From positions 79,910 to 143,909 of the forward strand of contig NZ_LT160636.1 in NCBI RefSeq assembly GCF_900048895.1: a DNA stretch of 64,000 nt, written 5' to 3'. Shown here in pieces: positions 1 through 64,000 of the stretch. The position numbers were made by a program, and so were the translations under genes. This DNA comes from Neglectibacter timonensis (GTDB taxonomy: Bacteria > Bacillota > Clostridia > Oscillospirales > Acutalibacteraceae). Positions within the stretch are counted from its first letter, which is position 1, and the number at the start of each line of letters is the position of its first letter. Under the pieces are notes generated by a model that saw only the letters and a program-made list of their open reading frames with translations, was not told where the DNA came from and did not search any database.

Positions 1-3
1 GAA

Positions 4-957
4 ATGGAGTTGGGATTTTGCTGTCCGGTGTGCGGCGGAAGGCTGGAACGCCGGGGGCACGCTGCGGTCTGCGGGGACGGCCACAGCTTTGATATTGCCC
101 GGCAGGGCTATCTGCACCTCCTGCCGCCCAATAAGATGCATTCCAAACTGCCCGGGGACTCCAGGGAAATGGTGGAAGCGCGCAGGCGCTTTCTGGAAGC
201 CGGATATTACCGCCCTTTCCGGGACAAGCTGTGCGAGCTGGCAAAGCGGTACGCCGGAGGCGGCGCGACGCCGCAGCGTGAGCTGGAAGAGGATAAGCCC
301 GGATCACGCAATCCGGAAGAGACTTCCGGATTGTTTCAGACAGAAGCAGGTGCAGGCATCGGGGAGCGGGCTTTCAGCTCGCACTCAGCCGAAGCCGGTG
401 TAAAAATACTGGACGCGGGATGCGGGGAAGGGTATTACACGGAGGCTGTCCGGAAGGCGCTGGGGACGGCAGAGGTTTACGGTTTCGACATTTCGAAACT
501 GGCGGTGAAAGCGGCTGCCGGGAAATATAAGGAGATCGGGTTTGCGGTGGCCAGCAGTTTTGCCATCCCGGTGCCGGCCGGATTCTGCGGCTGCCTGATC
601 AATGTGTTCGCGCCCATGGCGGAGGAGGAATTCCGAAGGGTGGTAAGGCCCGGCGGCGTGATGATTCTAGCGGTGCCGGGGGAAAGGCACCTGTACGGCA
701 TGAAAGAGATTCTGTACCAGGAGCCCTATGAAAACGAGCATAGGGAGACGGAGTACAGCGGTTTTTCCTTTGTATCCCGCACCGCTGTGCGGGAGGAGAT
801 TTGGGTCCCGGACGCCGGGACCGCCATGGACCTGTTCGCCATGACGCCCTATTATTGGAAGACAGGGGTGGACGGCGGAAAAAGGCTGCGGGAGACCAGG
901 GGCTTTTCCACGGAGATTGCCTTTGATTTCCTGGTGTACCGGAGAACGGAACGATAA
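4..957 (+). CDS. RlmA-type 23S rRNA (guanine-N1) methyltransferase
   Basis: SAM-dependent methyltransferase of the RlmA family, which methylates a guanine in hairpin 35 of 23S rRNA. The N-terminus carries the family zinc site: Cys7, Cys10, Cys23 and His27, followed by the FDIARQGY stretch. The SAM-binding motif ILDAGCGEG lies near residues 135-143. At 317 residues it is longer than the E. coli protein (about 270). The excess is a low-complexity insert at about 85-131, between the N-terminal part and the methyltransferase core. The first in-frame ATG is at base 4 and its upstream region lies outside the window, so an earlier start cannot be excluded. It heads a co-directional run with the phosphatase and rimI. 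The family is clear; the exact target base is inferred from the family. Confidence 0.82.
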   Translation: MELGFCCPVCGGRLERRGHAAVCGDGHSFDIARQGYLHLLPPNKMHSKLPGDSREMVEARRRFLEAGYYRPFRDKLCELAKRYAGGGATPQRELEEDKPGSRNPEETSGLFQTEAGAGIGERAFSSHSAEAGVKILDAGCGEGYYTEAVRKALGTAEVYGFDISKLAVKAAAGKYKEIGFAVASSFAIPVPAGFCGCLINVFAPMAEEEFRRVVRPGGVMILAVPGERHLYGMKEILYQEPYENEHRETEYSGFSFVSRTAVREEIWVPDAGTAMDLFAMTPYYWKTGVDGGKRLRETRGFSTEIAFDFLVYRRTER

Positions 958-987
958 AGCGAGAAAATATGGATGAGGTGACTCAGC

Positions 988-1458
988 TTGAAAATATTGT
1001 TTGTCTGCACGGGCAACACGTGCAGAAGCCCTATGGCGGAAGGGCTGTTCCGCCAGATGATGCGGCAGATCGGCATGGAGGATAAGGTGCTCTGCCAGAG
1101 CGCGGGGCTTTCGGCGGTGGACGGGGACCCGGTGACGGAAAACGCGGTAAAAGCCTGCGCGGAGCTGGGGGTGGACATTTCCGACCATGCGGCCCGGCGC
1201 ATCACCGGGGAAGAGATTCCGGTGTGGGACCTGTACTTCCCCATGTCAAAAACCCACGGTTATATTCTGGAGCAGGCAGGGGTCCCCCAGCAGAAGATTT
1301 ATATACCGAAATATATTGAAGACCCCTTTGGCCAGGATCTCAATGGCTACCGAAAATGCAGGGATAAGCTTGCAACAGAGCTCGGCATCTTCTATAATAG
1401 CTTTGTTGCGCGGCTGCTTGTCTTTGACAGCACCATTGAAGTGGGAAAGGAATTGTAA
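988..1458 (+). CDS. Low-molecular-weight protein-tyrosine phosphatase
   Basis: Cytoplasmic enzyme of the arsenate reductase/LMW phosphatase fold that removes phosphate from tyrosine (or arginine) residues. The catalytic P-loop CTGNTCRS is at residues 7-14 with Cys7 as nucleophile, and the general-acid Asp lies in IEDPFG near residue 113. The length of 156 fits the family. The start is a TTG at 988, seven bases after a GAGGTG ribosome site. The in-frame ATG just upstream (973) is followed by a stop two codons later, so TTG is the only sensible start. It lies 30 bp after the rlmA-like gene and 4 bp before rimI, suggesting one operon. The YwlE-type arginine phosphatase activity is possible but not shown. 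Confidence 0.9.
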   Translation: MKILFVCTGNTCRSPMAEGLFRQMMRQIGMEDKVLCQSAGLSAVDGDPVTENAVKACAELGVDISDHAARRITGEEIPVWDLYFPMSKTHGYILEQAGVPQQKIYIPKYIEDPFGQDLNGYRKCRDKLATELGIFYNSFVARLLVFDSTIEVGKEL

Positions 1459-1462
1459 GTGA

Positions 1463-1897
1463 GTGGAAATCGTCAGAATGACAAGAGAACATACGGAACT
1501 TCTGGCGGAGCTGGAAAAGCTCTGCTTTGCCAGGCCCTGGAGCCAAAAGGCGCTGCTGGATGAGGTGGATAACCCCAACGCCTATTTCGTCACCGCGGTG
1601 GATGGCGATATCGTACTGGGCTACGGCGGGATGCACTGCGCCTGTAAGGAGTATTATATGGACAATGTGGCGGTGTTCGGCCACCATAGGAGAAAGGGCG
1701 TGGGCAGCGCTATTGTGGAGGCCCTGGCGGCCGAGGCCAAACGCAGGGGCGGGGAATTTATCTCCCTGGAAGTGCGCCCCTCCAACGCCCAGGCCCTGCG
1801 GCTGTATACCCGCCTGGGCTTTGCGGAAGAGGGCAGGCGCCGGAATTTTTATTCCAACCCCACAGAGGATGCGCTTTTGCTCACCAGAAGGTTTTGA
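1463..1897 (+). CDS. rimI: Ribosomal protein S18-alanine N-acetyltransferase RimI
   Basis: GNAT-fold acetyltransferase that moves an acetyl group from acetyl-CoA to the N-terminal alanine of ribosomal protein S18. The 144 residues match the family length. Visible motifs are DNVAVFGHHRRKGVGS (acetyl-CoA pyrophosphate loop, near 71-86) and the C-terminal LEVRPSNAQALRLYTRLGF block. It starts with GTG at 1463, 4 bp after the phosphatase stop. Neighbouring tsaD is the usual partner in Firmicutes, which often keep rimI beside the t6A genes. Here a palindrome-rich repeat has come to lie between the two. Confidence 0.88.
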   Translation: MEIVRMTREHTELLAELEKLCFARPWSQKALLDEVDNPNAYFVTAVDGDIVLGYGGMHCACKEYYMDNVAVFGHHRRKGVGSAIVEALAAEAKRRGGEFISLEVRPSNAQALRLYTRLGFAEEGRRRNFYSNPTEDALLLTRRF

Positions 1898-1935
1898 TTA
1901 CAGTGAAGTTCAGAGGCAGAAAAAGGCAAAGGCCT

Positions 1936-2300
1936 AAGGCTTCCCCTCGAGGGGAAGCTGCCGCCGTAGGCGGCTGATGAGGTGGCAAAAAGATGCCCGA
2001 ACGAAGTTCGACCATCTTCCGCTTGTGTTCTGCCGCTGCGGTGTAAGCGGGGAGCCTTCCACCTCATCCACCGCAAGCGGTCCCCCTTCCCCTCGAGGGG
2101 AAGGCAAAGGGCGGCCCTTCTCCAGCCCGGAAGCAAAAGATCTCCTCACTCTGTTCGGAGATCTTCGGGAAGAACCCCTCGAACGCGAAGCGTTCGCCTT
2201 TCCTGCGGAAAGTACCGGGCTTCTTCCGGCCCGGAGGAAAAAAGATAGCTTGGGGGATAAAATTCAGAGTTCTTTGCAAGCTTTCTGCGAAAGAAAGCGG
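1936..2300 (+). repeat. Dispersed palindrome-rich repeat, copy 1
   Basis: Non-coding stretch between rimI and tsaD. It contains the perfect palindrome CTTCCCCTCGAGGGGAAG twice (about 1938 and 2088) and a block at 2117-2300 that recurs in inverted orientation at about 8176-8360. The block includes an AGATCTCC...GGAGATCT hairpin and a CGAACGCGAAGCGTTCG palindrome. Part of the family is also seen at about 6519-6776. The right end stops 18 bases before the tsaD start codon. It resembles short mobile repeats without coding capacity, but no terminal inverted repeats or target duplication could be defined. Confidence 0.75.
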
Positions 2301-2318
2301 GAAAGGAAGTGGTTCGGC

Positions 2319-3323
2319 GTGATTATTCTGGGAATTGAAAGCTCCTGCGACGAGACGGCGGCAGCAGTGGTGGAGGATGGAAGGAAGGTTCTCTCCTCTG
2401 TAATCGCCTCTCAGGTGGAGGAACATAAACTGTACGGCGGCGTGGTGCCGGAGATTGCCTCGCGGCGGCACAGCGAGGCCATTGCGGGCGTGGTGCGGCA
2501 GGCGCTGGCAGACAGTGGGAAGCCCCTCTCCCAGATCGACGCCGTAGCGGTCACCTATGCGCCGGGGCTGATTGGGGCGCTGCTGGTGGGCGTGAATTTT
2601 GCCAAGGGCCTTGCTCTTTCGGCAGGCCTGCCTTTGATCCCCGTCCATCACCTGCGGGGGCATATTGCCTCCAACTATCTGACCAGCCCGGAGCTGGAAC
2701 CGCCCTTTCTGTGCCTGGTGGTCTCGGGAGGACATTCCCATATCATCGAGGTGAAAAGTTATACCCAGCTGCGGGTGCTGGGGAAAACCCGGGACGACGC
2801 GGCAGGGGAGGCTTTTGATAAGGCCGCCCGGGCCATGGGGATCCCCTATCCCGGCGGCGTGGAAATGGACCGCATTGCAGAGGCGGGGAACGACCGGGCT
2901 TATCAGCTGCCCCGCCCCAGGGTGGACGGCGCGCCGCTGGACTTCAGCTTTTCCGGGCTGAAGACGGCGGTGATCAATCTGCTGCACAATGCCGGACAAA
3001 AGGGGACGGAAGTGAATCTCCCCGATCTCTGCGCCTCTTACCGCAGGGCCGTGGTGGACTGCCTGACGGAGAACTTCCTCAAAGCGGCGGAGCAGACCGG
3101 CACTCAGAAGCTGGTGGCTGCAGGGGGCGTTTCCGCAAACCGCCTGCTGCGCAGAAACCTGCAGGAGCTCTGTGCCAAAAGCGGCAGAAAGCTCTATGTT
3201 CCGGAGCTGAGCCTCTGCGGCGACAACGCCGCCATGATCGCCTCTCAGGGCTATTATGAATATCTGGCGGGGAATACCGCGGGCATGGAACTGAATGCCT
3301 GCGCCCAGCGCTCCATCGAGTGA
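2319..3323 (+). CDS. tsaD: tRNA N6-adenosine threonylcarbamoyltransferase TsaD
   Basis: Transfers the threonylcarbamoyl group to A37 of ANN-decoding tRNAs, working with TsaB and TsaE (not in this window). The protein opens with the family signature ILGIESSCDET, has the metal-binding HLRGH at residues 111-115, SGGHSH near 140, and the C-terminal GGVSANRLLR and CGDNAAMIA blocks. With the GTG at 2319 it is 334 residues, the normal length. A ribosome site (AAAGGAAG, ending at 2309) is nine bases upstream. The frame stays open to 1977, but that extension is translated from the dispersed repeat and looks like no TsaD, so it is rejected. The gene now depends on sequence at the repeat edge for its translation start. 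Confidence 0.93.
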   Translation: MIILGIESSCDETAAAVVEDGRKVLSSVIASQVEEHKLYGGVVPEIASRRHSEAIAGVVRQALADSGKPLSQIDAVAVTYAPGLIGALLVGVNFAKGLALSAGLPLIPVHHLRGHIASNYLTSPELEPPFLCLVVSGGHSHIIEVKSYTQLRVLGKTRDDAAGEAFDKAARAMGIPYPGGVEMDRIAEAGNDRAYQLPRPRVDGAPLDFSFSGLKTAVINLLHNAGQKGTEVNLPDLCASYRRAVVDCLTENFLKAAEQTGTQKLVAAGGVSANRLLRRNLQELCAKSGRKLYVPELSLCGDNAAMIASQGYYEYLAGNTAGMELNACAQRSIE

Positions 3324-3335
3324 AGGGAGAAAGGT

Positions 3336-3830
3336 ATGGGCTGGGAAATCGTCCCCATGAACAGGGAGTATGCGAGGGAACTTTCCCGCTGGAAGTATGA
3401 GGGGGAGTATTCCTTTTATAACAGGCGGGAGCAGGGAAATCCGGAGTTTGAAGAGGGCGCGGAATTCGCCTGCCTGGCGGAAGACGGAAGCCTGGCAGGG
3501 CATTTTTCCTATGGCCTGGACGCGCAGATTCCCACGGTGGAAGAGCATGTCTATGGGCCGGGTTATCTGGATATCGGCCTGGGTCTTCGCCCGGCGCTCT
3601 GCGGGCAGGGGCTGGGTGCAGACTTTGTAAGGATGGGCCTGGAGTTTGGGCGGCAAAGATTTGAGGCGGAACGCTTCCGGCTGTCTGTGGCGGCTTTCAA
3701 TGAACGTGCCGTCAAGGTCTACCTGCGCTGCGGCTTCCGGTTGGAACGGGAGGTCACGAATTCCTGTTTCCAGAACAGGTTTTGGATTATGACCCTGGAA
3801 TTTCCTCAGGAAAGGACCGATGCGAAATGA
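3336..3830 (+). CDS. GNAT family N-acetyltransferase
   Basis: Acetyl-CoA dependent acetyltransferase of unknown substrate. The 164 residues show the GNAT pattern: a beta-rich N-terminal half, LRPALCGQGLGADFVRMGLE (acetyl-CoA loop, about 88-107), then VAAFNERAVKVYLRCGF near the C-terminus. The substrate cannot be read from sequence. The gene starts 12 bp after tsaD with a GGGAGAAAGG ribosome site. Its stop overlaps the start of the following lipoprotein gene (ATGA), suggesting coupled translation. Confidence 0.85.
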   Translation: MGWEIVPMNREYARELSRWKYEGEYSFYNRREQGNPEFEEGAEFACLAEDGSLAGHFSYGLDAQIPTVEEHVYGPGYLDIGLGLRPALCGQGLGADFVRMGLEFGRQRFEAERFRLSVAAFNERAVKVYLRCGFRLEREVTNSCFQNRFWIMTLEFPQERTDAK

Positions 3831-4333
3831 AACGATTCGTCAGCCTGGCGGGCGCGCTGCTGCTGGCAGGGGCGCTCGTGGCCTGCGGCGCGGGGCAGGG
3901 TGGGGAATCCGCCCCTCAAACGGCGGTCGGCTCCGGAGCGGAGCAGAGCTTTGCCCCTTCGGAAGGGGAAGCTCCGGCCTCCTCCGTCCCGGTTCAGACG
4001 AGCCCGGCTCCCCGGCAGATGAAGGAGCTGGTGTTCGTACAATCGGATTCCGGCGCGGAGGAGGGCTACGAGCCGACGGTTCGCCTGCTGGAAAACGGGA
4101 CTTTTGAGTTTTCCGCGTTCTGTTACGACGGTACGGTGCGCCTCACCGGAACCTATACCGAGGAGGAGGACGCGTACCTGCTGAAGCCCGAGGCCACCTC
4201 CGCCCCGGAGGGCGCCGTGGGCAGCGAACTCACGGAAATCCGGCTGGAAAAGGCGGAGGGGAGCGTGCTCTATTCCGGCGGCTCCCTGGGGGTCACTTAT
4301 GACGGGGCAATTTTTGAGAGAGCAGAGGAATAG
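3827..4333 (+). CDS. Small secreted lipoprotein, function unknown
   Basis: A 168-residue predicted lipoprotein. It has an MKRF basic start, a hydrophobic stretch, and the lipobox LVAC at residues 16-19 followed by Gly. A Ser/Pro/Ala-rich linker follows (about 20-60), then a compact beta-rich domain with repeated strand-like segments (VRLLENGTFEFSAFCYDG). It should sit on the outer face of the membrane. The ATG at 3827 overlaps the GNAT stop and is preferred to an in-frame upstream ATG that would bury the signal peptide. I do not recognise a named domain. Its place directly before ilvB (12 bp) is probably only operon neighbourhood. Confidence 0.75.
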   Translation: MKRFVSLAGALLLAGALVACGAGQGGESAPQTAVGSGAEQSFAPSEGEAPASSVPVQTSPAPRQMKELVFVQSDSGAEEGYEPTVRLLENGTFEFSAFCYDGTVRLTGTYTEEEDAYLLKPEATSAPEGAVGSELTEIRLEKAEGSVLYSGGSLGVTYDGAIFERAEE

Positions 4334-4345
4334 GGGGAATCCTGC

Positions 4346-5968
4346 ATGAAAAACGGCGCTGAAATTATGGTGGGCTGCCTGGAGGCGGAGGGCGTGGAAA
4401 TCGTCTTCGGCTATCCGGGTGCTGCCATCTGCCCTTTTTACGACGCCCTTTACGATTCCTCCATCCGCCATGTGCTGGTGCGCAGCGAGCAGAACGCGGC
4501 CCATATGGCCAGTGGCTATGCCCGGGCATCCGGCAGGCCGGGGGTGTGCGTGGCCACCTCCGGCCCAGGGGCCACCAACCTGATTACCGGCATTGCCACC
4601 GCCTATATGGATTCCGTCCCCATGATAGCCGTCACCGGGCAGGTGAACCTGGAACAGTTGGGCAGGGATGTGTTTCAGGAGGCGGATATCACCGGGGCCT
4701 GCGAGTCCTTCACCAAACACAGCTACCTGGTAAAGCGTGCCGCGGATCTGCCCCGTGTGTTCCGGGAGGCGTTTCACATCGCTTCCACGGGACGTCCCGG
4801 CCCGGTGCTGATCGACGTGCCCCAGGACGTGCAGGAAACAGTGGTGCGGGAAGGGTTCCACTACCCGGAACGGGCTGAAATTGAGGGATATCGGCCCAAG
4901 ACCAAGGGCCACCCCATACAGATCCGGAAGGCCGCCCAGGCCATCCGTGAGGCGAAGCGGCCCGTCATCTGCTGCGGGGGCGGGGTGGTGCTCTCAAATG
5001 CCAGGGAAGAGATGGCCGCCTTTGCCCGGAAGAGCGGCATGCCCATTGTCTCCACCATGATGGGCATTGGGGTGATGCCCATGCACGATCCCCTGTATCT
5101 GGGGATGATTGGGAAATTCGGCCGCAGCTATGCCAACCGCGCCGTGGGCGAGGCGGATTTGATTTTGCTGTGCGGCGCCCGGGTAGGCGACCGGGCCATT
5201 GCCGTGCCCAACCAGATTGCGGAGCAGGCGAAGGTGATCCATATCGATATCGACCCGGCGGAAATCGGCAAGAACATGCGGGTGGACATCCCCATTGTGG
5301 GGGATATCAAATCCGTGCTCTCGGAGCTTGCAGAGCAGGCGGAGCCTGCGGACTGCCGGGACTGGGTGGACAGGGTGCTGCGGTACAAGAACGAGTACGA
5401 GCCCCGGGGGGAGGACCGCATGGACGCGGTGGAGCCCCGTTCCTTTATCCGCGCCCTGTCCCGGCTCATGGACGGGGACGCCATCCTGGCGGCGGACCCA
5501 GGCCAGAGCCAGATTTGGGCGGCCATCAATTTTACCCAGCGGGAGGGCAGGTTCCTCACCAGCGGCGGGCTGGGAACCATGGGCTACGCGCTGCCCGCGG
5601 CACTGGGGGCCAAGCTGGCGAAGCCACGGCGTCAGGCGGTGGCTGTGTGCGGGGACGGCGCTTTCCAGATGAGCCTGTGCGAGCTGGCCACGGTGAAGGC
5701 CACCAACGTCCCTCTGAAAATTGTGGTGATGGACAACCGCAGGCTGGGAATGGTGCGGGAGTTTCAGAACCAGGCATACCGCGGGCGGCATATTGCCACC
5801 CATATGGAGGGGAACCCCGATTTTGTGGCGTTGTGCAGGGCTTACGGCATCCAGGCGGCCCTGGCGGAGAACAACGCCCAGGCGGAACTTCTGGCGGGGG
5901 AAATGCTGGCAAGCCCCGGTCCCTATGTGCTGGTGTGCCGCGTGGATCCGGAAACGCCCTCTGTTTGA
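4346..5968 (+). CDS. ilvB: Acetolactate synthase, large (catalytic) subunit
   Basis: Thiamine-diphosphate enzyme joining two pyruvates, or pyruvate and 2-oxobutyrate, in the first shared step of valine, leucine and isoleucine synthesis. The N-terminal Pyr domain has the catalytic Glu in RSEQNAAHMA (about residue 50), and SGPGATNL follows. The central domain binds FAD in this family. The C-terminal domain holds the ThDP motif GDGAFQMS with the downstream DN of VVMDN. At 540 residues it is slightly shorter than many homologues but no block is missing. It is followed 76 bp later by ilvN, so both subunits are made together. No T-box or leucine attenuator is visible upstream, where the lipoprotein gene ends 12 bp away. 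Confidence 0.93.
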   Translation: MKNGAEIMVGCLEAEGVEIVFGYPGAAICPFYDALYDSSIRHVLVRSEQNAAHMASGYARASGRPGVCVATSGPGATNLITGIATAYMDSVPMIAVTGQVNLEQLGRDVFQEADITGACESFTKHSYLVKRAADLPRVFREAFHIASTGRPGPVLIDVPQDVQETVVREGFHYPERAEIEGYRPKTKGHPIQIRKAAQAIREAKRPVICCGGGVVLSNAREEMAAFARKSGMPIVSTMMGIGVMPMHDPLYLGMIGKFGRSYANRAVGEADLILLCGARVGDRAIAVPNQIAEQAKVIHIDIDPAEIGKNMRVDIPIVGDIKSVLSELAEQAEPADCRDWVDRVLRYKNEYEPRGEDRMDAVEPRSFIRALSRLMDGDAILAADPGQSQIWAAINFTQREGRFLTSGGLGTMGYALPAALGAKLAKPRRQAVAVCGDGAFQMSLCELATVKATNVPLKIVVMDNRRLGMVREFQNQAYRGRHIATHMEGNPDFVALCRAYGIQAALAENNAQAELLAGEMLASPGPYVLVCRVDPETPSV

Positions 5969-6044
5969 GGGAAAACTGAAAAGTTCCAGAGCAAAGCCGG
6001 GCGCGCCTGGAGCGCGGCCCGGAGAAAGGGAAACGGCCATAGTT

Positions 6045-6515
6045 ATGAAGTATACGTTATCGGTATTGGCGGAAAACCAGCCCGGCGTGCTGTCCAAGGT
6101 GGTCTCCCTGTTTTCCCGGCGGGGCTACAATATCGACAGCCTGGCTGTGGGCGCTACGGAGGACCCCACGGTTTCCCGCATGACCATTGTGGGGGAAGGG
6201 GACGACCGGATCCTAGAGCAGGTGGAAAAGCAGCTCAACAAGGTGATCCAGGTAATCAAGGTGCGTTCTTTGGGGCCGGACGCCACCCAGGCGGAGCTGA
6301 TGCTGGTCAAGCTGGGCTGCGACCCCCAGAGCTTCGGGGAGATCAACCAGATTGCCGCCCTGATGAAGGCGGAGGTAGTGTCTGTGTCAAAGCACAGCGT
6401 CACCCTGAAGTATTCGGGGGAGCATGAAAAGTGCGACACCCTGTGGAGCCTGCTGCGCCCCTTCGGCATCAAGGAGATCGCCCGCACCGGCGTCATCGCC
6501 CTGGAAAAAAGCTGA
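6045..6515 (+). CDS. ilvN: Acetolactate synthase, small (regulatory) subunit
   Basis: Regulatory partner of IlvB; it raises catalytic activity and confers valine feedback inhibition. The first 75 residues form an ACT domain (LSVLAENQPGVLSKVVSLFS, then RRGYNIDSLAVG), the classic IlvN/IlvH signature. The second half (LMLVKLGC to the end) is the conserved C-terminal domain. It is 156 residues from the ATG at 6045, close to the usual 160. A longer reading frame upstream overlaps the end of ilvB and has no family similarity. A partial copy of the dispersed repeat begins right after the stop. Confidence 0.92.
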   Translation: MKYTLSVLAENQPGVLSKVVSLFSRRGYNIDSLAVGATEDPTVSRMTIVGEGDDRILEQVEKQLNKVIQVIKVRSLGPDATQAELMLVKLGCDPQSFGEINQIAALMKAEVVSVSKHSVTLKYSGEHEKCDTLWSLLRPFGIKEIARTGVIALEKS

Positions 6516-6518
6516 CTT

Positions 6519-6776
6519 CGCGAATGCGAAGACAGCTTCTGGAAGAATTCTCCGCTGCCGCTCCGGTCGGCGCTGGGCGTGTGCCACCGGCACGCAGCGC
6601 CTCTCTTTTCCTTCGGAAAAGCACCGGGTTTCTTCCGGCCGGGTGAAAGCTTCCCGCCCACACCGCGGCGGCAGAATACAAGTCAAAACACCTCATCAGT
6701 CACCTCGGTGAAGATCTCTGAACAAAGTGAGGAGATCTTTTTGACAGCTTCCACTCAAGGGGAAGCCTTTGATTAA
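6519..6776 (+). repeat. Dispersed repeat, partial copy 2
   Basis: Directly downstream of ilvN. It shares with the copy at about 8476-8560 the run CACCTCATCAGTCACCTCGG, the AGATCTCTGAACA...GAGGAGATCT hairpin and a closing AAGGGGAAGCC arm. It also shares the GGTTTCTTCCGGCC segment with copy 1. The central block of copies 1 and 3 is missing or replaced, so this is a variant or deleted member. Confidence 0.65.
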
Positions 6777-6786
6777 AAATTATATG

Positions 6787-6842
6787 AAAAACCGGCGCCT
6801 TTTCAGAGCCATTCAGGCTGAAAAAAGGACGCCGGTTTTCTG
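6787..6842 (+). terminator. Rho-independent terminator after the ilv run
   Basis: Hairpin AAAACCGGCGCCTTTTT / AAAAAAGGACGCCGGTTTT with a loop of about 20 bases and a T-rich tail. It is placed to end transcription of the rightward rlmA-ilvN run. It also faces the 3' end of the leftward oxidoreductase gene and may act in both directions. Confidence 0.75.
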
Positions 6843-6891
6843 TTTCACCGCAGGCTTTTAGGATGAGAACGGGGAGCCTTGGAATAAAAGA

Positions 6892-8025
6892 CTAGAATTT
6901 GACCCAGGCCTGGCCGGACTCGTTGCTTTCCAGGCACCTTTCGATGTAGCGCACCCCGTGCAGCCCATCTCTGGCGGTGGGGAAGTTAATCTCATACGGT
7001 TTTCCCTGAAGCTTGTTTTCCAGTGCCTCACAGTAGTCCAGATACAGGTTGGCAAAGGCGGCATACAGGCCCTCCGTATGTCCGAAGGGAAGCCTGGCGG
7101 TCACATTGTGAAATTTGTCTTCGCCCAGGTAGGAATGTCCCTTGCGGATCCGCATGGTGGGATGCCCCAGCAGGGACAGGTTGAATTCTTCCGCAGCCTC
7201 GTTGCACCATTCGATGGATCCCTTTTCCCCGTAAATGCGCAGGGCAAAATTGTTGTCGTTGCCCAGAGCTACCTGAGAGGACCAGAACATGCCGGTAGCG
7301 CCGTTGGTAAAGCGGACCATCACGCTGGAGTTGGTGTCCAGCTTGCCAAAGGGGCCGATGTTGTCCAGCTTCGCGCAGACGGAATCAATTTCCAGGCCTG
7401 TAAGGTACTGGGTGGTGAACTGAATGTGGCTGCCGATGTCCCCCAGGGAATTGGTGCGCCCGGAAAAACGCGGCTCAGAGCGCCAGGGGAATTTTCCCAG
7501 GCTGCTGTCGTCGAAATCCCCGCACAGGTAGTCCTGGGGGAATTCGCCCATCACCATGAAGATGTTTCCCAGATCCCCCCGTTCCACCACCTTTTTGGCG
7601 TGCCGCAGCATGGGGTACCCGGCGAAGGTGTAGGTGAGCATGAACAGCAGCCCCTTTCCCTCCGCCAGGGCGGTGAGCTCCTCCGCGTCGGGCAGGGTAA
7701 GGGCCAGGGGCTTTTCGCAGACCACGTTGATCCCATTGTTCAGGAAGGCCCGGCAGGCGTCCGCGTGGCAGTAGTTGGAGGTGACGATGGAGACGAAGTC
7801 GATGCCGTCTTCCCGCATGCCCTCGGCCCTGGCCATCTCGTTGTAATCCGCATACACCCGGTCGGGGCTGACGCCCAGCTCCGCGCCGCTCTCCGCGTTG
7901 GTTCCGGCATCCCGGGAAAAGCAGCCCGCAACCAGTTCTGTCCTGTGGTCAAGCGCCATGGCTTTCCGGTGAACCTCTCCGATAAAAGCGCCCTTCCCTC
8001 CGCCGACCATACCGTATTTCAGCAT
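6892..8025 (-). CDS. Gfo/Idh/MocA family NAD(P)-dependent oxidoreductase
   Basis: Predicted sugar or inositol-type dehydrogenase. The N-terminal Rossmann domain begins with YGMVGGGKGAFIGEVH (GxGxxx nucleotide loop), and the conserved lysine lies in VVCEKPLAL near residue 100. The C-terminal Gfo/Idh sheet domain includes GDIGSHIQ. From the ATG at 8025 it is 377 residues, typical of the family, with GGAGAAAAAGG upstream. A longer frame running back to 8364 is translated from the dispersed repeat and is rejected. It stands alone behind a good promoter (8109-8137). The substrate is unknown. Confidence 0.88.
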   Translation of the reverse strand: MLKYGMVGGGKGAFIGEVHRKAMALDHRTELVAGCFSRDAGTNAESGAELGVSPDRVYADYNEMARAEGMREDGIDFVSIVTSNYCHADACRAFLNNGINVVCEKPLALTLPDAEELTALAEGKGLLFMLTYTFAGYPMLRHAKKVVERGDLGNIFMVMGEFPQDYLCGDFDDSSLGKFPWRSEPRFSGRTNSLGDIGSHIQFTTQYLTGLEIDSVCAKLDNIGPFGKLDTNSSVMVRFTNGATGMFWSSQVALGNDNNFALRIYGEKGSIEWCNEAAEEFNLSLLGHPTMRIRKGHSYLGEDKFHNVTARLPFGHTEGLYAAFANLYLDYCEALENKLQGKPYEINFPTARDGLHGVRYIERCLESNESGQAWVKF

Positions 8026-8108
8026 ATTCACACCTTTTTCTCCAGTGAAAAGTAATGTCCTCCCGCCGCACGGCTCACTGGCGCCCCGCGGTCTTTTCCT
8101 ATAACTGC

Positions 8109-8137
8109 AGTATAAAAGAAATAAATGGGTTTTGCAA
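8109..8137 (-). promoter_or_regulatory. Sigma-A type promoter of the Gfo/Idh gene
   Basis: On the minus strand: -35 TTGCAA (8137-8132) and -10 TATACT (8114-8109), separated by 17 bases, about 85 bases before the start codon at 8025. Confidence 0.7.
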
Positions 8138-8175
8138 GCCGCATTCTTGAAATAGGGAAGGAAACCTGAAAATCT

Positions 8176-8590
8176 CCGCTTTCTTTCGCAGAAAGCTCGG
8201 CGAAGAACTCTGAGTTTTATCCCCCAAGCTGTTTTTATCCTCCGGGCCGGAAGAAGCCTGGTACTTTCCGCAGGAAAGGCGAACGCTTCGCGTTCGAGGG
8301 GTTCTTCCCGAAGATCTCCGAACAGAGTGAGGAGATCTTTTGCTTCCGGGCTGAAGAAGGGCAAGGGAAGCCCTTAGCCTTCCCCTTGAGGGGAAGGTGT
8401 CGCGGCTATGCCGTGACGGATGAGGTGGAAAGCTCCATTCTCACTCCGCAGCGGCAGAATACGGGTTAGCGACACCTCATCAGTCACCTCGGTGAAGATC
8501 TCTGAACAGGGTGAAGAGATCTTTTTGGCAGACTTCCCCGCAAGGGAAAGCCTTTGAACTTTGTCTTCCCCTTGCGGGGAGGGGCTTATC
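8176..8590 (-). repeat. Dispersed palindrome-rich repeat, copy 3 (inverted)
   Basis: The segment 8176-8360 is the near-identical reverse complement of 2117-2300, including the GCGAACGCTTCGCGTTCG palindrome and the AGATCTCC/GGAGATCT hairpin. The segment 8380-8590 adds the CTTCCCCTTGAGGGGAAGG palindrome, a block shared with copy 2, and a closing CTTCCCCTTGCGGGGAGG palindrome. It fills the whole gap between the Gfo/Idh promoter and the end of the permease gene. Confidence 0.75.
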
Positions 8591-8595
8591 TGCAC

Positions 8596-9840
8596 TTACA
8601 CATCCTCCAGCCTCTGCTGGCCGGGTTCCTGGCCTTCGGGGAGAGGCTCTTCCAGCTTGGGATCGTTGGGGTCGATGCCCCGCTCCCGCAGGCGGGTGTG
8701 TACGGAGGTGCGCAGCAGGCGGTAGATCACCGCGGTGGCGGGGGTGCCGATGAGGATGCCGGGAATGCCCAACACGCCGCCCCAGAACAGCACGGCGAAC
8801 ATGGTCCAGACAGGGGGCAGGCCGATGGAGGAGCCCACCACCCGGGGATAGATGAGGTTGCCTTCAATCTGCTGCAGGCACAGCAGGAAAATCAGGAAGA
8901 TCAGGGCGTCGATGGGGTGCACCAGCAGCAGCACAATCACTCCCACCGCAGCGCCGATATAAGCGCCCAGAATGGGAATCAAAGCGCCCAGCGCCACCAC
9001 GGAGGAGATCAGCAGGGCGTAGTCCAGCCCCAGAAGGCTCATGCCGATATAACACAGGGAGCCCAGAATCACGCATTCGGTAAGCTGCCCCCGAATGAAG
9101 GAGAAGAAAATGCGGTTGGTAAGGGCGCCCGCCCGGTTAAGCTTCCGGGCCGTCTGCTCCGGCAGGAAGGCAAGCAGGGTGGATTTCAAGCCCCGCAGCA
9201 GCTTTTCCTTGCCGAAAAGCATGTATACGGAGAAGATAAAGCCCATCACTGCGGTGAATACGCCGGAGGCCACGTTGAAGGTCACATTCAGCAGGGAGCC
9301 CAGGAAATCAGCGGTCATCTTCGTGGCGTTGGAGAACAGGGAGGTCCAGTTAAAGCTCTTGACAAAATCTTCCAGGAAAGCCAGGTCGTTTTTCTGGGCA
9401 AATTCGTTGAGCCATGCGACAGCGGAATTCACGTAGCCGGGTACTGTTTTCTGGGCCGTCTCGGCAATGGTGCTCATGGATTCAATCAGGCCGGGGATGA
9501 TGAAGAGGGAGATGAACAGCAGGACCAGCACCACCACCAGATAGGCCAGGGATACGGAAAGGGGGCGGCGCAGCTTGTTCCAGGCCTTTGACCTGCAGCT
9601 GCGAAACGGCCGGAAGGCGATGTCCTCGAAAAAGTGGACGAACACATTGAGGATGTAAGCGATGACAATACCGAAAAATACGGGTGCGGCGGTGTTGAAC
9701 ACCGTGGAAAGCGCCCCCCAAACCAGGTCGAACTTGAGGATGAGGAGCGTCAGTACAGCCCCGAAAGTCAGCAGGATGCAGCCGTTCCTGAGAATTTTCT
9801 TTTCATCGTGCAGGCTTCTGCCGAGATCGCGCAGGCGCAT
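8596..9840 (-). CDS. AI-2E/YtvI family membrane permease
   Basis: Integral membrane protein of the AI-2E transporter (UPF0118) family; members export or exchange small solutes or ions. The 414 residues show the family layout: two N-terminal membrane segments (about 20-70), a third at about 85-105, a long extracytoplasmic stretch, and a C-terminal bundle with LGALIPILGAYIGA (about 280) and LFWGGVLGIPGILIGTP. The C-terminal tail is polar and acidic. Despite the family name an autoinducer-2 role is not implied. It follows the glycerol-1-phosphate dehydrogenase gene on the same strand with about 104 bp between. Confidence 0.85.
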   Translation of the reverse strand: MRLRDLGRSLHDEKKILRNGCILLTFGAVLTLLILKFDLVWGALSTVFNTAAPVFFGIVIAYILNVFVHFFEDIAFRPFRSCRSKAWNKLRRPLSVSLAYLVVVLVLLFISLFIIPGLIESMSTIAETAQKTVPGYVNSAVAWLNEFAQKNDLAFLEDFVKSFNWTSLFSNATKMTADFLGSLLNVTFNVASGVFTAVMGFIFSVYMLFGKEKLLRGLKSTLLAFLPEQTARKLNRAGALTNRIFFSFIRGQLTECVILGSLCYIGMSLLGLDYALLISSVVALGALIPILGAYIGAAVGVIVLLLVHPIDALIFLIFLLCLQQIEGNLIYPRVVGSSIGLPPVWTMFAVLFWGGVLGIPGILIGTPATAVIYRLLRTSVHTRLRERGIDPNDPKLEEPLPEGQEPGQQRLEDV

Positions 9841-9944
9841 AGTTTTTCACCGTTCCTTTTTAAATGGCGGATGCCGTAGGTAAACTGTTGGAGACCGGCC
9901 GCCCCTGCCCACAGGCGTGGGGCGGCATTGCTTTGTCTTAAGCC

Positions 9945-11123
9945 TTACCCGGCCGCCGGGTAGAAGCGGTTGGCGAGCGCTCCGGCACAGGCGTTCAGCA
10001 GGCCCTTTTGGTGCAGGAAACGCAGGATGGTGAACCGTTCGCGGATCTCCATGGCGTGCAGCACGCTTTCCAGGAACAGCTCCCGGGAAATGCCCAGCTC
10101 CTTGGGGCTGGTACAGGCCCCGGCCGCTTTCAGAACCGAGAGGATCTGCCCCTTGTCCGGCGGCGCAAAGCCTTGGGGCAGCTCGCCCGCGGCCAGTTCG
10201 TACAGGGAGGCGGAAACCACTGCCGCCGCGCCCACGGAATTGCCGTGAAGAGGATGCTCCACGCCGCGCTTCAGGCATTCCACTTCCCAATAGTGGGAGA
10301 AATGATGCTCCGCGCCGGAGGCGGGCCGGGAATTCCCCACCAGGCCCATGGCCACGCCGGAGAGCACCAGGGCCTCGGTCACATAGCGCACGGCCTCTTC
10401 GTCCCGCTTTTGCAGGCCCGCGGCGTTGTCCGCGCATTTTTGCACGGCACGCTCCATCAGGGCCACGCTCTGCTCACAATAGTATTCGTCCAGCAAGGTC
10501 CGGGCCAGCCGCCAGTCCGCCAGGGCGGTGTATTTGCCGATGATGTCGCCGAAGCCCGCAGTGAGCATGGGCATGGGGGCTTCCTTCAGAATGGCCGTGT
10601 CCGCCACAATGGCCGCCGGGTAGACGGCGGACTTTGTGATTTTCATGCCGTCGAGAATCAGCGGCGAAACGGTGGAGGCGAAACCGTCCATGGAGGGCGC
10701 GGTGGCCAGAATCACATAGGGGATGCCGGTACGGGCGCTGAGAATGCGGGCTGTGTCGTTCAGCACGCCGGAGCCCACGGCCAAAATCAGATCGTCCTCC
10801 GGCTCCATGGCGGCCAGGGCCGAGCCCACGGTGCGCTCGTCGGGCACCAGCACAGGCGTGCCGGGGAAGACGCGGCCGTGCAGGGAAAGGCCCGCCTGGC
10901 AGAGAAGGTCTTTCGCCCGTTTCCCCGCGGCTTCAAAGGTGTTATCATCCGCCAGCAGGAAAATGTGGGTTCCTCCCAGCTCCTTCACGGTGGGGACGAT
11001 GGCGGGCAAACAGCCGCTTTCAATCAGGATTTTCCGTATTCCCACACTGTGGCGCCTGCCGCAGGGGCAGTCGAATTCCAATCCCGCAAATTCCGCGGGA
11101 GTCAGCTCCAGCAAATTTTTCAT
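9945..11123 (-). CDS. egsA: sn-glycerol-1-phosphate dehydrogenase
   Basis: Reduces dihydroxyacetone phosphate to sn-glycerol-1-phosphate with NAD(P)H, using a metal ion. It is the bacterial relative of the archaeal lipid enzyme (EgsA/AraM in Bacillus). Seen in sequence: AVGSGVLNDTAR (nucleotide loop), TAPSMDGFAS, AGFGDIIGKYTALADW, and the metal-binding histidines in RPASGAEHHFSHYWE and LHGNSVG. These blocks line up closely with the Bacillus enzyme. It is 392 residues from the ATG at 11123, behind GGAAGAGGG. An upstream extension of the frame to 11279 has no family similarity. In bacteria the product has been linked to heptaprenylglyceryl phosphate; here that is inference. Confidence 0.85.
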   Translation of the reverse strand: MKNLLELTPAEFAGLEFDCPCGRRHSVGIRKILIESGCLPAIVPTVKELGGTHIFLLADDNTFEAAGKRAKDLLCQAGLSLHGRVFPGTPVLVPDERTVGSALAAMEPEDDLILAVGSGVLNDTARILSARTGIPYVILATAPSMDGFASTVSPLILDGMKITKSAVYPAAIVADTAILKEAPMPMLTAGFGDIIGKYTALADWRLARTLLDEYYCEQSVALMERAVQKCADNAAGLQKRDEEAVRYVTEALVLSGVAMGLVGNSRPASGAEHHFSHYWEVECLKRGVEHPLHGNSVGAAAVVSASLYELAAGELPQGFAPPDKGQILSVLKAAGACTSPKELGISRELFLESVLHAMEIRERFTILRFLHQKGLLNACAGALANRFYPAAG

Positions 11124-11286
11124 CAAGTTTACCCTCTTCCGTTTTCGCTGATAGTCAGCGTTTATCAACCGTAAGTCCCTGCCCGCAGGCATCCCGTTTC
11201 CGCCCGGCGGGATGGACGCAGGCTTCCTCCGGCGCTCCTGTAAGCCCTTGTGGGTACAGAGGCGGTTCCTTTCCGGCATCAGCCCA

Positions 11287-11682
11287 TTAAACCTTTTTGA
11301 TAAATTCCTTGCGGCATTTCTGGCAGGTCACCTGGATTTTGCCGCGGCCCCTGGGCGCACGCAGCTGCTGGCCGCAGTTGGGGCACCGGAAATACCGGAA
11401 GGTTTTCCGGTCGGAAAATTTCCGCTTTTGAAAGCGGAACCAGTCCGCCACCGGCGTCCAGACCTTCAGGAAGGCGTAATATTCCCGCTGCCTTGCGGGG
11501 ATGTTCCGGGAAAACATGCGGAACAGCGCGTAGAGGTAGAGCGCGTCGCCCAAAAGAATGACGGGCCAGAAGAATATCTGTCCCAGTATGGTCAATACTA
11601 ACCCGGAAACCAGCAAAAAAATGCTGAATTTGTCGCCGCCGTAACGGCCCATCATAAAACGCTGCAATTTTTGAAGAAGCAC
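11287..11682 (-). CDS. Zinc-ribbon membrane protein, function unknown
   Basis: A 131-residue protein with the MMGRYGGD block typical of a Firmicutes family of unknown role. Two hydrophobic segments follow (about 18-60), then a basic region and a C-terminal zinc ribbon: CPNCGQQL and CQKCRKEF, giving CxxC-x(n)-CxxC. It is probably a membrane protein with a cytoplasmic metal-binding tail. The start is taken as GTG at 11682, nine bases after AAGGGA. Other in-frame starts exist (GTG 11688, ATG 11655). It lies about 160 bp upstream of egsA on the same strand. Confidence 0.7.
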   Translation of the reverse strand: MLLQKLQRFMMGRYGGDKFSIFLLVSGLVLTILGQIFFWPVILLGDALYLYALFRMFSRNIPARQREYYAFLKVWTPVADWFRFQKRKFSDRKTFRYFRCPNCGQQLRAPRGRGKIQVTCQKCRKEFIKKV

Positions 11683-11881
11683 ACACACACATCCCTTGCC
11701 AGATTTGATCTCTGTTTTTTCCGCCCCTTCGCCCGGGGAACGGACTGCATTCAGTATACCCGTTTTACCCCGCTTTTTCAACCGGAGACGGGTCCTGCGG
11801 CAATAAATTTACAGTTCAGACTCAATTTGGAAATGAATGCTCCGCAAAGTTTCTAAAAATAAAAATAATTCCTATTTTATC

Positions 11882-11910
11882 TTGACTTTCCGGTAAAATC
11901 TGGATATAAT
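11882..11910 (+). promoter_or_regulatory. Strong sigma-A promoter of rubrerythrin
   Basis: TTGACT at 11882-11887 and a consensus TATAAT at 11905-11910 with a 17-base spacer in AT-rich surroundings. The ribosome site AGGAGG (11940-11945) and ATG (11955) follow, giving a short leader. Confidence 0.85.
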
Positions 11911-11954
11911 AAAAACAAATAAACCCGTAACTTACTTTTAGGAGGAATAGCAAA

Positions 11955-12500
11955 ATGGCAAATTACGACATCAAGGGCAGCAAGACGGAAGCAAACCTGC
12001 TGGCGGCTTTTTCCGGGGAATCCCAGGCGAGAAACAAGTATACCTATTATGCCTCCAAGGCCCGCAAGGACGGCTATGTGCAGATTGCCAACATCTTTGA
12101 GGAGACGGCCAACAATGAAAAAGAGCATGCAAAAATGTGGTTCAAGCTGCTCAACGGCGGCATCGGCGACACCCTTTCCAACCTGAAGGATGCTGCCGCC
12201 GGCGAGAATTACGAGTGGACCGACATGTACGCGGGCTTTGCCAAGACCGCCAGGGAAGAGGGCTTCGACCATATTGCCGATCTCTTCGAGGGCGTGGCAA
12301 AAATCGAAAAGGAGCATGAGGAGCGTTACCTCAAGCTGGTGCAGAATATTGAAGGCGGCCTGGTCTTCTCCAAAGACGGCGACGTGATCTGGCAGTGCTC
12401 CAACTGCGGCCATATCGTCATCGGCAAGCAGGCCCCTGAGGTGTGCCCGGTGTGCGCTCATCCTCAGGCCTATTTCCAGGTCAAGGCGGAGAACTATTAA
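11955..12500 (+). CDS. rbr: Rubrerythrin
   Basis: Non-heme iron peroxidase that reduces hydrogen peroxide in anaerobes, drawing electrons from rubredoxin or NADH oxidoreductases. The N-terminal four-helix domain (1-140) carries the diiron ligands in [30 protein letters not shown] and [12 protein letters not shown]. The C-terminal rubredoxin-like domain has CSNCGHIV and CPVCAHPQ (Fe-Cys4). The 181 residues are the normal size. It is a single gene with a near-consensus promoter and its own terminator, consistent with high expression. It supports an obligate anaerobe. Confidence 0.95.
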
Positions 12501-12533
12501 AAAGAACTCTCCGGCGCTGCTGCCGGAATATCG

Positions 12534-12570
12534 GAGGACCTGCCGCGTATTCCGCGGCAGGTCCTCTTTT
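12534..12570 (+). terminator. Rho-independent terminator of rubrerythrin
   Basis: Perfect stem AGGACCTGCCGCG / CGCGGCAGGTCCT with a short loop and a TTTT tail, 34 bases after the stop codon. Confidence 0.85.
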
Positions 12571-12605
12571 GCGGCCGGGGCCTGGGAAACAGGAGAAATC
12601 CGCGG

Positions 12606-12634
12606 TTGACATTTCGCCGCGGCGCTTCTAGAAT
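12606..12634 (+). promoter_or_regulatory. Sigma-A promoter of the GH27 gene
   Basis: TTGACA (12606-12611), 17-base spacer, TAGAAT (12629-12634). The start codon follows at 12697 behind GGGAGG (12683-12688). Confidence 0.8.
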
Positions 12635-12696
12635 GAAGGGGAAAGGCCGGTCTGGCGGTACGCCGGGCCGCATACGGAAGACGGGAGGAATTGTCA

Positions 12697-13854
12697 ATGC
12701 AGAATCAATATCTGGGCCTCACCCCGCCCATGGGCTGGAATTCCTGGAATACCTTCACCTGGAACATCAATGAACAGCTGATCCGCGAGACAGCGGACGC
12801 GCTGGTGGAAACCGGCCTGAAGGAGGCGGGCTACGAGTATGTGGTCGTGGACGACTGCTGGAGCCTGAAGCAGCGGGATGCGGACGGCCGCCTCCAGGCA
12901 GATCCGGAAAAATTTCCCAACGGCATGAAGGCAGTGGGGGATTACCTCCACTCCAAGGGCCTGAAGTTCGGCATGTATTCCTGCGACGGCACCCATACCT
13001 GCGCAGGGTACCCCGGCAGCTTTGAGCATGAATTTCAGGATGCGGAGACCTTTGCTTCCTGGGGCGTGGACTACCTGAAATACGACAACTGCTACAAGCC
13101 CCGCCACGCGGACGGGGAAATGCTCTATAAGCGCATGTCCTTGGCGCTGCGCAACTGCGGAAGGGACATCCTGTTTTCCGCCTGCAACTGGGGCGCGGAC
13201 AATGTCCATCAATGGATTCAGGCCTCCGGCGCCCAGCTGTTCCGCTCCACTGGGGATATCCAGGACAACTGGGAATCCATCCGGTCCCTGGCCCTTTCCC
13301 AAATCGAAAAGGCCCCCTTTTCCGGCCCCTTCTGCCACAACGACATAGACATGCTGGTGGTGGGCATACACGGCGGCAGCAACAACGAATACATCGGCAG
13401 CCTGGGCGGCTGCACAGACGAGGAATACCGCACCCATTTCTCCCTGTGGGCCATCCTCAATTCCCCGCTGATGATCGGCTGCGACGTCCGCTCCATGAGC
13501 GGGGCCACCCTGGAGACTCTTGCCAACCGGGATGTGATCGCCATCAATCAGGATATCGAATGCCGCGGCCCTTACCGCATTCCCCAGTGGAACAACCCGG
13601 AGAATGTATTCACCCTGGTCAAGCCCCTATCCGACGGGTCGCTTGGCATCGGCATGTTCAACTTCGGCGACCGGCGCAGCGAAATGTCCCTTCAGTTCTG
13701 GGATATGGGCCTGAGCGCGGCGGCGGGAATGGGCCTGTCTTTCTATGACTGCTGGGCCCATCAGGAAGAGGGCGTGTTCACCGAACGCTATGCCGCCCAG
13801 ATCGAGCCCCACGGCTGCAGGATGTTCCGGGCCAAAGTGGTAAAGGCCCGGTAA
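12697..13854 (+). CDS. GH27 alpha-galactosidase
   Basis: Retaining glycoside hydrolase that removes terminal alpha-galactose, for example from melibiose, raffinose-type sugars or galactomannan. It opens with LTPPMGWNSWNTF, the family 27 signature. The nucleophile is Asp130 in YLKYDNC and the acid/base is Asp187 in RSTGDI. A C-terminal beta domain follows from about residue 300. It is 385 residues and has no signal peptide, so it acts inside the cell on imported oligosaccharides. ATG at 12697 is chosen over TTG at 12691 because it is eight bases from the ribosome site. It has its own promoter and no transporter next to it. Confidence 0.92.
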   Translation: MQNQYLGLTPPMGWNSWNTFTWNINEQLIRETADALVETGLKEAGYEYVVVDDCWSLKQRDADGRLQADPEKFPNGMKAVGDYLHSKGLKFGMYSCDGTHTCAGYPGSFEHEFQDAETFASWGVDYLKYDNCYKPRHADGEMLYKRMSLALRNCGRDILFSACNWGADNVHQWIQASGAQLFRSTGDIQDNWESIRSLALSQIEKAPFSGPFCHNDIDMLVVGIHGGSNNEYIGSLGGCTDEEYRTHFSLWAILNSPLMIGCDVRSMSGATLETLANRDVIAINQDIECRGPYRIPQWNNPENVFTLVKPLSDGSLGIGMFNFGDRRSEMSLQFWDMGLSAAAGMGLSFYDCWAHQEEGVFTERYAAQIEPHGCRMFRAKVVKAR

Positions 13855-13867
13855 GCGGGGCGCCGGT

Positions 13868-14071
13868 ATGGGAAATTATACAACCTGCAGAAGCTGCGGC
13901 GGGCCCCTGGGCTCGGACGACATTGCCATCTACCGCAAGCTGGTGTTCCGCGGCGCGGAGGATTTCCTCTGCATCGGCTGTCTGGCGGCGTATTTCCACT
14001 GCCCCCGGGAGGAGATCGAGAAGCGTATCCGCTACTACCGGGAAAGCGGGGAATGCACCCTGTTCCGCTGA
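13868..14071 (+). CDS. Small zinc-ribbon protein, function unknown
   Basis: A 67-residue protein starting 13 bp after the galactosidase, so probably co-transcribed. It has two Cys pairs, CRSCGG at 7-12 and CIGC near 38-41, plus a later CPRE segment, suggesting one zinc ribbon. The rest is helical and charged (REEIEKRIRYYRE). I do not recognise a named family, and the role is unknown. Confidence 0.6.
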   Translation: MGNYTTCRSCGGPLGSDDIAIYRKLVFRGAEDFLCIGCLAAYFHCPREEIEKRIRYYRESGECTLFR

Positions 14072-14134
14072 CGGTCGGGAAGGGCGTTTTGTTTCCTTCT
14101 TTTCCCGGCTCCATTTTCTATATCTGGATAGGTA

Positions 14135-14194
14135 AATGCTCCCTCCTAGAGAGACAGTTTATGATTTTCACTGTCTTTCTCAGAGGGAGCATAT
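14135..14194. repeat. Imperfect 22-bp inverted repeat
   Basis: Arms at 14137-14158 (TGCTCCCTCCTAGAGAGACA and two more bases) and 14170-14191 match at about 19 of 22 positions around an 11-base AT-rich loop. It lies between the end of the small zinc-ribbon gene and the end of the leftward DUF3795 gene, so it may serve as a two-way terminator. There is no clear T-run, and it could instead be a small mobile palindrome. Confidence 0.5.
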
Positions 14195-14257
14195 CCTATT
14201 TAGTGAGGCGGCCCCTTGTTTCCGGCTGGGACGGCAGCTCAAAATTGCCCTGTGGTT

Positions 14258-14950
14258 TTACTTTTGATAGCTTTCCAAAAATTGCAGCGCCGCTTCCGGG
14301 CCGCAGGCGCCGCCCGGGTAGCTGCAGCCGCTTTTTTCTATCGTTTCCAGAACCGCGGCGCAAGCCTCCTTGCCGTATTTCTGAATAAAAAGCGCCGCGC
14401 CCTTGGCCGTGTATCCGTCCCCGGCGCCGTAATAGCCCTTGCCGCAGCCGGCCAGTTTCTCACAGCCGTAACAGCCGTCCAGGCCTTTTCCCGCCGAGCA
14501 GGTTAGATTGGGACATTTTCCGTCCTCAAACAGGGTGGCGAACGAACAGTTGGGATAGACGCTCCGGCAGCCGCCGCACCACTGTCCCAAAAAGCAATGA
14601 TGGCAGTGATGGCCGCACGCGCCCTGGGGGTCGGTCCCCTTTCGCGCCTCCTGGAGCAGGGCTCCCTTGATTTCCATACAGCGCCCAATCCGCGCCCCTT
14701 TGGGTGTATCGCCGTGGGTTTCGTCGTTGGAATAACTTTTCAGCAGCTCGCAGGCAAACTCCCCGCATTCCCCACAGAAGCCCCGTTTTTTTTCCATAGC
14801 GCATGCAGCCACTTCGCAGCTGCCGTGAAAGGGCTTTCCTCCCGTGGAGATACAGCCGCCGCAGTGTTTCGTTTCCCGGTAGGTGCATTCCGCGCAGCTG
14901 AGGCCGCAGTAAGAGTCAATCGTCTTTCGAATCCTCTCAAATTCCGTCAT
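14258..14950 (-). CDS. DUF3795 cysteine-rich protein
   Basis: A 230-residue soluble protein with well over twenty cysteines, many in pairs: CGLSCAECTYR, CGGC, CGECGEFAC, CGHHCHHCFLGQWCGGC, CPNLTC, CYGCEKLAGCGKGYYG. The N-terminal half matches the DUF3795 pattern and the C-terminal half repeats the theme. It probably binds several zinc ions or Fe-S clusters. No function is established for the family. It stands alone on the minus strand. Confidence 0.75.
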   Translation of the reverse strand: MTEFERIRKTIDSYCGLSCAECTYRETKHCGGCISTGGKPFHGSCEVAACAMEKKRGFCGECGEFACELLKSYSNDETHGDTPKGARIGRCMEIKGALLQEARKGTDPQGACGHHCHHCFLGQWCGGCRSVYPNCSFATLFEDGKCPNLTCSAGKGLDGCYGCEKLAGCGKGYYGAGDGYTAKGAALFIQKYGKEACAAVLETIEKSGCSYPGGACGPEAALQFLESYQK

Positions 14951-15058
14951 TTTCTTCGCCCCATTCCCTTATGTTCCTATATTTTCCATACCCGGGTTTT
15001 GAACTGGCGGATATCCAGGATATCAACCGGAAAAGTCCGGCCTCCTGATCCGGCCGCT

Positions 15059-15526
15059 TCAAAAGGTCACCCGGATCAAATCCGTCCCGGCGCTTACAAA
15101 ACCAGTGCGCAGCAGCTCGCAGCTGCAGCGCAGCCTTGTAAGGTTGCACAGCAGAAAGGCGGTGGCAGGAAGAACCCCGGATTCGGCGGCAGACGGTTCA
15201 ATCTGCAGAAGCGGCATGCCCCTGCGCACCGTTTCTCCGGTATGGACACAGAAAGAGCACCTCCGCTCGCTGGGATGGTCCGCGCCAAGCCCCACGTGAA
15301 GCAGGAGCTCCAGCCCTTCTTCCGTCATCATCCCCACGGCGTGGAAGCCGATCTGAGCGACTATTTTTACATTGGCGGGCGCAAGGAAGGTCTTTTCTGT
15401 GGGGAACAGGACGGCCCCGCTGCCGGCCATCCCCTGGGCGAAGCATTGGTCCGGGCATTCCCTGATCAGGGCCGCTCTGCCGCAGGCCGGACATCCCAAC
15501 AGCAATTCTCTGTTTTTCTCATGCAC
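15059..15526 (-). CDS. Stand-alone EIIA-Glc-like phosphocarrier
   Basis: A 155-residue single-domain relative of the glucose-family PTS EIIA. The CPDQCFAQGMAGSGAVLFP stretch aligns with the usual VPDEVFASGMMGDGVAI region. The two active-site histidines are kept at His62 (GFHAVG) and His77 (LLLHVGLG), exactly 15 apart as in E. coli EIIA-Glc. In this fold the second His takes phosphate from HPr. Unusual here are an N-terminal CPACG and many extra cysteines. The start is GTG at 15526 with AAAGGA upstream. No EIIB, EIIC or HPr gene is near, so it may serve a distant permease or act as a regulator. Confidence 0.72.
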   Translation of the reverse strand: MHEKNRELLLGCPACGRAALIRECPDQCFAQGMAGSGAVLFPTEKTFLAPANVKIVAQIGFHAVGMMTEEGLELLLHVGLGADHPSERRCSFCVHTGETVRRGMPLLQIEPSAAESGVLPATAFLLCNLTRLRCSCELLRTGFVSAGTDLIRVTF

Positions 15527-15947
15527 CGCCGGTCACATCCTTTCCCAGGACCCCAGTATAAAGCCTTTGTAAGGCCAAATCTGCCGAATCTGCGCCCTCT
15601 TTTATCCATAAATTTTACACGAATTTGAAGTTTTTGTCAAATAAATTTGTGAATTATAGATAGACGAAACTGCAAAAACGAATGGGCGTGTCTAAAAACT
15701 GCCTTGGACAGCCACACACCCCTGCCCGGGAAGCTTTGGTCAGGGATTTCTAAAGTTTCTTTCCCCTGAGCGGGGGTCTCTCCGCTTATCGCACAAAATG
15801 AGCCTGGCCTTCAGGCTTACTTTGTTCAGCGGCTGCTTGTGGGAGGGGCACGGTCTTCCCATAGGAAAAGGGTACTGTCAGCTTTCCGCCGGCAGTACCC
15901 TTTTCCTATGATGTCCCGCTTTCCATTCCGGACCGGTTGGACTGCTT
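15527..15947. other. Intergenic region of about 420 bp
   Basis: Nothing codes here. The first 150 bp next to the EIIA gene is AT-rich and probably holds its promoter. At about 15687 there is GCGTGTCTAAAAACT, which resembles ends of some Firmicutes insertion sequences, but no matching inverted end or transposase remnant was found. A strong hairpin lies at 15860-15910. Confidence 0.5.
15860..15910 (-). terminator. Strong 18-bp perfect hairpin after the BlaI-like gene
   Basis: CATAGGAAAAGGGTACTG (15860-15877) pairs perfectly with CAGTACCCTTTTCCTATG (15893-15910) around a 15-base loop. It lies just past the stop of the leftward BlaI-like gene. A T-run beyond the stem is lacking, so it is a probable rather than certain terminator. 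Confidence 0.55.
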
Positions 15948-16343
15948 TCAGGAAAGCTGCTGCTTTTTCTCCTGGATGGCCTGTTCCAGCCGTTCCAGCG
16001 TCTCCCGGTCGTCAATCTCTCCGATCAGGGCTGCCGTGAGGCCGACGAGACGGCAGCCGTCCAGGCCTCTAGTCCCCTGAATCTGCATCACTGCATATTC
16101 CTCCAAGGTCAGTTCGGGAAGAAAGGTGCGCGCATAGTTCTTGGTGCTCTGTACAAATCCGGCCACCTGAACGGCTCCCTTTTCCAACATGGAGTTGAGC
16201 AGGATATGGATGGAGCCTGCTTTCCAGCTTCGGTCGGGTGAGAGGGCGATGATCTCGGAACGGCACAGGGGACGCTTCTCTTTCCAGAGAAGATCCATAA
16301 TTTCCATTTCGCTTTTTGTCAGCTTGAAATACGGCCTTTTCAC
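15948..16343 (-). CDS. BlaI/MecI/CopY family transcriptional repressor
   Basis: A 131-residue winged-helix repressor. LTKSEMEIMDLLWKEKRPL and the following HTH (CRSEIIAL, WKAGSIHILLNSMLEKGAV) are the family signature. The C-terminal third is helical and should dimerise. Members repress resistance or copper genes and are cleaved by a BlaR/MecR sensor, or respond to metal. The GTG at 16343 is chosen because it sits 11 bases after AAGGAG. No BlaR-type sensor, beta-lactamase or copper gene is near, so target and signal are unknown. Confidence 0.75.
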   Translation of the reverse strand: MKRPYFKLTKSEMEIMDLLWKEKRPLCRSEIIALSPDRSWKAGSIHILLNSMLEKGAVQVAGFVQSTKNYARTFLPELTLEEYAVMQIQGTRGLDGCRLVGLTAALIGEIDDRETLERLEQAIQEKKQQLS

Positions 16344-16689
16344 AGACGATATCACTCCTTCCGGTCTCAGAGCCTGCTTTGTGCATCCATGTTTCCGGCA
16401 GATTCCCGCGGCGCACCCACCGTTCCCCAAACCCAGCGGAATCATGCGTACCCCATAGAGGAGAAACAGGCTGCAGGGCGGTACGCTTCTTTTCTCTATC
16501 ATACGGCTGGAAAAAAGAGAAGTCAATGAATCTGAGATATTTTCCGGTTTATCCCGGGCTGCGCGGCGGAGTTTCCTTTTGCGGCGCGCTGTGTTATACT
16601 ACGGATATCGGAATCGGAACACTGGGAAGGCTGCCGTTTCTTTGCGAGCCGCGGCATATGGTTCCCTCAGAAAGGAAGAGCGTGATAAC

Positions 16690-17448
16690 ATGGAAAAGCA
16701 GGAAAGCTTGTGGGTCGCAAAGCCGCTGAAGCTTGCGGGAGCCCGCAATGTACGGGATTTGGGAGGCTACCCCGCGGAGGATGACGGCACAGTGCAGAGC
16801 GGACGGTTCTACCGGGGGGACAGCACTGCCGGCCTGACCGGGGAGGACGTGCGGCTGCTTCAGCAGCTGGGGGTGGGCTGTGTTGTGGACCTGCGCAGCG
16901 GCCAGGAGACGGAACGCGCTCCCTCCGCCCTCAGGGAAACCCCAGGGGTGGATTACTATGCGGCGCCCATGCTGGACCAGGTGACCTCCAGCGCGTTTCA
17001 GGGGAAGCTGCCGGAACGGATGGGGGAGGTCTATGTGGAACTGCTCACCCATATGGGGGAGCAGTTTGTGCGGATTTTGGAGTTGTTCGCCGCCCACCGG
17101 GGCAGGGCCTGCCTGTTCCACTGTACCGCCGGAAAGGACCGTACCGGTGTCACCGCCATGCTGTTGCTGCTGCTGGCCGGGGTGCCGCGGGAAGTTATTA
17201 TAGCGGATTACAGCGCCACAGGCCTCTATATGAAAGAGAGCTTTGCGCAGCAGAAGCGCTGGGCCGAAGAAACCTTCGGCAAGGCTCCGCCCGACCATGT
17301 TTTTTCCTCCGATCCGGCGGAGATTGAGATGGCGCTTGCCTATCTGGAGGAAGAATACGGCACGGCCCGGGATTACCTGCGGCAAAACGGCGCTTCGGAG
17401 GAGCTTCTGTGTTCGATTCGGGAGATGCTGCTGTCCCCCCGGGGCTGA
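16690..17448 (+). CDS. Tyrosine-protein phosphatase (DSP-like)
   Basis: A 252-residue cytoplasmic phosphatase. It contains NVRDLGGYPAEDDG and RFYRGDS near the N-terminus and the P-loop HCTAGKDRTG with Cys145 as nucleophile and Arg151, as in the family of bacterial tyrosine/phosphoinositide phosphatases. The start is ATG at 16690 behind AGGAAGAG. The frame is open further upstream but that part lacks similarity. The substrate is unknown. The gene stands alone and ends at a strong terminator. Confidence 0.85.
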   Translation: MEKQESLWVAKPLKLAGARNVRDLGGYPAEDDGTVQSGRFYRGDSTAGLTGEDVRLLQQLGVGCVVDLRSGQETERAPSALRETPGVDYYAAPMLDQVTSSAFQGKLPERMGEVYVELLTHMGEQFVRILELFAAHRGRACLFHCTAGKDRTGVTAMLLLLLAGVPREVIIADYSATGLYMKESFAQQKRWAEETFGKAPPDHVFSSDPAEIEMALAYLEEEYGTARDYLRQNGASEELLCSIREMLLSPRG

Positions 17449-17540
17449 CGGAGAACAGCTCCTGCTCCACAATAAAAAGGGCCCGCTGCAAAAGTAAAAA
17501 ACTGCAGCAGGCCCCTGGAAAAGCAAGAGAAAGACGGTAT

Positions 17541-17581
17541 AGCATGGTTTTACGGGGAAGGATGTAAAACCATGCTTTTTT
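17541..17581 (+). terminator. Rho-independent terminator of the phosphatase gene
   Basis: Perfect stem AGCATGGTTTTAC (17541-17553) / GTAAAACCATGCT (17563-17575) followed by a T-run reaching 17581. A second, imperfect GGGCCCGCTGCA/TGCAGCAGGCCC hairpin lies upstream at about 17479-17515 without a T-run. The T-run runs into the stop codon of the convergent gene. Confidence 0.85.
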
Positions 17582-18768
17582 TATCCCTCCTGAGCCAAAT
17601 AGGCGGAAAGGAAGAGGATACCGCGGATGTGGTGCACGCTCTGGTCGCCGGAAAGGGAATGGTCAAAGAGAGGATCCCAGGACCAGAAGCCCCATTTCAC
17701 ATGGGGATCCTCCAGGTGCTCGGGATACTTTCCGTCCGGCGCCGCCTGCAGGGAAAGCCCGTAGCGCACGGCCCGGACGGCGCAGTCCAGAAAGGCCTGT
17801 TCCCCGGTGTCCCGGTGCAGCCGCAGCATGGAGAGGGCAATGTTCGGCATATCGCCGGGGCCCACGTTGGGCGCGCAGATTTCCCCGTCGGAATCGATGC
17901 CGATGGGGAAGGAGCCGTCTTCCCGCTGGCGGGCCGCCACCCAGCGCCCGAACCGCACGGCGGCGTCCAGGTATTTTTGTTCCCCGGTAACCTCCGAGAG
18001 GAAGCAGAGGCCCCGCAGCTCCGGTGCGGTCAGGTCGGAGTTCCAAAACTCGCCGTCCAGCAGATAGAAGCAGCCGTCCTCCGCCTGCTGGCGCAGGCCC
18101 TGTTCGCCCCAGAGCACGGCCTCCTCCAGATACCGCTTCTCCTGGGTGAGTTCGTACAGCTCCAGGTAGCAGACCAGGGGAAACCCGAAGGACTGCCAGA
18201 CGTAGCCCTTGCTGCTCCACTGGTAAGTTCCGGTGTGGTATTTATACTGGAAACCGGCCTTTCTGGCCTGCTTGAAGAAGTTGTGGAACTGCCGGATGCA
18301 GAACAGGTAGTGTTCGTTCCCCGTGCGGCGGTACAGGGCATTGGCCGCCAGGAAGGCGTCCCCTGTATATTTTACATAGAGCTCCTGCGGCTTCTGGCCG
18401 TCCCGCACGCCGCCCTGCCAGGTGAACATGGGATGGATTTCGCAGGTGTTCCGGTAGGCCCAGTCAAAGCAGCTCTCCGCCCGTTCCAGCATTCTGGCGT
18501 CGCCGTACAGGTCGTACATCACCAGGTAGTTGATCACCATGAGAAAATTGCCGCTGTCCAGCTCCCCAAAGGTTTTGACGTCGGCCCGGTAATAGTGGCG
18601 CAGCGCCCCCGCCTCTTCATCGAACAGGGAGTCAAGGAACTGATAGACGCAGTTTTTGCAGCGCAGTTCCAGCTCTTCCGGCGAATAGCCCAGAAGCTCC
18701 TCCACCCTGGCATTGCGCTTTTCCGGCAGCTTGAGCCCCCAGCCGGAGGGGGAAATGGTTTCGAACAT
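17581..18768 (-). CDS. Six-hairpin (alpha/alpha)6 glycosidase-like protein
   Basis: A 395-residue protein made of repeated helix pairs with a periodic pattern of aromatic and small residues (FLMVINYLVMYDLYGDARMLERA, in part; DAFLAANALYRRTGNEHYL; DLTAPELRGL; GDMPNIALSML). This fits the six-hairpin glycosidase fold used by GH88/GH105-type and related enzymes. No signal peptide is seen. I cannot assign catalytic residues or a family number, so substrate is open. ATG at 18768 is chosen for its AGGAG seven bases upstream; 11 further codons upstream are probably leader. It is divergent from a small XRE gene. Confidence 0.65.
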   Translation of the reverse strand: MFETISPSGWGLKLPEKRNARVEELLGYSPEELELRCKNCVYQFLDSLFDEEAGALRHYYRADVKTFGELDSGNFLMVINYLVMYDLYGDARMLERAESCFDWAYRNTCEIHPMFTWQGGVRDGQKPQELYVKYTGDAFLAANALYRRTGNEHYLFCIRQFHNFFKQARKAGFQYKYHTGTYQWSSKGYVWQSFGFPLVCYLELYELTQEKRYLEEAVLWGEQGLRQQAEDGCFYLLDGEFWNSDLTAPELRGLCFLSEVTGEQKYLDAAVRFGRWVAARQREDGSFPIGIDSDGEICAPNVGPGDMPNIALSMLRLHRDTGEQAFLDCAVRAVRYGLSLQAAPDGKYPEHLEDPHVKWGFWSWDPLFDHSLSGDQSVHHIRGILFLSAYLAQEG

Positions 18769-18872
18769 AAAATTTCTCCTTTTTTTCATCGTGCAATCCA
18801 TACATTGCAGGGTTTCGAATTTTATCTGCTACAATCAAGGGAATAACGAAAACAAGAAAGGTGAATTGGCAG

Positions 18873-19133
18873 ATGGAACAAAAATTGCATCAGGATTTGT
18901 ACCTGGGAGCGGTTCTCCGAAGGATGAGGCATAACAGGAACGAAACACAGGGCCAAGTGGTGATACAGCTGCAGCTGCGTGGCTACCCGGTAACCAAAAG
19001 AAGCTACAGCTATATCGAGAACGGGCGAAGAAGTCTTCGTGTCAGCGAGTTGATTGCCCTGAAACAGATTTTCAGGGTTTCCTATGAGGATTTCTTTCTG
19101 GAGCTGGAAAAGGAGGAAGAGGCGCGGCAGTGA
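18873..19133 (+). CDS. Small XRE-family DNA-binding protein
   Basis: An 86-residue single-domain HTH protein. The segment LGAVLRRMRHNRNETQ leads into an HTH with an extended turn (QLQLRGYPVTKRSYSYIENG) and ends with VSELIALKQIF, the usual last XRE helix. It shares the same extended-turn layout and the LIALKQI helix with the protein at 41000-41260, so the two look like paralogues. It starts nine bases after AAAGGTG, and lies about 100 bp from the divergent six-hairpin gene, which it may regulate. Confidence 0.75.
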   Translation: MEQKLHQDLYLGAVLRRMRHNRNETQGQVVIQLQLRGYPVTKRSYSYIENGRRSLRVSELIALKQIFRVSYEDFFLELEKEEEARQ

Positions 19134-19177
19134 TCAGCGCCGGAGGGAGGCCTTGCTCCCAGGCCCTTCCTCATGCG

Positions 19178-20197
19178 CTAGCGTCCGGCATCCGTCTTTT
19201 TCACCGATCCTCCCGGAATCATCTGGCAGGGCACGGTGACAGTGTGGTCGCAGGCCTCCCCCAGCAGCAGCTTGTGCAGAAGCTCCGCGGCCCGGTAGCC
19301 CTTCCGAAAACTGTCCTGGCGCACGGTGGCAATGGTGGGGTGCACCATCTGGGTGGAGACGAGGCCGTCAAATCCGAAGAGGGAGACCTCCTCTGGAATC
19401 TTCTTTTTCAGATGCTGCAGGGCACTGTGGCAGCCCAGGGCCATATAATCGCTGGCGCAGAAGATGCCGTCTGTTTCCGGGCAGCGTTTGAGCAATTCCA
19501 GCGTGGCCTGCCGGGCCTCCTTCCAGTCGAAATCCGCATTGATAATCTGTTCCGGAAGGCAGGGCAGGCCGGCCTCCGCCAGGGCGGCGCGGAAACCGGC
19601 TTCCCTGGTCTGGGAAACATAGGCACGCGGATGTCCGGAAAGCATGAAAACCTGCCGGCAGCCGGATTCTATCAAAGCGGCGGCGGCCTGCTTGGCGTAG
19701 TAGAAATCGTTGACCAGCACACAGCCCTTCCGTTCCGCCTCCAGCGGGATGTCGATCACCACGCAGCAGAGCTCCGATTCCACCATCTCCCGGTAATTGC
19801 CGCTCTGATAGTCCGCGCCGAAGAGGATGGCGCCCCGCACGCCGCGTTGGCGGCAGTAGCCGGCATAGGAGGTGCAGGAATCGTCCAGCAGGTAGGTGGC
19901 CGCCTCCAGGCTGTGGGAAGAGGCGTAGCTGCTGATGCCGGAGAGAAGGGAATGGATGTTGGGGGAACCGAAATCCGTGCTTTCCTGCTCAATTCCCTTG
20001 ACCAGCGCGGCAATCTGCAGGGGAATGCTGCCCGCCAGTGCGGAGGCCGCCATGTTTTTTACATAGCCCAGCTCCACAGCCGCCTTCTCCACCTTTTTCC
20101 TTGTGGCTTCGCTTACGTCCTCCCGGCCGTTGAGCGCCCGGGAAGCCTGGGTGAGGGATACGCCCGCACGCAGAGCCACGTCCTTCAGGTTGACCAT
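19178..20197 (-). CDS. LacI-family transcriptional regulator
   Basis: A 339-residue repressor. The N-terminal HTH is MVNLKDVALRAGVSLTQASR with the hinge-helix segment NMAASALAG near residue 55. The rest is a periplasmic-binding-protein-like sugar-sensing core (GAILFGADYQSG, DGIFCASDYMALG, LFGFDG). It is divergent from a debranching-type glycosidase gene whose promoter carries a LacI-like operator at 20341-20356. It is therefore very probably that gene's regulator, responding to an oligosaccharide. The target gene is now broken by the mobile element. Confidence 0.9.
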   Translation of the reverse strand: MVNLKDVALRAGVSLTQASRALNGREDVSEATRKKVEKAAVELGYVKNMAASALAGSIPLQIAALVKGIEQESTDFGSPNIHSLLSGISSYASSHSLEAATYLLDDSCTSYAGYCRQRGVRGAILFGADYQSGNYREMVESELCCVVIDIPLEAERKGCVLVNDFYYAKQAAAALIESGCRQVFMLSGHPRAYVSQTREAGFRAALAEAGLPCLPEQIINADFDWKEARQATLELLKRCPETDGIFCASDYMALGCHSALQHLKKKIPEEVSLFGFDGLVSTQMVHPTIATVRQDSFRKGYRAAELLHKLLLGEACDHTVTVPCQMIPGGSVKKTDAGR

Positions 20198-20299
20198 GTC
20201 TGTCCGCCCCTTTCCTCCAAATCGTTTCGGACTGCGTTCAAAAGACAACCGGCACAGTGCCCGGTTGTTTGAGATGAATTCGGCCTTCTTTGTAAAATA

Positions 20300-20328
20300 T
20301 TAATAACATAGAAAGAAAAATTTGTCAA
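20300..20328 (-). promoter_or_regulatory. Promoter of the LacI-family gene
   Basis: Minus strand: consensus -35 TTGACA (20328-20323), 17-base spacer, -10 TATTAA (20305-20300). The start codon at 20197 lies about 100 bases downstream. Confidence 0.8.
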
Positions 20329-20340
20329 GATTGTTTTTCC

Positions 20341-20376
20341 GAAACGCTTGCGGTTCTGAAATTTCCATGCTAGAAT
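20341..20376 (+). promoter_or_regulatory. Glycosidase promoter with overlapping LacI-type operator
   Basis: -35 TTGCGG (20348-20353), 17-base spacer, extended -10 TGC-TAGAAT (-10 at 20371-20376). The near-palindrome GAAACGCTTGCGGTTC (20341-20356) has the GAAnCG...CGnTTC form of LacI-family operators and covers the -35 box. A second similar site, CGAAAACGTTTCG, lies inside the gene at 20736-20748. Confidence 0.65.
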
Positions 20377-20481
20377 GTCTGCAAACAGAAACGGGGGATT
20401 CTCCGTTTCCCACTGCCTGCACCTGTGTCCGGGAAAGGCGCAGGCAGTAAAGCAGCAGAAAAGGGAGAAAGGGAGTTGACC

Positions 20482-20990
20482 ATGAAGCAGGAAGACAGAA
20501 TTACGGTGTATCAGACGGAGGAAAAGCCCTGCCTGACCACAGGGCACAGGCTCTATGTGATCGGCGGCCAGAACGGCATGTTTCCCCAGAAAGGGGAGCA
20601 TATGGGCGGGGAGATGTGGGGCGTGTGGGCCCCTCCCATCAAACTGCTGGACGGTTTTTGGCTGGAACTGGACGGCAGGTGGCTGACCCGGGCCGACGCC
20701 TTTACGGCGCTGCCCTATGGCTGCTGCTTTGCTTACGAAAACGTTTCGGGACTGAACGTGGAGCGCTTTCAGTTTGTGCCTCAGGAGGAGGCGGCGCTGT
20801 TCGTGCGGATCACTCTGGAAAACCGGGAGGAGCAGCCCTGGCAGGGCAGGCTCCGCCTGGCGGTGAAAACGGAGCTGATGCCCGTATGGCTCTCCGACCG
20901 GCTGGGCGTCCGGGACGGGCAGGACCGGGTGCGCCGGAAGGGGGATCTGGTGCTGGGGAAGGATGAGGAGAACCCCTGGAGCTTTACTGA
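20482..20990 (+). pseudogene. Debranching-type glycosidase, 5' fragment (split by insertion)
   Basis: First 509 bases of a glycoside hydrolase gene cut by the mobile element. The fragment encodes a beta-rich N-terminal domain with GHRLYVIGGQNGMFP and WLTRADAFTALPYGCCF, ending ENPWSFT before reading into element sequence and stopping at 21000. The 3' part is at 33071-34736. The two join in frame at the GA dinucleotide to give ...WSFTEPYTFLPG... and an intact product of 724 residues. ATG at 20482 follows GGGAG. The broken gene presumably gives no active enzyme unless the element excises. Confidence 0.88.
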
Positions 20991-21033
20991 TGTGCGATAA
21001 AGAAGTAATAGAAGTGTAAAAAATTTTGCCGTT

Positions 21034-21066
21034 CCTATCCGGCACTTGCGCATTGTGTCGGATAGG
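21034..21066 (-). terminator. Hairpin at the left end of the element
   Basis: CCTATCCGGCAC (21034-21045) pairs with GTGTCGGATAGG (21055-21066) with one mismatch around a nine-base loop, just past the recombinase stop. Read leftward it is followed by AACGGCAAAATTTTTTACAC, so it can end the recombinase transcript near the element edge. Confidence 0.65.
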
Positions 21067-21074
21067 TCGGGCGG

Positions 21075-22685
21075 TTATTCGGGCAAGTCCACCTTGCCAA
21101 CAAAAGAATAATAAATCTCAATGTCCTGTCTGCGGGTCTTGTTCTCGTCATAGCTGCACTCATGCACAACGATTTTCTCTACAAACTCCCGCAGCAGAGT
21201 AGGGGTAAGTTCTTCAAAGCTGGTATGCCGCCGGACAACATTCATAAACTTTTCTGCGTTCACGGTGGCTTCCTGTGCTTTGGAAAGCTCCGCTTGAATA
21301 GCAGCGGCTCTTTCTTTCAGCTCCCGTTGCTCTGCTTCATAGTCTGCCGACAGCTCTGTGAAACGCTCGTCTGATATGCGCCCGGTCACGCTGTCCTCAT
21401 ACAGCCGCTTGAAGATAGCGGATAACTCGGCTATGCGTTTCTCGGAGGCTTCCAGTTCCTTTTTCTTGGCGGCGTTCCTGCGTTTGCCCCCGTCCTCGTT
21501 CTGCTCAATCAAGAGTTTCATAAACCGGGCTTCATGCTTTGCCGCATAGCTGGTCACTTTCCGCAGATTGGAGAGTACACCAGCGGTCAAGAGGTCGGTG
21601 CGGATAAAGTGCGCCGTACAGTCATGGGTGCGTTTCTTGTAGTTGCCGCAGATATAACAGTCCTGCTTGCGCTTGTCCGTCTGGTATCGCTGCTGATACA
21701 TCACGCTGCCGCAGTCCGCACAGAACAGTATGCCGGAGAACAAACCCACTTCATCATAGCGGTTTGGGCGTTTGCGCTGTTTGCGAAGCTCCTGCACCCG
21801 TTCCCATGTTTGGGTGTCTATGATAGGCTCGTGGTGGTTCTCGAAAATCACTTGCTTTTCCGGGGGATTTTCTACACTGTGCTTGACTTTGTAAGAAAGT
21901 TTTTCTGTCTTGAAATTTACCAGACAGCCTGTGTATTCCCGGTTTTCAAGGATATGCACTACGGTATTGGTCGCCCACTTGCACTCATAGCCGGGGTGGT
22001 AGCGGCGGGTGCTGCCCGTCCTGCGGTATTCAAGCGTTCCCGGCGTGGGGATTTGCTGCTCTGTGAGCATACGGGCTATCTTGGTCGGACCATTCCCGGC
22101 AAGACAGAGGTTGTATATCTGCTTGACTACGGGTGCAGCTTCCTCGTCAATAATGAAATTTTCATCCTCGTCCATGAGGTAGCCATACACAGGCTTGCTT
22201 GTGATGGGCTTGCCATTCATGCCTTTTGAGCGTTTTACTGCTTTGATTTTCTTGCTCGTATCTCTCACCAGCCATTCGTTAAAGATATTCCGCAGCGGGG
22301 CAAAGTCATTGTCGCCCTGTGCGCTGTCCACTCCGTCATTGATAGCGATGAAGCGGACACCTTTCTGTGGGAAAATCATTTCCGTGTACATTCCCACTTG
22401 CAGGTAGTTTCGCCCTAACCTCGACATATCCTTTACGATAACTGTCCCGACTTTTCCGGCTTCAATGTCCGCAAGCATGGCTTGAAAACCGGGTCTTTGA
22501 AAGTTCGCACCAGAATAACCGTCGTCCGTGTACCAGCGCAGATTGGAAAAGCCGTTCTGCTTTGCATAGGTTTCAAGGATACGCTTCTGATTGGAAATGG
22601 AATTGCTTTCGCCTTGCAGCTCGTCCTCATGGGATAGTCTTGGGTAAAGGGCGGTAATTGGTTGTTGGTTGGTCTGTCTTAACAT
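21075..22685 (-). CDS. Large serine recombinase, TnpX/TndX type
   Basis: Site-specific recombinase for excision and insertion of the element. The 536 residues show the resolvase catalytic domain (ALYPRLSHEDEL with Ser18 as nucleophile; MSRLGRNYLQVG; DGVDSAQGDNDF), then the recombinase domain (KPVYGYLMDEDENFIIDEEA, in part). A zinc-ribbon follows (CADCGSVMYQ ... CGNYKKRTHDC), then a long coiled coil and a C-terminal tail. The layout is that of Tn4451 TnpX and Tn5397 TndX. It sits at the extreme left end of the element, as expected, and should act on the GA core sites at 20989 and 33069. Confidence 0.93.
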   Translation of the reverse strand: MLRQTNQQPITALYPRLSHEDELQGESNSISNQKRILETYAKQNGFSNLRWYTDDGYSGANFQRPGFQAMLADIEAGKVGTVIVKDMSRLGRNYLQVGMYTEMIFPQKGVRFIAINDGVDSAQGDNDFAPLRNIFNEWLVRDTSKKIKAVKRSKGMNGKPITSKPVYGYLMDEDENFIIDEEAAPVVKQIYNLCLAGNGPTKIARMLTEQQIPTPGTLEYRRTGSTRRYHPGYECKWATNTVVHILENREYTGCLVNFKTEKLSYKVKHSVENPPEKQVIFENHHEPIIDTQTWERVQELRKQRKRPNRYDEVGLFSGILFCADCGSVMYQQRYQTDKRKQDCYICGNYKKRTHDCTAHFIRTDLLTAGVLSNLRKVTSYAAKHEARFMKLLIEQNEDGGKRRNAAKKKELEASEKRIAELSAIFKRLYEDSVTGRISDERFTELSADYEAEQRELKERAAAIQAELSKAQEATVNAEKFMNVVRRHTSFEELTPTLLREFVEKIVVHECSYDENKTRRQDIEIYYSFVGKVDLPE

Positions 22686-22796
22686 AAAATCCTCCGTTTC
22701 CGACAGCCAGCCCCACTATTCCGTACCTTGATTGTACCACATGGGGCGGCTGTCTGTATAGCGGCAAAAGCGTCAAATCTGCTTCTTTATGGTCGG

Positions 22797-22985
22797 TCAA
22801 ATCGCCGTTTTTTGTGTAGCAGCTTCCGCTTCCAGCACTTTCATCATCTTGTCGGCTGCGGTGTCGGTTGCGCCCTGCTTGAAGAAGCCGGAAACGGTAA
22901 GGACGGAGTTGCCCATGCGGATTTCCGTCACACAGTCCGGGCGGCGGTCTGTTTTGGTGGTGCTTGTCTGTTTCGTTTCTGTCAT
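22797..22985 (-). CDS. tnpW: Transposon-encoded protein TnpW
   Basis: A 62-residue basic protein with the conserved core VTEIRMGNSVLTVSGFFKQG, which is the TnpW signature found beside TnpX-type recombinases. The role is unproven; it is thought to be accessory. Its ATG overlaps the stop of the DnaC-like gene in an ATGA, so translation is probably coupled. Confidence 0.8.
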   Translation of the reverse strand: MTETKQTSTTKTDRRPDCVTEIRMGNSVLTVSGFFKQGATDTAADKMMKVLEAEAATQKTAI

Positions 22986-23836
22986 AGGCTCTCCTTTCGC
23001 TGCTTCATCAGTTGCTTTAAGCGTTCCAGCTTTTCCTGTGCGGTTTCCTTTCGGAAGTTGCTGCCCGTGAAGCGGACGGGGGCGCACATGGAAGTCAGCC
23101 TGTCATAGATACGGGCGTGGGGCGTGTCCTGCGGGTGCTGCAATTCCTCCAGCGTGAGGTTGGTCGTGGCGATCAGCGGCTTGCCGCTTCGGTAACGGCT
23201 GTCAATCACGCTGTAAACCTGTTCCAGCCCGTATTCTGTTCCTCGCTCCATACCGAAATCATCAAGTATCAGCAGAGGGTAGCTGCAAAGGCGGGAAATA
23301 TATTCGTTCCTGCCCTCAAAGCTGGCGGCAAGGTCACCCAGTATCGTTGCAAAGTTTGTCATGCAGACGGCAACCTCTTTTTCCATAAGGGCGTTGGCGA
23401 TACAGGCGGCAAGGTAGCTTTTTCCCGTCCCCACGCCGCCCCAAAACAGGTAGCCGATATTTTCAGCCTGCATGGTTTCCCAGCTCTCCACATAAAAGCG
23501 GGCGGTTTCGGTCTGCGGGTTTCTGCCGTTGTCATGCTCAAATGTCCAGTTCCGCATAGCAGGGTCGGTAAAGCCCCGGCGTTTCAAGTCCTCCACTTTT
23601 TCAAGGTGCTTCTGTCGGCTTTCGGCGGCTTGCTGCTTTTCACGGGCTGCCCGCTGGCAGTCGCACTCTGCCGGGTGGCGGTCACGCCCGAAACAAGTCT
23701 TTCCCTCTGCAAAATAGGCTTCTTTGGGCGTATGGCACTTACCGCAGTATAAAAGCCCGTCCTCGCCTGTGTAGTCCTCCGCTTCGGCGGTAGTGGCTGT
23801 AATGTCCGTAATCATAGCTTCAATTCCGTTTTTCAT
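22982..23836 (-). CDS. DnaC/IstB-like ATP-binding protein
   Basis: A 284-residue AAA+ ATPase of the helicase-loader kind. The N-terminal part has a zinc-finger-like cysteine set (CGKCHTPKEAYF, CFGRDRHPAECDC). The ATPase core has Walker A GGVGTGKSYLA and Walker B LLILDDFGMER. With the neighbouring replisome organizer it probably loads host helicase on the element's replication origin. ATG at 23836 overlaps the preceding stop (ATGA). Confidence 0.88.
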   Translation of the reverse strand: MKNGIEAMITDITATTAEAEDYTGEDGLLYCGKCHTPKEAYFAEGKTCFGRDRHPAECDCQRAAREKQQAAESRQKHLEKVEDLKRRGFTDPAMRNWTFEHDNGRNPQTETARFYVESWETMQAENIGYLFWGGVGTGKSYLAACIANALMEKEVAVCMTNFATILGDLAASFEGRNEYISRLCSYPLLILDDFGMERGTEYGLEQVYSVIDSRYRSGKPLIATTNLTLEELQHPQDTPHARIYDRLTSMCAPVRFTGSNFRKETAQEKLERLKQLMKQRKESL

Positions 23837-24582
23837 AAGCTCTCGCCCTCCTTGCATGAATAATCGGGTATGCCCTGTTTCGGGGCAGCCTTGCCTTTGG
23901 CAGCGTCCTCCTGCGCCCACTTGTAAATGGTGGCTGCATGGCTGTGGTACTGTTTCCCGGTGGAAGCGATATGGCAGGAAAGCCGGTCAATATAATACTC
24001 CCACTTGTCGGGCAACTCTGTTTTTAGCCCGGAAAGCTCTGTATCGGTCAGTATCACATTGTTGTATCTGCCATAAGCGGCGGGGGCGGGGTGTCCCGTT
24101 TCTCCCTCTCTCTCTTTTTCTATCTCTATCTCTTTCTCTAACTCTATCTCTATCTCTGGTGGACGAATGTCGGACAAATGTCCGCCTTTTGTCCGGGGCG
24201 GTAAAAGTGCCTTGTTTTCCAGTCTTGCAGCCCGTTTCCGCTCGGCTTCGGTAGAGGACTGTCCTATCATCAGCTCAATGTCGGTCATATAGAAAGCCCC
24301 GCTGTCAAGCTGCTCCACAAGCCCCAACTGCCGGAAAATCTCTAAAGCCCTCTCAACCGTCCCTATCTGGTGGCGGGTCAGTGTCGCTATCATCTGCGCT
24401 GTGTAGGGGATATGCTCGTCAAGCTGCAATTTCCCGCCGTTTTTCAGCGATTTTAAGTACAGCTTCAAGAGGATATTGGAGTATAAAATCCCGTCTTTCA
24501 TATCTTCCAGCAGCACAATGGAGTCGCTGTCAAAAAAGTTCTCTTTCAGCTTGAGGTAGTAATACTTGCGGTTATCTGCCAT
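23833..24582 (-). CDS. Phage-type replisome organizer / replication initiator
   Basis: A 249-residue DNA-binding protein. The N-terminal domain KYYYLKLKENFFDSDSI and the following helices match the phage replisome-organizer N-domain with a winged-helix segment (LTRHQIGTVERALEIF). A Glu/Lys/Ile low-complexity linker (about 150-167) leads to a C-terminal helical domain ending in YSCKEG. It probably binds the origin and recruits the DnaC-like ATPase encoded next. Start ATG at 24582; stop and next start overlap. Confidence 0.8.
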   Translation of the reverse strand: MADNRKYYYLKLKENFFDSDSIVLLEDMKDGILYSNILLKLYLKSLKNGGKLQLDEHIPYTAQMIATLTRHQIGTVERALEIFRQLGLVEQLDSGAFYMTDIELMIGQSSTEAERKRAARLENKALLPPRTKGGHLSDIRPPEIEIELEKEIEIEKEREGETGHPAPAAYGRYNNVILTDTELSGLKTELPDKWEYYIDRLSCHIASTGKQYHSHAATIYKWAQEDAAKGKAAPKQGIPDYSCKEGESL

Positions 24583-24784
24583 TGTCCCTGTCCTCCTTTT
24601 TCCGGCGTTTGGAGTAGTAGTGGGGGCAGAGTATGATAACCGCCCGGAAGCTCTGCTTGCAGCTATGGGTACAGCCCCGGCAGAGGTCATTGTATGTGAT
24701 ACGATCGCAGGTGGAATTCCCGACTTTCACTTGCCGCAGGAAAAAAGACCATTCCAGCCGCCGTTTCTTGCTCATTCTTGGCAT
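24572..24784 (-). CDS. Small cysteine-rich element protein
   Basis: A 70-residue basic protein, MSKKRRLEWSFFL near the start, then CRGCTHSCKQS and CPHYYSKRRKK. The CxxCxxxC plus a later Cys could bind a metal. Similar small proteins occur in related gut elements before the replication genes; the function is unknown. The start ATG at 24784 is seven bases after AAAGGAG. The end overlaps the start of the replisome-organizer gene. Confidence 0.7.
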   Translation of the reverse strand: MPRMSKKRRLEWSFFLRQVKVGNSTCDRITYNDLCRGCTHSCKQSFRAVIILCPHYYSKRRKKEDRDNGR

Positions 24785-24969
24785 GGGTGCGCTCCTTTCT
24801 GCCGTTTCCGCTGGTGTGGCGGTATCGGCGGTAATTCTGTATCATCTCGGTATCATTTTCGGGTTTTTTCTGCCCTATAAGCCCGTTAAAAAATCCTTTG
24901 GTATTTGCGGATAGGGTACGGGGCAGCCCCCTTGTTCTGTATAGGTTCGGGTACATTTTGGGGCGGTTT

Positions 24970-26592
24970 TTATCGTTCCTGTTCCTGCCTTTTCACAGGC
25001 TTGCGCTCCCGGTGTAAAATCTGGTCGATATTGCCCTTGACAGTCTGTAAGCGGCGGTATTCCTCCCGTTTTGCCCGGTAATCGTTGTAGCCGCTGTTTT
25101 TCTCTTGGATAAGGGTTTCAATCTCTGCTTGCAGGGCTTTATAGCTCGGCAGCTTGGAAATGCCGTTTTCCCTGAAATAGCGGGCGGCTGCGTCTGCTAT
25201 GATAAAGTCGCTTTCGTACTTCTGACGGTAGGCTGCTTTTGCTTTGGCGTTTTTCTGCTGTTTCAGCCCGTCCCGGACAGGGCGGGTCTTGGAATAGGCA
25301 AGCACCTGCCGTTGCAGCTCCTTTTTCCCGTTCAGCGTCTTTTCCATCTGCTTCAGCTCTGTAAGGCTTTCCCGCATGGCGGTATAGGCGGCAGAACAGG
25401 CTTCGTCCAGTTCCTCCGGGGAAGAAAAGCCGTACTGCTGATAGGCGGTAACGGTAGCTGCCATTTGCTTTAGGTTGTGCTTTGCCGCCCAGCGGTCATA
25501 GCCCACGCCCTTGCCCTCGGCTCGCTTGGCTTCCCGGTCAACCATGCGCTGCAAGGTGTTGTCTGCCGGGGTGGTTTTTGTGGTTTTTTCCCCTTGTGAC
25601 AGCTTTTTAACCGCGGCAGGGTATTCGAGTATGGCTTTGCTCTGTTCGGCGGCTCTGTGGGCGTTCTGCGTAAGCAGGACAAGGACAGCAGCCTTGTCAA
25701 AATCGTCCCCCAGCTTCCGGGCTGTGATAGGCTTTGTCCTGTCCGGCGTGAGGTAGGAAAGCCGCCCCCGGCTCTCCTTGACGGTCACACCCTCCCGCAG
25801 CAAAAGGGAAGAAAATTCGTCAAAGCTGCCAGCTTGGGAAAGTGCCTGCCGTATCGTCCGGCGCAGCTTCGCCTTGTCCGTTTCAAACTTGGTGGGCTTG
25901 GTCGGCTGTCCTGCGGCTTCTCTGACAGCGTTCTCTTTATCAAGGGCAAGCTGTCCTTTCTTTGCCGCCCAGTATTCCCGTTCGGTTATCCGTTCCTTGC
26001 TGCCGCTTAGGAGGTCGATTTGGTAAAGCCCCTCCCGGTGGCACATCTCCATGACTTCACTCTTGAAATATTCCATAGCGGCGTTGGTGCAGCGGTGCTT
26101 GCAGCCCTCCCGTGTGTCGGCTGGTCTGTCCATGTAGGGCAGAAGCGGGACTTCATAAATCCGCAGGGAGTTGATGACGATATGCACATGGATATTGCCG
26201 CTGTGGTTATGCCCGTCCGGGTGGGTGCAGACTAAGGCTTGGTGTCCGGGGAAATGCTCTTTACAGAACTGCTCGCCCAGCTCCTGCGCCCGGTCTACGG
26301 TCAAGCCGTTGTCTGTCCCGTCCCGTGGGTCAAAGCTGATGATATAGTGGTGGCTTTTCACATCTTCCCGTTTTTGGTTTTTCTCATAGCGGAGATTAGC
26401 CCGCATACAGGCAACAGCGAAATCCTCGCCCCCACAGTTGAGGGAAGAAATGCGGTAATCCTCCCTCGGTATCAGCCGCCCGTTTTCATCAAGGGTGGGC
26501 TTCATGGTAAACTCGTCATGCTCAAATGTGAGATAGGCTTCCGCTGCGCCATAGTCCGCATTTTTAGAGCTGATATGTTTGAATGTTGCCAA
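24970..26592 (-). CDS. MobA/MobL-type relaxase
   Basis: Nicks the transfer origin and leads the strand into the recipient. The 540 residues begin ATFKHISSKNADYGAAE, the usual start of relaxases in Tn1549-like gut elements. The metal-binding histidine cluster is in HNHSGNIHVHIVINS (about 148-162) and SHHYIISFDPRD precedes it. The C-terminal half is basic and helical. TTG at 26592 is chosen because homologues begin with MATFKH; it overlaps the 3' end of mobC. With no transfer pore genes in the element, the relaxase would rely on another conjugative system. Confidence 0.9.
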   Translation of the reverse strand: MATFKHISSKNADYGAAEAYLTFEHDEFTMKPTLDENGRLIPREDYRISSLNCGGEDFAVACMRANLRYEKNQKREDVKSHHYIISFDPRDGTDNGLTVDRAQELGEQFCKEHFPGHQALVCTHPDGHNHSGNIHVHIVINSLRIYEVPLLPYMDRPADTREGCKHRCTNAAMEYFKSEVMEMCHREGLYQIDLLSGSKERITEREYWAAKKGQLALDKENAVREAAGQPTKPTKFETDKAKLRRTIRQALSQAGSFDEFSSLLLREGVTVKESRGRLSYLTPDRTKPITARKLGDDFDKAAVLVLLTQNAHRAAEQSKAILEYPAAVKKLSQGEKTTKTTPADNTLQRMVDREAKRAEGKGVGYDRWAAKHNLKQMAATVTAYQQYGFSSPEELDEACSAAYTAMRESLTELKQMEKTLNGKKELQRQVLAYSKTRPVRDGLKQQKNAKAKAAYRQKYESDFIIADAAARYFRENGISKLPSYKALQAEIETLIQEKNSGYNDYRAKREEYRRLQTVKGNIDQILHRERKPVKRQEQER

Positions 26593-26962
26593 CAGCGTCA
26601 CCCACTTTCTGCAAGACTTCAAACTTTAGGGCAGCAAGGTCGGAAACCGCCGCCCGTACCTCCCCGGCAAGCTGCGGGTAGGGGCTGTGCCACTCGTTCA
26701 GCGTCCGGGCTATCTGGTTTAAGTTGCCGCCGATCCTGCCGTATTCGGCGGTCAGCTTCCCGACAGCGGCAAGCAACTCGTCATTGACGGGGGAAACGGT
26801 TATGATGGGGCGTATGGCTGCCCCGGTTATGGCTTGCCGGATAAACTCGGCTTGGCTCATGTTGTAAGCAGAAAGCCTTTCCGCAAACTCGGCGTATTCT
26901 TCCTCGGTCATGCGTGTCTTGACTACCCGGCTGCGGTGCGGCGTGTTATATCGTTTTCGCAT
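26564..26962 (-). CDS. MobC-like mobilization accessory protein
   Basis: A 132-residue protein with an N-terminal ribbon-helix-helix region (RSRVVKTRMTEEEYAEFAERL) and a C-terminal MobC signature (LTAEYGRIGGNLNQIARTLNE). It helps the relaxase open the transfer origin. ATG at 26962 follows AAGGAGG. The origin is expected just upstream, in 26963-27586. Confidence 0.85.
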   Translation of the reverse strand: MRKRYNTPHRSRVVKTRMTEEEYAEFAERLSAYNMSQAEFIRQAITGAAIRPIITVSPVNDELLAAVGKLTAEYGRIGGNLNQIARTLNEWHSPYPQLAGEVRAAVSDLAALKFEVLQKVGDAVGNIQTYQL

Positions 26963-27586
26963 GGTAAAACCTCCTTCGGCTGTGCGTGGTGTCCTCTCAC
27001 TAATAGGAGAAAAACAGGGTGTAAAGCGGAACTGTTTTTGAAAAATCCGAAAAATTATTTTGAGGGATTTTCCAGCGGCGTAAGCCGCATAAGCAGGGTT
27101 TGGGGAAGGCACTCCCCAACAAGATTCCCGCAGGGGCAAAATGAGCGATAAGCGAATTTTGGTACTGCGGTAGAATCTTGCTCTGAAAAACTCCGGCGTT
27201 CCCCGGCTTCCGTACTTTCCGCTAACAAGACGTTTCAAAAGGGCTTTGCTACCCGCTATTCCGGCATATCTTGAAAATTTTCCTTTCACTACCTACAACA
27301 CCACGCAAAGCAAAATGGACGGAGATTTTTAGAATTTCCCCTTATTCCCTACAACACCACGCAAGCCGAAAAAGGCGGACAATGGCAGTATTTTTTTCTT
27401 TGATACCCTCCACGGATAAGTAAGGGATTTTGCCAACTGCGGCGGCAATTTTCCCTTTTGTTTTTTCATACTGGGGATTTTCAAAAATGCCAAACAGGAA
27501 CGAAAAAAAGCAGCAAATCTGTTGAATAGATTTACTGCTTTCTGGTTGCCGGCGAAGCGGCGGTTATTCAGTTGTAGGCGGTAGGG
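26963..27586. other. Non-coding region upstream of mobC; candidate oriT
   Basis: About 620 bp without a believable gene. It holds two close hairpins, GCGGCGTAAGCCGC (27075-27088) and TTGGGGA/TCCCCAA (27100-27119), at the position where oriT lies in related elements. It also holds a direct repeat CCTACAACACCACGCAA at 27292-27308 and 27348-27364, 56 bp apart, which could be an iteron pair or regulator site. The assignment of oriT is inference from position. Confidence 0.4.
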
Positions 27587-27790
27587 CTATCTCCCAAAGC
27601 GGAACTTGAAAATAGCTGTGAGAAGCGTCTGGGTGATGTAGTCCTCTGTATCTTGGTCTACCCGTCCATTCACACGGGCGGCACATTGTATGCGGCGGCG
27701 GTAATACTGCAATACAGTTCCCACCGCTTCCGGCTCCCCGCTGGTGGCTTGGACGATTGTTTCATAGGGGAGAAGCCTATTATTTCTCAT
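27587..27790 (-). CDS. Helix-turn-helix protein (Tn916 Orf8-like)
   Basis: A 67-residue protein, LLPYETIVQATSGEPEAVG then VLQYYRRRI, the pattern of the small HTH proteins that follow the sigma-like gene in Tn916-family elements. It starts inside the end of the sigma factor gene behind GGAGGG, so the two are co-expressed. It probably controls element transfer genes. Confidence 0.8.
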   Translation of the reverse strand: MRNNRLLPYETIVQATSGEPEAVGTVLQYYRRRIQCAARVNGRVDQDTEDYITQTLLTAIFKFRFGR

Positions 27791-28226
27791 ATGCCATTCC
27801 CTCCATTTCCGCTTGGAGCTGCCGTAGGACTTTTCGGATATGGTAGCCCGCTGTGCTGCGGCTGCGCCCGTACTGTCTGCCAATTTCGTGCTGTGGAATA
27901 CGCTTGAAAAAGGACAGGTAAATCATTTCCCGCTCCCGTTCGTCCAGCCGTGACAGGGCTTCCGCAAGTAAGCCGCTGCTGAAAATGACCGTATCGCCGC
28001 AAAGGGTAAGTATGTATTCCTCGTCCGGCTCCGGGGCTTGGAAATATTCATCTGTCGTGCCTAAAGGGTAGTGCTTTTCGTCTGTGAGGTATTCAAGGGA
28101 TATTTCTCTTTTGTGCTTCCTGCTCCGTGTCCTCGCTGCGTTGATCGTTGCATTTCGGATAACGACTTTGCAAAAGGCATGGAAAGTGTACTCGATATGT
28201 TCCCGATATTCTTCTGTACAGGTCAT
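27780..28226 (-). CDS. Sigma-70-like regulator (Tn916 Orf7-like)
   Basis: A 148-residue protein with a sigma region-2-like N-terminal part and a clear region 4 HTH (LSRLDEREREMIYLSFFKRI, then HEIGRQYGRSRSTAGYHIRK). In Tn916-type elements this gene activates functions for excision and transfer. No promoter was defined upstream. Confidence 0.82.
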   Translation of the reverse strand: MTCTEEYREHIEYTFHAFCKVVIRNATINAARTRSRKHKREISLEYLTDEKHYPLGTTDEYFQAPEPDEEYILTLCGDTVIFSSGLLAEALSRLDEREREMIYLSFFKRIPQHEIGRQYGRSRSTAGYHIRKVLRQLQAEMEGMAYEK

Positions 28227-28288
28227 GGAAAATCCCCCTTTCCTCCCAAAAGGGCTGTGGCTGGTTAGTAGTTGCTTTTTATGATAGT

Positions 28289-28321
28289 AAGGGGCGGCAG
28301 CACTTTAGGCTGTCGCCCCTT
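28289..28321. terminator. Hairpin between the methyltransferase and sigma genes
   Basis: AAGGGGCGGCAGC (28289-28301) pairs with GCTGTCGCCCCTT (28309-28321) with one mismatch and a seven-base loop. It lies downstream of the leftward methyltransferase gene. Without a clear T-run its role as terminator is tentative. Confidence 0.45.
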
Positions 28322-28431
28322 GATTGCCTACCAGCAAAGACGGGCGGGGCTGTCAACGACGGCGCGAAGCGGCGTTCATTTTATCGTTGACTGGCTCGGC
28401 TGGGTTTGCTATTTACCCGACAAACTTGAAT

Positions 28432-29199
28432 TTATTTTAAGCTATCACGTTTTACCTTCTTAAGCCTTACTATCATTACCATAGGAATTTCTTTGTTGGT
28501 TTTGAAACATTCTTCATAAAATCCATCAATGACAAATCCAGCTCTAAAACAAAGGTTAAAAATATCTTGTATGGAACGATGATAATAAATCTGCTCTTTC
28601 GGTTGCCCTTCAATCGCTATATCATAGTAACTGTGCGGTGTCATATATTTTTCAGTCAACGTGACAAAACAAGGGTGTTGCGTTGCAAAGACAAAAATTC
28701 CGCTTTCCTGCAACAGTTCATAAACAGCCATAAGAAGTGGTTCAATGTCCGTAATATCCATAATTGCCATATTAGAAACTGCTTTCGTAAAGGCTCGATT
28801 TCTTTTTAATTCTAATATACTTTTTCTATCGGTCGCATCCGCCACACAAAATTCAATTTGTTTTGCATATTGTGATTGCCGTCTTTTAGCCAATTCTATC
28901 ATTTTTTTGCTGTAATCAAAAGCGACAACCGAAGCACCTCTTTGTGCAAGATACGAAGAATAATTTCCATTGCCACACGCAATATCCAAAATGTAATCCG
29001 CAGGATTAGGAGATAGAAGTTCCGTTACTTTGGGGCGCACTACCTCTCTGTGAAATTCATTAGATTCGTCACCCATTGCATTATCCCAAAATTGTGCGTT
29101 CTCCTCCCAGATTTTTTTACTTTCCTCTGTTCCCATGTTCTCTCCCACTCCCAAAATTTGCTTTTTTGCTTCCATTAAATCTTCCTTACTATATTCCAT
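28432..29199 (-). CDS. Class I SAM-dependent methyltransferase (chimeric N-terminus)
   Basis: A 255-residue methyltransferase; the SAM site is in YILDIACGNGNYSSYL and VVAFDYSKKMIELA. It has a cap-like C-terminal part (ATQHPCFVTLTEKYMTPHSYYD). The substrate is unknown and a small-molecule or resistance role is possible. The first 15 residues, MEYSKEDLMEAKKQI, match the start of an unrelated small protein that is common in gut conjugative elements. An internal ATG at 29136, with GGGAGAGAAC before it, is probably the native start. Base composition is AT-richer than the replication/mobilization genes, suggesting later acquisition. Confidence 0.75.
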   Translation of the reverse strand: MEYSKEDLMEAKKQILGVGENMGTEESKKIWEENAQFWDNAMGDESNEFHREVVRPKVTELLSPNPADYILDIACGNGNYSSYLAQRGASVVAFDYSKKMIELAKRRQSQYAKQIEFCVADATDRKSILELKRNRAFTKAVSNMAIMDITDIEPLLMAVYELLQESGIFVFATQHPCFVTLTEKYMTPHSYYDIAIEGQPKEQIYYHRSIQDIFNLCFRAGFVIDGFYEECFKTNKEIPMVMIVRLKKVKRDSLK

Positions 29200-29430
29200 T
29201 GTTACCCTCCATAACTTCTGATTGTTGTCGTCTTGACTATTATGTATCTTTTCTTTCCAAAATGGTATAGGCTTTTATTTTTGTAATGCTGCAAAACTTT
29301 TCTTCTGTAAGGTATTCAAAGGATATTTCCCTTTGCCGCCGCTTGCATTAAGCCGCCGCTATTGGAAAGCCAAAAGCAGCGGCTTTTTTTACTCGGTATT
29401 ACCGAAAAGTATAGAAAGCAGGATATGTCA

Positions 29431-29886
29431 TCATTTGTCATTTCTTCTCAATGTAATAACTGCATGGCATATCAAGCCAAATACAAGAGAAAAACAGCCA
29501 CCGCCAAATAGTGATGCTCCCCACCCTGCACCTGACATTGTCATAAAACCGCCAACAAAGAAAATACCAATGCCAAGAAATATACCAACACCATAAAAAA
29601 GTCCAATTGCCATATCGTACTTATTAAATTGTCGTTTCTCCTTTTTTTCATATGTTTCCATCTTTGTTATTACCTCCTTCGCAAAATCGTCCATGTTGAC
29701 TCCAAAAAGAAAGCAAATTTTTTTCAACATATTTAAATCGGGTTCATTAACATCTCTCTCCCAATTCGATAGTGCCTGCCGGGTAACATTCAATTCCCCG
29801 GCTAGTTCTTCCTGTGTCATTCCCAATTGTGTTCGCAGATGACGTATTTGCTTTCCTGTTGTAATATTCGTCTGTTCCTGGTTCAA
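29431..29886 (-). CDS. XRE regulator fused to membrane segments
   Basis: A 151-residue protein. Residues 10-65 form an XRE HTH (IRHLRTQLGMTQEELAGELN, then VTRQALSNWERD). The C-terminal half has two hydrophobic segments (about 92-112 and 120-140) with Gly-rich stretches. It is thus a membrane-anchored DNA-binding protein, a layout common in Firmicutes. It lies just downstream of tetW. It is AT-rich, and its target is unknown. Confidence 0.8.
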   Translation of the reverse strand: MNQEQTNITTGKQIRHLRTQLGMTQEELAGELNVTRQALSNWERDVNEPDLNMLKKICFLFGVNMDDFAKEVITKMETYEKKEKRQFNKYDMAIGLFYGVGIFLGIGIFFVGGFMTMSGAGWGASLFGGGCFSLVFGLICHAVITLRRNDK

Positions 29887-29967
29887 AATAGTTTCTCCTC
29901 TCTGATACTGATTTTATCAATGATATTTCGCAATAGCCAGCAATGAACGCTTGCATTGCGCAAGACG

Positions 29968-31887
29968 TTACATTATCTTCTGAAACATATAGCGCACCTT
30001 GTCCAGGCGGCTGTTTGGACGGCGGGGCTGGATGACTGGCTTGCCGACAGCGGCCTGATACCCTTTCAGTTCTGTAAGGCATACGCTCTGCCCGTTGGTG
30101 TAAAAGGCCAGATCAGTACGGTATGCCTGTATACAGCGGGCGGGAATCTCGCCAGTAAAGACAACTTCATCCTTTTTTTCCTGGACCGTTTCGATGGTGG
30201 CACAGTATTTCGGTGCATCATGATAAGCCCTGGAAAGATATTCCCGGGGCGCATAGAGGGTGAAGGAGAGATAAGGTTCCAGCAGTTGCGTCCCTGATTC
30301 CTTCAATGCCTGTTCCAATACAATCGGGGCCAATGAGCGGAAGTCCGCCGGCGTGCTGACCGGACTGTAATAAAGCCCGTATTCAAAGCAAATCTTACAG
30401 TCCGTTACGTTCCAGCCGAACAAGCCCTGCTCCAGCCCGTAACGGATACCATCCCTGACAGCGTTTTGAAAACTCTGGTTCAAGTATCCCAGCGAAACCC
30501 GGCTCTCGTATTGTACACCGGAGCCAAGCGGGAGTGGTGTAACAGACAGTCCGATGGATGCCCAAAACGGGTTGGGCGGCACCTCGATATGGATGGTGTG
30601 GCTGGCTGCTTTGAGCGGCCGCTCCATATAAATGACGGTGGGTTCCTTTACCACTGTTTCAAGCTTGTATTTTTCCGACAGCAAAGCGGAAACAACCTCC
30701 AACTGCACCCGGCCCAAAAAAGAAAGAATGATCTCATGGGTGATGGAATCCACCTCGCAGCGCAAAAGCGGGTCAGTATCCGCAAGTTGCGTAAGAGCGT
30801 CCAGCAGCCGTTCTCTTTGCGCTGCCGTTTTCGGCGCAATCGACGTCCGCAGCATGGGGAGGGGGTCCTCACGCCACCTTTTACGAGGGAGCCGGGTTGG
30901 GTCCCCTAATACATCGTTTAACCTCACGCTGTCGCTGGGAAGGATAACAATTTCACCCGGATAAGCGGTGTCTGTCCGAACAATTTCCCCTTTGGATGGA
31001 ATACGCATCTCTGTGATTTTCAGCTTTTCTCTCCCGGCCAGGGCCACCGTATCCCGCAGGCGCAGCGTTCCGCTGTATAGCCGTAGATAGACACGCCGCT
31101 GGCCGCAATCTGTATACTCCACCTTGAAAACGCTGCCGCATAGGGCGGCGCTCCCCTGTTCCCCAATCGGTTGGAACAGCCCTGTCACCGCATCCATCAA
31201 CGGTTGAATGCCAAGGCCCTTTTTGGCGCTGCCATAATAGACCGGGAACAGGGAGGCGTCTTGAACCCGCCGCTGTTCCTCCCGCACAAGTTTTTCCCGG
31301 CTGATTGGTTCTCCTGCGATATACTTTTCCAATAATTTATCGTTATTTTCGATGACCGCATCCCATGCTTCTATGTCGGTATTTTCCTCCAGGACTATTT
31401 CCGGGGACAGCGACACCGTCTGCTTGATGATAATATCGGCGGAGAGCTTATCCCGAACAGACTGAACCACGCTCTGCAAATCAACGCCAGCCTGGTCGAT
31501 CTTGTTGATAAAGATAACGGTGGGAATGTTCATTTTCCGCAGGGCATGGAACAGAATACGGGTCTGGGCCTGCACGCCATCTTTAGCGGAGATCACCAAG
31601 ATGGCCCCATCTAAAACAGCCAAAGAGCGGTACACCTCCGCCAAAAAATCCATGTGGCCGGGCGTATCCACAATGTTGACTTTACATCTGTGCCACTGGA
31701 AGGAAGTGACTGCCGCTTGAATGGTAATCCCACGCTGCCGCTCCAAAAACATGGTGTCCGTCCTCGTTGTCCCTTTTTCGACGCTCCCCGGTTCTGAAAT
31801 GGCTCCGCTGGCATATAGCAGGCTCTCCGTCAAGGTCGTCTTTCCAGCGTCTACATGGGCAAGAATTCCAATATTGATTATTTTCAT
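29968..31887 (-). CDS. tetW: Tetracycline resistance ribosomal protection protein Tet(W)
   Basis: EF-G-like GTPase that binds the ribosome and dislodges tetracycline. The 639 residues match the Tet(W) length, and the sequence follows Tet(W) closely from [18 protein letters not shown] (G1 loop) through DTPGHMD (G3) and NKID (G4) to the C-terminal [18 protein letters not shown]. It has a few substitutions from the common allele as I remember it. Expression is governed by a leader peptide and attenuator just upstream (31922-31991). It is the only clear resistance gene in the element. Confidence 0.95.
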
Positions 31888-31921
31888 GTGATTGTCCTCC
31901 CTTTACTGCCCCGAAGGGCAT

Positions 31922-31991
31922 AAAAATCCCCAGCAGTAAAATACTTTTACCACTGGGGATGATAATTTGCGGACATACACATATACAGCAT
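31922..31991 (-). promoter_or_regulatory. tetW leader peptide and transcription attenuator
   Basis: Read leftward, a 14-residue leader frame MLYMCMSANYHPQW runs from the ATG at 31991 to a stop at 31947. Its end overlaps a terminator hairpin ATCCCCAG...CTGGGGAT followed by TTTTTA (about 31960-31922), about 35 bases before the tetW start. This is the arrangement of the tet(M)-type attenuator, where ribosome behaviour on the leader under tetracycline decides read-through. Confidence 0.8.
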
Positions 31992-32250
31992 ACACCTGTT
32001 TGTGAGTGCTGTTTTTGGGGATATGTCAAAATTGATAAGGCAAAAGTATTCTTGAATTGGGTACAAAAAACTAAGCCCCTACAAAAGGGACTATCATAAT
32101 CCTTTGTTCCCACTATTTGATTATAGTTTTATTTAAGAATACCTTGCCGCATATTTTTTACTCCTTTTCTGGAATTGAATTTATTATATCACATCAGTTT
32201 TAGGAAAACAAGTATCTAAAAGAAATTTTTCTTCCCCTTATATGTAACAA

Positions 32251-32772
32251 TCATACCGGCTTCCTAACGTTCAGAATGGTTTCTACTGTCTGCTGCGGTG
32301 TTTGGTTGGAATTGTCCAGCCAAAAGCCGATCCGTGGTGTTGTCTGCATAAATGTATCGTATAAGGTTTCAACCGTAAAGCCGGAATAGCCTGTTTTCTC
32401 CCTGTATCGTTCCCTTTCTTTTATTGTTTCCACATCTGGACAAAGAACGACAACCTCAACAGGGTATTTATGCAGATAATTTATCATTCGGTTTAATTCA
32501 TCACCGTAGTAGTTATCTTGGATCACTACAGAAAAGCCGTTGTCAAAGTATGACCTTGCCGCATCAGCAGTCAATTTGTATCGAAGGTACAGCTGGCGGA
32601 CTGCTTCCGCTGATGGGGTAGCTGACATATTTTCTCTGCCTGAAATAATCATTTTTCGGAACACATCACCACGAAGATGGACGCATTTTTCTATTGATTT
32701 TGCCAGTAAATCGGAAACTGTAGATTTTCCAGAAGCCATTAAGCCTGTAATGAGATAAATTTTTTGTTTCAT
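32251..32772 (-). CDS. P-loop kinase / AAA-type nucleotide-binding protein
   Basis: A 173-residue kinase-like protein. It has the Walker A motif GLMASGKSTV (residues 10-19), an LRGDVFRKM segment and VVIQDNYYGDELN. The C-terminal lid contains RERYREKTGYSG. This is the pattern of small gluconate-kinase or chloramphenicol-phosphotransferase-like P-loop proteins. The substrate cannot be named; a resistance role is possible given its place beside tetW but is inference. Confidence 0.7.
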   Translation of the reverse strand: MKQKIYLITGLMASGKSTVSDLLAKSIEKCVHLRGDVFRKMIISGRENMSATPSAEAVRQLYLRYKLTADAARSYFDNGFSVVIQDNYYGDELNRMINYLHKYPVEVVVLCPDVETIKERERYREKTGYSGFTVETLYDTFMQTTPRIGFWLDNSNQTPQQTVETILNVRKPV

Positions 32773-33068
32773 TTCACTTCCTCCGGCACAAAAAATATGT
32801 ACATGTAACTAATTCAACACATTTATAATTTGAATAGGGACATTATAGCATTTACTAAATACAAATTCAATGTATACGGAAAGAAAGATATAAGGAGTGG
32901 GAGGGATTCCGCCGTAGTCGGCATTGTAGGAAAATCCAAAAGTTTAGATTTTCCCACAATGCTTATCTTTTGGTCTTTGGTTCGGAATAGTGTAGTGCTG
33001 GCGGTCTATCTCTTGTTTTCGGTTGCTTGCTTCCTTACCGTACATGAGCATTTTGTCTGGGCGTATCG
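32773..33068. other. Right end of the element, non-coding
   Basis: About 300 AT-rich bases with no convincing gene. It includes a hairpin CATTGTaGGAAAATC / GATTTTCCcACAATG (32922-32961). The last bases, GGGCGTATCG, precede the boundary GA. Reading frames that cross into the glycosidase fragment here are chance fusions. Confidence 0.5.
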
Positions 33069-33070
33069 GA

Positions 33071-34736
33071 GCCCTATACCTTCCTGCCAGGCGGCGAAGA
33101 GGAATGCCCCCAGGGAAAAACCCGGGGAAAGGGCGCCTATTTTACCCTGGAGCTCATGCCGGAGCTGGCCCCGGGAGAGCGGAAGGAGCTTTGGTTCACT
33201 CTGTCCGCCTCCTCCCTATCGCCGGAAGAGGCGGAGAGGACCTGCCGCCGTGTGCAGGGCAGGCGGGAAGAGCTGCTGCGGGAGAAGCGGGAGGTTTACG
33301 AAGCCTTGGCGGAAACGGCTGCGTTGCGGTTCCCGAAGCGTCCCGAAATCGAGGAGACCTACCGCTGGACCCAATACCTCAACGACTGGATTGTGCGGGA
33401 CGTGGAGCAGGTGGGCAGGGGCGCCGTGGCGGGTTATGCGGAGTTTCCCTGGTGGTTCGGCCACGACACCGCCTATCTGGCCCCTGCGCTGCTGATGCAG
33501 GGGGACGGGGAGACGGTGAAGAGCACCCTGCGGCTGATCAAGGCCGCCTCCTGCCGGGAAAACGGCAGCGGCCGGGTGGTGCATGAAATCTCCAACAACG
33601 GGGTGGTGTTCTATGAGGGCATGACCACGGAGACGCCGCAGTTTGCGGACGCGGTGTGGCGCACCTACTGCTGGACCGGGGACGAGGATTTCCTGCGGGA
33701 GATGTACCCCTTCTGCCAAAAAGGCGCGGAGTATCTGGACTCCCTCTGTGTGGATGGGCTGCCCACAGGCTACGGTGTCACGGAAATCGCGGGGCTTGAC
33801 TGTATCTGCTGCGATACGGCGGTCCACGCTGTCCGGGATTACCAGGCGCTGATGCAGATGGCGGGGGCTCTGGGAAAGCAGGAGGAGGCGGAGCGGTACA
33901 GGCTGCGTATGGAGGAAACCTTCAGCGCCTTTGAGCGGCTGATGTGGCTGGAAGAGCAGGGGCTTTACGGGGATATGGCCGCAACGAAGGAAGAAATCCT
34001 GCCCCGCGCCCAAACCTGGCAGATCACCCTGAAGGGCTTTCCCATCACCGACGTGGATGAAATCGAAGGGTATGAGAGCTGCAAGCAGGATAAATCTCCG
34101 GAGGAGGAAGCGGAGAAGCTGCGGCTGCGGGAGCGGATGCAGGCTGTGATCCGGGAGGCGGAAACCATGGAGGAGGGGGAGCGCCGGGCCTTTTTCCTGT
34201 TTGGCCTGGGTCATTCCGCCCTGCCCGTGGAATATGGCTTTGTGGAACAGGAACGGGCCGCGGCCATCCTGGAGAAGACGGGCTCCGGCTTCCGGCCCGC
34301 AGAAATTGCGGGGGAACACATCATGCCCATCGGCACGGGCCACCGCATTGTGGCGGAATATGCCGCCGGGAACCCGGAGCGGGTGCTGGAGGGGATGCAG
34401 CTGGTGGCGGAAAGCTTCGGGAGGGTCACCCCGGGCGCCACCAGTGAAATCTATCCCGATTCCGGCTGCTTTGTCCAGGCCTGGAACAGCTTTGCCACCA
34501 TGTGGCCCGTGGCCGCCTGCATCTTCGGCGTCTCTCCCGACGCGGCCCGCAAAAGGCTGAGCCTCAAGCCCTGCCTCTGTGAAGAGATGGACGGGGTGGA
34601 GCTGAAGAACCTGGTGATCGGCGGGGAGCGCTTTACCCTCCGGGCCCATGTGGGGGAGGAAACCTGGGTGGAGCTCAGCGCTCCGGAGGGCTGGACCGTG
34701 GAGTGCACCCTGCCTCTGAAACCCATGAACCGGTGA
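33071..34736 (+). pseudogene. Debranching-type glycosidase, 3' fragment
   Basis: Continuation of the gene begun at 20482. It holds the end of the N-terminal beta domain (YTFLPGG, AYFTLELMPEL) and a full six-hairpin catalytic-type domain similar to amylo-alpha-1,6-glucosidase and related enzymes: RWTQYLNDWIVRD, FPWWFGHDTAYLAPALL, HEISNNGVVFYEGM, TPQFADAVWRTYCWTGDEDF, GATSEIYPDSGC. A small C-terminal beta domain closes it. It could be expressed from within only if a promoter in the element reads rightward, which is not seen. It ends at a strong terminator. The substrate is likely an alpha-glucan or related oligosaccharide, by inference. Confidence 0.85.
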
Positions 34737-34794
34737 GTCCGGTTTCGCGTCACAAAGAGGCGTTTCTACAGCCGAAGTAAAGCAAGATGGTTTT

Positions 34795-34843
34795 CCAAAA
34801 AGCAAAGCGCCGGATCAATCCTGATCCGGCGCTTTGCTTTTTG
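34795..34843. terminator. Bidirectional terminator
   Basis: Perfect stem AGCAAAGCGCCGGATCA (34801-34817) / TGATCCGGCGCTTTGCT (34822-34838) with A-run before and T-run after. It separates the rightward glycosidase fragment from the leftward asr operon and can end both. Confidence 0.88.
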
Positions 34844-34921
34844 GAATGAGAACGTGAAGCACTGCAGGTGTGGAACCCTGGGCAGAAGAAAAGGGAACGG
34901 CCCGTGAAACGGACGGCCCGG

Positions 34922-35986
34922 TTACTGGGGGCCTGCCGTGTGGTGCAGGGACATGGGCTTCACGTTGAAATTCGAGCGGTACTCCGTCTCCTGCCAGAAG
35001 ATATCCTCGGCCACCAGGCATTCCGGGTTCAGGGCGACGCCCTCCAGGATGAGTTCCTTAAATTTCTTGTAGCCCGCCCGGTCGATGAGGTGTCCGCCGT
35101 GCAGGTATTCGGGCTTGTAATCCATAACCCAAGCGGAGAATTTCTGCCAGTTGCGCAGCGCGCTGAGAACCACCTCCTCGGTGGCCCAGTTAAGGAACAT
35201 CTTGCCGGTGCGGGGGGTCTGGCGGCCTGTGCGCCCGCCCAGGATCACCCGGTAGAACTTGGTTTCCTGCCGCGTCCAGGCGCTGGCGGGGCAGGCGCGC
35301 ACGCATTCGCCGCAGCCGATGCAGCAGCAGGCGTCCTTTTCGATTTTTCCGGTGTTTTCATTGAGGGAAAGCACCCGGGTGGAACCTTTCTCGCAGGCAC
35401 GGACGCAGGCCCCGCAGCCAATGCAGCGCTCCGGATGGTAGGTCATCTTCGCCACCCCGATGATGCCGAAATCGCAGAGATGGGCCTTGTTGCAGTCGTT
35501 GGGGCAGCCTGCAATGTTGATTTTGATATGGTAATGGCTGGGAAAGATGATGGGTTCGATTTTCCTAGCCAGCTCAAAGGTGTTGCAGTTGGCGCAGATG
35601 CAGTGGTAGTTGCCGATGCAGGCCGTGATGTTGCGGGCGCCGATGGTGGGATAGCCCCCCTCCGGGTCCCAAGGCTGGGGTTCCTGGGAGACCGTGTCCA
35701 GATCCACGCGGCAGAGCTGTTCGTCCACCTCGCGGATATACTGCTCCAAATAGGCATTGACGGCCGGGATGTTCCCGTAGGGAATTCCGGTGATGTCAAA
35801 GGTCTGGCGGGTGCCGAAATGGAAGTTCCCATCTCCCCAGGTCTTGGCGATATGCTCGATTACAGAGAGGTAGGCCGCGTCGAGAAAGCCGCCCGGAACA
35901 CGCATCTGCAGCATGAATTCGCCGGGCACCTTGGACTGGCGGAAGCAGTTGGTACGGGCCTTTTTGATGTTGATATCCTGATTCAT
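34922..35986 (-). CDS. asrC: Anaerobic sulfite reductase subunit C
   Basis: Catalytic siroheme/Fe-S subunit that reduces sulfite to sulfide. The 354 residues contain the siroheme-[4Fe-4S] cysteines CIGNYHC and CPNDC, plus two ferredoxin-type clusters, CIGCGACVRAC and CCIGCGECVRACP. The sulfite/nitrite reductase half-domain leads (FGTRQTFDITGIP). It is slightly longer than Salmonella AsrC because of a C-terminal tail. It is last in the leftward asrABC operon, 17 bp after asrB. Confidence 0.93.
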   Translation of the reverse strand: MNQDINIKKARTNCFRQSKVPGEFMLQMRVPGGFLDAAYLSVIEHIAKTWGDGNFHFGTRQTFDITGIPYGNIPAVNAYLEQYIREVDEQLCRVDLDTVSQEPQPWDPEGGYPTIGARNITACIGNYHCICANCNTFELARKIEPIIFPSHYHIKINIAGCPNDCNKAHLCDFGIIGVAKMTYHPERCIGCGACVRACEKGSTRVLSLNENTGKIEKDACCCIGCGECVRACPASAWTRQETKFYRVILGGRTGRQTPRTGKMFLNWATEEVVLSALRNWQKFSAWVMDYKPEYLHGGHLIDRAGYKKFKELILEGVALNPECLVAEDIFWQETEYRSNFNVKPMSLHHTAGPQ

Positions 35987-36003
35987 AACTCCCGGCTCCT
36001 TTC

Positions 36004-36795
36004 TCAGTCCACAAGCCTGCGGGCCACCGTGTAGGGAAACACGGGTCCGTCCAGGCAGACGTATACCTCATCAATCCGGCAGTGCCCGCATTTGCCCACG
36101 GCGCAGGACATCTTCCGTTCAAAACTCATCCAGATTTTTTCCGGGGCCGCGCCGCATTTGAGCAGCTCCAACCCGGTAAATTTCATCATGGGCGGCGGCC
36201 CCACCACGATGACGGCGTACTGGTCTCCAAAGGTGTCAAAGGGGATTTCCCCCACGAATTCCGTCACCAGGCCTGTGCGCCAGCCTTCCTTGGTTCCGGA
36301 GTCCAGCGTGTAGACGGCGGAAAAGCTCTCCTTCCAGCGCTCCAGCTCCTCCCGGAACACAATCCCCTCTTCATTCTTAAAACCGCAGATCAAATGGACG
36401 TCCCGGACGAAGGAGGGGTTCTCTTCCAGATGCCGCAGCAGGGACCGTACCGGCGCGACGCCGGTACCCCCGGCAACCACCACCAGATGTTTCCCCTGGA
36501 GCTGTTCCAGGGGCCAGCCCTTTCCGTAGGGCCCCCGCAGGAACAGCACGTCGCCCGCCTGCTTGGAGAAGATGCAGTCCGTCACCCGGCCGACAGACCG
36601 GATGGTAAATTCCAGCCATCCCTCTCCCTGGGCGGAAACGGAGATCGGCGCCTCGCCCACCTTGGGGATGGAGAGCTGCATGAACTGGCCGTGCTGGGGT
36701 TTGGCGTCCGTGGCGACCCGGAAGGTCCACTCGTGCCCGCTCTCCCGGTGAACCTTTAAAATCTCGCAGGGCATTGGTAAAACAGGATTCTGCAT
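36004..36795 (-). CDS. asrB: Anaerobic sulfite reductase subunit B
   Basis: FAD/NAD-binding electron-transfer subunit passing electrons from NADH to the catalytic subunit. The 263 residues have the ferredoxin-reductase layout: FAD domain (GQFMQLSIPKVGEAPISVS), NAD domain (VVVAGGTGVAPVRSLL), and a C-terminal [2Fe-2S] loop (CAVGKCGHCRID). The start follows GGAGGG, 14 bp after asrA. Confidence 0.93.
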   Translation of the reverse strand: MQNPVLPMPCEILKVHRESGHEWTFRVATDAKPQHGQFMQLSIPKVGEAPISVSAQGEGWLEFTIRSVGRVTDCIFSKQAGDVLFLRGPYGKGWPLEQLQGKHLVVVAGGTGVAPVRSLLRHLEENPSFVRDVHLICGFKNEEGIVFREELERWKESFSAVYTLDSGTKEGWRTGLVTEFVGEIPFDTFGDQYAVIVVGPPPMMKFTGLELLKCGAAPEKIWMSFERKMSCAVGKCGHCRIDEVYVCLDGPVFPYTVARRLVD

Positions 36796-36809
36796 AAGGG
36801 TTCCCTCCT

Positions 36810-37871
36810 TTACGGCTGTACGCCGGCGCCGGCCTGAGCCCGGCTTTGTTCCTCTTGGATTTCCTGCACGGCGGCGGACATTTTACGCACGGTTTCGACG
36901 ATAGAGATGAATTCCGGGCAGCGGTGGATACAACGCCCGCAGCCCACGCACATGTGGGACTCCCCGAAGCGGGCCTTGTAATCGTGAAATTTGTGCAGCA
37001 CCTTGTAGCGCATCCGGTCGCCCGGGGTGGGCCTGAGCTCCCGCTGCCCCGCCATCTGGTCGAAACCGGCCACCTGGCAGGAGGCGGCCACACGGCGCCG
37101 TTCCCCTACCTCGGCGTTGTCCCCATAGAGTACATCCCGGGTGGTAAAGCAGGTGCAGGTGGAACAGGCCACCGTGCAGCTGCCGCAGGAGGTGCAGCGG
37201 CTGTCGAATTCCTTCCACATGGGGTGCTTCTTCAGCGCCTGGTACACGCCTTCATCGGAGAGGTCCGGCGGTTCCACCTTCAGGACGTTCTCCTCCACAA
37301 ACGCAGGGGTATAGCTGGTTTCCGGCATGCCCTGGAAATAGGGGAGGAACGCCTCCTCCTTAAGCTGTACCTGCATCCCCTCCGCAGAGAATTTCACCGC
37401 CATGGAACAGTCCTCAGTCCGGTTGGTCCCCATGGAGACGCAGAAGCAGGTGTCGTCCCCGCCGCCGCATTCCATCATGGCGAATTTCACCAGGTTCCGG
37501 ACGCGGGTGTAATAGAAGTCCTCAAACCCGCCGTTCCCGGCATAGATTTTCGCCTGGATGCGCTGGGCGTGGATGTCGCAGGGGCGCGCAAACAGCAGGA
37601 TGGGTTTTTTCGGCCCTTTGCTCTCCCGAAATTCATCTTCTGTAAAGTAGAACAGCGTCTGCTGAATCGGGGAGACGGCCTCCTTTGCCGGATAGTCGGA
37701 TTTTGTTTCCCATACAATGTCGCTGAACTTTTCCACCCGGTCGTACCGGACGATATCCGTGTCGGAATACCGCCCCGCTTTTGGAAAACGTTTCGGCGCG
37801 CAGACTGTAAAGTCCCTGGACAGCGCCCTGAGAACCTCATCCGCCTGGGCCGCGCTCAATGCATATTCCAT
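36810..37871 (-). CDS. asrA: Anaerobic sulfite reductase subunit A
   Basis: Ferredoxin-like electron-transfer subunit of the AsrABC complex. The 353 residues carry CTSCGSCTVACSTCTCF and CVGCGRCIHRCPE, the two [4Fe-4S] sites, after a larger N-terminal domain (ILLFARPCDIHA). ATG at 37871 follows GGGAGG. It is first of the operon, with a promoter region of about 117 bp between it and the LysR gene upstream. The operon gives dissimilatory or detoxifying sulfite reduction to sulfide in the cytoplasm. Confidence 0.93.
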   Translation of the reverse strand: MEYALSAAQADEVLRALSRDFTVCAPKRFPKAGRYSDTDIVRYDRVEKFSDIVWETKSDYPAKEAVSPIQQTLFYFTEDEFRESKGPKKPILLFARPCDIHAQRIQAKIYAGNGGFEDFYYTRVRNLVKFAMMECGGGDDTCFCVSMGTNRTEDCSMAVKFSAEGMQVQLKEEAFLPYFQGMPETSYTPAFVEENVLKVEPPDLSDEGVYQALKKHPMWKEFDSRCTSCGSCTVACSTCTCFTTRDVLYGDNAEVGERRRVAASCQVAGFDQMAGQRELRPTPGDRMRYKVLHKFHDYKARFGESHMCVGCGRCIHRCPEFISIVETVRKMSAAVQEIQEEQSRAQAGAGVQP

Positions 37872-37988
37872 TTCCAAACCTCCCTTGGCTGTCAAAGCCG
37901 CGCTGCGGCTGCAGCCTTATTAACAGTATAATAGCACATTGCATGAATCTGGAAAAATGATTGTTATTTATTGGAGGATAACAAATTC

Positions 37989-38873
37989 TTATGGTTCCTG
38001 ACAGAGCTCCCGGAAAATGCTGTGGAATTCCGCCTCGTAAATGCTGCCCTTCCGCCAGAGAAAGGTGAATTCATGATAAACCTCAAAATCCGCCAGCCGG
38101 ACCTTCTGTATGGAGCCCTCCTGCAGCTCCTTTTCCACGGCTTTCTGGTAGAGGAAGGTGATGCCGCAGTCCGCCTTTACCAGCTCTTTAATCACAAGCA
38201 GGTCGCTGATTTCGACGATGTGCCGGAAGTCCGAAAAGCGGCAGCCCTTTTCCCCCAGGACCCGTTCCAGCACCTCCCGGCTGCCGGAGCCGGGGTTCCG
38301 CAGGATCAGGTTTTCCCGGAACATCCCGGAAAGAGTCAGCGGCTGCGGGGGGAGCGCATGGCGGGAAGAGCAGACGCAGATGTAGGGCTCCATGGTCCAC
38401 AGCAGGGAATCGAACTCGCTTTTGGTGTAATAGCCTTCCACCACGGCAAAGTCCAGCTTTCCTTCGTTCAGGCTGTTGAGCAGGTTCTGGGTGTTGTCCA
38501 CCAGCATGTGCACGTCGGTCTGCGGGTGCCGGTGCAGAAATTTGGCCAGCCGGGCCGGCAGGGCATATTCGCCGATGGTCAGAGTTGCGCCGAAGCGCAG
38601 GGACTGGCGGACGTTTTCCAGATCCTGCAGGTCCCGCTTCAGCTTCTGTTCGTCGTGGACCATGGCGGTGGCGGCCCAGCGCAGCTGTTCGCCCGCAGGG
38701 GTTAGGCGCAGCTGTTTGTTGCGGTACTCAAAGAGCTCTGTTCCATAATATTTCTCCAAATACTGAATATGCTGGGTCACCGCGGGCTGGGTGATATTTA
38801 AGGCTTCTGCCGCCCTGGTGAAATTCAGGGTCCGGCAGGCCTCCAGAAACGTTTCCATACGAAAGTCAAGCAT
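37989..38873 (-). CDS. LysR-family transcriptional regulator
   Basis: A 294-residue regulator. The N-terminal HTH is FLEACRTLNFTRAAEALNIT followed by QPAVTQHIQYLEKYYG. The rest is the two-lobed effector domain (LRFGATLTIGEYALPA, DFAVVEGYY). It lies directly upstream of asrA on the same strand, so it is a natural candidate to control the sulfite reductase operon, perhaps through the AT-rich interval 37872-37988. That link is inference from position. ATG at 38873 follows GGAGAGGG. Confidence 0.88.
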   Translation of the reverse strand: MLDFRMETFLEACRTLNFTRAAEALNITQPAVTQHIQYLEKYYGTELFEYRNKQLRLTPAGEQLRWAATAMVHDEQKLKRDLQDLENVRQSLRFGATLTIGEYALPARLAKFLHRHPQTDVHMLVDNTQNLLNSLNEGKLDFAVVEGYYTKSEFDSLLWTMEPYICVCSSRHALPPQPLTLSGMFRENLILRNPGSGSREVLERVLGEKGCRFSDFRHIVEISDLLVIKELVKADCGITFLYQKAVEKELQEGSIQKVRLADFEVYHEFTFLWRKGSIYEAEFHSIFRELCQEP

Positions 38874-38950
38874 TTCGCCCTCTCCTCTCCTTTCCTTCCA
38901 GTATAACGCGGCGCGGCGGATTTTCAAGCTTAAAATCCGGATATGGCGCA

Positions 38951-39004
38951 GGGCAAACAGGCCGGCCAGCCGCGAAGTAGCGCAGCTGGCCGGCCTGTTT
39001 GCCC
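38951..39004. repeat. 20-bp perfect inverted repeat
   Basis: GGGCAAACAGGCCGGCCAGC (38951-38970) and its exact complement at 38985-39004 around a 14-base loop, between the LysR gene start and the SDR gene end. Read rightward it is followed by TGAAAAGGGATTTTTTT. No rightward gene ends here, so its orientation as a terminator is puzzling; it may end the SDR transcript or stop antisense reading. Confidence 0.6.
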
Positions 39005-39104
39005 TGAAAAGGGATTTTTTTATTTTGAAGCTCTGCAGGCGAAAGGCCCCTGCGGCTGCCGCCCGCGGCCCGGCCGTCAAATCCGGAGCCGAAGGGAGCG
39101 GCGC

Positions 39105-40745
39105 TCACACCAGCATGGAGCCCGCATCCAGACGAATGCCCGCGCCGGTGATGTTCGAGGCCTCTTCCCCCGCCAGATACAGGGCGAGAAAGCCCGCGTC
39201 CTCCGGGTCGCACATGCCTCCCAAGGGATGGCCGGGGTTCCTTTCAATTTCCGGAAGCCTGCGCACCTTGAAGGGGAAGCCGCCGGTCTTCCCCTCGATA
39301 CGGCAGCCGCCCAGCTCGACGGCGTTCACCGTGATGTGGGAGGAGGCCAGCTCCAGCGCGGCCTCTCTGGTAAACATGCGGATGGCTCCCTTGGTCATGG
39401 CATAGCCCGGGTCGAACAGGGTGGGGCGCTTGCCGTGGATGGAGGACAGGTTGACGACCCGGGGGCTCCTGCTCCGCCGCAGATAGGGCAGGCAGGCCTG
39501 CAGGGCCCGCCAGTAGCCGCCGATGTTGATGTCCCACACCCGGCGGAACGTCTCTTCGTCGTACTCGTGGAGGAAGAGGTTGGGCTGCAGGGCCGCGTTG
39601 TTTACCAGCACGTCGATGCCGCCGTACCGCTCCGCCGTGGCCGCGGCCATGGCCTCCAGCTGGGCCCGGTCCGTCACGTCGGCCCGGTACAGGAACGCCT
39701 CCCCTCCCATGGCCTGAATTTCCGCCAGGGTCTTTTCCGCCAGCTCCCGGCTGCTGTTCCAGCCGATGCACACCCGCATGCCGGCGGCGCAGAATACCCG
39801 GGCGATGCCCGCGCCCACGCCTTTTCCGCCTCCGGTGATCAGCGCCGTGCGGCCTTTCGGAGAGGGGCGGCGGGGATCTCCGTGCAGGAAGGGAGCGGGG
39901 ACCTCCGGATCCGCGGGCCCTTCGGGGCGCTTCCCGGTTTCCTGCTCCCCATAGTACAGGCTCATACCGCCGTCCGCCCGCAGGTCCGCGCCGTTGAGCA
40001 GGGCCGCCTCCCCGGAGAACAGGAAGGAGAGCAGCCCGGCCAGCTCCTCCGCCTCCGGCAGGCGTCTTCCGGGATACTGCAGCTGAGGTTCGTTGTACAG
40101 GTTGGAGCGGCTGTTCCGGTTGGACAAATCGCTTTCCATCACGCCCCGCTGCACATAGTGGCAGGAGATGCCCTTGGGGGCAAAATCCAGGGCGGCCTCC
40201 CGGCAGAGCATTTGAACCGCGGCGCAGCCCAGGGAGTGGAGAAAGGCGCAGCCGGTGGGCTTTTCCGCGTGCAGGTCCCCCAGGAATACCAGGCTTCCCC
40301 CGCGCAGGGCATTCCCGGCCGCCCGGGCGGTCTGCAGTGCGCTTCCCCCGCGCAGGGCATTCCCGGCCGCCCGGGCGGTCTGCAGTGCGGCCAGGGGCCC
40401 TTCCCGGAAAGCCCGGTCCCAGAGCTTGTCGTCCGCCAGGGCGACGTCGGCCCTCAGGGGCGGCGGGGCGGGGTGCAGGACACAGGTCTCGGGCCCCAGC
40501 CCGCGCAGCAGCTGTTCCAGCCCTTCCTGATCCAGAGGGTCGATCCGCACCTTCCGGCAGTTTTCCGGCACAGGCTCTTCGGAAAGGCAGTTGAGCACAA
40601 CGGAAAAGCCCCTGTCCGAAAGGCTGCGGGCCAGCCTGCGGGCCACAGGTCCCCGGTCGTCTGTCAGAAAAACCGGTTTCCCGGCCCGGGATGGCGGATA
40701 AGGTTTGCCGGCCCCACCCGGGACCGGTACAAAAGCATGCTCCAT
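39105..40745 (-). CDS. Fused tandem short-chain dehydrogenase (SDR) protein
   Basis: A 546-residue protein with two SDR domains in a row. The C-terminal domain (about 295-546) looks active: TGGGKGVGAGIA nucleotide loop, NNAA, a Ser in NLSSIHGK, and YAMTK as the YxxxK pair. The N-terminal domain (about 20-270) keeps the fold (VFLTDDRGPVARRLA, GADLRADGGMSLYYG) but has lost the Gly-rich loop and YxxxK, so it is probably not catalytic. It also carries a 16-residue in-frame duplication at 40293-40389. ATG at 40745 follows GGAGGAG. The substrate is unknown. The frame in the opposite strand is only a GC-driven shadow. Confidence 0.8.
   Translation of the reverse strand: MEHAFVPVPGGAGKPYPPSRAGKPVFLTDDRGPVARRLARSLSDRGFSVVLNCLSEEPVPENCRKVRIDPLDQEGLEQLLRGLGPETCVLHPAPPPLRADVALADDKLWDRAFREGPLAALQTARAAGNALRGGSALQTARAAGNALRGGSLVFLGDLHAEKPTGCAFLHSLGCAAVQMLCREAALDFAPKGISCHYVQRGVMESDLSNRNSRSNLYNEPQLQYPGRRLPEAEELAGLLSFLFSGEAALLNGADLRADGGMSLYYGEQETGKRPEGPADPEVPAPFLHGDPRRPSPKGRTALITGGGKGVGAGIARVFCAAGMRVCIGWNSSRELAEKTLAEIQAMGGEAFLYRADVTDRAQLEAMAAATAERYGGIDVLVNNAALQPNLFLHEYDEETFRRVWDINIGGYWRALQACLPYLRRSRSPRVVNLSSIHGKRPTLFDPGYAMTKGAIRMFTREAALELASSHITVNAVELGGCRIEGKTGGFPFKVRRLPEIERNPGHPLGGMCDPEDAGFLALYLAGEEASNITGAGIRLDAGSMLV
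40293..40389 (-). repeat. Perfect 48-bp tandem duplication inside the SDR gene
   Basis: Two consecutive identical 48-base units (40293-40340 and 40341-40388) code the repeated segment ALQTARAAGNALRGGS. The period is a multiple of three, so the frame is kept. Identity at every base suggests a recent slippage or unequal exchange. Confidence 0.9.
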
Positions 40746-40999
40746 AAAAAAACTCCTCCAAAACTCCAGCCGTGCAATTCACGGCCTTTTTCACCGCTCA
40801 ATATACGCCGCCGCGCCGCAAATTGCAAGCCCCAGTTGAAAAGTTTTGCCCGGGCTTTCCCAAAGCCCGGGCGGCTTGCTGAAAACACAGTCTGCAGAAA
40901 AAGCGGCGTTACGAGGGATAGGTCCGCGGTGTTTTTGTAAAAAAAGCGGGAATGGACCCTCGTACGGCGCCTTCCCTGGTGAAAAGAGAAGGCGCGGCT

Positions 41000-41260
41000 T
41001 TACGCGGGCTTGGCGGGAAGACGCAGCCCTTCGAAGAAAGCGTCAAAGGAATGAATTCCATAAATCTGTTTTAGAGCGATCAAAACGCTGATACGCACGC
41101 TGTATTTCCCCTGCTCCATTTTGGCCAGAATGTCCTCCGTCATGGGGACGCCCAAGAGCTCCAGCTGTGCGGAAGCGTCCCGCTGTGTCAAATTCGCCTT
41201 TTTGCGCAGAGCCTTGAGGTTTTGTCCAATGGAGAGATCCTGTTTTAACTTGTTTGACAT
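41000..41260 (-). CDS. Small XRE-family regulator
   Basis: An 86-residue HTH protein (IGQNLKALRKKANLTQRDAS, then an extended turn QLELLGVPMTEDILAKMEQG and LIALKQIYG). It looks like a paralogue of the protein at 18873-19133. It is divergent from a small AT-rich gene, and two matching operator-like sites lie between them, so it probably represses itself and its neighbour. Confidence 0.78.
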   Translation of the reverse strand: MSNKLKQDLSIGQNLKALRKKANLTQRDASAQLELLGVPMTEDILAKMEQGKYSVRISVLIALKQIYGIHSFDAFFEGLRLPAKPA

Positions 41261-41290
41261 AAGCGCCTCCTGAAATCAGAAACAGTTTCC

Positions 41291-41353
41291 GGATGAATAC
41301 ATCCATCTTGATTCTAACCTAAATTCTATGGTATGATTGGATAAATACATCCA
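41291..41353. promoter_or_regulatory. Paired operator-like sites and rightward promoter
   Basis: GGATGAATACATCCA (41291-41305) and GGATAAATACATCCA (41339-41353) differ at one base and are 48 bp apart. Each has GGAT...ATCC arms. Between them lies a rightward promoter, TTGATT (41308-41313), 18-base spacer, TATGAT (41332-41337). The sites bracket it, as for a repressor that loops or covers both ends. Confidence 0.65.
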
Positions 41354-41390
41354 GTTAATACCATGGAAAGTAAAAGGAGGCTGCTAAACA

Positions 41391-41657
41391 ATGGAAAGCG
41401 GTAAGGATAAAGAATTTTACGATATCTTAGAAGAGATGGGTAAGTTACCTATTGGGATACAAAGAGCTCTTTGGTGGGTAATCAGACATCTTGATTTTAT
41501 TGAAGCAGTATGCAAAGAAACTAATATGACTGTAGAAGAATTTGAAAGATATGAAGTAATTGCGAGAGAAAAGAATGATTACCTATTTCTAGTTCTTATT
41601 CAAGTGGTACAACAAATATATAAAAATAGTAGCGATAGTGATAAAACCAGAAATTAG
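41391..41657 (+). CDS. Small AT-rich hypothetical protein
   Basis: An 88-residue acidic, helical protein (KEFYDILEEMGKLP, NMTVEEFERYEVIAREK). There is no membrane segment and no recognised domain. Base and codon use are strikingly AT-rich compared with the flanking genes, a mark of recent transfer. With the divergent XRE gene and shared operators it looks like a two-gene unit, perhaps a remnant of a mobile element or an antitoxin-like pair; no function is claimed. It starts ten or so bases after AAAAGGAGG. Confidence 0.7.
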   Translation: MESGKDKEFYDILEEMGKLPIGIQRALWWVIRHLDFIEAVCKETNMTVEEFERYEVIAREKNDYLFLVLIQVVQQIYKNSSDSDKTRN

Positions 41658-41810
41658 TAAAGCAAAAAACTATAAAATCATCTATCCGTGTGCTTCAGGC
41701 GGATATAGGTAGATGAAACATGTATGCTATTGAAGCTGTGTCCTTTTACCCTTTTGCCTGCCGCAGGAGCCGGGACGACGGTTCTCTTATTCTGCCTGGG
41801 AGAGGGCCAT

Positions 41811-43034
41811 TCAGCCCTCCTCCGCCTGTGCCGCGGGCAAAGGGGAGCCTTTCTGTTTCAGCCGGTAGAGGGCGAAGCCCAGAAGCCCGGCGGCGAAGAT
41901 GAGGGAGGCGCAGGTGAACATGACGCCGTAACCGGCGCTGTCCGCCCCGCAGGCCCCCACCATAGCGCCGGCCAGCATGGGGCCCAGCCCCTGGCCCACG
42001 TCCCCGCCGATGTAAAAGGTAGAGGAGGCCACGCCGCTTTTTTCCGGCGGCAGCAGCTTCAGGGAGGCCGCCTGCAGGGTGGGCTGGCCGCTGCCCTGGC
42101 CCATGGCCTTGAGCACCGCCGCCAGGGAGACCATCCACAGCGCCCCCGCACGGCCTAAAAGCAGCAGCGCGGCGCCGTCCAGCAGCATGGCGGGGAACAC
42201 CAGCAGCAGTCCGTTTTTACGGTCAGAGAGCTTTCCCGCCAGAGGCCGCACCAGCAGCAGTACCGCAGCGTTTACAGTGAAATAGAGGCCGATGTTGACG
42301 ATCCCGCGCACGTCCCCCAGCAGGGCTATATAGGAGCCGATGATGCCGTTGCTCATGGAGAACAGGCCGCCCAGCAGGGCCAGGGGCAGCACTTTCAGGG
42401 AGACCAGGTCGTCCAGGCGGATACCTTTCCGGGCGGTTCCCTTGGGCGAAGGGGGTTGGGTGAGGGGGATGAGCAGGGCGAAGCCCGCTGCTGCGAACAG
42501 CAGGATGCCGGAGATGACGTAGGAGAGCCCGAAGCCGAAGGCATCCCCCAGGGAAAGGCCCAGGGAGGGGCCTATGGCGGTGGCGAAAATATTCACCAGG
42601 CCGTAATACCCCACGCCCTCCCCCAGCCTGCTGCGGGGGACCAGGGAGGCAATCATGGTGACGTTTACGGTGCCGCTGAAAGCGAAGGCCACACCGTGCA
42701 GGATGCGGAACGCAATCAGCAGCGGCACTGTGCGGGAGACGGAATAGCCCAGCGCCGCCAAGCCCATGACGCAGGTGGAAAAAATCAGCAGCCTTTTGCG
42801 GTTGACCCTGTCCGCCACCAGACCGCTGAAGGGCCGGGCAACCAGGGCGGTGATGGAGAAGAGTCCGGAAATCACCCCCGCCGCGGCGACGGAGGCGCCC
42901 AGGCCCACCGCGTATTTGGTGATGGTGGGGTTTACCATGTAAAAGCAGGTGGAGGTCATGGTACCCATGGCGATGAGCAGCAGATAGGAGCCCGTCCACA
43001 GCTTTTCTTTTTGTGTTTGAGACTGTTTGCCCAT
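41811..43034 (-). CDS. MFS transporter
   Basis: A 407-residue major facilitator with about twelve membrane segments. The loop-2 motif is seen as GLVADRVNRKRLLIF and its second-half counterpart as GKLSDRKNG. The N-terminus has SYLLLIAMGTM and the centre a charged loop (PSPKGTARKGIRLDD). The family includes drug exporters and sugar or siderophore carriers; the substrate is not readable. ATG at 43034 has only a weak ribosome site. A frame running up to 43325 would overlap the terminator of the next gene and is rejected. Confidence 0.85.
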   Translation of the reverse strand: MGKQSQTQKEKLWTGSYLLLIAMGTMTSTCFYMVNPTITKYAVGLGASVAAAGVISGLFSITALVARPFSGLVADRVNRKRLLIFSTCVMGLAALGYSVSRTVPLLIAFRILHGVAFAFSGTVNVTMIASLVPRSRLGEGVGYYGLVNIFATAIGPSLGLSLGDAFGFGLSYVISGILLFAAAGFALLIPLTQPPSPKGTARKGIRLDDLVSLKVLPLALLGGLFSMSNGIIGSYIALLGDVRGIVNIGLYFTVNAAVLLLVRPLAGKLSDRKNGLLLVFPAMLLDGAALLLLGRAGALWMVSLAAVLKAMGQGSGQPTLQAASLKLLPPEKSGVASSTFYIGGDVGQGLGPMLAGAMVGACGADSAGYGVMFTCASLIFAAGLLGFALYRLKQKGSPLPAAQAEEG

Positions 43035-43121
43035 GGAATTGTCCGTGCCTGCAGGCCTGCGCCGCCCCGTGGGGGGAGGCGGGCCGCGGCGTCCTTTCTT
43101 CTGTTTTGTTTCAATACTTTT

Positions 43122-43164
43122 AAAAAAGAGGCCGGACGGCGCAAGCTTTCTTGCACCGTCCGGC
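43122..43164 (-). terminator. Rho-independent terminator of the carboxylesterase gene
   Basis: Leftward-reading stem GCCGGACGGTGCAAG / CTTGCGCCGTCCGGC (arms 43164-43150 and 43145-43131) followed by CTCTTTTTTAAAAG, about 50 bases after the esterase stop. Confidence 0.85.
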
Positions 43165-43212
43165 TGTTTTATCCGGCGCTGTGCGCGCCGGGAAGGTTCC
43201 CGCAGTACCGGC

Positions 43213-44769
43213 TCAGTGGAGAACGGTGACGTTTTTCTTCGGCGCGAAGGGGTTGGGGGCCACCGGCATGAAGGCCTCATAGAGGGCGTCGTCGAAGTTG
43301 TGCAGGACCTTGCAGTCCCGGTCAAAGATCATGGTAGCCACGTCTCCGGGCTTGCAGGGCGTCCATTCCGGCAGGGAGGGGCAGCTGGGCACGCCGTACC
43401 GGGCGAAGTTTACCCAGGCGGAAGCCATCCTGTCCTCCAGCTGGTCGGATACGCCGGGGATGTTGCAGATGAGCACCTTGTCCGTGTTGTGGAAGAAGAA
43501 GGGGATGTCGGAGCAGTGCCAGGCCGGCTTGCCGTCATCCATGGGAAATTCGTAGGTAAAGAGGTAGTTGTAAGTGGGGGCTTCGGGATGCTCCGCCTTT
43601 TTCAGGGCGAAATCCTTGCTGGGCTTGCGGGAGAAGCCGTCCAGCACCAGCAGGTCGGTGAGGTTCTTTTCCGGATAGCATTCCCGGAACAGCTTCGCCA
43701 GGGTATCGGCAGCGTCTCCGTACTCCTCGCGCAGCATGGCCATCTGCTCTTCCTCGGTGAGGTCGTATTTGTGGGGGACGCCGGGGCCGAAGCCGAACTC
43801 CGCCATCACGGTGCCCACGATGACCGGGATGGTCTTGGCATGGTCTGTAAAGCCCACGCTCCGGGGCTCGCCCAGGTAGAAATCGTTGGGGGTGGGGGCG
43901 CAGCCCACATAGCCGCCCGCCGCCTTGATGGCGGGGCTTACCTTCTTGTAGGCCTCGGCCAGCGCCTCATAGGGCAGGGTTTCCAGCTTTTCAATTTCAT
44001 CCGCGGTGAGGCCCAGCTCCTTGAGCATGCCGTCCACCAAGGGGCGGCTGTCTGTGGAATCGCAGAACATGATGCCGTCGGCCACGCCGCTCATGATGAT
44101 GCCTTTGTGGAACAGGCCGTCCGCCGCGGGAGTCTGCATCAGGGAAGAAACCTTTCCGCCGCCGCCGGACTGGCCAAAAATGGTGACGTTCTCAGGGTCG
44201 CCGCCGAAGGCCGCGATGTTGTCGTGCACCCACTGCAGGGCTGCAACCAGGTCGGCGTTGCCCGCGTTGCCGGAATTCTTGTATTTTTCGCCGTAGGGAG
44301 AGAGGTCCAGATAGCCCAGGATGTTCAGCCGGTGGTTGAGCGTGACCACAACCACGTCTCCGAACTTCGAGAGATTCTCGCCGTCGTAGGCCATCTGCTC
44401 AATGGAGGAGCCCGCGCTGAAGCCGCCGCCGTGCAGCCATACCATGACGGGTTTTTTGGCCTCTTCACAGAGAGACTGGCTCCAGATATTCAGGTACTGG
44501 CAGTTTTCGTCCTTGGGCCAGTAGCGGTGGGGCACCATGATCTCGCCCACAGCGGTTTCTTTGTCCAACATGGGGGAGACATAGCCGTAGGAGAGGGCGT
44601 CTTTCACGCCGTCCCAGGGCTCCACGGGCCGGGGCATCTGGAAACGGTCCGCATCGGCATATTTGATGCCGTGGAAGGTGTAGGTGCCGTCCACACAGAA
44701 GCCGCGCACTTTGCCGGCCTTGGTGGAGACAACGGGTTCGGTGGTGGAGCACACAAATTTCTTTGCCAT
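43213..44769 (-). CDS. Type-B carboxylesterase
   Basis: A 518-residue alpha/beta hydrolase of the carboxylesterase/PnbA family that splits carboxylic esters. HGGGF (113-117) forms the oxyanion hole, GQSGGG has the catalytic Ser201, and the N-terminal FHGIKYADA is the family's usual entry motif. No signal peptide, so cytoplasmic. It has its own terminator. Downstream of a two-component system and near two smaller esterases, it may deacylate imported sugars or phenolic esters, by inference. Confidence 0.9.
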   Translation of the reverse strand: MAKKFVCSTTEPVVSTKAGKVRGFCVDGTYTFHGIKYADADRFQMPRPVEPWDGVKDALSYGYVSPMLDKETAVGEIMVPHRYWPKDENCQYLNIWSQSLCEEAKKPVMVWLHGGGFSAGSSIEQMAYDGENLSKFGDVVVVTLNHRLNILGYLDLSPYGEKYKNSGNAGNADLVAALQWVHDNIAAFGGDPENVTIFGQSGGGGKVSSLMQTPAADGLFHKGIIMSGVADGIMFCDSTDSRPLVDGMLKELGLTADEIEKLETLPYEALAEAYKKVSPAIKAAGGYVGCAPTPNDFYLGEPRSVGFTDHAKTIPVIVGTVMAEFGFGPGVPHKYDLTEEEQMAMLREEYGDAADTLAKLFRECYPEKNLTDLLVLDGFSRKPSKDFALKKAEHPEAPTYNYLFTYEFPMDDGKPAWHCSDIPFFFHNTDKVLICNIPGVSDQLEDRMASAWVNFARYGVPSCPSLPEWTPCKPGDVATMIFDRDCKVLHNFDDALYEAFMPVAPNPFAPKKNVTVLH

Positions 44770-44908
44770 GATTTTTTACTCCTTTTCTCCAAAAGCATAT
44801 TTTTTATAGGTACAGTATAGCGGGCCCCAGGGGGGAACCGCTATAACGCCCGTGCTGTAAATTGGCATTTTTGTGCCGCCGCGCAGGGCGGCCCGGAAGG
44901 AGGCCGCT

Positions 44909-46516
44909 TTATGCGCCGTATGCCTTCCGGTATTCGTTGGGGGCCAGGCCGGTCTTTTTTTTGAAGAGCTTGGAAAAGTAGGAAAAATTGGAATAACCCG
45001 CCTTCACGGCGATGATGCTGACCGGGTAGGAAGTGGTGGAGAGCAGGTTTTGGGCCAGCTCAATTTTCCGGTTGGTGATGTAGTCCGCCAGGGGTTCCCC
45101 TGTCTCCTTGCTGAACAGGTGGGAAACGTAGCTTTCCGACAGGTAAACCTGTTCGGCCAGCTCCTTCCGGGTTAAATCCAGGTCCAGGTGGGCGTTGATG
45201 TACTCCTTGAGCTGGTTTACCAAGGCGTGCTCGGTGCTGCCCTGAAGCAGGGGCAGCGTCTTGTTGTATTCCAAAAGGGCGTCGAACCAGGCGCGCAGGT
45301 CGTCCGCGGAATTTCTGGCCCGGACCAGCAGGGCCAGGTAATTGTTGGTGGTGTAGATGTCCCCCTCCTTCACGTTGCGCATCCGCAGCGAGGCGAAAAA
45401 GGCCCCCATGATCTGCTGGTAGAAAAAGAAGAGCACATTGGCGGAAACGCCCGGGGTGCGGCCGATCTTTTCCAGGCAGCTTTCCAGCTCCTCCCGCAGC
45501 TTGCCGTCCTCCCCGTGGGAGAAAAAGCGGATCCAGCTTTCAAAGTCGGTGTAGGGGGCCAGCATGGCGCTGAGCCGCTCCACCTCCTCCCTGGGCGGAC
45601 GGGGATGTTCGGGAAAGACAATGCCGCGCACGAAGGGGTCCGATTCCTCGAAGGCCCGCAGCTTCCGGTACTGTTTGTCCAGCCCGTTGAGGGGGACGGC
45701 GCTGCTGGCCAGGCAGCTGCAGTGGATGGAGAGGCTTTGGGCGCAGGCGTCCAGCCACAGCTTCAGGGTCTCGTACAGCCTGCTGTTCTGCTGCTCGCGC
45801 ATGACCGCCAGCAGATGGATGTCGTCCAGCTGCAGAAAGAACACGTTGTCCGTCTCCCCCGCAAGCTCCGCGCACTGGGAAAACAGGGCGCAGATGTTGT
45901 TGATGGCGCTCTCCGTGTCCCACCGGCCCAGGGAGACATGCTCATCCTTCACCGTGAGCAGGACCAGCATGTATTTTTTCCGGACGTCCGCCGGGATGCC
46001 CAGCAGCAGGATATCTTTGGCGATGCTTTCCAGCCTTTTATTGCTCTCGGTGAGGATCAGGTTCGTCCAGAAATGCCGCACCAGGACCTCCCGGTTTTCG
46101 ATGACCGCAGTGCCGATTTCCGAAAGCCCTCGGTTTTCCCGTTCGTTGTAGATGTGGTTCATCAGCCGTTTCAGGCTCAGCTCCAGCTCCCGGTAATCGA
46201 TGGGCTGCACCAGGTATTCGAAGCTGCCCAGCTTCAGGGCGGTCTGGGCGTAGTCGAACACCGCGTGGGAGGTGAGGAAGATCCCTTCGGTGCGGGGATA
46301 GTTCTCCCGCACCCAGCGGAAGAGCTCCAGCCCGTTTTCAATGGGCATTTCAATATCGCAGACCAGGATATCCACGGCCTGCGCCTGGAACCATTCCTTT
46401 GCCTGCAGCGCGGAATTGGCTGTCAGCACCTCCGGAGAGCCCAGGGCTTTCCAGTCCACCCCGGCCAGGATGCCGTCCAGCACACTTTGCTGATCGTCAA
46501 CCAGCAGCAGTACCAT
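44909..46516 (-). CDS. YesN-type response regulator with AraC domain
   Basis: A 535-residue regulator. Residues 1-120 form a receiver with Asp54 (LVCDIEMP) and the conserved Lys region near LKLGSFEYLVQP. A long middle region follows. The C-terminal AraC HTH pair is KELAEQVYLSESYVSHLFSK and SIIAVKAGYSNFSYFSKLFK. The start overlaps the end of the kinase gene, so both are made together. The YesM/YesN type usually controls an adjacent sugar ABC importer, here the divergent operon at 48654. Confidence 0.92.
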   Translation of the reverse strand: MVLLLVDDQQSVLDGILAGVDWKALGSPEVLTANSALQAKEWFQAQAVDILVCDIEMPIENGLELFRWVRENYPRTEGIFLTSHAVFDYAQTALKLGSFEYLVQPIDYRELELSLKRLMNHIYNERENRGLSEIGTAVIENREVLVRHFWTNLILTESNKRLESIAKDILLLGIPADVRKKYMLVLLTVKDEHVSLGRWDTESAINNICALFSQCAELAGETDNVFFLQLDDIHLLAVMREQQNSRLYETLKLWLDACAQSLSIHCSCLASSAVPLNGLDKQYRKLRAFEESDPFVRGIVFPEHPRPPREEVERLSAMLAPYTDFESWIRFFSHGEDGKLREELESCLEKIGRTPGVSANVLFFFYQQIMGAFFASLRMRNVKEGDIYTTNNYLALLVRARNSADDLRAWFDALLEYNKTLPLLQGSTEHALVNQLKEYINAHLDLDLTRKELAEQVYLSESYVSHLFSKETGEPLADYITNRKIELAQNLLSTTSYPVSIIAVKAGYSNFSYFSKLFKKKTGLAPNEYRKAYGA

Positions 46517-48215
46517 TTGCAGTTTCCTCCTTTTTGCTGTTGACGGGCAGGAAAATTTCCGACACCGCGCCGTCTTTGTTGCTGAGAATAAAGTAGGCAC
46601 GTTCCCCGTAAATCAGGGAAAGCCGCGCCCTGAGGTTGAAAAGGCCGATGTGCCCCTTCAGCCGCCCCGCGTCCTCGGCGTAAAAATCCTCCAGCAGCTG
46701 TTCCGGGTATCCGGCGCCGTTGTCGGCCACCTGGATGTGGAGATAGCTCTCCCCATCCAGGTCCTCCAGGCGGATCGCAATGGAGATCCGCAGGGTCCTG
46801 CCGTATACGGGGGCGTATTTGATGGAATTCTCCACAAAGGTCTGCAGGATCAGGGAAGGCACCTCAACCTGGGACAGGCCGCTCTCCGCGGAAAGGGTCA
46901 CATGGATGGGGAAGCCCTTGCCGATTTTCTGGATATTCACATAATTCTGGGTGTGGGTGAGCTCCTCCCCCAGAGGGATCATGGCGGTCAGGTCGTAGGC
47001 GATATACTGGAACTGCTCCGAAAGGCTCAGCAGCATTTTCTGAATCTCCTCATTTTTGCCGTTCTGGGCCAGGCCGTACAGGGATTTCAGGGAGTTCAGG
47101 TAAAAATGGGGCTTGAGCTGCAGCTGATAGTACTGTAACCGGTACTGCTGCTTTTGCAGCTCCTCCTCGTAAAAGCGGATGCGCAGCTCCTTGATCTCCT
47201 CGGTCATGCTGTCGAAGGTGTCGTATACCTGCTGGATTTCCCTGGCCGCCCCGCTGCCGGAGCGCCACTCATAGGCGCTGTTGCGCAGGGAAAGGATGTT
47301 CCCCCGCAGGTCCTTCAGGGGTTTTGTGACCCGCCAGTGCAGGAACAGCAAGGTAAAGGCCACGGAAAACGCCGAGAGCAGGATCAGGCCCCAGAAAACG
47401 GCCTGAGAAAAACGGAGGTCTGAGATGAGGGAGGCGGAGGAGACGGCGCAGACCAGGATGGCGGGCAGGGTGTCAAACGGATGCTCCACCGTAAGATAGC
47501 TGTCTGCGGGAAAAAGGAAAAAGGGGCTGTCTCCGGCGTCGTCCAGGGACAGGAGCTGCTCTTCCGCCACGCCGCCTATCTCCGTGATAGGGACGCCGTC
47601 CGGACCGGCAAAATACACCAGCTGATTGGCCGAGGGGGCAAGAACATCCTGAGCCAGGCTGCCGCCCAGCAGAACCGCCTTGCCGATATAGACGCCCCCG
47701 CCGCCCACAATCCTTGCCAAAACCCAGCTGTCCCCGGCGGGTTCCAGAAGCCAGCCGGAGGTGTCAAAGCTTTCCTGGGACTGAAGGGCTGTGAAAAAGG
47801 AGCTGTAGCGCATGCTGCGCTTATCCTCTGCGGAAATGTCCTGGCCCATGGAGAAATAAAACTGCCTGCCGTCGTAGACAAAGGAGACGCCCGCGCTGCC
47901 TGCGGCCACGGAGAGGTCCTGGGATAGGCTGTAGGCGTAATGGTACCGCTCCTCCGGGGTGGCGGCGTTTTTCAGGTACCGCACGTCGATGCTGTTGATG
48001 TAGAGGGCGGCCAGCCCGTTCTCAATATCCCGGAAGCTCTCTTCAAAAACAGCCGCAGCGGAGTCGATGCTCATGCGGTAGGACTCTTCCGTCTTTTCAA
48101 AGATGCTGCGGATGGAATGGTTGCTGAAAACAATGAACATCAGGTCCACCGGGATAATGGAGACCAGCAGGCAGAGGATGACGGAGGTACGGATGGAAAA
48201 GGTTCTTTTTTTCAT
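46497..48215 (-). CDS. YesM-type sensor histidine kinase
   Basis: A 572-residue membrane kinase. A first membrane segment lies at about 9-31, an extracytoplasmic sensor at about 32-270, a second membrane segment at 272-293, then HAMP (RVTKPLKDL), a coiled coil, the phospho-acceptor His370 in LKPHFYLNSL, and an ATPase domain with ENSIKYAP and DNGAGYP. It senses an outside ligand, probably a sugar or its binding protein. ATG at 48215 follows AAAGGAGG. It is divergent from the importer operon, with a 440-bp control region between. Confidence 0.93.
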   Translation of the reverse strand: MKKRTFSIRTSVILCLLVSIIPVDLMFIVFSNHSIRSIFEKTEESYRMSIDSAAAVFEESFRDIENGLAALYINSIDVRYLKNAATPEERYHYAYSLSQDLSVAAGSAGVSFVYDGRQFYFSMGQDISAEDKRSMRYSSFFTALQSQESFDTSGWLLEPAGDSWVLARIVGGGGVYIGKAVLLGGSLAQDVLAPSANQLVYFAGPDGVPITEIGGVAEEQLLSLDDAGDSPFFLFPADSYLTVEHPFDTLPAILVCAVSSASLISDLRFSQAVFWGLILLSAFSVAFTLLFLHWRVTKPLKDLRGNILSLRNSAYEWRSGSGAAREIQQVYDTFDSMTEEIKELRIRFYEEELQKQQYRLQYYQLQLKPHFYLNSLKSLYGLAQNGKNEEIQKMLLSLSEQFQYIAYDLTAMIPLGEELTHTQNYVNIQKIGKGFPIHVTLSAESGLSQVEVPSLILQTFVENSIKYAPVYGRTLRISIAIRLEDLDGESYLHIQVADNGAGYPEQLLEDFYAEDAGRLKGHIGLFNLRARLSLIYGERAYFILSNKDGAVSEIFLPVNSKKEETANGTAAG

Positions 48216-48653
48216 ATGAGAGCCTCCTTTCAAGACGTGATTTACAGAAGAGAAGGACAGGCCTTCCGTACCCCTGTCCCACGTCCGTGATTCAACCTGA
48301 TACCACACCTGCGGTGGGCGGGCCGCGCTCCACAGCTCTTGGGAGATTCCGGCCTTCTGCCCGTGCCGCAGGCTTCAGTGGCTGTTATAACCATACCTGC
48401 GGTGGGCGGGCCGCGCATCTCAATCTCTTCGGTTCTTCAGTTCGCCGTACGCGTCTCAAGTTATTTTATCATTATACCATAAAATTGCAAAAAGTGGTGA
48501 GAAAATAAGGCGACAGTACCAAAATTAGGAGAAACACGAAAGTGCAAATTGAAAGCACGGCAGTTATAGCCCCGGACCCGGGAAAGCTGGTACTCTTTAG
48601 GCAGGAACACGGCGGCAGCACAGCCGCCGGAGAAAATGGAGGGAAGAAAATTG
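48216..48653. promoter_or_regulatory. Divergent control region with 26-bp direct repeats
   Basis: About 440 bp between the kinase and binding-protein genes. It holds CCACACCTGCGGTGGGCGGG plus CCGCGC (48303-48328) and the same 26 bases with one change at 48391-48416, 88 bp apart. AraC-type regulators often bind direct repeats, so these are candidate sites for the neighbouring response regulator. An AT-rich stretch at 48465-48500 probably holds the rightward promoter. Confidence 0.55.
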
Positions 48654-50240
48654 ATGAAACAAGCAAAGGGAAAAAGGCTTTTGGCGGCTCTGCTGGCGTT
48701 GGCGATGTTCGTTGGGCTGACAGCCTGCGGCGGCCCGTCTGAAAAGACCAGTTCACCGGGGAATGACAGTTCCGAAAAGAGCGCTGCGGAAAGCGGTTCG
48801 AAAGCGGAGAGCTCGGAAGCGTCCGCCGGAACCAACGCTGACCCGGTCACCATCGACATGCTGCTTGTCAGCGATGGCAACAGCAAGGATAAGGAACAGC
48901 AGGTGGAGGACGCCATCAACGCCATCCTGGAGCCTGCCCTCAACACCACCGTGAAATTTATGATGGTCTCCTACGCCGACCATACGGAGAAAATCAACCT
49001 GGTGCTGGCCTCCGGCGACAAGCTGGACCTGTATGAGCCCTTCCAAAGCTACGACAATTTCTATGCCAACGGCTATATGATGGACATCAGCGGCTACGGC
49101 GAGTATTACAAGGACATTGCGGAGCTTTTGGGCGAGGGGTACATGGAGTGCGCCCAGATCGACGGTGTGCAGTACGGCCTGCCCTCCCTGAAGGATCTGG
49201 CCCAGGATACCTGCGTCATCTTCCGCACAGACGCGCTGGAGGCGGTCAACGCGGATGTGAACGACATTAAAAATTTCGACGATCTCCACGATGTACTGGT
49301 GAAGCTGAAGGAAGCCTATCCCGACATCACCCCCCTGATGGGCGGTTCCCAGGGTTCTGCGCTGGGAAATCTCAGAGGAGATTTTGACAACAACCAAATG
49401 GCTGACATCCTGGGCAATGGCCTGGGCGTGCTGATGGATCCTGTGAACAGCACGGAGGTTACCGACTATTACCAGAGCAAATCCTACGAGCAGCTCTGCA
49501 ATTACATGTACGCCTGGAAGCAGGAGGGCCTGTTGGACCGGGATTCCCTCACCTCCGGCCTGGACCTGATGCGTGCGGGAAAATCCCTGTGCTCCGGCTA
49601 CGCGCTCTCCCCCAAGGCCACTGCGGAAGCCGGCACAAGCGCCGGAAGCGACGTGACGGCCTGGAAGGTCTATGTGGACGCCAATCCCCTGGCCATGACC
49701 TCCAACGCCTGGACCTGGTGTGTGAACTCCAACTGCGAGACGCCGGAGCGGGCCCTGGAAATGCTGAACTTCATGTACACCAACAAGGAAATCCAGAACC
49801 TGCTTGCCTGGGGTATTGAGGGCGAGGATTACCAGGTCATCAGCGACGAGGGCGTCGGCGTCATCGATTATATGGAAGGACAGGATTCCGGCACGGTCAA
49901 CTACTACCAGTGGACCAAGTACTCCTTCCCCAACAACTTCCTGCAGTACGTGATGAAGGGCACCAACCCCCACCAGTGGGAAGAAATGGACGAATGGAAC
50001 AAATCCGCGGATATCTCCCTGGCCATGGGCTTCAACTTTGACGCCACCAACGTGACCACCCAGATCGCGGCGTGCACCAACGTGGTCAATGAATACAACA
50101 ACGCGCTGACAGGCGGCGAGTTGGATCCTGCCGTGGCGCTTCCCGAGTTCATCCAGAAGCTGAAGAGCGCGGGCATCGACGAGATCGTGAAAGAAAAACA
50201 GACCCAGCTGGACCAGTGGCTTGAAGCCAAAAAGAAATAA
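48654..50240 (+). CDS. ABC sugar transporter substrate-binding lipoprotein
   Basis: A 528-residue extracellular solute-binding protein of the LplA-like type. The signal peptide ends with lipobox LTAC (near residue 23) followed by Gly. A Ser/Glu-rich linker leads to the two-lobed domain (TIDMLLVSDGNSKDKEQQVE in part; NAWTWCVNSNCETPERALEM). It captures an oligosaccharide or related compound and hands it to the two permeases encoded next. ATG at 48654 is ten bases after GGAGGG. An ATPase gene is absent, as usual for this class, which shares one MsmX-type ATPase. Confidence 0.9.
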   Translation: MKQAKGKRLLAALLALAMFVGLTACGGPSEKTSSPGNDSSEKSAAESGSKAESSEASAGTNADPVTIDMLLVSDGNSKDKEQQVEDAINAILEPALNTTVKFMMVSYADHTEKINLVLASGDKLDLYEPFQSYDNFYANGYMMDISGYGEYYKDIAELLGEGYMECAQIDGVQYGLPSLKDLAQDTCVIFRTDALEAVNADVNDIKNFDDLHDVLVKLKEAYPDITPLMGGSQGSALGNLRGDFDNNQMADILGNGLGVLMDPVNSTEVTDYYQSKSYEQLCNYMYAWKQEGLLDRDSLTSGLDLMRAGKSLCSGYALSPKATAEAGTSAGSDVTAWKVYVDANPLAMTSNAWTWCVNSNCETPERALEMLNFMYTNKEIQNLLAWGIEGEDYQVISDEGVGVIDYMEGQDSGTVNYYQWTKYSFPNNFLQYVMKGTNPHQWEEMDEWNKSADISLAMGFNFDATNVTTQIAACTNVVNEYNNALTGGELDPAVALPEFIQKLKSAGIDEIVKEKQTQLDQWLEAKKK

Positions 50241-50318
50241 AACGGCAGGAAGCCCCGCGGGCACAACCCGGCGCGTGTTTGTGCCCGCGGACTTTCGCAG
50301 AGCGGGAGGAAACGGCCC

Positions 50319-51257
50319 ATGGCAAGTATGGGAAAAACAAAAAAGCTGAAAAAGAAGAGGGATTGGAAGCATTTTATCCCCTATTATCTCATGGGCCTGC
50401 CCATGGTGATCTATTTGTTCATCAACAACTATATGCCCCTGTACGGCCTGCTGTTTGCCTTTAAGGATGTGAACATGCGCAAGGGCGTGATGGGGAGCCC
50501 CTGGGTCGGCCTGAAAAACTTTGAGTTCCTGTTCCGGACGGACGACGCTTTTATCATGACCCGCAACACCGTCCTGTACAATCTGGCGTTCCTGGTTTTG
50601 GGGCCTGTGCTGGGCATCACCGTGGCCATCTGCCTCAATTCCATCAAGGGAGGCAGAAGCTCTAAAATCTACCAGACGTCGATTCTGCTGCCCCACCTGA
50701 TGAGCATGGTGGTGGTCAGCTACATCGTCTACGCGTTCCTCGACCAGAATTCCGGCATTTTCAACGCCCTGCTGACGGCCTTCGGCGGGGAGGGCGTGAA
50801 CTGGTACGCGGACGCGGGCAAGTGGCCCTTTATCCTGATCTTTGTCAACCAATGGTACAGTATCGGCTTCAGCTCCATCATCTACCTGTCCTCCATCTGC
50901 GGCATTAGCCAGGAATACTATGAGGCGGCGGAGCTGGACGGGGCCAGCAAATGGCAGCAGATCACCCAGATCACCCTGCCGCTGCTCAAGGGCACCATCA
51001 TCATGATGACGATTATGGGATTGGGCCGCATGTTCCGTTCGGATTTCGGACTGTTCTACCAGGTGCCCATGAACACCGGCGCGCTGTACTCCACCACTCA
51101 GACCATCGACACCTATGTGTTCCGGGGGCTGATGCAGCTGGGCAACTTCGGCATGTCGGCGGCGGCGGGCTTCTACCAGTCCATTGTGGGCTTTATCCTG
51201 GTGGTAACCGCCAATACGGTCATCAAAAAAATAAGCGCGGAAGACGCGCTGTTTTAA
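50319..51257 (+). CDS. ABC sugar transporter permease (LplB/YteP type)
   Basis: A 312-residue membrane subunit with about six membrane segments and a long polar N-terminus. The ATPase-contact EAA loop is EYYEAAELDGASKWQQITQI. The N-terminal segment PYYLMGLPMVIYLFINNYMP and the following FKDVN stretch are typical of the LplB group. It forms the channel with the next permease. It starts 78 bp after the binding-protein gene. Confidence 0.92.
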   Translation: MASMGKTKKLKKKRDWKHFIPYYLMGLPMVIYLFINNYMPLYGLLFAFKDVNMRKGVMGSPWVGLKNFEFLFRTDDAFIMTRNTVLYNLAFLVLGPVLGITVAICLNSIKGGRSSKIYQTSILLPHLMSMVVVSYIVYAFLDQNSGIFNALLTAFGGEGVNWYADAGKWPFILIFVNQWYSIGFSSIIYLSSICGISQEYYEAAELDGASKWQQITQITLPLLKGTIIMMTIMGLGRMFRSDFGLFYQVPMNTGALYSTTQTIDTYVFRGLMQLGNFGMSAAAGFYQSIVGFILVVTANTVIKKISAEDALF

Positions 51258-51269
51258 GGGGGGAGAGGT

Positions 51270-52157
51270 ATGGTCAATTCGAAATCAGCCAGACGCATGA
51301 ACGGGGTCTCCCATACGGTGCTGTTCCTTCTGACCTTTCTGGCGCTGGTGCCGTTCCTGATCCTCATCTCCTCCTCCTTTTCCGAGGATACGCAGATCAT
51401 CAAATACGGCTATTCCATGTTCCCCCGGGGCTTCAGTATGGACGCCTACGGGTATATCCTCACAAACTTTTCCGTCATCGGCCGGGCCTACGGCGTCACC
51501 ATAGCGGTGACGGTGATCGGCACCGCGGCCAGCCTGATCATCACCAACCTGGGCGCCTACATGCTGTCCCAGGACGACCTTCCCGGGGTGAAGGTGCTGA
51601 TGTTCCTGGTGGTGTTCACCATGCTGTTTTCCGGCGGGCTGGTGCCTACCTACTACATCTACACCCAGGTGTTCCACCTGAAGGATACCCTCTGGTGCCT
51701 GATTGTCCCCAACCTGCTGCTCAACGCGTTCAACATCATCCTCATCCGGAACTATTACCGGTTCAGCATCCCAAAGGCGATTGTGGAATCCGCCCGCATC
51801 GACGGCGCGGGGGAGTTTACCACCTTTGTGCGGATTGTATTCCCCCTGTCCCTGCCCATCACCGCCACAGTGGGGCTGCTCACCGCCATCATGTTCTGGA
51901 ACGACTGGCAGAACGGCCTGTATTACCTCACCGGCACCGAATGGTATTCCATTCAGCAGGTGCTGCGGGTCATGTCCTCCCAGATCACCTTCCTGTCAAA
52001 CGGCACCGACTCCACCCAGGGAGTCAACCGGGATATCCCCACCACCACAATCCGTATGGCCATTGCCGTGGTGGCAATCGCCCCCATCCTCATCGCCTAC
52101 CCGTTTTTCCAAAAATATTTCGTCAAGGGGATTACGCTGGGCGCTGTGAAGGAGTAA
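51270..52157 (+). CDS. ABC sugar transporter permease (YtcP type)
   Basis: A 295-residue carbohydrate permease with about six membrane segments. The EAA loop is VESARIDGAGEFTTFVRIV. The ending YPFFQKYFVKGITLGAVKE is the hallmark of this family. It starts 12 bp after the first permease and pairs with it. Confidence 0.93.
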   Translation: MVNSKSARRMNGVSHTVLFLLTFLALVPFLILISSSFSEDTQIIKYGYSMFPRGFSMDAYGYILTNFSVIGRAYGVTIAVTVIGTAASLIITNLGAYMLSQDDLPGVKVLMFLVVFTMLFSGGLVPTYYIYTQVFHLKDTLWCLIVPNLLLNAFNIILIRNYYRFSIPKAIVESARIDGAGEFTTFVRIVFPLSLPITATVGLLTAIMFWNDWQNGLYYLTGTEWYSIQQVLRVMSSQITFLSNGTDSTQGVNRDIPTTTIRMAIAVVAIAPILIAYPFFQKYFVKGITLGAVKE

Positions 52158-52232
52158 ACTGGATACAAGGACGGCCCGCTTTCCTGCGGGCCCCCTTTTG
52201 TCACAATCATTTTTTTGGAGGAGAGTATCAGT

Positions 52233-53099
52233 ATGGTAGTAAAATTCAATTTTCTTTCGAAATATCTGGGCATGCAGACCAACGTCACCATGTGCCTTCC
52301 CAGCTTTTCCTTTGCCGACGTCATGAGCGACCGCAAAGAGGTCTATGTGCAGGGCATGAAGTACCAGACCCTGTACCTGCTGCACGGCGGCAGCGGGGAC
52401 GATTCGGATTACGTGAACTTTTCCAATATCGTCCGGTATGCGGACGACCACAAGCTGGCCGTGGTGATGCCCTGCGACTACAACGGGGAATACACCGACG
52501 TGCCCAAGGGCCCGAAATACCTGAAATACATCATGGAGGAGCTGATCCCCCTGACAAGGGCGTTTTTCCCGCTGTCGGACAAACGGGAGGACACCTTCGT
52601 AGGCGGCCTGAGCATGGGCGCCGCGGGGGCTATGAAAATTGCCCTCACTTACCCGGAGCTGTTTTCGGCAGCGCTGATCATGTCGGGCGCTGCAAGGCAT
52701 CCGGACACCCTGAAGCCGGGTTCCCCCTATGCCATGCCGAAAATGGCGCTGGGGCGCGATGAGGAGGATCCGGACGCCATGCCCATGCCCAACCTGTCGG
52801 ACATTTACGGCACCTGGGAGGAGTTCGCGGCAAGCAGACACAACGCCTACCTGACGGCGGAAAACGACGTGAAAGAGGGAAAGCCCCTGCCGGAATTCTT
52901 CTTCGCCTGCGGGCTGGACGACTTTGCCCTGCCCAGATGCCGCCTGGGCTACGAAGAACTGAAGAAGCTGGGCTTTAAGGCCAGCATGCTGGAGCTGCCC
53001 GGCTATAAGCACGAATGGGATTTCTGGGACCTCATCCTCAGGAAGGCCATTGGAGAATGGCTGCCCGTCCGGCACAGCGCCATCTATCCGGGAGAATAA
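52233..53099 (+). CDS. Esterase, alpha/beta hydrolase (first of two paralogues)
   Basis: A 288-residue cytoplasmic hydrolase of the tributyrin-esterase/S-formylglutathione-hydrolase-like group. The oxyanion stretch is LLHGGSGDDSDY, the nucleophile Ser127 is in GGLSMGA, and a late His is in PGYKHEWDFW. It follows the permease genes and is very probably in the same operon, so it should act on the imported compound, for instance removing acetyl groups. ATG at 52233 follows GGAGGAG. It is paralogous to the next gene. Confidence 0.87.
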   Translation: MVVKFNFLSKYLGMQTNVTMCLPSFSFADVMSDRKEVYVQGMKYQTLYLLHGGSGDDSDYVNFSNIVRYADDHKLAVVMPCDYNGEYTDVPKGPKYLKYIMEELIPLTRAFFPLSDKREDTFVGGLSMGAAGAMKIALTYPELFSAALIMSGAARHPDTLKPGSPYAMPKMALGRDEEDPDAMPMPNLSDIYGTWEEFAASRHNAYLTAENDVKEGKPLPEFFFACGLDDFALPRCRLGYEELKKLGFKASMLELPGYKHEWDFWDLILRKAIGEWLPVRHSAIYPGE

Positions 53100-53159
53100 C
53101 CCTCTGCGGGGCGGTTTCTTCCGTCCCGGCGGGATAACTAAGAAAAGGGGAGATATTAC

Positions 53160-53981
53160 ATGGCATGTTTTGAACTGAGCTTAAAATCCGAAGCGTTGGG
53201 CGGTCAGACCAGTATCAGCGTCATCCTGCCCATTTTTGAAGGCTTTGACCGGGAAATCCCGGAGGGGGAGAAATTCCAGACCCTGTGGCTTCTGCATGGG
53301 GGTGGCGGGGACCATACCGATTATGTGCGCAAAACGGCCATTGAGTTCTGGGCGGTGAAGCATAAGCTGGCGGTGATCATGCCGGAGGTGGGGAACAGCT
53401 TTTACACAGACCTGCCCAACGGCGGGGCGAAGTACTTCACCTATGTGACCGAGGAGCTGCCCGCCCTGCTGCGCAAATATTTCCCGCTGTCTGAGAAGCG
53501 GGAGGACAACTTTATCTGCGGCCTTTCCATGGGCGGATTCGGCGCGGCGAAATGCGCCTTTAACTGTCCGGAGAAATACGCGGCGGTGGGGCTGATGTCC
53601 ACAGGGCCCATGAGCCCTCTGCAGCTGGCGGAGATCCTCAAGGACCGCGACCATCATTTCGAAAACATTTTTGGGGACGTGAGCCTGATCCCCCACTCCA
53701 TGAACGATATCTGGTATGTGCTGGAGGAGGCCGTGAAAAACGGGGGGGACCTGCCCAAAATCTACGATTGCTGCGGCACGGAGGATTTCGGTTACAGCGG
53801 GTTCTGCGCTTTTAAAGAGAAGGCAAAGGAAATCGGCCTGGAGGTGACCTATGCGGAGGGACCCGGGGCGCACACCTGGAGCTTCTGGAACGAATACCTG
53901 CCGAAGATCATCGACTGGCTGCCCCTGCGGGACAGGAATTTTGAGGAAAACTGCATGCGGAAAAGATTTGCCGCCAATTGA
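53160..53981 (+). CDS. Esterase, alpha/beta hydrolase (second paralogue)
   Basis: A 273-residue relative of the upstream esterase; the two share LWLLHGGGGDHTDY-like, FPLSEKRED and GLSMGG blocks. Ser123 is the nucleophile and the His is in GAHTWSFWNEYLP. It probably has a different acyl or position preference. It starts 60 bp after the first esterase and ends at a strong terminator, closing the importer-esterase operon. Confidence 0.87.
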   Translation: MACFELSLKSEALGGQTSISVILPIFEGFDREIPEGEKFQTLWLLHGGGGDHTDYVRKTAIEFWAVKHKLAVIMPEVGNSFYTDLPNGGAKYFTYVTEELPALLRKYFPLSEKREDNFICGLSMGGFGAAKCAFNCPEKYAAVGLMSTGPMSPLQLAEILKDRDHHFENIFGDVSLIPHSMNDIWYVLEEAVKNGGDLPKIYDCCGTEDFGYSGFCAFKEKAKEIGLEVTYAEGPGAHTWSFWNEYLPKIIDWLPLRDRNFEENCMRKRFAAN

Positions 53982-54080
53982 CATAAGGCAGGTTCCCGTT
54001 TGGGAAGGTTGCCTGCAAAAAGTACCGCCGCAAATGGAAACTGCGGAATAAAGCTGTAACAATAAGCTTGTTGTCCAGGA

Positions 54081-54127
54081 AAACGCCTTTGAAAACGGCC
54101 TTTACGGCCGGATTCAAAGGCGTTTTT
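54081..54127 (+). terminator. Rho-independent terminator of the importer-esterase operon
   Basis: AAACGCCTTTGAA (54081-54093) pairs with TTCAAAGGCGTTT (54113-54125). An inner GGCC/GGCC pair extends the stem and a T-run ends it. Confidence 0.85.
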
Positions 54128-54425
54128 GCGCGGCTGTCCCCGCAGGGATTTTGCGGCAAGCCGGCTGGTAGGAATACGGCTTTGGGTTCCTTTTCACTGT
54201 TTGGAGCTTTTCCAACTTTAGATTCGTAGGGAAGTCTCCCATTTTTTATCGTGGGTCGGTCAGCTGAAAAGGCTGGACTGCATTGTTTCGATAAATATAT
54301 GCCTGAAATGCATGATACAGTATACAGCATAGGTATTTGATATTTCACATGGAGGAGATTATACTGAATTCAGCGGCTTGGCAGGGAAAAAGCCCGTGTA
54401 ACAAAGGAAACAGGAGGCGCGTGTT
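54128..54425. other. Intergenic region of about 300 bp
   Basis: AT-rich in its second half. An ATG with GGAGGAG after it (about 54349) opens only a short frame that looks like nothing known. The region probably carries the promoter of the micro-protein locus; I could not define clear -35 and -10 boxes. Confidence 0.4.
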
Positions 54426-54626
54426 TTGGAAGAATCTACCATTATCATCCTCCATCTGATTGACGGAGTCCTCATGCTGGCTATGATGGCGCTGATGTTT
54501 TGTACCATCCGCCTGCTTCTGAACTGCAAGCCCCTCGCAAAGTGGCTGCAGAAACATCTGTCGCCCGGGAAGGAAAGAAGGGCTTCGGGCAGAAGGTGTG
54601 GTCTGAAGCGCCGGGGCCGGGGCTGA
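54426..54626 (+). CDS. Single-pass micro-membrane protein A
   Basis: A 66-residue protein with one membrane segment (about 6-33) containing an acidic Asp13, then TIRLLLNCKPLAKWL and a very basic tail. It starts with TTG at 54426, seven bases after AGGAGG. From Asp13 onward it aligns without gaps with the protein at 55122: D-x13-T-x-R-L-x5-P-x3-W is shared. I do not recognise the family. The basic tail should face the cytoplasm. Confidence 0.55.
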   Translation: MEESTIIILHLIDGVLMLAMMALMFCTIRLLLNCKPLAKWLQKHLSPGKERRASGRRCGLKRRGRG

Positions 54627-54691
54627 AGGCCTTGTGGGACGTCCGGCGCGGAGAACGGGAAAACGGAGAAAAGGAGGCCGAGGACGCCCGG

Positions 54692-55057
54692 ATGATGAAA
54701 ATTGTATGGAACGGAGCAGAGCTTTCCTGTGGGAAAGACTCTGTCAGGCTGGACGGGCGGGAGCTGGCGCTTTCCCGCATGGAGCGGAAGCTGCTGCTGT
54801 ATCTGGCGAGGCATCCCGACACGGTGCTCTCCAGGGAGCGGCTTCTGCGGGAGGTTTGGGAATATGAACTTCCCGGCGCCACCCGGACGGTGGATACCCA
54901 CGTGAAAAACCTGCGGGCCCGGCTGGGCGGCCTGGGAGATTTTATCGTCACAGTGCGGGGCGTAGGCTACCGGCTGGACACGGGAGCCGGGAGGGCCGAC
55001 GGCCACCGGAGAGTACGGCGTCCCGCAGCAGCTTCCGGCAGGAAAACGGCGTCCTGA
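54692..55057 (+). CDS. Orphan OmpR/PhoB-type winged-helix DNA-binding protein
   Basis: About 121 residues forming only the effector domain of OmpR-type regulators: LALSRMERKLLLYLARHPDT, VLSRERLLREVWEYE, TRTVDTHVKNLRARLG, VRGVGYRLD. No receiver domain is present and none is encoded nearby. The start is uncertain; ATG at 54692 or 54695 fits the domain edge, with AAGGAGG a rather long 14 bases upstream. The frame is open back to about 54500 with no similarity. It lies between two paralogous micro-membrane proteins, suggesting control through them rather than by phosphorylation. Confidence 0.7.
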   Translation: MMKIVWNGAELSCGKDSVRLDGRELALSRMERKLLLYLARHPDTVLSRERLLREVWEYELPGATRTVDTHVKNLRARLGGLGDFIVTVRGVGYRLDTGAGRADGHRRVRRPAAASGRKTAS

Positions 55058-55121
55058 ACTGCACGGAGAGCCGCCCGCTTACACAATACTTGGAAACGGA
55101 GAAAGGAAGAGGAGCACCGCG

Positions 55122-55262
55122 ATGGATTTATTGGCAATGTTGGATGCTTTGCTTATCTGCGTTCTGCTGGTACTGGCTGGCTTGACGGTCCGCCTTTTCC
55201 GGCTCAGCGAGCCCTATGGGGAGTGGGTGGCGAGAGAACGGCGGAGGCGCGGAAAGAGATAG
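55122..55262 (+). CDS. Single-pass micro-membrane protein B
   Basis: A 46-residue protein, too short for routine gene callers. ATG at 55122 has AAAGGAAGAGGAG upstream. One membrane segment (about 3-23) contains Asp8; then TVRLFRLSEPYGEWV and a basic tail RERRRRGKR. It aligns without gaps with the protein at 54426 from the Asp to the Trp, with eight identical positions in 28. It is probably a paralogue in the same transcript. Confidence 0.55.
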   Translation: MDLLAMLDALLICVLLVLAGLTVRLFRLSEPYGEWVARERRRRGKR

Positions 55263-55412
55263 GCTTTCCAAACTAAGGACATTTTGCAAAAGAAAAAACC
55301 CCGGAGCCTGGGGAACCACGGAACAAGCCGGGGCAGACGGCACGCGCCGGATTTCCTCCATGCTCATCCGGAAGGGCGTCCGGGAGGAGTTCCGTGTGGA
55401 AAGGGGAAACGG

Positions 55413-56009
55413 ATGAAAGGTGGAAAAAGGCTGGGAGCACTGCTGCTGGCGGCGGTCTTTTCACTGACGCTTGGCGCCTGTGAGGGGAACGGCGGGGTTC
55501 CGGAAGAATCCCGGGAAGTGGGAAACGCCGGAAGTTCCAAAGGGGAAGCGTCTGTTGGGGCGGAATCCTCCGGGGAGAACAGGGAACGGGCGCTTTCTTC
55601 CCCGGCGTTGTCGTCCGGGGAAGAAAGCCGGACGGAGGAACAGGAGGAAGAAATGCTGAAACTGCAGGTTACGGCGGGCGGGAAGGAATTCTCCGCCCTG
55701 CTTTATGACAGCGAGACCACCCGGGCGCTGCTGAAGAATAAGCCGATGACGCTGGAGATGAACGAGCTCAACGGCAATGAGAAATATTTTGATCTGCCGG
55801 TGAGCCTGCCCGCAGAGGCCCGTAATCCCCACAGCATCCGTGCGGGAGATCTGATGCTTTACGGAGGCAGTTGCCTGGTGCTGTTTTACGAGAGCTTTTC
55901 CACCTCTTATGAGTACACGCCGCTGGGATTCCTGGAAGACCCCGCCGGGCTTGGAGAGGCGCTGGGCAGCGGAAGCGCTGAGGTGTCCTTTCAGGTAAGC
56001 GCAGAATAA
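55413..56009 (+). CDS. Lipoprotein with cyclophilin-like fold domain
   Basis: A 198-residue lipoprotein. The signal peptide ends in lipobox LGAC (near residue 21). A Ser/Glu-rich linker runs to about 80. The C-terminal domain (LQVTAGGKEFSALLYDSETT in part; KYFDLPVSLPAEARN; IRAGDLMLYGGSCLVLFYESF; YTPLG) matches the cyclophilin-like fold family of small secreted proteins. Such proteins lack proven isomerase activity. ATG at 55413 follows AAGGGG. It comes after micro-protein B and before an MFS gene. Confidence 0.82.
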   Translation: MKGGKRLGALLLAAVFSLTLGACEGNGGVPEESREVGNAGSSKGEASVGAESSGENRERALSSPALSSGEESRTEEQEEEMLKLQVTAGGKEFSALLYDSETTRALLKNKPMTLEMNELNGNEKYFDLPVSLPAEARNPHSIRAGDLMLYGGSCLVLFYESFSTSYEYTPLGFLEDPAGLGEALGSGSAEVSFQVSAE

Positions 56010-56066
56010 ATCCGGACCCGGCCTGCTGAGGAGCTGGAAAATTGAGAAAGAGGAGGCCGAACGGCT

Positions 56067-57272
56067 ATGATGGAAAGAAAGGGCGGAAAAACAGGATCGC
56101 TGCTGCTGGTTTTGACGCTGGGAGTCTTTAGCATTATCAATACGGAAATGGGCGTGGTGGGTATTCTGCCCATGGTTTCCGTCCGGTACGGGGTGGAAAT
56201 TTCAGCGGCAGGGCTGCTGGTGAGTTTGTTCGCATTGGCGGTGGCTGTATCCGGGCCCATTCTGCCGCTGCTGTTTTCCCGGTTTCGCCGGAAAGCTGTA
56301 ATGCTGGCAGTGCTTGGCGTGTTCACCGCCTGCAATGTCGTCTCCGCGTTTGCCGAAAGCTTCCCAGTGCTTTTGACGGCCCGCATTCTGCCCGCCTTTT
56401 TTCAGCCGGTCTATGTGTCCATGGCCTTTTCTCTGGCGGCAGCCTCTGTAGAACCGGCCCGTGCGCCGAAGGCTGTGGCAAAGGTGATGATGGGGGTTTC
56501 CGCGGGGATGGTGCTGGGGGTGCCGGTTGTCAGCGCCATTGCAGGCGCGGCTTCCCTGCGGGCGGCTATGCTGTTTTTGGCGGCGGCCAATGGAGTGTCC
56601 CTGCTGGCCGTCCTCTTTTTCCTGCCCGCACTGCCTGCTGCGGAGCGGGTCACCTACGGTTCCCAGGTGCGGGTTCTGAAGCGTTCCGGCGTCTGGCTGT
56701 CGATTCTGGGGGTGGTGCTGCTCAACGGTTCCATTTTCGGCGTGTACAGCTACCTTTCGGAGTATTTGGGCGCTGTTACAGGGCTGCCGGCCCAGCTGGT
56801 CAGCGTGCTTCTGCTGCTGTATGGGCTGGCGAACATTCTGGGGAACGCCATAGGGGGCAGGGCGCTTTCCCGCAGTGCGCTGCGGTTTGTGGTGCTGTTC
56901 CCTCCTGTGCTGGGCGCAGTGTATCTGCTGCTCCTGTGGGGAGGAAAGCTTCCTGCGCCTGCAGTGGGCGCAGTGCTGCTCTGGGGAATTCTGGCCGGGT
57001 GCGCGGGCAACATCAACCAGTATTGGATCACTGCGGCGGCGCCGGAAGCGCCGGAGTTCGCCAACGGCCTGTTTCTGTCAGCCACCAACCTGGGCACCAC
57101 GGTAGGCGCAACACTCTGCGGAGCGTTGATAGACTCTCTGGGCGCTTCCAGCCTTCCTCTGGGCGGGCTGCTGATGCTGGCGGCAGGCGCCGTACTGCTC
57201 CTTCTGCGCGCCCGTCAGTGCAGGAAAAATCCCGTGTTTGGAAAGCAGGAAGCGCAGAAAGCCGTCTCCTGA
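56067..57272 (+). CDS. MFS transporter, AraJ/PbuE-like
   Basis: A 401-residue major facilitator with about twelve membrane segments. VLTLGVFSIINTEMGVVGILP at the start (in part) and LFSRFRRKAVML match exporters of the sugar/purine efflux type. A loop at about 195-210 separates the halves. The substrate is unknown. It starts 57 bp after the lipoprotein gene behind GAGGAGG-like sequence and may belong to the same operon. Confidence 0.85.
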   Translation: MMERKGGKTGSLLLVLTLGVFSIINTEMGVVGILPMVSVRYGVEISAAGLLVSLFALAVAVSGPILPLLFSRFRRKAVMLAVLGVFTACNVVSAFAESFPVLLTARILPAFFQPVYVSMAFSLAAASVEPARAPKAVAKVMMGVSAGMVLGVPVVSAIAGAASLRAAMLFLAAANGVSLLAVLFFLPALPAAERVTYGSQVRVLKRSGVWLSILGVVLLNGSIFGVYSYLSEYLGAVTGLPAQLVSVLLLLYGLANILGNAIGGRALSRSALRFVVLFPPVLGAVYLLLLWGGKLPAPAVGAVLLWGILAGCAGNINQYWITAAAPEAPEFANGLFLSATNLGTTVGATLCGALIDSLGASSLPLGGLLMLAAGAVLLLLRARQCRKNPVFGKQEAQKAVS

Positions 57273-57375
57273 TTGGCGGAAGGCTGCGGCGGGAAAGGAA
57301 AACTGCTTTTCATGTTCTAAACCGCCCCCTGTCCGGCATAGGCATATCCAAAAGAGAACCCGGGTGAGTGAGGAT

Positions 57376-58440
57376 ATGTTTTGTGCCATCAAGGTGAAGA
57401 AGACCGCTGTTCTGGCGGTCCTGCTGGTTTGCGTCCTGGTAGGGGCGGCTGTGCCGGTGCTGGCCAGGCAGGCGGAAGCAGGGGCCGAAAAAAAAGAACC
57501 GATCAAATGGGTGGACTTCAACATCCCTTCCGAACTGCTGAAAAGCGCCATGGAGCTGGATATCGAAACCCATGGAGAGGAAGGCCGCCCCCATGTGGAC
57601 TGGATCGAGATACTGGCCTATTTGGGTACGAAATACGGCGGGGATTTCACCCGGTACCGAAGCGGCGACCTGGAAGCTGTGCTGGAAAAGATAGGGAGCG
57701 GCCAGACCGTGGCATCTCTGGGGGAAGGGCTGAAATATTATAGTTATTACAGCGAAGCCTACCATGCCGTGCTGGACGGGTTCGTGGGGGAATACGAGGT
57801 GGAGACGGAAAACGGCTGGGAAAAAAGGTACGGCCTGAAGGCGTATTCCCCTATTGCGAAAACCTTTCCCTACAGCGATTATGACGATTTCGGCGTGGGG
57901 CGCTCCTACGGCTACCAGCGCAGGCATCTGGGCCACGACCTGATGGCGGCGGTGGGCACCCCGGTCATCGCCGTGGAGTCCGGCGTGGTGGAGGCCATGG
58001 GCTGGAATCAGTACGGCGGCTGGCGCATCGGCGTGCGCAGCTTCGACGGAAAGCGGTACCACTATTACGCCCACCTGCGGAAGGACCGACCCTATGCGGA
58101 AGGCCTGGAACCGGGCCAAACAGTCATGGCAGGGGATGTGATCGGCTATGTGGGCCGGACGGGATACAGCGCCACGGAAAATACCAACAACATCGACACC
58201 AGCCACCTCCACTATGGGCTTCAGCTGATTTTCGACGAGTCGCAGAAGGAGGGGGCAAACGAGATTTGGATCGACGTCAACGACCTCTGCAACCTTTTGA
58301 GAAATCATCAGAGCGAGGTGGTGCGGGACGACGCCACCAAAGAGTGGAGCCGGGCGCAGCCCTTCCGGGAGGAGATTCCGGAAAACCGGTTTTCCCCCGC
58401 TCCCTCCCCGGAGGAAGGCAGCGGCGGGAGCCGGCCCTGA
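57376..58440 (+). CDS. M23-family metallopeptidase, membrane anchored
   Basis: A peptidoglycan peptidase of about 354 residues. There is a membrane segment at about 10-30 with no clear cleavage site. A helical region follows, then the LytM domain: HLGHD (184-188, first zinc His and Asp), YAHL (His233) and SHLHYGL (His277 and His279). All zinc ligands are kept, so it should be active in cutting cell-wall cross-links. The C-terminal tail is Pro/Ser-rich. The start is uncertain between ATG 57376 and GTG 57364. Confidence 0.83.
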   Translation: MFCAIKVKKTAVLAVLLVCVLVGAAVPVLARQAEAGAEKKEPIKWVDFNIPSELLKSAMELDIETHGEEGRPHVDWIEILAYLGTKYGGDFTRYRSGDLEAVLEKIGSGQTVASLGEGLKYYSYYSEAYHAVLDGFVGEYEVETENGWEKRYGLKAYSPIAKTFPYSDYDDFGVGRSYGYQRRHLGHDLMAAVGTPVIAVESGVVEAMGWNQYGGWRIGVRSFDGKRYHYYAHLRKDRPYAEGLEPGQTVMAGDVIGYVGRTGYSATENTNNIDTSHLHYGLQLIFDESQKEGANEIWIDVNDLCNLLRNHQSEVVRDDATKEWSRAQPFREEIPENRFSPAPSPEEGSGGSRP

Positions 58441-58500
58441 CGGAGAAGGGCGAAAGCCGCCCCAGACCGCGGCAAAAAAGAACGACATAGAAAAGGAAAA

Positions 58501-58536
58501 AGGAAGCCTGCGTCGTAACAGCGGGCTTCCTTTTTT
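58501..58536 (+). terminator. Terminator after the M23 gene
   Basis: AGGAAGCCTGC / GCGGGCTTCCT stem with a nine-base loop and a T-run. It sits between the M23 gene and the convergent SLH gene. Confidence 0.8.
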
Positions 58537-58575
58537 CAAATGGAGGAAACACTTGGTAAGCAGAAATACAGGGAA

Positions 58576-60918
58576 TCATTCGTATGCTTTCATGCAGTCA
58601 GGATAGAGGTACCCATAGGTGTTCTTTGTGGAATAGGGATTGGAGGGCGACGCCTGCGCATAATCCCCATGATTGAACAGCTTCGCCTCTCGCAGCCGCC
58701 GGTACAGCAGGCCCGGTTCACAGACGTCTGTGTGATGATAGGCCAGCAGGTAAGTTGCAAACGTCATGGAATCCACATAGTTCAGATCGCGAACGGGGGA
58801 GGGAATATCCAGATGGATGTTTCCCGCTCTCATCCAGCCGGTATCCTTCCCTGCCTTTACCAGATACCAAGTTTCTTTCGTCTGCGCGTCCCGTTTTACC
58901 GCCGTTACCTGAACCTTGGAATTCACCTGAATTTTCCTCACAACTTTGCCGCTCTTATTCGGCGTTTCCAATAAGTCTGCATCTTTTACATTCAGAGTGG
59001 CGGAGCAGGGATTTGCGGCGCTGATGCCTGACGGCGGAATGACGGCGTTTAAAATGGTTTCAAACAGATACCTGCCGCTCGGATATTCCATATACGCCGT
59101 TCCGAGATTGTAATTGAAGGAAACCAAAGCGTCAAATTGACTTTGGCTCATCTTCAATTGATGCTCGCTCCGGAACTGGTTGACAGCCTCTCCGTAATAA
59201 GAATTGATCGTTTCCACCAGCATGGCCCTGGCTTCTGTCCTGGTCAGGCTGTCATAAAAGGCCGTGTTCGTATTGACAACAAACCCATAGCCCACTGTTG
59301 GGTGCTTCGGCGCGGCGCTGTCGTCGCGAATGACAGGCACATAATCTTCATAGTCCATAATCAGCTCTATCATTGCATTGCTGGTTTGACGGTTTCCGTA
59401 AGTTGTGGAATCCTTTGGCTCTGCCGTCCCAACCGGAACAGAAAAGGACTCCCCTTCCGTGTACGGCTCGTTTTTTTCGGCGGAATATACCTGGACACGG
59501 TACTCTCCGTTGCCGGAAAACCTTATGGGGCACTGAAAGATGCGGACCGTATTGCCGCCCCTTTGTTCCGTGCGGTACGAATCAGATTCCAAGGCGGTTT
59601 GCTGGACGCCGCCGGAGACAATAAATTTGACGCTGTCTTTTGAACTGTCCGTCAACGCCACTAAATTTGCCGTTTCTCCGGCAGCGGCGGTATTATTGTC
59701 GCAATAGGCAAAGCGTACCGGTTCCGGCGCGCCTACCGTCACGCTGCATCTCGCCTGCACCTTGCCCGTGTAATCCGTGCAGGTAATCACCGTGGTCCCG
59801 GGAGTTTTCCCAAACACAAAACAGCTTTCATCCCCCTCGCCGTATGCGATGACGCTGGAGACGGCTGCGACGGTATCATCTTCACTGCTCCACCGGATGG
59901 AGGTCCTCGGGCTGGAAACTCCATCCAGCCGGAAGGTTTTGTATTGGGGGACAGCTGCCTCCTGCGCCGACAGACGGATATTTTCAGCCGGATCCGTGTT
60001 AGGACGGTATTCCTCTATGTAATCGGAATGCACATAGCCCTTTACTCCCCCGCTTGTCTGCACATAAATCCAGGGCCTGTCCTGCATAGATAACACGGAT
60101 AATACCGTGTGGTTTGACAATACCAGGATACTTCCAAAACCGCTTCCCGGACCTTCTCTCAGGTTCAGCCCGGAGGAAGCAGTGACACGTACATAGGCGT
60201 CCGTGTCCACCGGCGGAAGATCCGCCTCCTCATAGGCTACCGCCCCGCTTGCTTCTACAATATCCAGGTAGGCCCAATGGCTCTTGCCGATGTCTGTGAA
60301 ATATTCTCCTGTACGGTATTCCGCAAAGCCCGCCCCTGTGCGCTTCAGGGCTCTGTTGAGAATCGTCACCGCTTCCGCCCTGGTGATCGTCTGATCCGGA
60401 CGAAAGGTCCCGTCTTCATAGCCGTTAATCCATTGCTTGGAAATGGCTGTCAGGATGTTGCGGTACGCCCAATGGGTACTTTTCACATCGGAAAAGGGGT
60501 TGTCCGCCTCAACAGCCGGAACACAGGATGTCAGAGCCTTTACATATTCCGCCCTGGTGATGTTTTGGCCGGGCCGGAACGTCCCGTCGCCGTATCCGTT
60601 AAAGATGCCGATCTGACTCAACGAATTTACCGCGTCGGCATACCATTCGCCAGGCGTTACATCGGAAAACCTGGATTCTGTTGTTTCGGGAGGGTCCAGC
60701 AGCAAATTCCAGAGCATCTGAGCCGCTTCAGACCGCGTAATCTCCTTGTCCGGCGCAATGGTGTGGTTTCCGTATCCGGAAATATAGGGTTTGTGGTCCC
60801 CCGTTCTGAAATAGGATTCCAGCCCCTTGCTTTGGGCCTCTTCGGCATAAGCCGGCAGGGATGCGCAGAAGAGCAGGATTCCGGCGGCCAGAAGAAATAC
60901 AGCCTTTTTCAGTTTCAT
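58576..60918 (-). CDS. SLH-anchored surface protein with SH3 and lysozyme-like domains
   Basis: A 780-residue secreted protein. Order: signal peptide ending AYA (about 1-25); three SLH-type repeats (about 30-210; ITRSEAAQMLWNLL, FNGYGDGTFRPGQNITRAEY in part, INGYEDGTFRPDQTITRAEA in part); bacterial SH3 (GLNLREGPGSGFGS, about 250-310); a BIG2-like beta domain (TSIRWSSEDDTVAAVSS); another beta region; a GH24/phage-lysozyme-like domain (ELIMDYEDYVPVIRDD, PTVGYGF, FDALVSFNYNLGTA, about 520-640); and a second SH3 near 670-720. SLH domains bind the cell wall. The candidate catalytic Glu and Asp are seen but activity is unproven. It has its own promoter. Confidence 0.82.
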   Translation of the reverse strand: MKLKKAVFLLAAGILLFCASLPAYAEEAQSKGLESYFRTGDHKPYISGYGNHTIAPDKEITRSEAAQMLWNLLLDPPETTESRFSDVTPGEWYADAVNSLSQIGIFNGYGDGTFRPGQNITRAEYVKALTSCVPAVEADNPFSDVKSTHWAYRNILTAISKQWINGYEDGTFRPDQTITRAEAVTILNRALKRTGAGFAEYRTGEYFTDIGKSHWAYLDIVEASGAVAYEEADLPPVDTDAYVRVTASSGLNLREGPGSGFGSILVLSNHTVLSVLSMQDRPWIYVQTSGGVKGYVHSDYIEEYRPNTDPAENIRLSAQEAAVPQYKTFRLDGVSSPRTSIRWSSEDDTVAAVSSVIAYGEGDESCFVFGKTPGTTVITCTDYTGKVQARCSVTVGAPEPVRFAYCDNNTAAAGETANLVALTDSSKDSVKFIVSGGVQQTALESDSYRTEQRGGNTVRIFQCPIRFSGNGEYRVQVYSAEKNEPYTEGESFSVPVGTAEPKDSTTYGNRQTSNAMIELIMDYEDYVPVIRDDSAAPKHPTVGYGFVVNTNTAFYDSLTRTEARAMLVETINSYYGEAVNQFRSEHQLKMSQSQFDALVSFNYNLGTAYMEYPSGRYLFETILNAVIPPSGISAANPCSATLNVKDADLLETPNKSGKVVRKIQVNSKVQVTAVKRDAQTKETWYLVKAGKDTGWMRAGNIHLDIPSPVRDLNYVDSMTFATYLLAYHHTDVCEPGLLYRRLREAKLFNHGDYAQASPSNPYSTKNTYGYLYPDCMKAYE

Positions 60919-60991
60919 AAATAAAGCGACCCTCTTTCTGCGATGACTATCCCGCCTGCTGTGGTTTGGATTAGATAAAAACAGCGAGTGT

Positions 60992-61036
60992 ATCATAACG
61001 TAAATTGTCGATTAAGTCAAGTTGGGGGAACTTGAC
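60992..61036 (-). promoter_or_regulatory. Promoter of the SLH gene with overlapping palindrome
   Basis: Minus strand: -35 TTGACT (61020-61015), 17-base spacer, -10 TATGAT (60997-60992). The perfect inverted repeat GTCAAGTT-GGGGG-AACTTGAC (61016-61036) covers the -35 box and could be an operator. Confidence 0.7.
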
Positions 61037-61209
61037 CCTGCTGCCCCGCTGCTATGGCGCCGCCCCGCCCCATAGCCTGCCGGTACCTGATTGCAATGAA
61101 ACCTTCAGGGTACGGGGGAGGAAAGGGAGCAGGGAATGATCCGCAGGACAAAGGGGGCTGTGCTTTTGTCCGCCGCTCAAAAATTCTGCTGATTTTCCTC
61201 TGAAAACAG

Positions 61210-61238
61210 TTGCAAATTTGTACTTACAACTTTATAAT
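61210..61238 (+). promoter_or_regulatory. Promoter of the GH51 gene
   Basis: TTGCAA (61210-61215), 17-base spacer, consensus TATAAT (61233-61238). The start codon is at 61401, leaving a leader of about 155 bases that contains the tandem repeats. Confidence 0.8.
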
Positions 61239-61310
61239 AAGCTTACGAAATACCCGGTATCCTTTGGGAGGGAGAACTAAAAAAACGGGCGGCGCGGGCA
61301 GAGCTTTTGT

Positions 61311-61374
61311 GCCCGTTGCGGGCGGAGTTCTAGTGCCCGTTGCGGGCGGGGTTCTAGTGCCCGTTGCGCAGCGG
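61311..61374 (+). repeat. 24-bp tandem repeats in the GH51 leader
   Basis: Two full units (61311-61334, 61335-61358) of GCCCGTTGCGGGCGG(A/G)GT plus TCTAGT and a partial third unit from 61359. The full units contain the mini-hairpin GCCCG-TTG-CGGGC. They lie in the transcribed leader, ending about 30 bases before the arabinofuranosidase start codon. Confidence 0.8.
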
Positions 61375-61400
61375 CCTGAGGAAAGGAAGAAATCAGAAGA

Positions 61401-62876
61401 ATGAGCAGGGTCATTGTCAACGCGTTGGAAAAGAAAAGCAAAATCAGCAAAAATATCTACGGCCATTTTTCGGAGCATCTGGGCAGGTGTATCTACAACG
61501 GCCTGTATGTGGGGGAGGGGTCGCCCATCCCCAATGTAAACGGCATGAGGACGGACCTGGTGGAGGCCCTGAAGAATATCAGGGTGCCGGTGCTGCGCTG
61601 GCCCGGCGGCTGTTTTGCCGACGAATACCACTGGAAGGACGGCATCGGCCCCAAAGAGGGCAGAAAGCGCATGGTGAACACCCATTGGGGCGGCGTGGTG
61701 GAGGACAATTCCTTCGGCACCCATGAGTTCCTGGAATTCTGCCGCCAGGTAGGCTGCGAGCCTTATGTCAACGGCAACGTGGGTTCCGGCACGGTGCAGG
61801 AGATGAGCGAATGGATGGAGTATATGACCTTTGACGGCGTGTCCCCCATGGCGGAGCTTCGGAAACAAAACGGCCGGGAGGAGCCCTGGAAGGTAAAATA
61901 TTTCGGAGTGGGCAACGAAAACTGGGGCTGCGGCGGCAATATGCGGCCGGAATACTATGCGGACGAGTTCCGGCGGTACCAGACCTATGTGAGGGATTAC
62001 GGGGAAAACAAGGTGTATAAGATCGCCTGCGGTCCCAACGGGGCGGATTATGACTGGACGGACAAGGTAATGGAGATTGCCGGGGCGTATATGGACGCCC
62101 TGACGCTGCACTATTACACGGTGCCCACCGGAAAGTGGCAGGACAAGGGCGCGGCCACCGGGTTTCCGAAGGAGGAGTATTACGCCACCCTGAAGAAGGC
62201 CCTGCGCATGGAAGAACTGGTGAGAAAGCATGCGCAGATCATGGAGCGCCATGACCCCGCCCACAGGGTGGGACTGATTGTGGACGAATGGGGGACCTGG
62301 TACAATGTGGAGCCCGGCACCAACCCCGGCTTTTTGTACCAGCAGAATACCATGCGGGACGCCATGGTGGCGGCCCTGACCCTGAATATCTTCAACGCCC
62401 ACAGCGACCGGGTGGTGATGGCGAACCTGGCGCAGATGGTGAACGTGCTGCAGGCGGTGATCCTGACGGAGGGGGAAAAGCTGGTGCTCACGCCCACGTA
62501 TCACGTGTTCGACCTTTACAAGCATCATCAGGACGCTGTGCTGCTGGGCAGCTACGCGGAGACGGGGTTTGTGGGCACAGAAGGAGATTTGGTGCCGGAC
62601 CTGAGCGTGTCCGCTTCGGAGGACGGGTCGGGTGTGATCCATGTGACGCTGGCGAATACGGATGCGGAAAAGCCCCGCCCCGTGGAGCTGACGCTGGAAG
62701 GCAGGACGTGCGCCGGGGCGGAAGGCCGTATCCTTTCCGGAAACATGGGCGATTATAACGACTTCGGCGCACAGGACAAGGTGCAGCCCCGGGCATTTTC
62801 AGAGTTCACTGCGGAAAAAGGCGGAATCGCCTTCACGATGCCCGCCTGCTCTGTGCTGGAACTGACCCTCTCCTGA
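61401..62876 (+). CDS. abfA: GH51 alpha-L-arabinofuranosidase
   Basis: Retaining enzyme that frees arabinose from arabinan or arabinoxylan oligosaccharides. The 491 residues show [18 protein letters not shown], the acid/base Glu173 in GNENWG, and the nucleophile Glu296 in VDEWGTW. A C-terminal beta domain follows. No signal peptide, so it works on imported oligosaccharides. It is followed at once by a DUF6171 gene and a sugar kinase, which together suggest an arabinose-use operon. Confidence 0.95.
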
Positions 62877-63127
62877 TGGAACAGAGGGTGTGCAGAAGGT
62901 GCCTGCTGAAAGAACTGGACGGCGCCTATTTCCAGTCCGTTTACGAGTACATAAAAAGCATTCCGGAGGAAGAGAAAACGGACCCGGCGGAGTATGCCGG
63001 GCGGCTGGAACAGTGCAGGCGCTGCGACAGCCTGCGCAACGGCATGTGCGCCCTGTGCGGCTGCTTTGTGGAAGTGCGGGCGGCGAAAAAGAGACAGCAC
63101 TGTGCGCAGTCGGAGAAAATTTGGTAA
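62876..63127 (+). CDS. DUF6171 small cysteine-rich protein
   Basis: An 83-residue protein with [16 protein letters not shown] and [15 protein letters not shown], matching the DUF6171 pattern seen beside sugar genes in Clostridia. It probably binds zinc. The function is unknown. Its ATG shares one base with the stop of the GH51 gene, so translation is coupled. Confidence 0.75.
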
Positions 63128-63141
63128 AGGGAGTTGTTGAA

Positions 63142-64000
63142 ATGAAAGATGCAGAGATCAAAACGGCAATAGAACAGGGAAAGACCGCGCTGGGGGTGGA
63201 GCTGGGCTCCACCCGCATCAAGGCGGTGCTGATCGGCCCGGACCACGCGCCCATTGCCTCGGGCGCCTTTGACTGGGAAAACCGCCTGGAAAACGGCATC
63301 TGGACCTATCGCCTGGAGGATGTGTGGACGGGGGTTCAAGCCGCCTACAGGGAGATGGCCCTGCAGGTGAAGGAAAAGTACGGCACGGCGCTGAAGCGGC
63401 CGGGCGCTATGGGCTTTTCCGCCATGATGCACGGCTACCTGGCCTTTGACGGAGATGGGGAGCAGCTGGCCGAATTCCGCACCTGGCGGAACACCGTCAC
63501 AGAGGCGGAGGCCGCGGAACTGACGGAGCTATTCCGGTTCAACATCCCTCAGCGGTGGAGTATCGCCCACCTTTACCGGGCCATCCGGAACGGGGAGGAG
63601 CATGTGGGGCGTATCGCTTATCTCACAACGCTTGCCGGGTATGTACATTGGAAGCTCACCGGGGAAAGGGTGCTGGGCGTGGGGGAGGCCTCCGGTATGT
63701 TCCCCATTGACAGCGGGACAAAGGATTTCGACGCCCGCATGGTCCATCAGTTCGACGGGCTTCTGGAGCAGCGCGGTCTGCCCTGGCGGCTGGGGGATAT
63801 CCTGCCGAAGGTGCTTGTGGCCGGGGACCCGGCCGGGGTGCTGACGGAGGAGGGCGCACGGCTGCTGGACCCCTCCGGGGAACTGGAGCCGGGTGTGCCG
63901 CTGTGCCCGCCTGAGGGCGACGCCGGGACGGGCATGACCGCCACCAACAGCGTTTCCGTGCGCACGGGCAACGTTTCTGCGGGCACATCCATCTTTGCCA
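63142..64000 (+). CDS. FGGY-family carbohydrate kinase (partial, runs off the window)
   Basis: At least 286 residues of a sugar kinase that phosphorylates a pentulose or related sugar with ATP. The phosphate-1 motif [15 protein letters not shown] leads, [14 protein letters not shown] and RTWRNT follow, and the glycine-rich [12 protein letters not shown] lies at the edge. Next to an arabinofuranosidase a ribulokinase-like or related role is likely, though the N-terminus differs from standard AraB. ATG at 63142 follows AAAGGGAG. The 3' end is outside the window. Confidence 0.82.

Follow-up and report, generated by a model that had tools for sequence, protein, structure and literature searches.

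A gene cluster of Neglectibacter timonensis (positions 43213-53981 of the 64,000-nucleotide stretch analysed here, called the window) brings together a two-component system, an Lpl-type importer and three esterases, and is probably, if by no means certainly, a locus dedicated to the import and subsequent deacylation of an esterified ligand. In this process, a YesM-like kinase would sense an external ligand, and a YesN-like regulator would activate two promoters through a shared 36-bp element, turning on both the importer operon (the solute-binding protein or SBP, LplB, LplC, Est1 and Est2) and the gene of a type-B carboxylesterase. The SBP would capture a carbohydrate bearing ester groups; the permeases, powered by an ATPase encoded elsewhere, would carry it into the cytosol, where Est1, Est2 and the type-B enzyme would strip acyl groups of different positions or kinds. 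The freed sugar would then enter metabolism or be trimmed by glycosidases encoded elsewhere, and the acid set free, or some by-product, may leave the cell through an MFS protein.

All of the genes that an earlier note on this DNA had named for the span were located with the ORF list and a Pfam scan. The minus strand carries, in order of transcription, a YesM-type sensor kinase (46497-48215; PF06580 and PF02518), a YesN-type response regulator (44909-46516; PF00072 receiver and PF12833 AraC helix-turn-helix) and the type-B carboxylesterase of 518 aa (43213-44769; PF00135 at E = 9e-83, PDB match 5a2g). Divergent from these, the plus strand encodes the SBP, a lipoprotein of the DUF3502 family (48636-50240; PF12010 and PF01547, with an LTAC lipobox), an LplB-type permease (50319-51257) and an LplC/YtcP-type permease (51270-52157), both matching PF00528, the EstA-like esterase Est1 (52233-53099; PF00756, scanned from 52215, and 4rgy at E = 8e-41) and its paralogue Est2 (53160-53981; PF00756, 4rgy at E = 5e-62 and 2uz0 at E = 5e-34). 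An alternative start of the SBP is possible at the ATG at 48654. The adjacent sensor kinase and AraC-type response regulator, and the DUF3502/SBP_bac_1 lipoprotein with two BPD_transp_1 permeases, are what defines an Lpl-type importer with its YesM/YesN pair. Neither a glycoside hydrolase nor an ATPase gene occurs among the genes of 43213-53981. In the part of the window proteins that was scanned, two glycosidases were confirmed: an alpha-galactosidase (12691-13854), about 29 kb before the span, and an alpha-L-arabinofuranosidase (61401-62876), 7.4 kb after it. Rfam at gathering thresholds gave no match in the window.

Est1 and Est2 are 39% identical over 273 aligned positions, and both have the GxSxG, Asp and His that, with PF00756, mark the EstA-like family: GLSMG at 125-129, the Asp of GLDDF and His260 in Est1, and GLSMG at 121-125, the Asp of GTEDF and His238 in Est2. 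Ser, Asp and His are in register with those of the PDB matches 4rgy, 6vh9, 2uz0 and 4rot; 2uz0 is EstA (tributyrin esterase) of Streptococcus pneumoniae, and 6vh9 is FphF of Staphylococcus aureus. The nucleophile motif of type-B carboxylesterases is usually GESAG; the third enzyme has GQSGG (199-203), together with a Glu in GTVMAEF and a His in WHCSD, and with its PF00135 domain and these catalytic Ser, Glu and His residues it belongs to the type-B carboxylesterases. Its best PDB match, 5a2g (E = 1.8e-196, nearly full length), aligns GQSGG, Glu and His; this is the Hungatella hathewayi esterase of the polyester hydrolase literature, an enzyme reportedly shown to hydrolyse polyester. Judged by hydrophobicity alone, no esterase has an N-terminus as hydrophobic as that of the SBP, which suggests that all three are cytosolic. 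The inventory of the earlier note (a YesM/YesN pair, an Lpl-type importer, two paralogous esterases and one of type B next to the regulator genes, with no glycoside hydrolase) is thus borne out, the type-B gene lying in the divergent unit downstream of YesM-YesN.

A comparison of the upstream regions of the units of the locus revealed the 36-bp element. One copy precedes the importer operon (48535-48570, plus strand) and the other the type-B gene (44840-44875, minus strand). They are identical at 29 of 36 positions, and 20 bases past each lies a -10-like hexamer (TACTCT at 48591-48596, plus strand, on the SBP side; TATACT at 44814-44819, minus strand, on the type-B side). The alignment score of 37 was not reached by any shuffle in sets of 2000 and 1000 (highest 28) or by any of 2949 random pieces of the window (highest 28); although the element is a selected result, the best of 14 upstream pairs in one comparison and of 10 in another, no null came near its score. 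A 28-base core, expressed in IUPAC code and allowed up to 3 mismatches, has two matches in the 3.67-Mb genome, both at this locus, and the reversed control pattern has none in the whole genome at the same threshold. Because the pattern was built from the two sites themselves, the genome search shows only the absence of a third site at up to 3 mismatches, so that no glycosidase gene carries the element at that threshold. With up to 7 mismatches in 1,078,149 bases of fetched loci (overlapping), just two further matches turned up, both with 7 mismatches (L027 and L028), and none fell in the stretches around relatives of the type-B enzyme (L081-L083).

The regions upstream of Est1, the MFS gene, YesN and YesM gave no match to the SBP upstream region comparable to the element; the best of the four, that of the MFS gene, had a score reached by 10 of 1000 shuffles. 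An element shared by esterase and importer was also sought at three other loci (L073, L057 and L015), with none comparable seen, and the same holds for the SBP upstream regions of the window and of the related locus in genome G419 described below. The simplest reading of the element is that it is a YesN operator through which the importer operon and the type-B gene are both controlled, and the presence of one site before an importer unit and an esterase unit points to joint activation of the importer with at least one esterase. Co-regulation of the esterases had been proposed as a check on the deacylation idea; run in part, that check favors the idea for the type-B gene, which shares the element with the importer.

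The genes from the SBP to Est2 are co-directional, with intergenic gaps of 78, 12, 75 and 60 bases, in keeping with the claim that they form one unit. What speaks against a single unit is a terminator-like hairpin between LplC and Est1 (52173-52192, plus strand; 7 G-C pairs, then CCCTTTTGTC), possibly an attenuator. A hairpin scan of the region gave 17 terminator-like sites versus 14.1 in shuffles, so that this hairpin must be considered weak. The hairpin 3' of the type-B gene (43131-43164, minus strand) resembles an intrinsic terminator, with 15 pairs, 11 of them G-C, followed by CTCTTTTTTA. Within the divergent promoter region there is also a 22-bp exact direct repeat (48307 and 48395) that was considered as an operator; it was dropped as a dispersed repeat because a genome search allowing up to 3 mismatches gave 16 matches, several of them paired 87-90 bases apart.

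Much of this gene set recurs elsewhere. G419, a genome from the same class but a different family, has on a contig identical in sequence to JAAYNF010000004.1 a single run that comprises YesN and YesM (both on the minus strand), SBP, LplB, LplC, a 193-aa ORF, a type-B esterase and an MFS protein, with identities to the window of 48% for the SBP, 62% for LplB, 60% for LplC, 38% for the type-B enzyme and 53% for the MFS protein. The 193-aa ORF has no Pfam hit and, by eye, looks like the start of an alpha/beta hydrolase. At 38% identity, and with no firm place in the type-B tree, the G419 esterase gene may be of another lineage than that of the window. The LplB tree joins the window with G419 (98/89), and then with L057 (98/94), a locus whose type-B gene is accompanied by an Abhydrolase_10 protein and by a protein that, on a weak Pfam match, may be glycosidase-like. 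The same ten-row LplB clade, the order of whose groups is not settled by the tree, also includes another group, L058, L059 and L060, which has pectate-lyase-like, GH43 and GH35-like, and GH39 genes.

A second locus in the N. timonensis genome itself (L073, contig C13, 614-625 kb) assembles genes for an EstA-like protein, YesN, YesM, LplB, LplC, SBP, a type-B esterase (47% identical to that of the window), an MFS protein (35%) and an amidohydrolase. Its LplB falls in a different clade from that of the window, and its importer is only distantly related. The EstA-like protein of this locus has lost the nucleophile Ser, with Ala in its place (GYAMG), and a second SBP-side EstA-like copy on C13 (288 kb) has Gly at the nucleophile position. 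Two congeners have partial sets: in G022 (L077) there are a type-B gene (48%), an S15 hydrolase, and YesN, EstA-like and LplC homologues, and in G009 (L075) SBP, MFS, YesM and YesN homologues accompany a PF00756 protein and a beta-lactamase-family protein.

The MFS gene (41811-43034, minus strand; PF07690, scanned from a longer ORF) lies outside the span first described. Its product matches EmrB weakly in the PDB (E about 3e-7) and by this weak similarity may be efflux-like; its best match outside itself is the G419 protein. In the Lpl-importer loci of G419 and L073, the MFS homologue directly follows the type-B esterase, and this recurrence of the pair makes the MFS gene probably a member of the set. 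A survey of six genomes found 13 MFS matches, all of whose neighbourhoods were read: 6 are near an Lpl-type permease or a DUF3502-type SBP (the window, L029, L073, L075, L076 and L086) and 7 are not near importers (L080, L087 and L093-L097). For the type-B enzyme, 12 neighbourhoods out of 18 matches were read, of which 5 include importer genes (the window, L029, L057, L073 and L077) and 7 do not (L078, L079 and L081-L085). Lists of longest ORFs hide some real genes (for example, the type-B gene in L082), and neighbourhoods were counted by tblastn; this count added the importer case L077, and the weak MFS match of L096 fell below its cut-offs.

The closest relatives of two of the esterases are found away from importers. 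The type-B enzyme is 75% identical to a protein in G005, 72% to one in G020 and 68% to one on contig C14 of the same genome, and Est1 is 71% and 68% identical to proteins in G020 and G005; tblastn detected no importer homologues in about 20 kb around these relatives of Est1 or in 17-18 kb around those of the type-B enzyme. The Est1 relatives in G020 and G005 adjoin a transporter that looks MATE-like by eye. Across the other 28 genomes from the genus, Est2 finds no better match than 42%. The importer-free relatives in congeners suggest that Est1 and the type-B enzyme predate the link with the importer and were probably recruited into the locus; both may be of broad specificity. Neither these relatives nor the MFS partner figured in the earlier note.

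Across the N. timonensis genome, esterase genes are enriched near SBP genes. Among 10 EstA-like genes (11 rows, two of which belong to a single gene), 6 have a match to the SBP no more than 6 kb away, in stretches that make up 7.9% of the genome (P 4e-5), or 4 of 8 when tandem pairs are counted once (P 0.002); for type-B genes the count is 3 of 6 rows (P 0.008). With the window, which was chosen for this very feature, left out, the EstA-like counts become 4/8 (P 0.002) and, with tandems counted once, 3/7 (P 0.014), and that of type-B genes 2/5 (P 0.05). These counts use the best 25 of 32 SBP rows, 7 weaker ones having been dropped; with all 32 rows at 6 kb, the values are 6/10 for EstA-like (P 1.6e-4) and 3/6 for type-B genes (P 0.017). 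At 3 kb, 5 of 10 EstA-like genes remain, and the single type-B gene of 6 is not significant.

The nearest solved structures to the SBP by sequence are 5swa, 5mlt and 5suo (E 4e-33 to 1e-32), the closest being the N-glycan binder NgtS, at low similarity. This likeness suggests a carbohydrate ligand, but it is common to many paralogues, the SBP family having many members in this genome. HMMER pairs the stacking Trp386 of NgtS (numbering by eye) with Trp426 of the SBP across a gap; the ungapped partner is Tyr429, a position that is not telling because 12 of the 13 closest SBP rows, the window included, have an aromatic residue there. An AlphaFold prediction of the SBP from two sequences had a pLDDT of 33. 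The SBP is rare, with only G419 matching outside its own genome at the cut-offs used. Searches of overlapping genome sets, each counting its own genome, returned only the SBP itself at 1e-120 in 40 relatives, itself and G419 at 1e-95 among 391 genomes from the class, itself alone at 1e-95 among 394 genomes from the order (the top 3 candidates of each genome being scored in both cases), and itself with one paralogue at 1e-85 in 200 genomes of the family (top 7). In a plasmid search all matches were below 60% identity.

What the importer carries is a matter on which several readings compete. The idea that the substrate is deacylated after uptake stands as far as import followed by cytosolic de-esterification is concerned, which the catalytic residues, the N-termini and the likeness to EstA support; nothing points in particular to the xylo- or manno-oligosaccharides, or to the phenolic esters, also envisaged, and the earlier interpretation as a whole is partly supported, the operator-like element and the MFS partner extending it. 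Acetylated oligosaccharides, with glycosidases acting in trans, are a possible but tentative substrate. The same modest degree of belief attaches to a more specific proposal, namely that the locus serves acetylated hemicellulose oligosaccharides (xylo-, manno- or arabinoxylo-) in the manner of the xua cluster of Ruminiclostridium cellulolyticum, with glycosidases encoded elsewhere and not tied to YesN; this is the original idea made specific, and a special case of import followed by deacylation. In xua and in a mannan locus of Roseburia alike, an ABC importer is accompanied by two acetyl esterases in the portions of their accounts available, an arabinofuranosidase gene does lie downstream of the present span, and several other importer loci of this genome (L058-L060, L062, L064, L065 and L068) have glycosidase or lyase-type neighbours in a scan of 20 chosen proteins from this and two related genomes. 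Set against these points, the element does not occur a third time in the genome when up to 3 mismatches are allowed, both described loci keep their glycosidases in the cluster, according to the same portions, and no xylan- or mannan-specific marker was seen here. A rather doubtful further possibility is that the regulon is complete in itself and serves small acylated sugars or esters of a similar kind, which would be sensed and imported, which three ester hydrolases would fully open and whose acid the MFS protein would export, with no glycosidase needed; the type-B and MFS genes would then be a movable "deacylate and expel" cassette, joined to importers of different ancestry in the window, G419 and L073.

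It is unlikely that there is no pathway at all and that broad-specificity esterases have drifted beside a common type of importer whose sugar carries no acyl group. Such drift would fit the finding that congeners have close relatives of Est1 and of the type-B enzyme at sites without an importer. It would also fit the hairpin before Est1 and the identity of 5a2g, the solved structure nearest to the type-B enzyme: this is the Hungatella hathewayi esterase, which a review, in the part available, lists among polyester hydrolases (PMC12504347). Drift would not account for an element common to the importer and type-B promoters and absent (at up to 7 mismatches) around the type-B relatives, for almost the same gene set in G419, which is of a different family, for its reappearance with a distantly related importer, or for the enrichment of EstA-like genes near SBP matches even without the window. 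Scavenging of host glycans, in which O-acetylated fragments (sialylated or N-glycan-like) would be imported and then deacetylated, is very improbable. It draws on the binding of Man5GlcNAc by NgtS and on the activity of pneumococcal EstA on acetylated mucin (PMC5352144), each as given in the available part of its description; yet the similarity to NgtS is low within an SBP family of many members in this genome, the Trp386 match is either gapped or at a commonly aromatic position, and the locus has no sialidase or other host-glycan enzyme.

The favored reading, a locus for import followed by deacylation, matters because it is mostly by their glycosidases that uptake loci are interpreted. A regulon with esterases as its sole enzymes, if this is what the locus is, would point to esterified small carbohydrates as a class of nutrients overlooked by glycosidase-based annotation, and the link to 5a2g, a polyesterase, hints at a natural role for that group of enzymes.

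A literature search found no paper on such a locus, and xua came up as related. The xua cluster has 13 genes, including four glycoside hydrolases, and two esterases that lack a signal peptide and have acetyl esterase activity, one of them of the ESTHER A85-esteraseD-FGH family, as stated in the part of the report available (PMC9675976). Shared with the present locus, on the same partial basis, are a two-component system with an AraC-family regulator, an SBP and two permeases without an ATPase, and at least two esterases without a signal peptide (judged here by hydrophobicity alone) beside the importer; the differences are the three esterases and absent glycosidase here, and the lack of a type-B esterase or MFS gene in xua as there described (PMC9675976). 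The mannan locus of Roseburia intestinalis likewise combines an ABC importer with intracellular esterases, there two acetyl esterases that act jointly on imported oligosaccharides, but it differs in its SGNH-type esterases, LacI-type regulator, glycosidases and phosphorylases, by the portion of the account at hand (PMC6385246). Because the glycosidases of both are absent here, the present locus would work in a similar way but is not counted among such loci. NgtS, whose family by sequence includes the SBP of the window (E about 1e-33), is the SBP of the pneumococcal N-glycan importer and binds Man5GlcNAc; its pathway, unlike the present locus, has glycosidases such as EndoD, as described in the accessible part of that work (PMC5215778). 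Pneumococcal EstA, in the sections available, is not mentioned as part of an importer operon; it deacetylates acetylated xylan and mucin, has a specificity for short acyl chains and is mainly intracellular, with activity in supernatants as well (PMC5352144). Est1 and Est2 are homologues of EstA and FphF, all of them short esterases in which GxSxG, Asp and His align.

Lpl-type importers are expanded in the N. timonensis genome (3.67 Mb), in which a search with the DUF3502 solute-binding lipoprotein of the window's importer locus returned 32 match rows and in which EstA-like (PF00756) esterase genes number 10. Some of these importers adjoin glycosidases or lyases, and others adjoin ester hydrolases. 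A second type of ester-catabolic importer locus is perhaps represented at 636-645 kb of contig C13, where AtuA, a 3-hydroxyacyl-CoA dehydrogenase and an S15-family hydrolase that we take to be CocE-like are encoded (fetched loci L070:13148-15788 and L015:2757-9202) near genes for an EstA-like protein and for a permease of the Lpl type. An S15 hydrolase also adjoins a type-B (PF00135) carboxylesterase gene in the congener G022 (locus L077).

Two EstA-like proteins encoded on C13 have lost the nucleophile serine, which is replaced by alanine in one (L073:4252-5139, at 614 kb) and by glycine in the other (L014:7949-8737, at 288 kb). Both adjoin importer or solute-binding protein genes, and they are possibly non-catalytic binding proteins.

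The 27-bp direct repeat in the window (48302-48328 and 48390-48416, copies 88 bases apart) is a dispersed paired repeat: its 22-bp core has 16 genome-wide matches with up to 3 mismatches, several of them in pairs spaced by 87-90 bases. Elsewhere in the window, a mobile element is probable where a gene for an EF-G-like GTPase (29968-31887), which as judged by eye resembles the tetracycline ribosomal-protection proteins, adjoins DNA whose G+C content is low (0.40 at 28-30 kb); a recombinase-like ORF, read by eye, occurs at 21075-22685.
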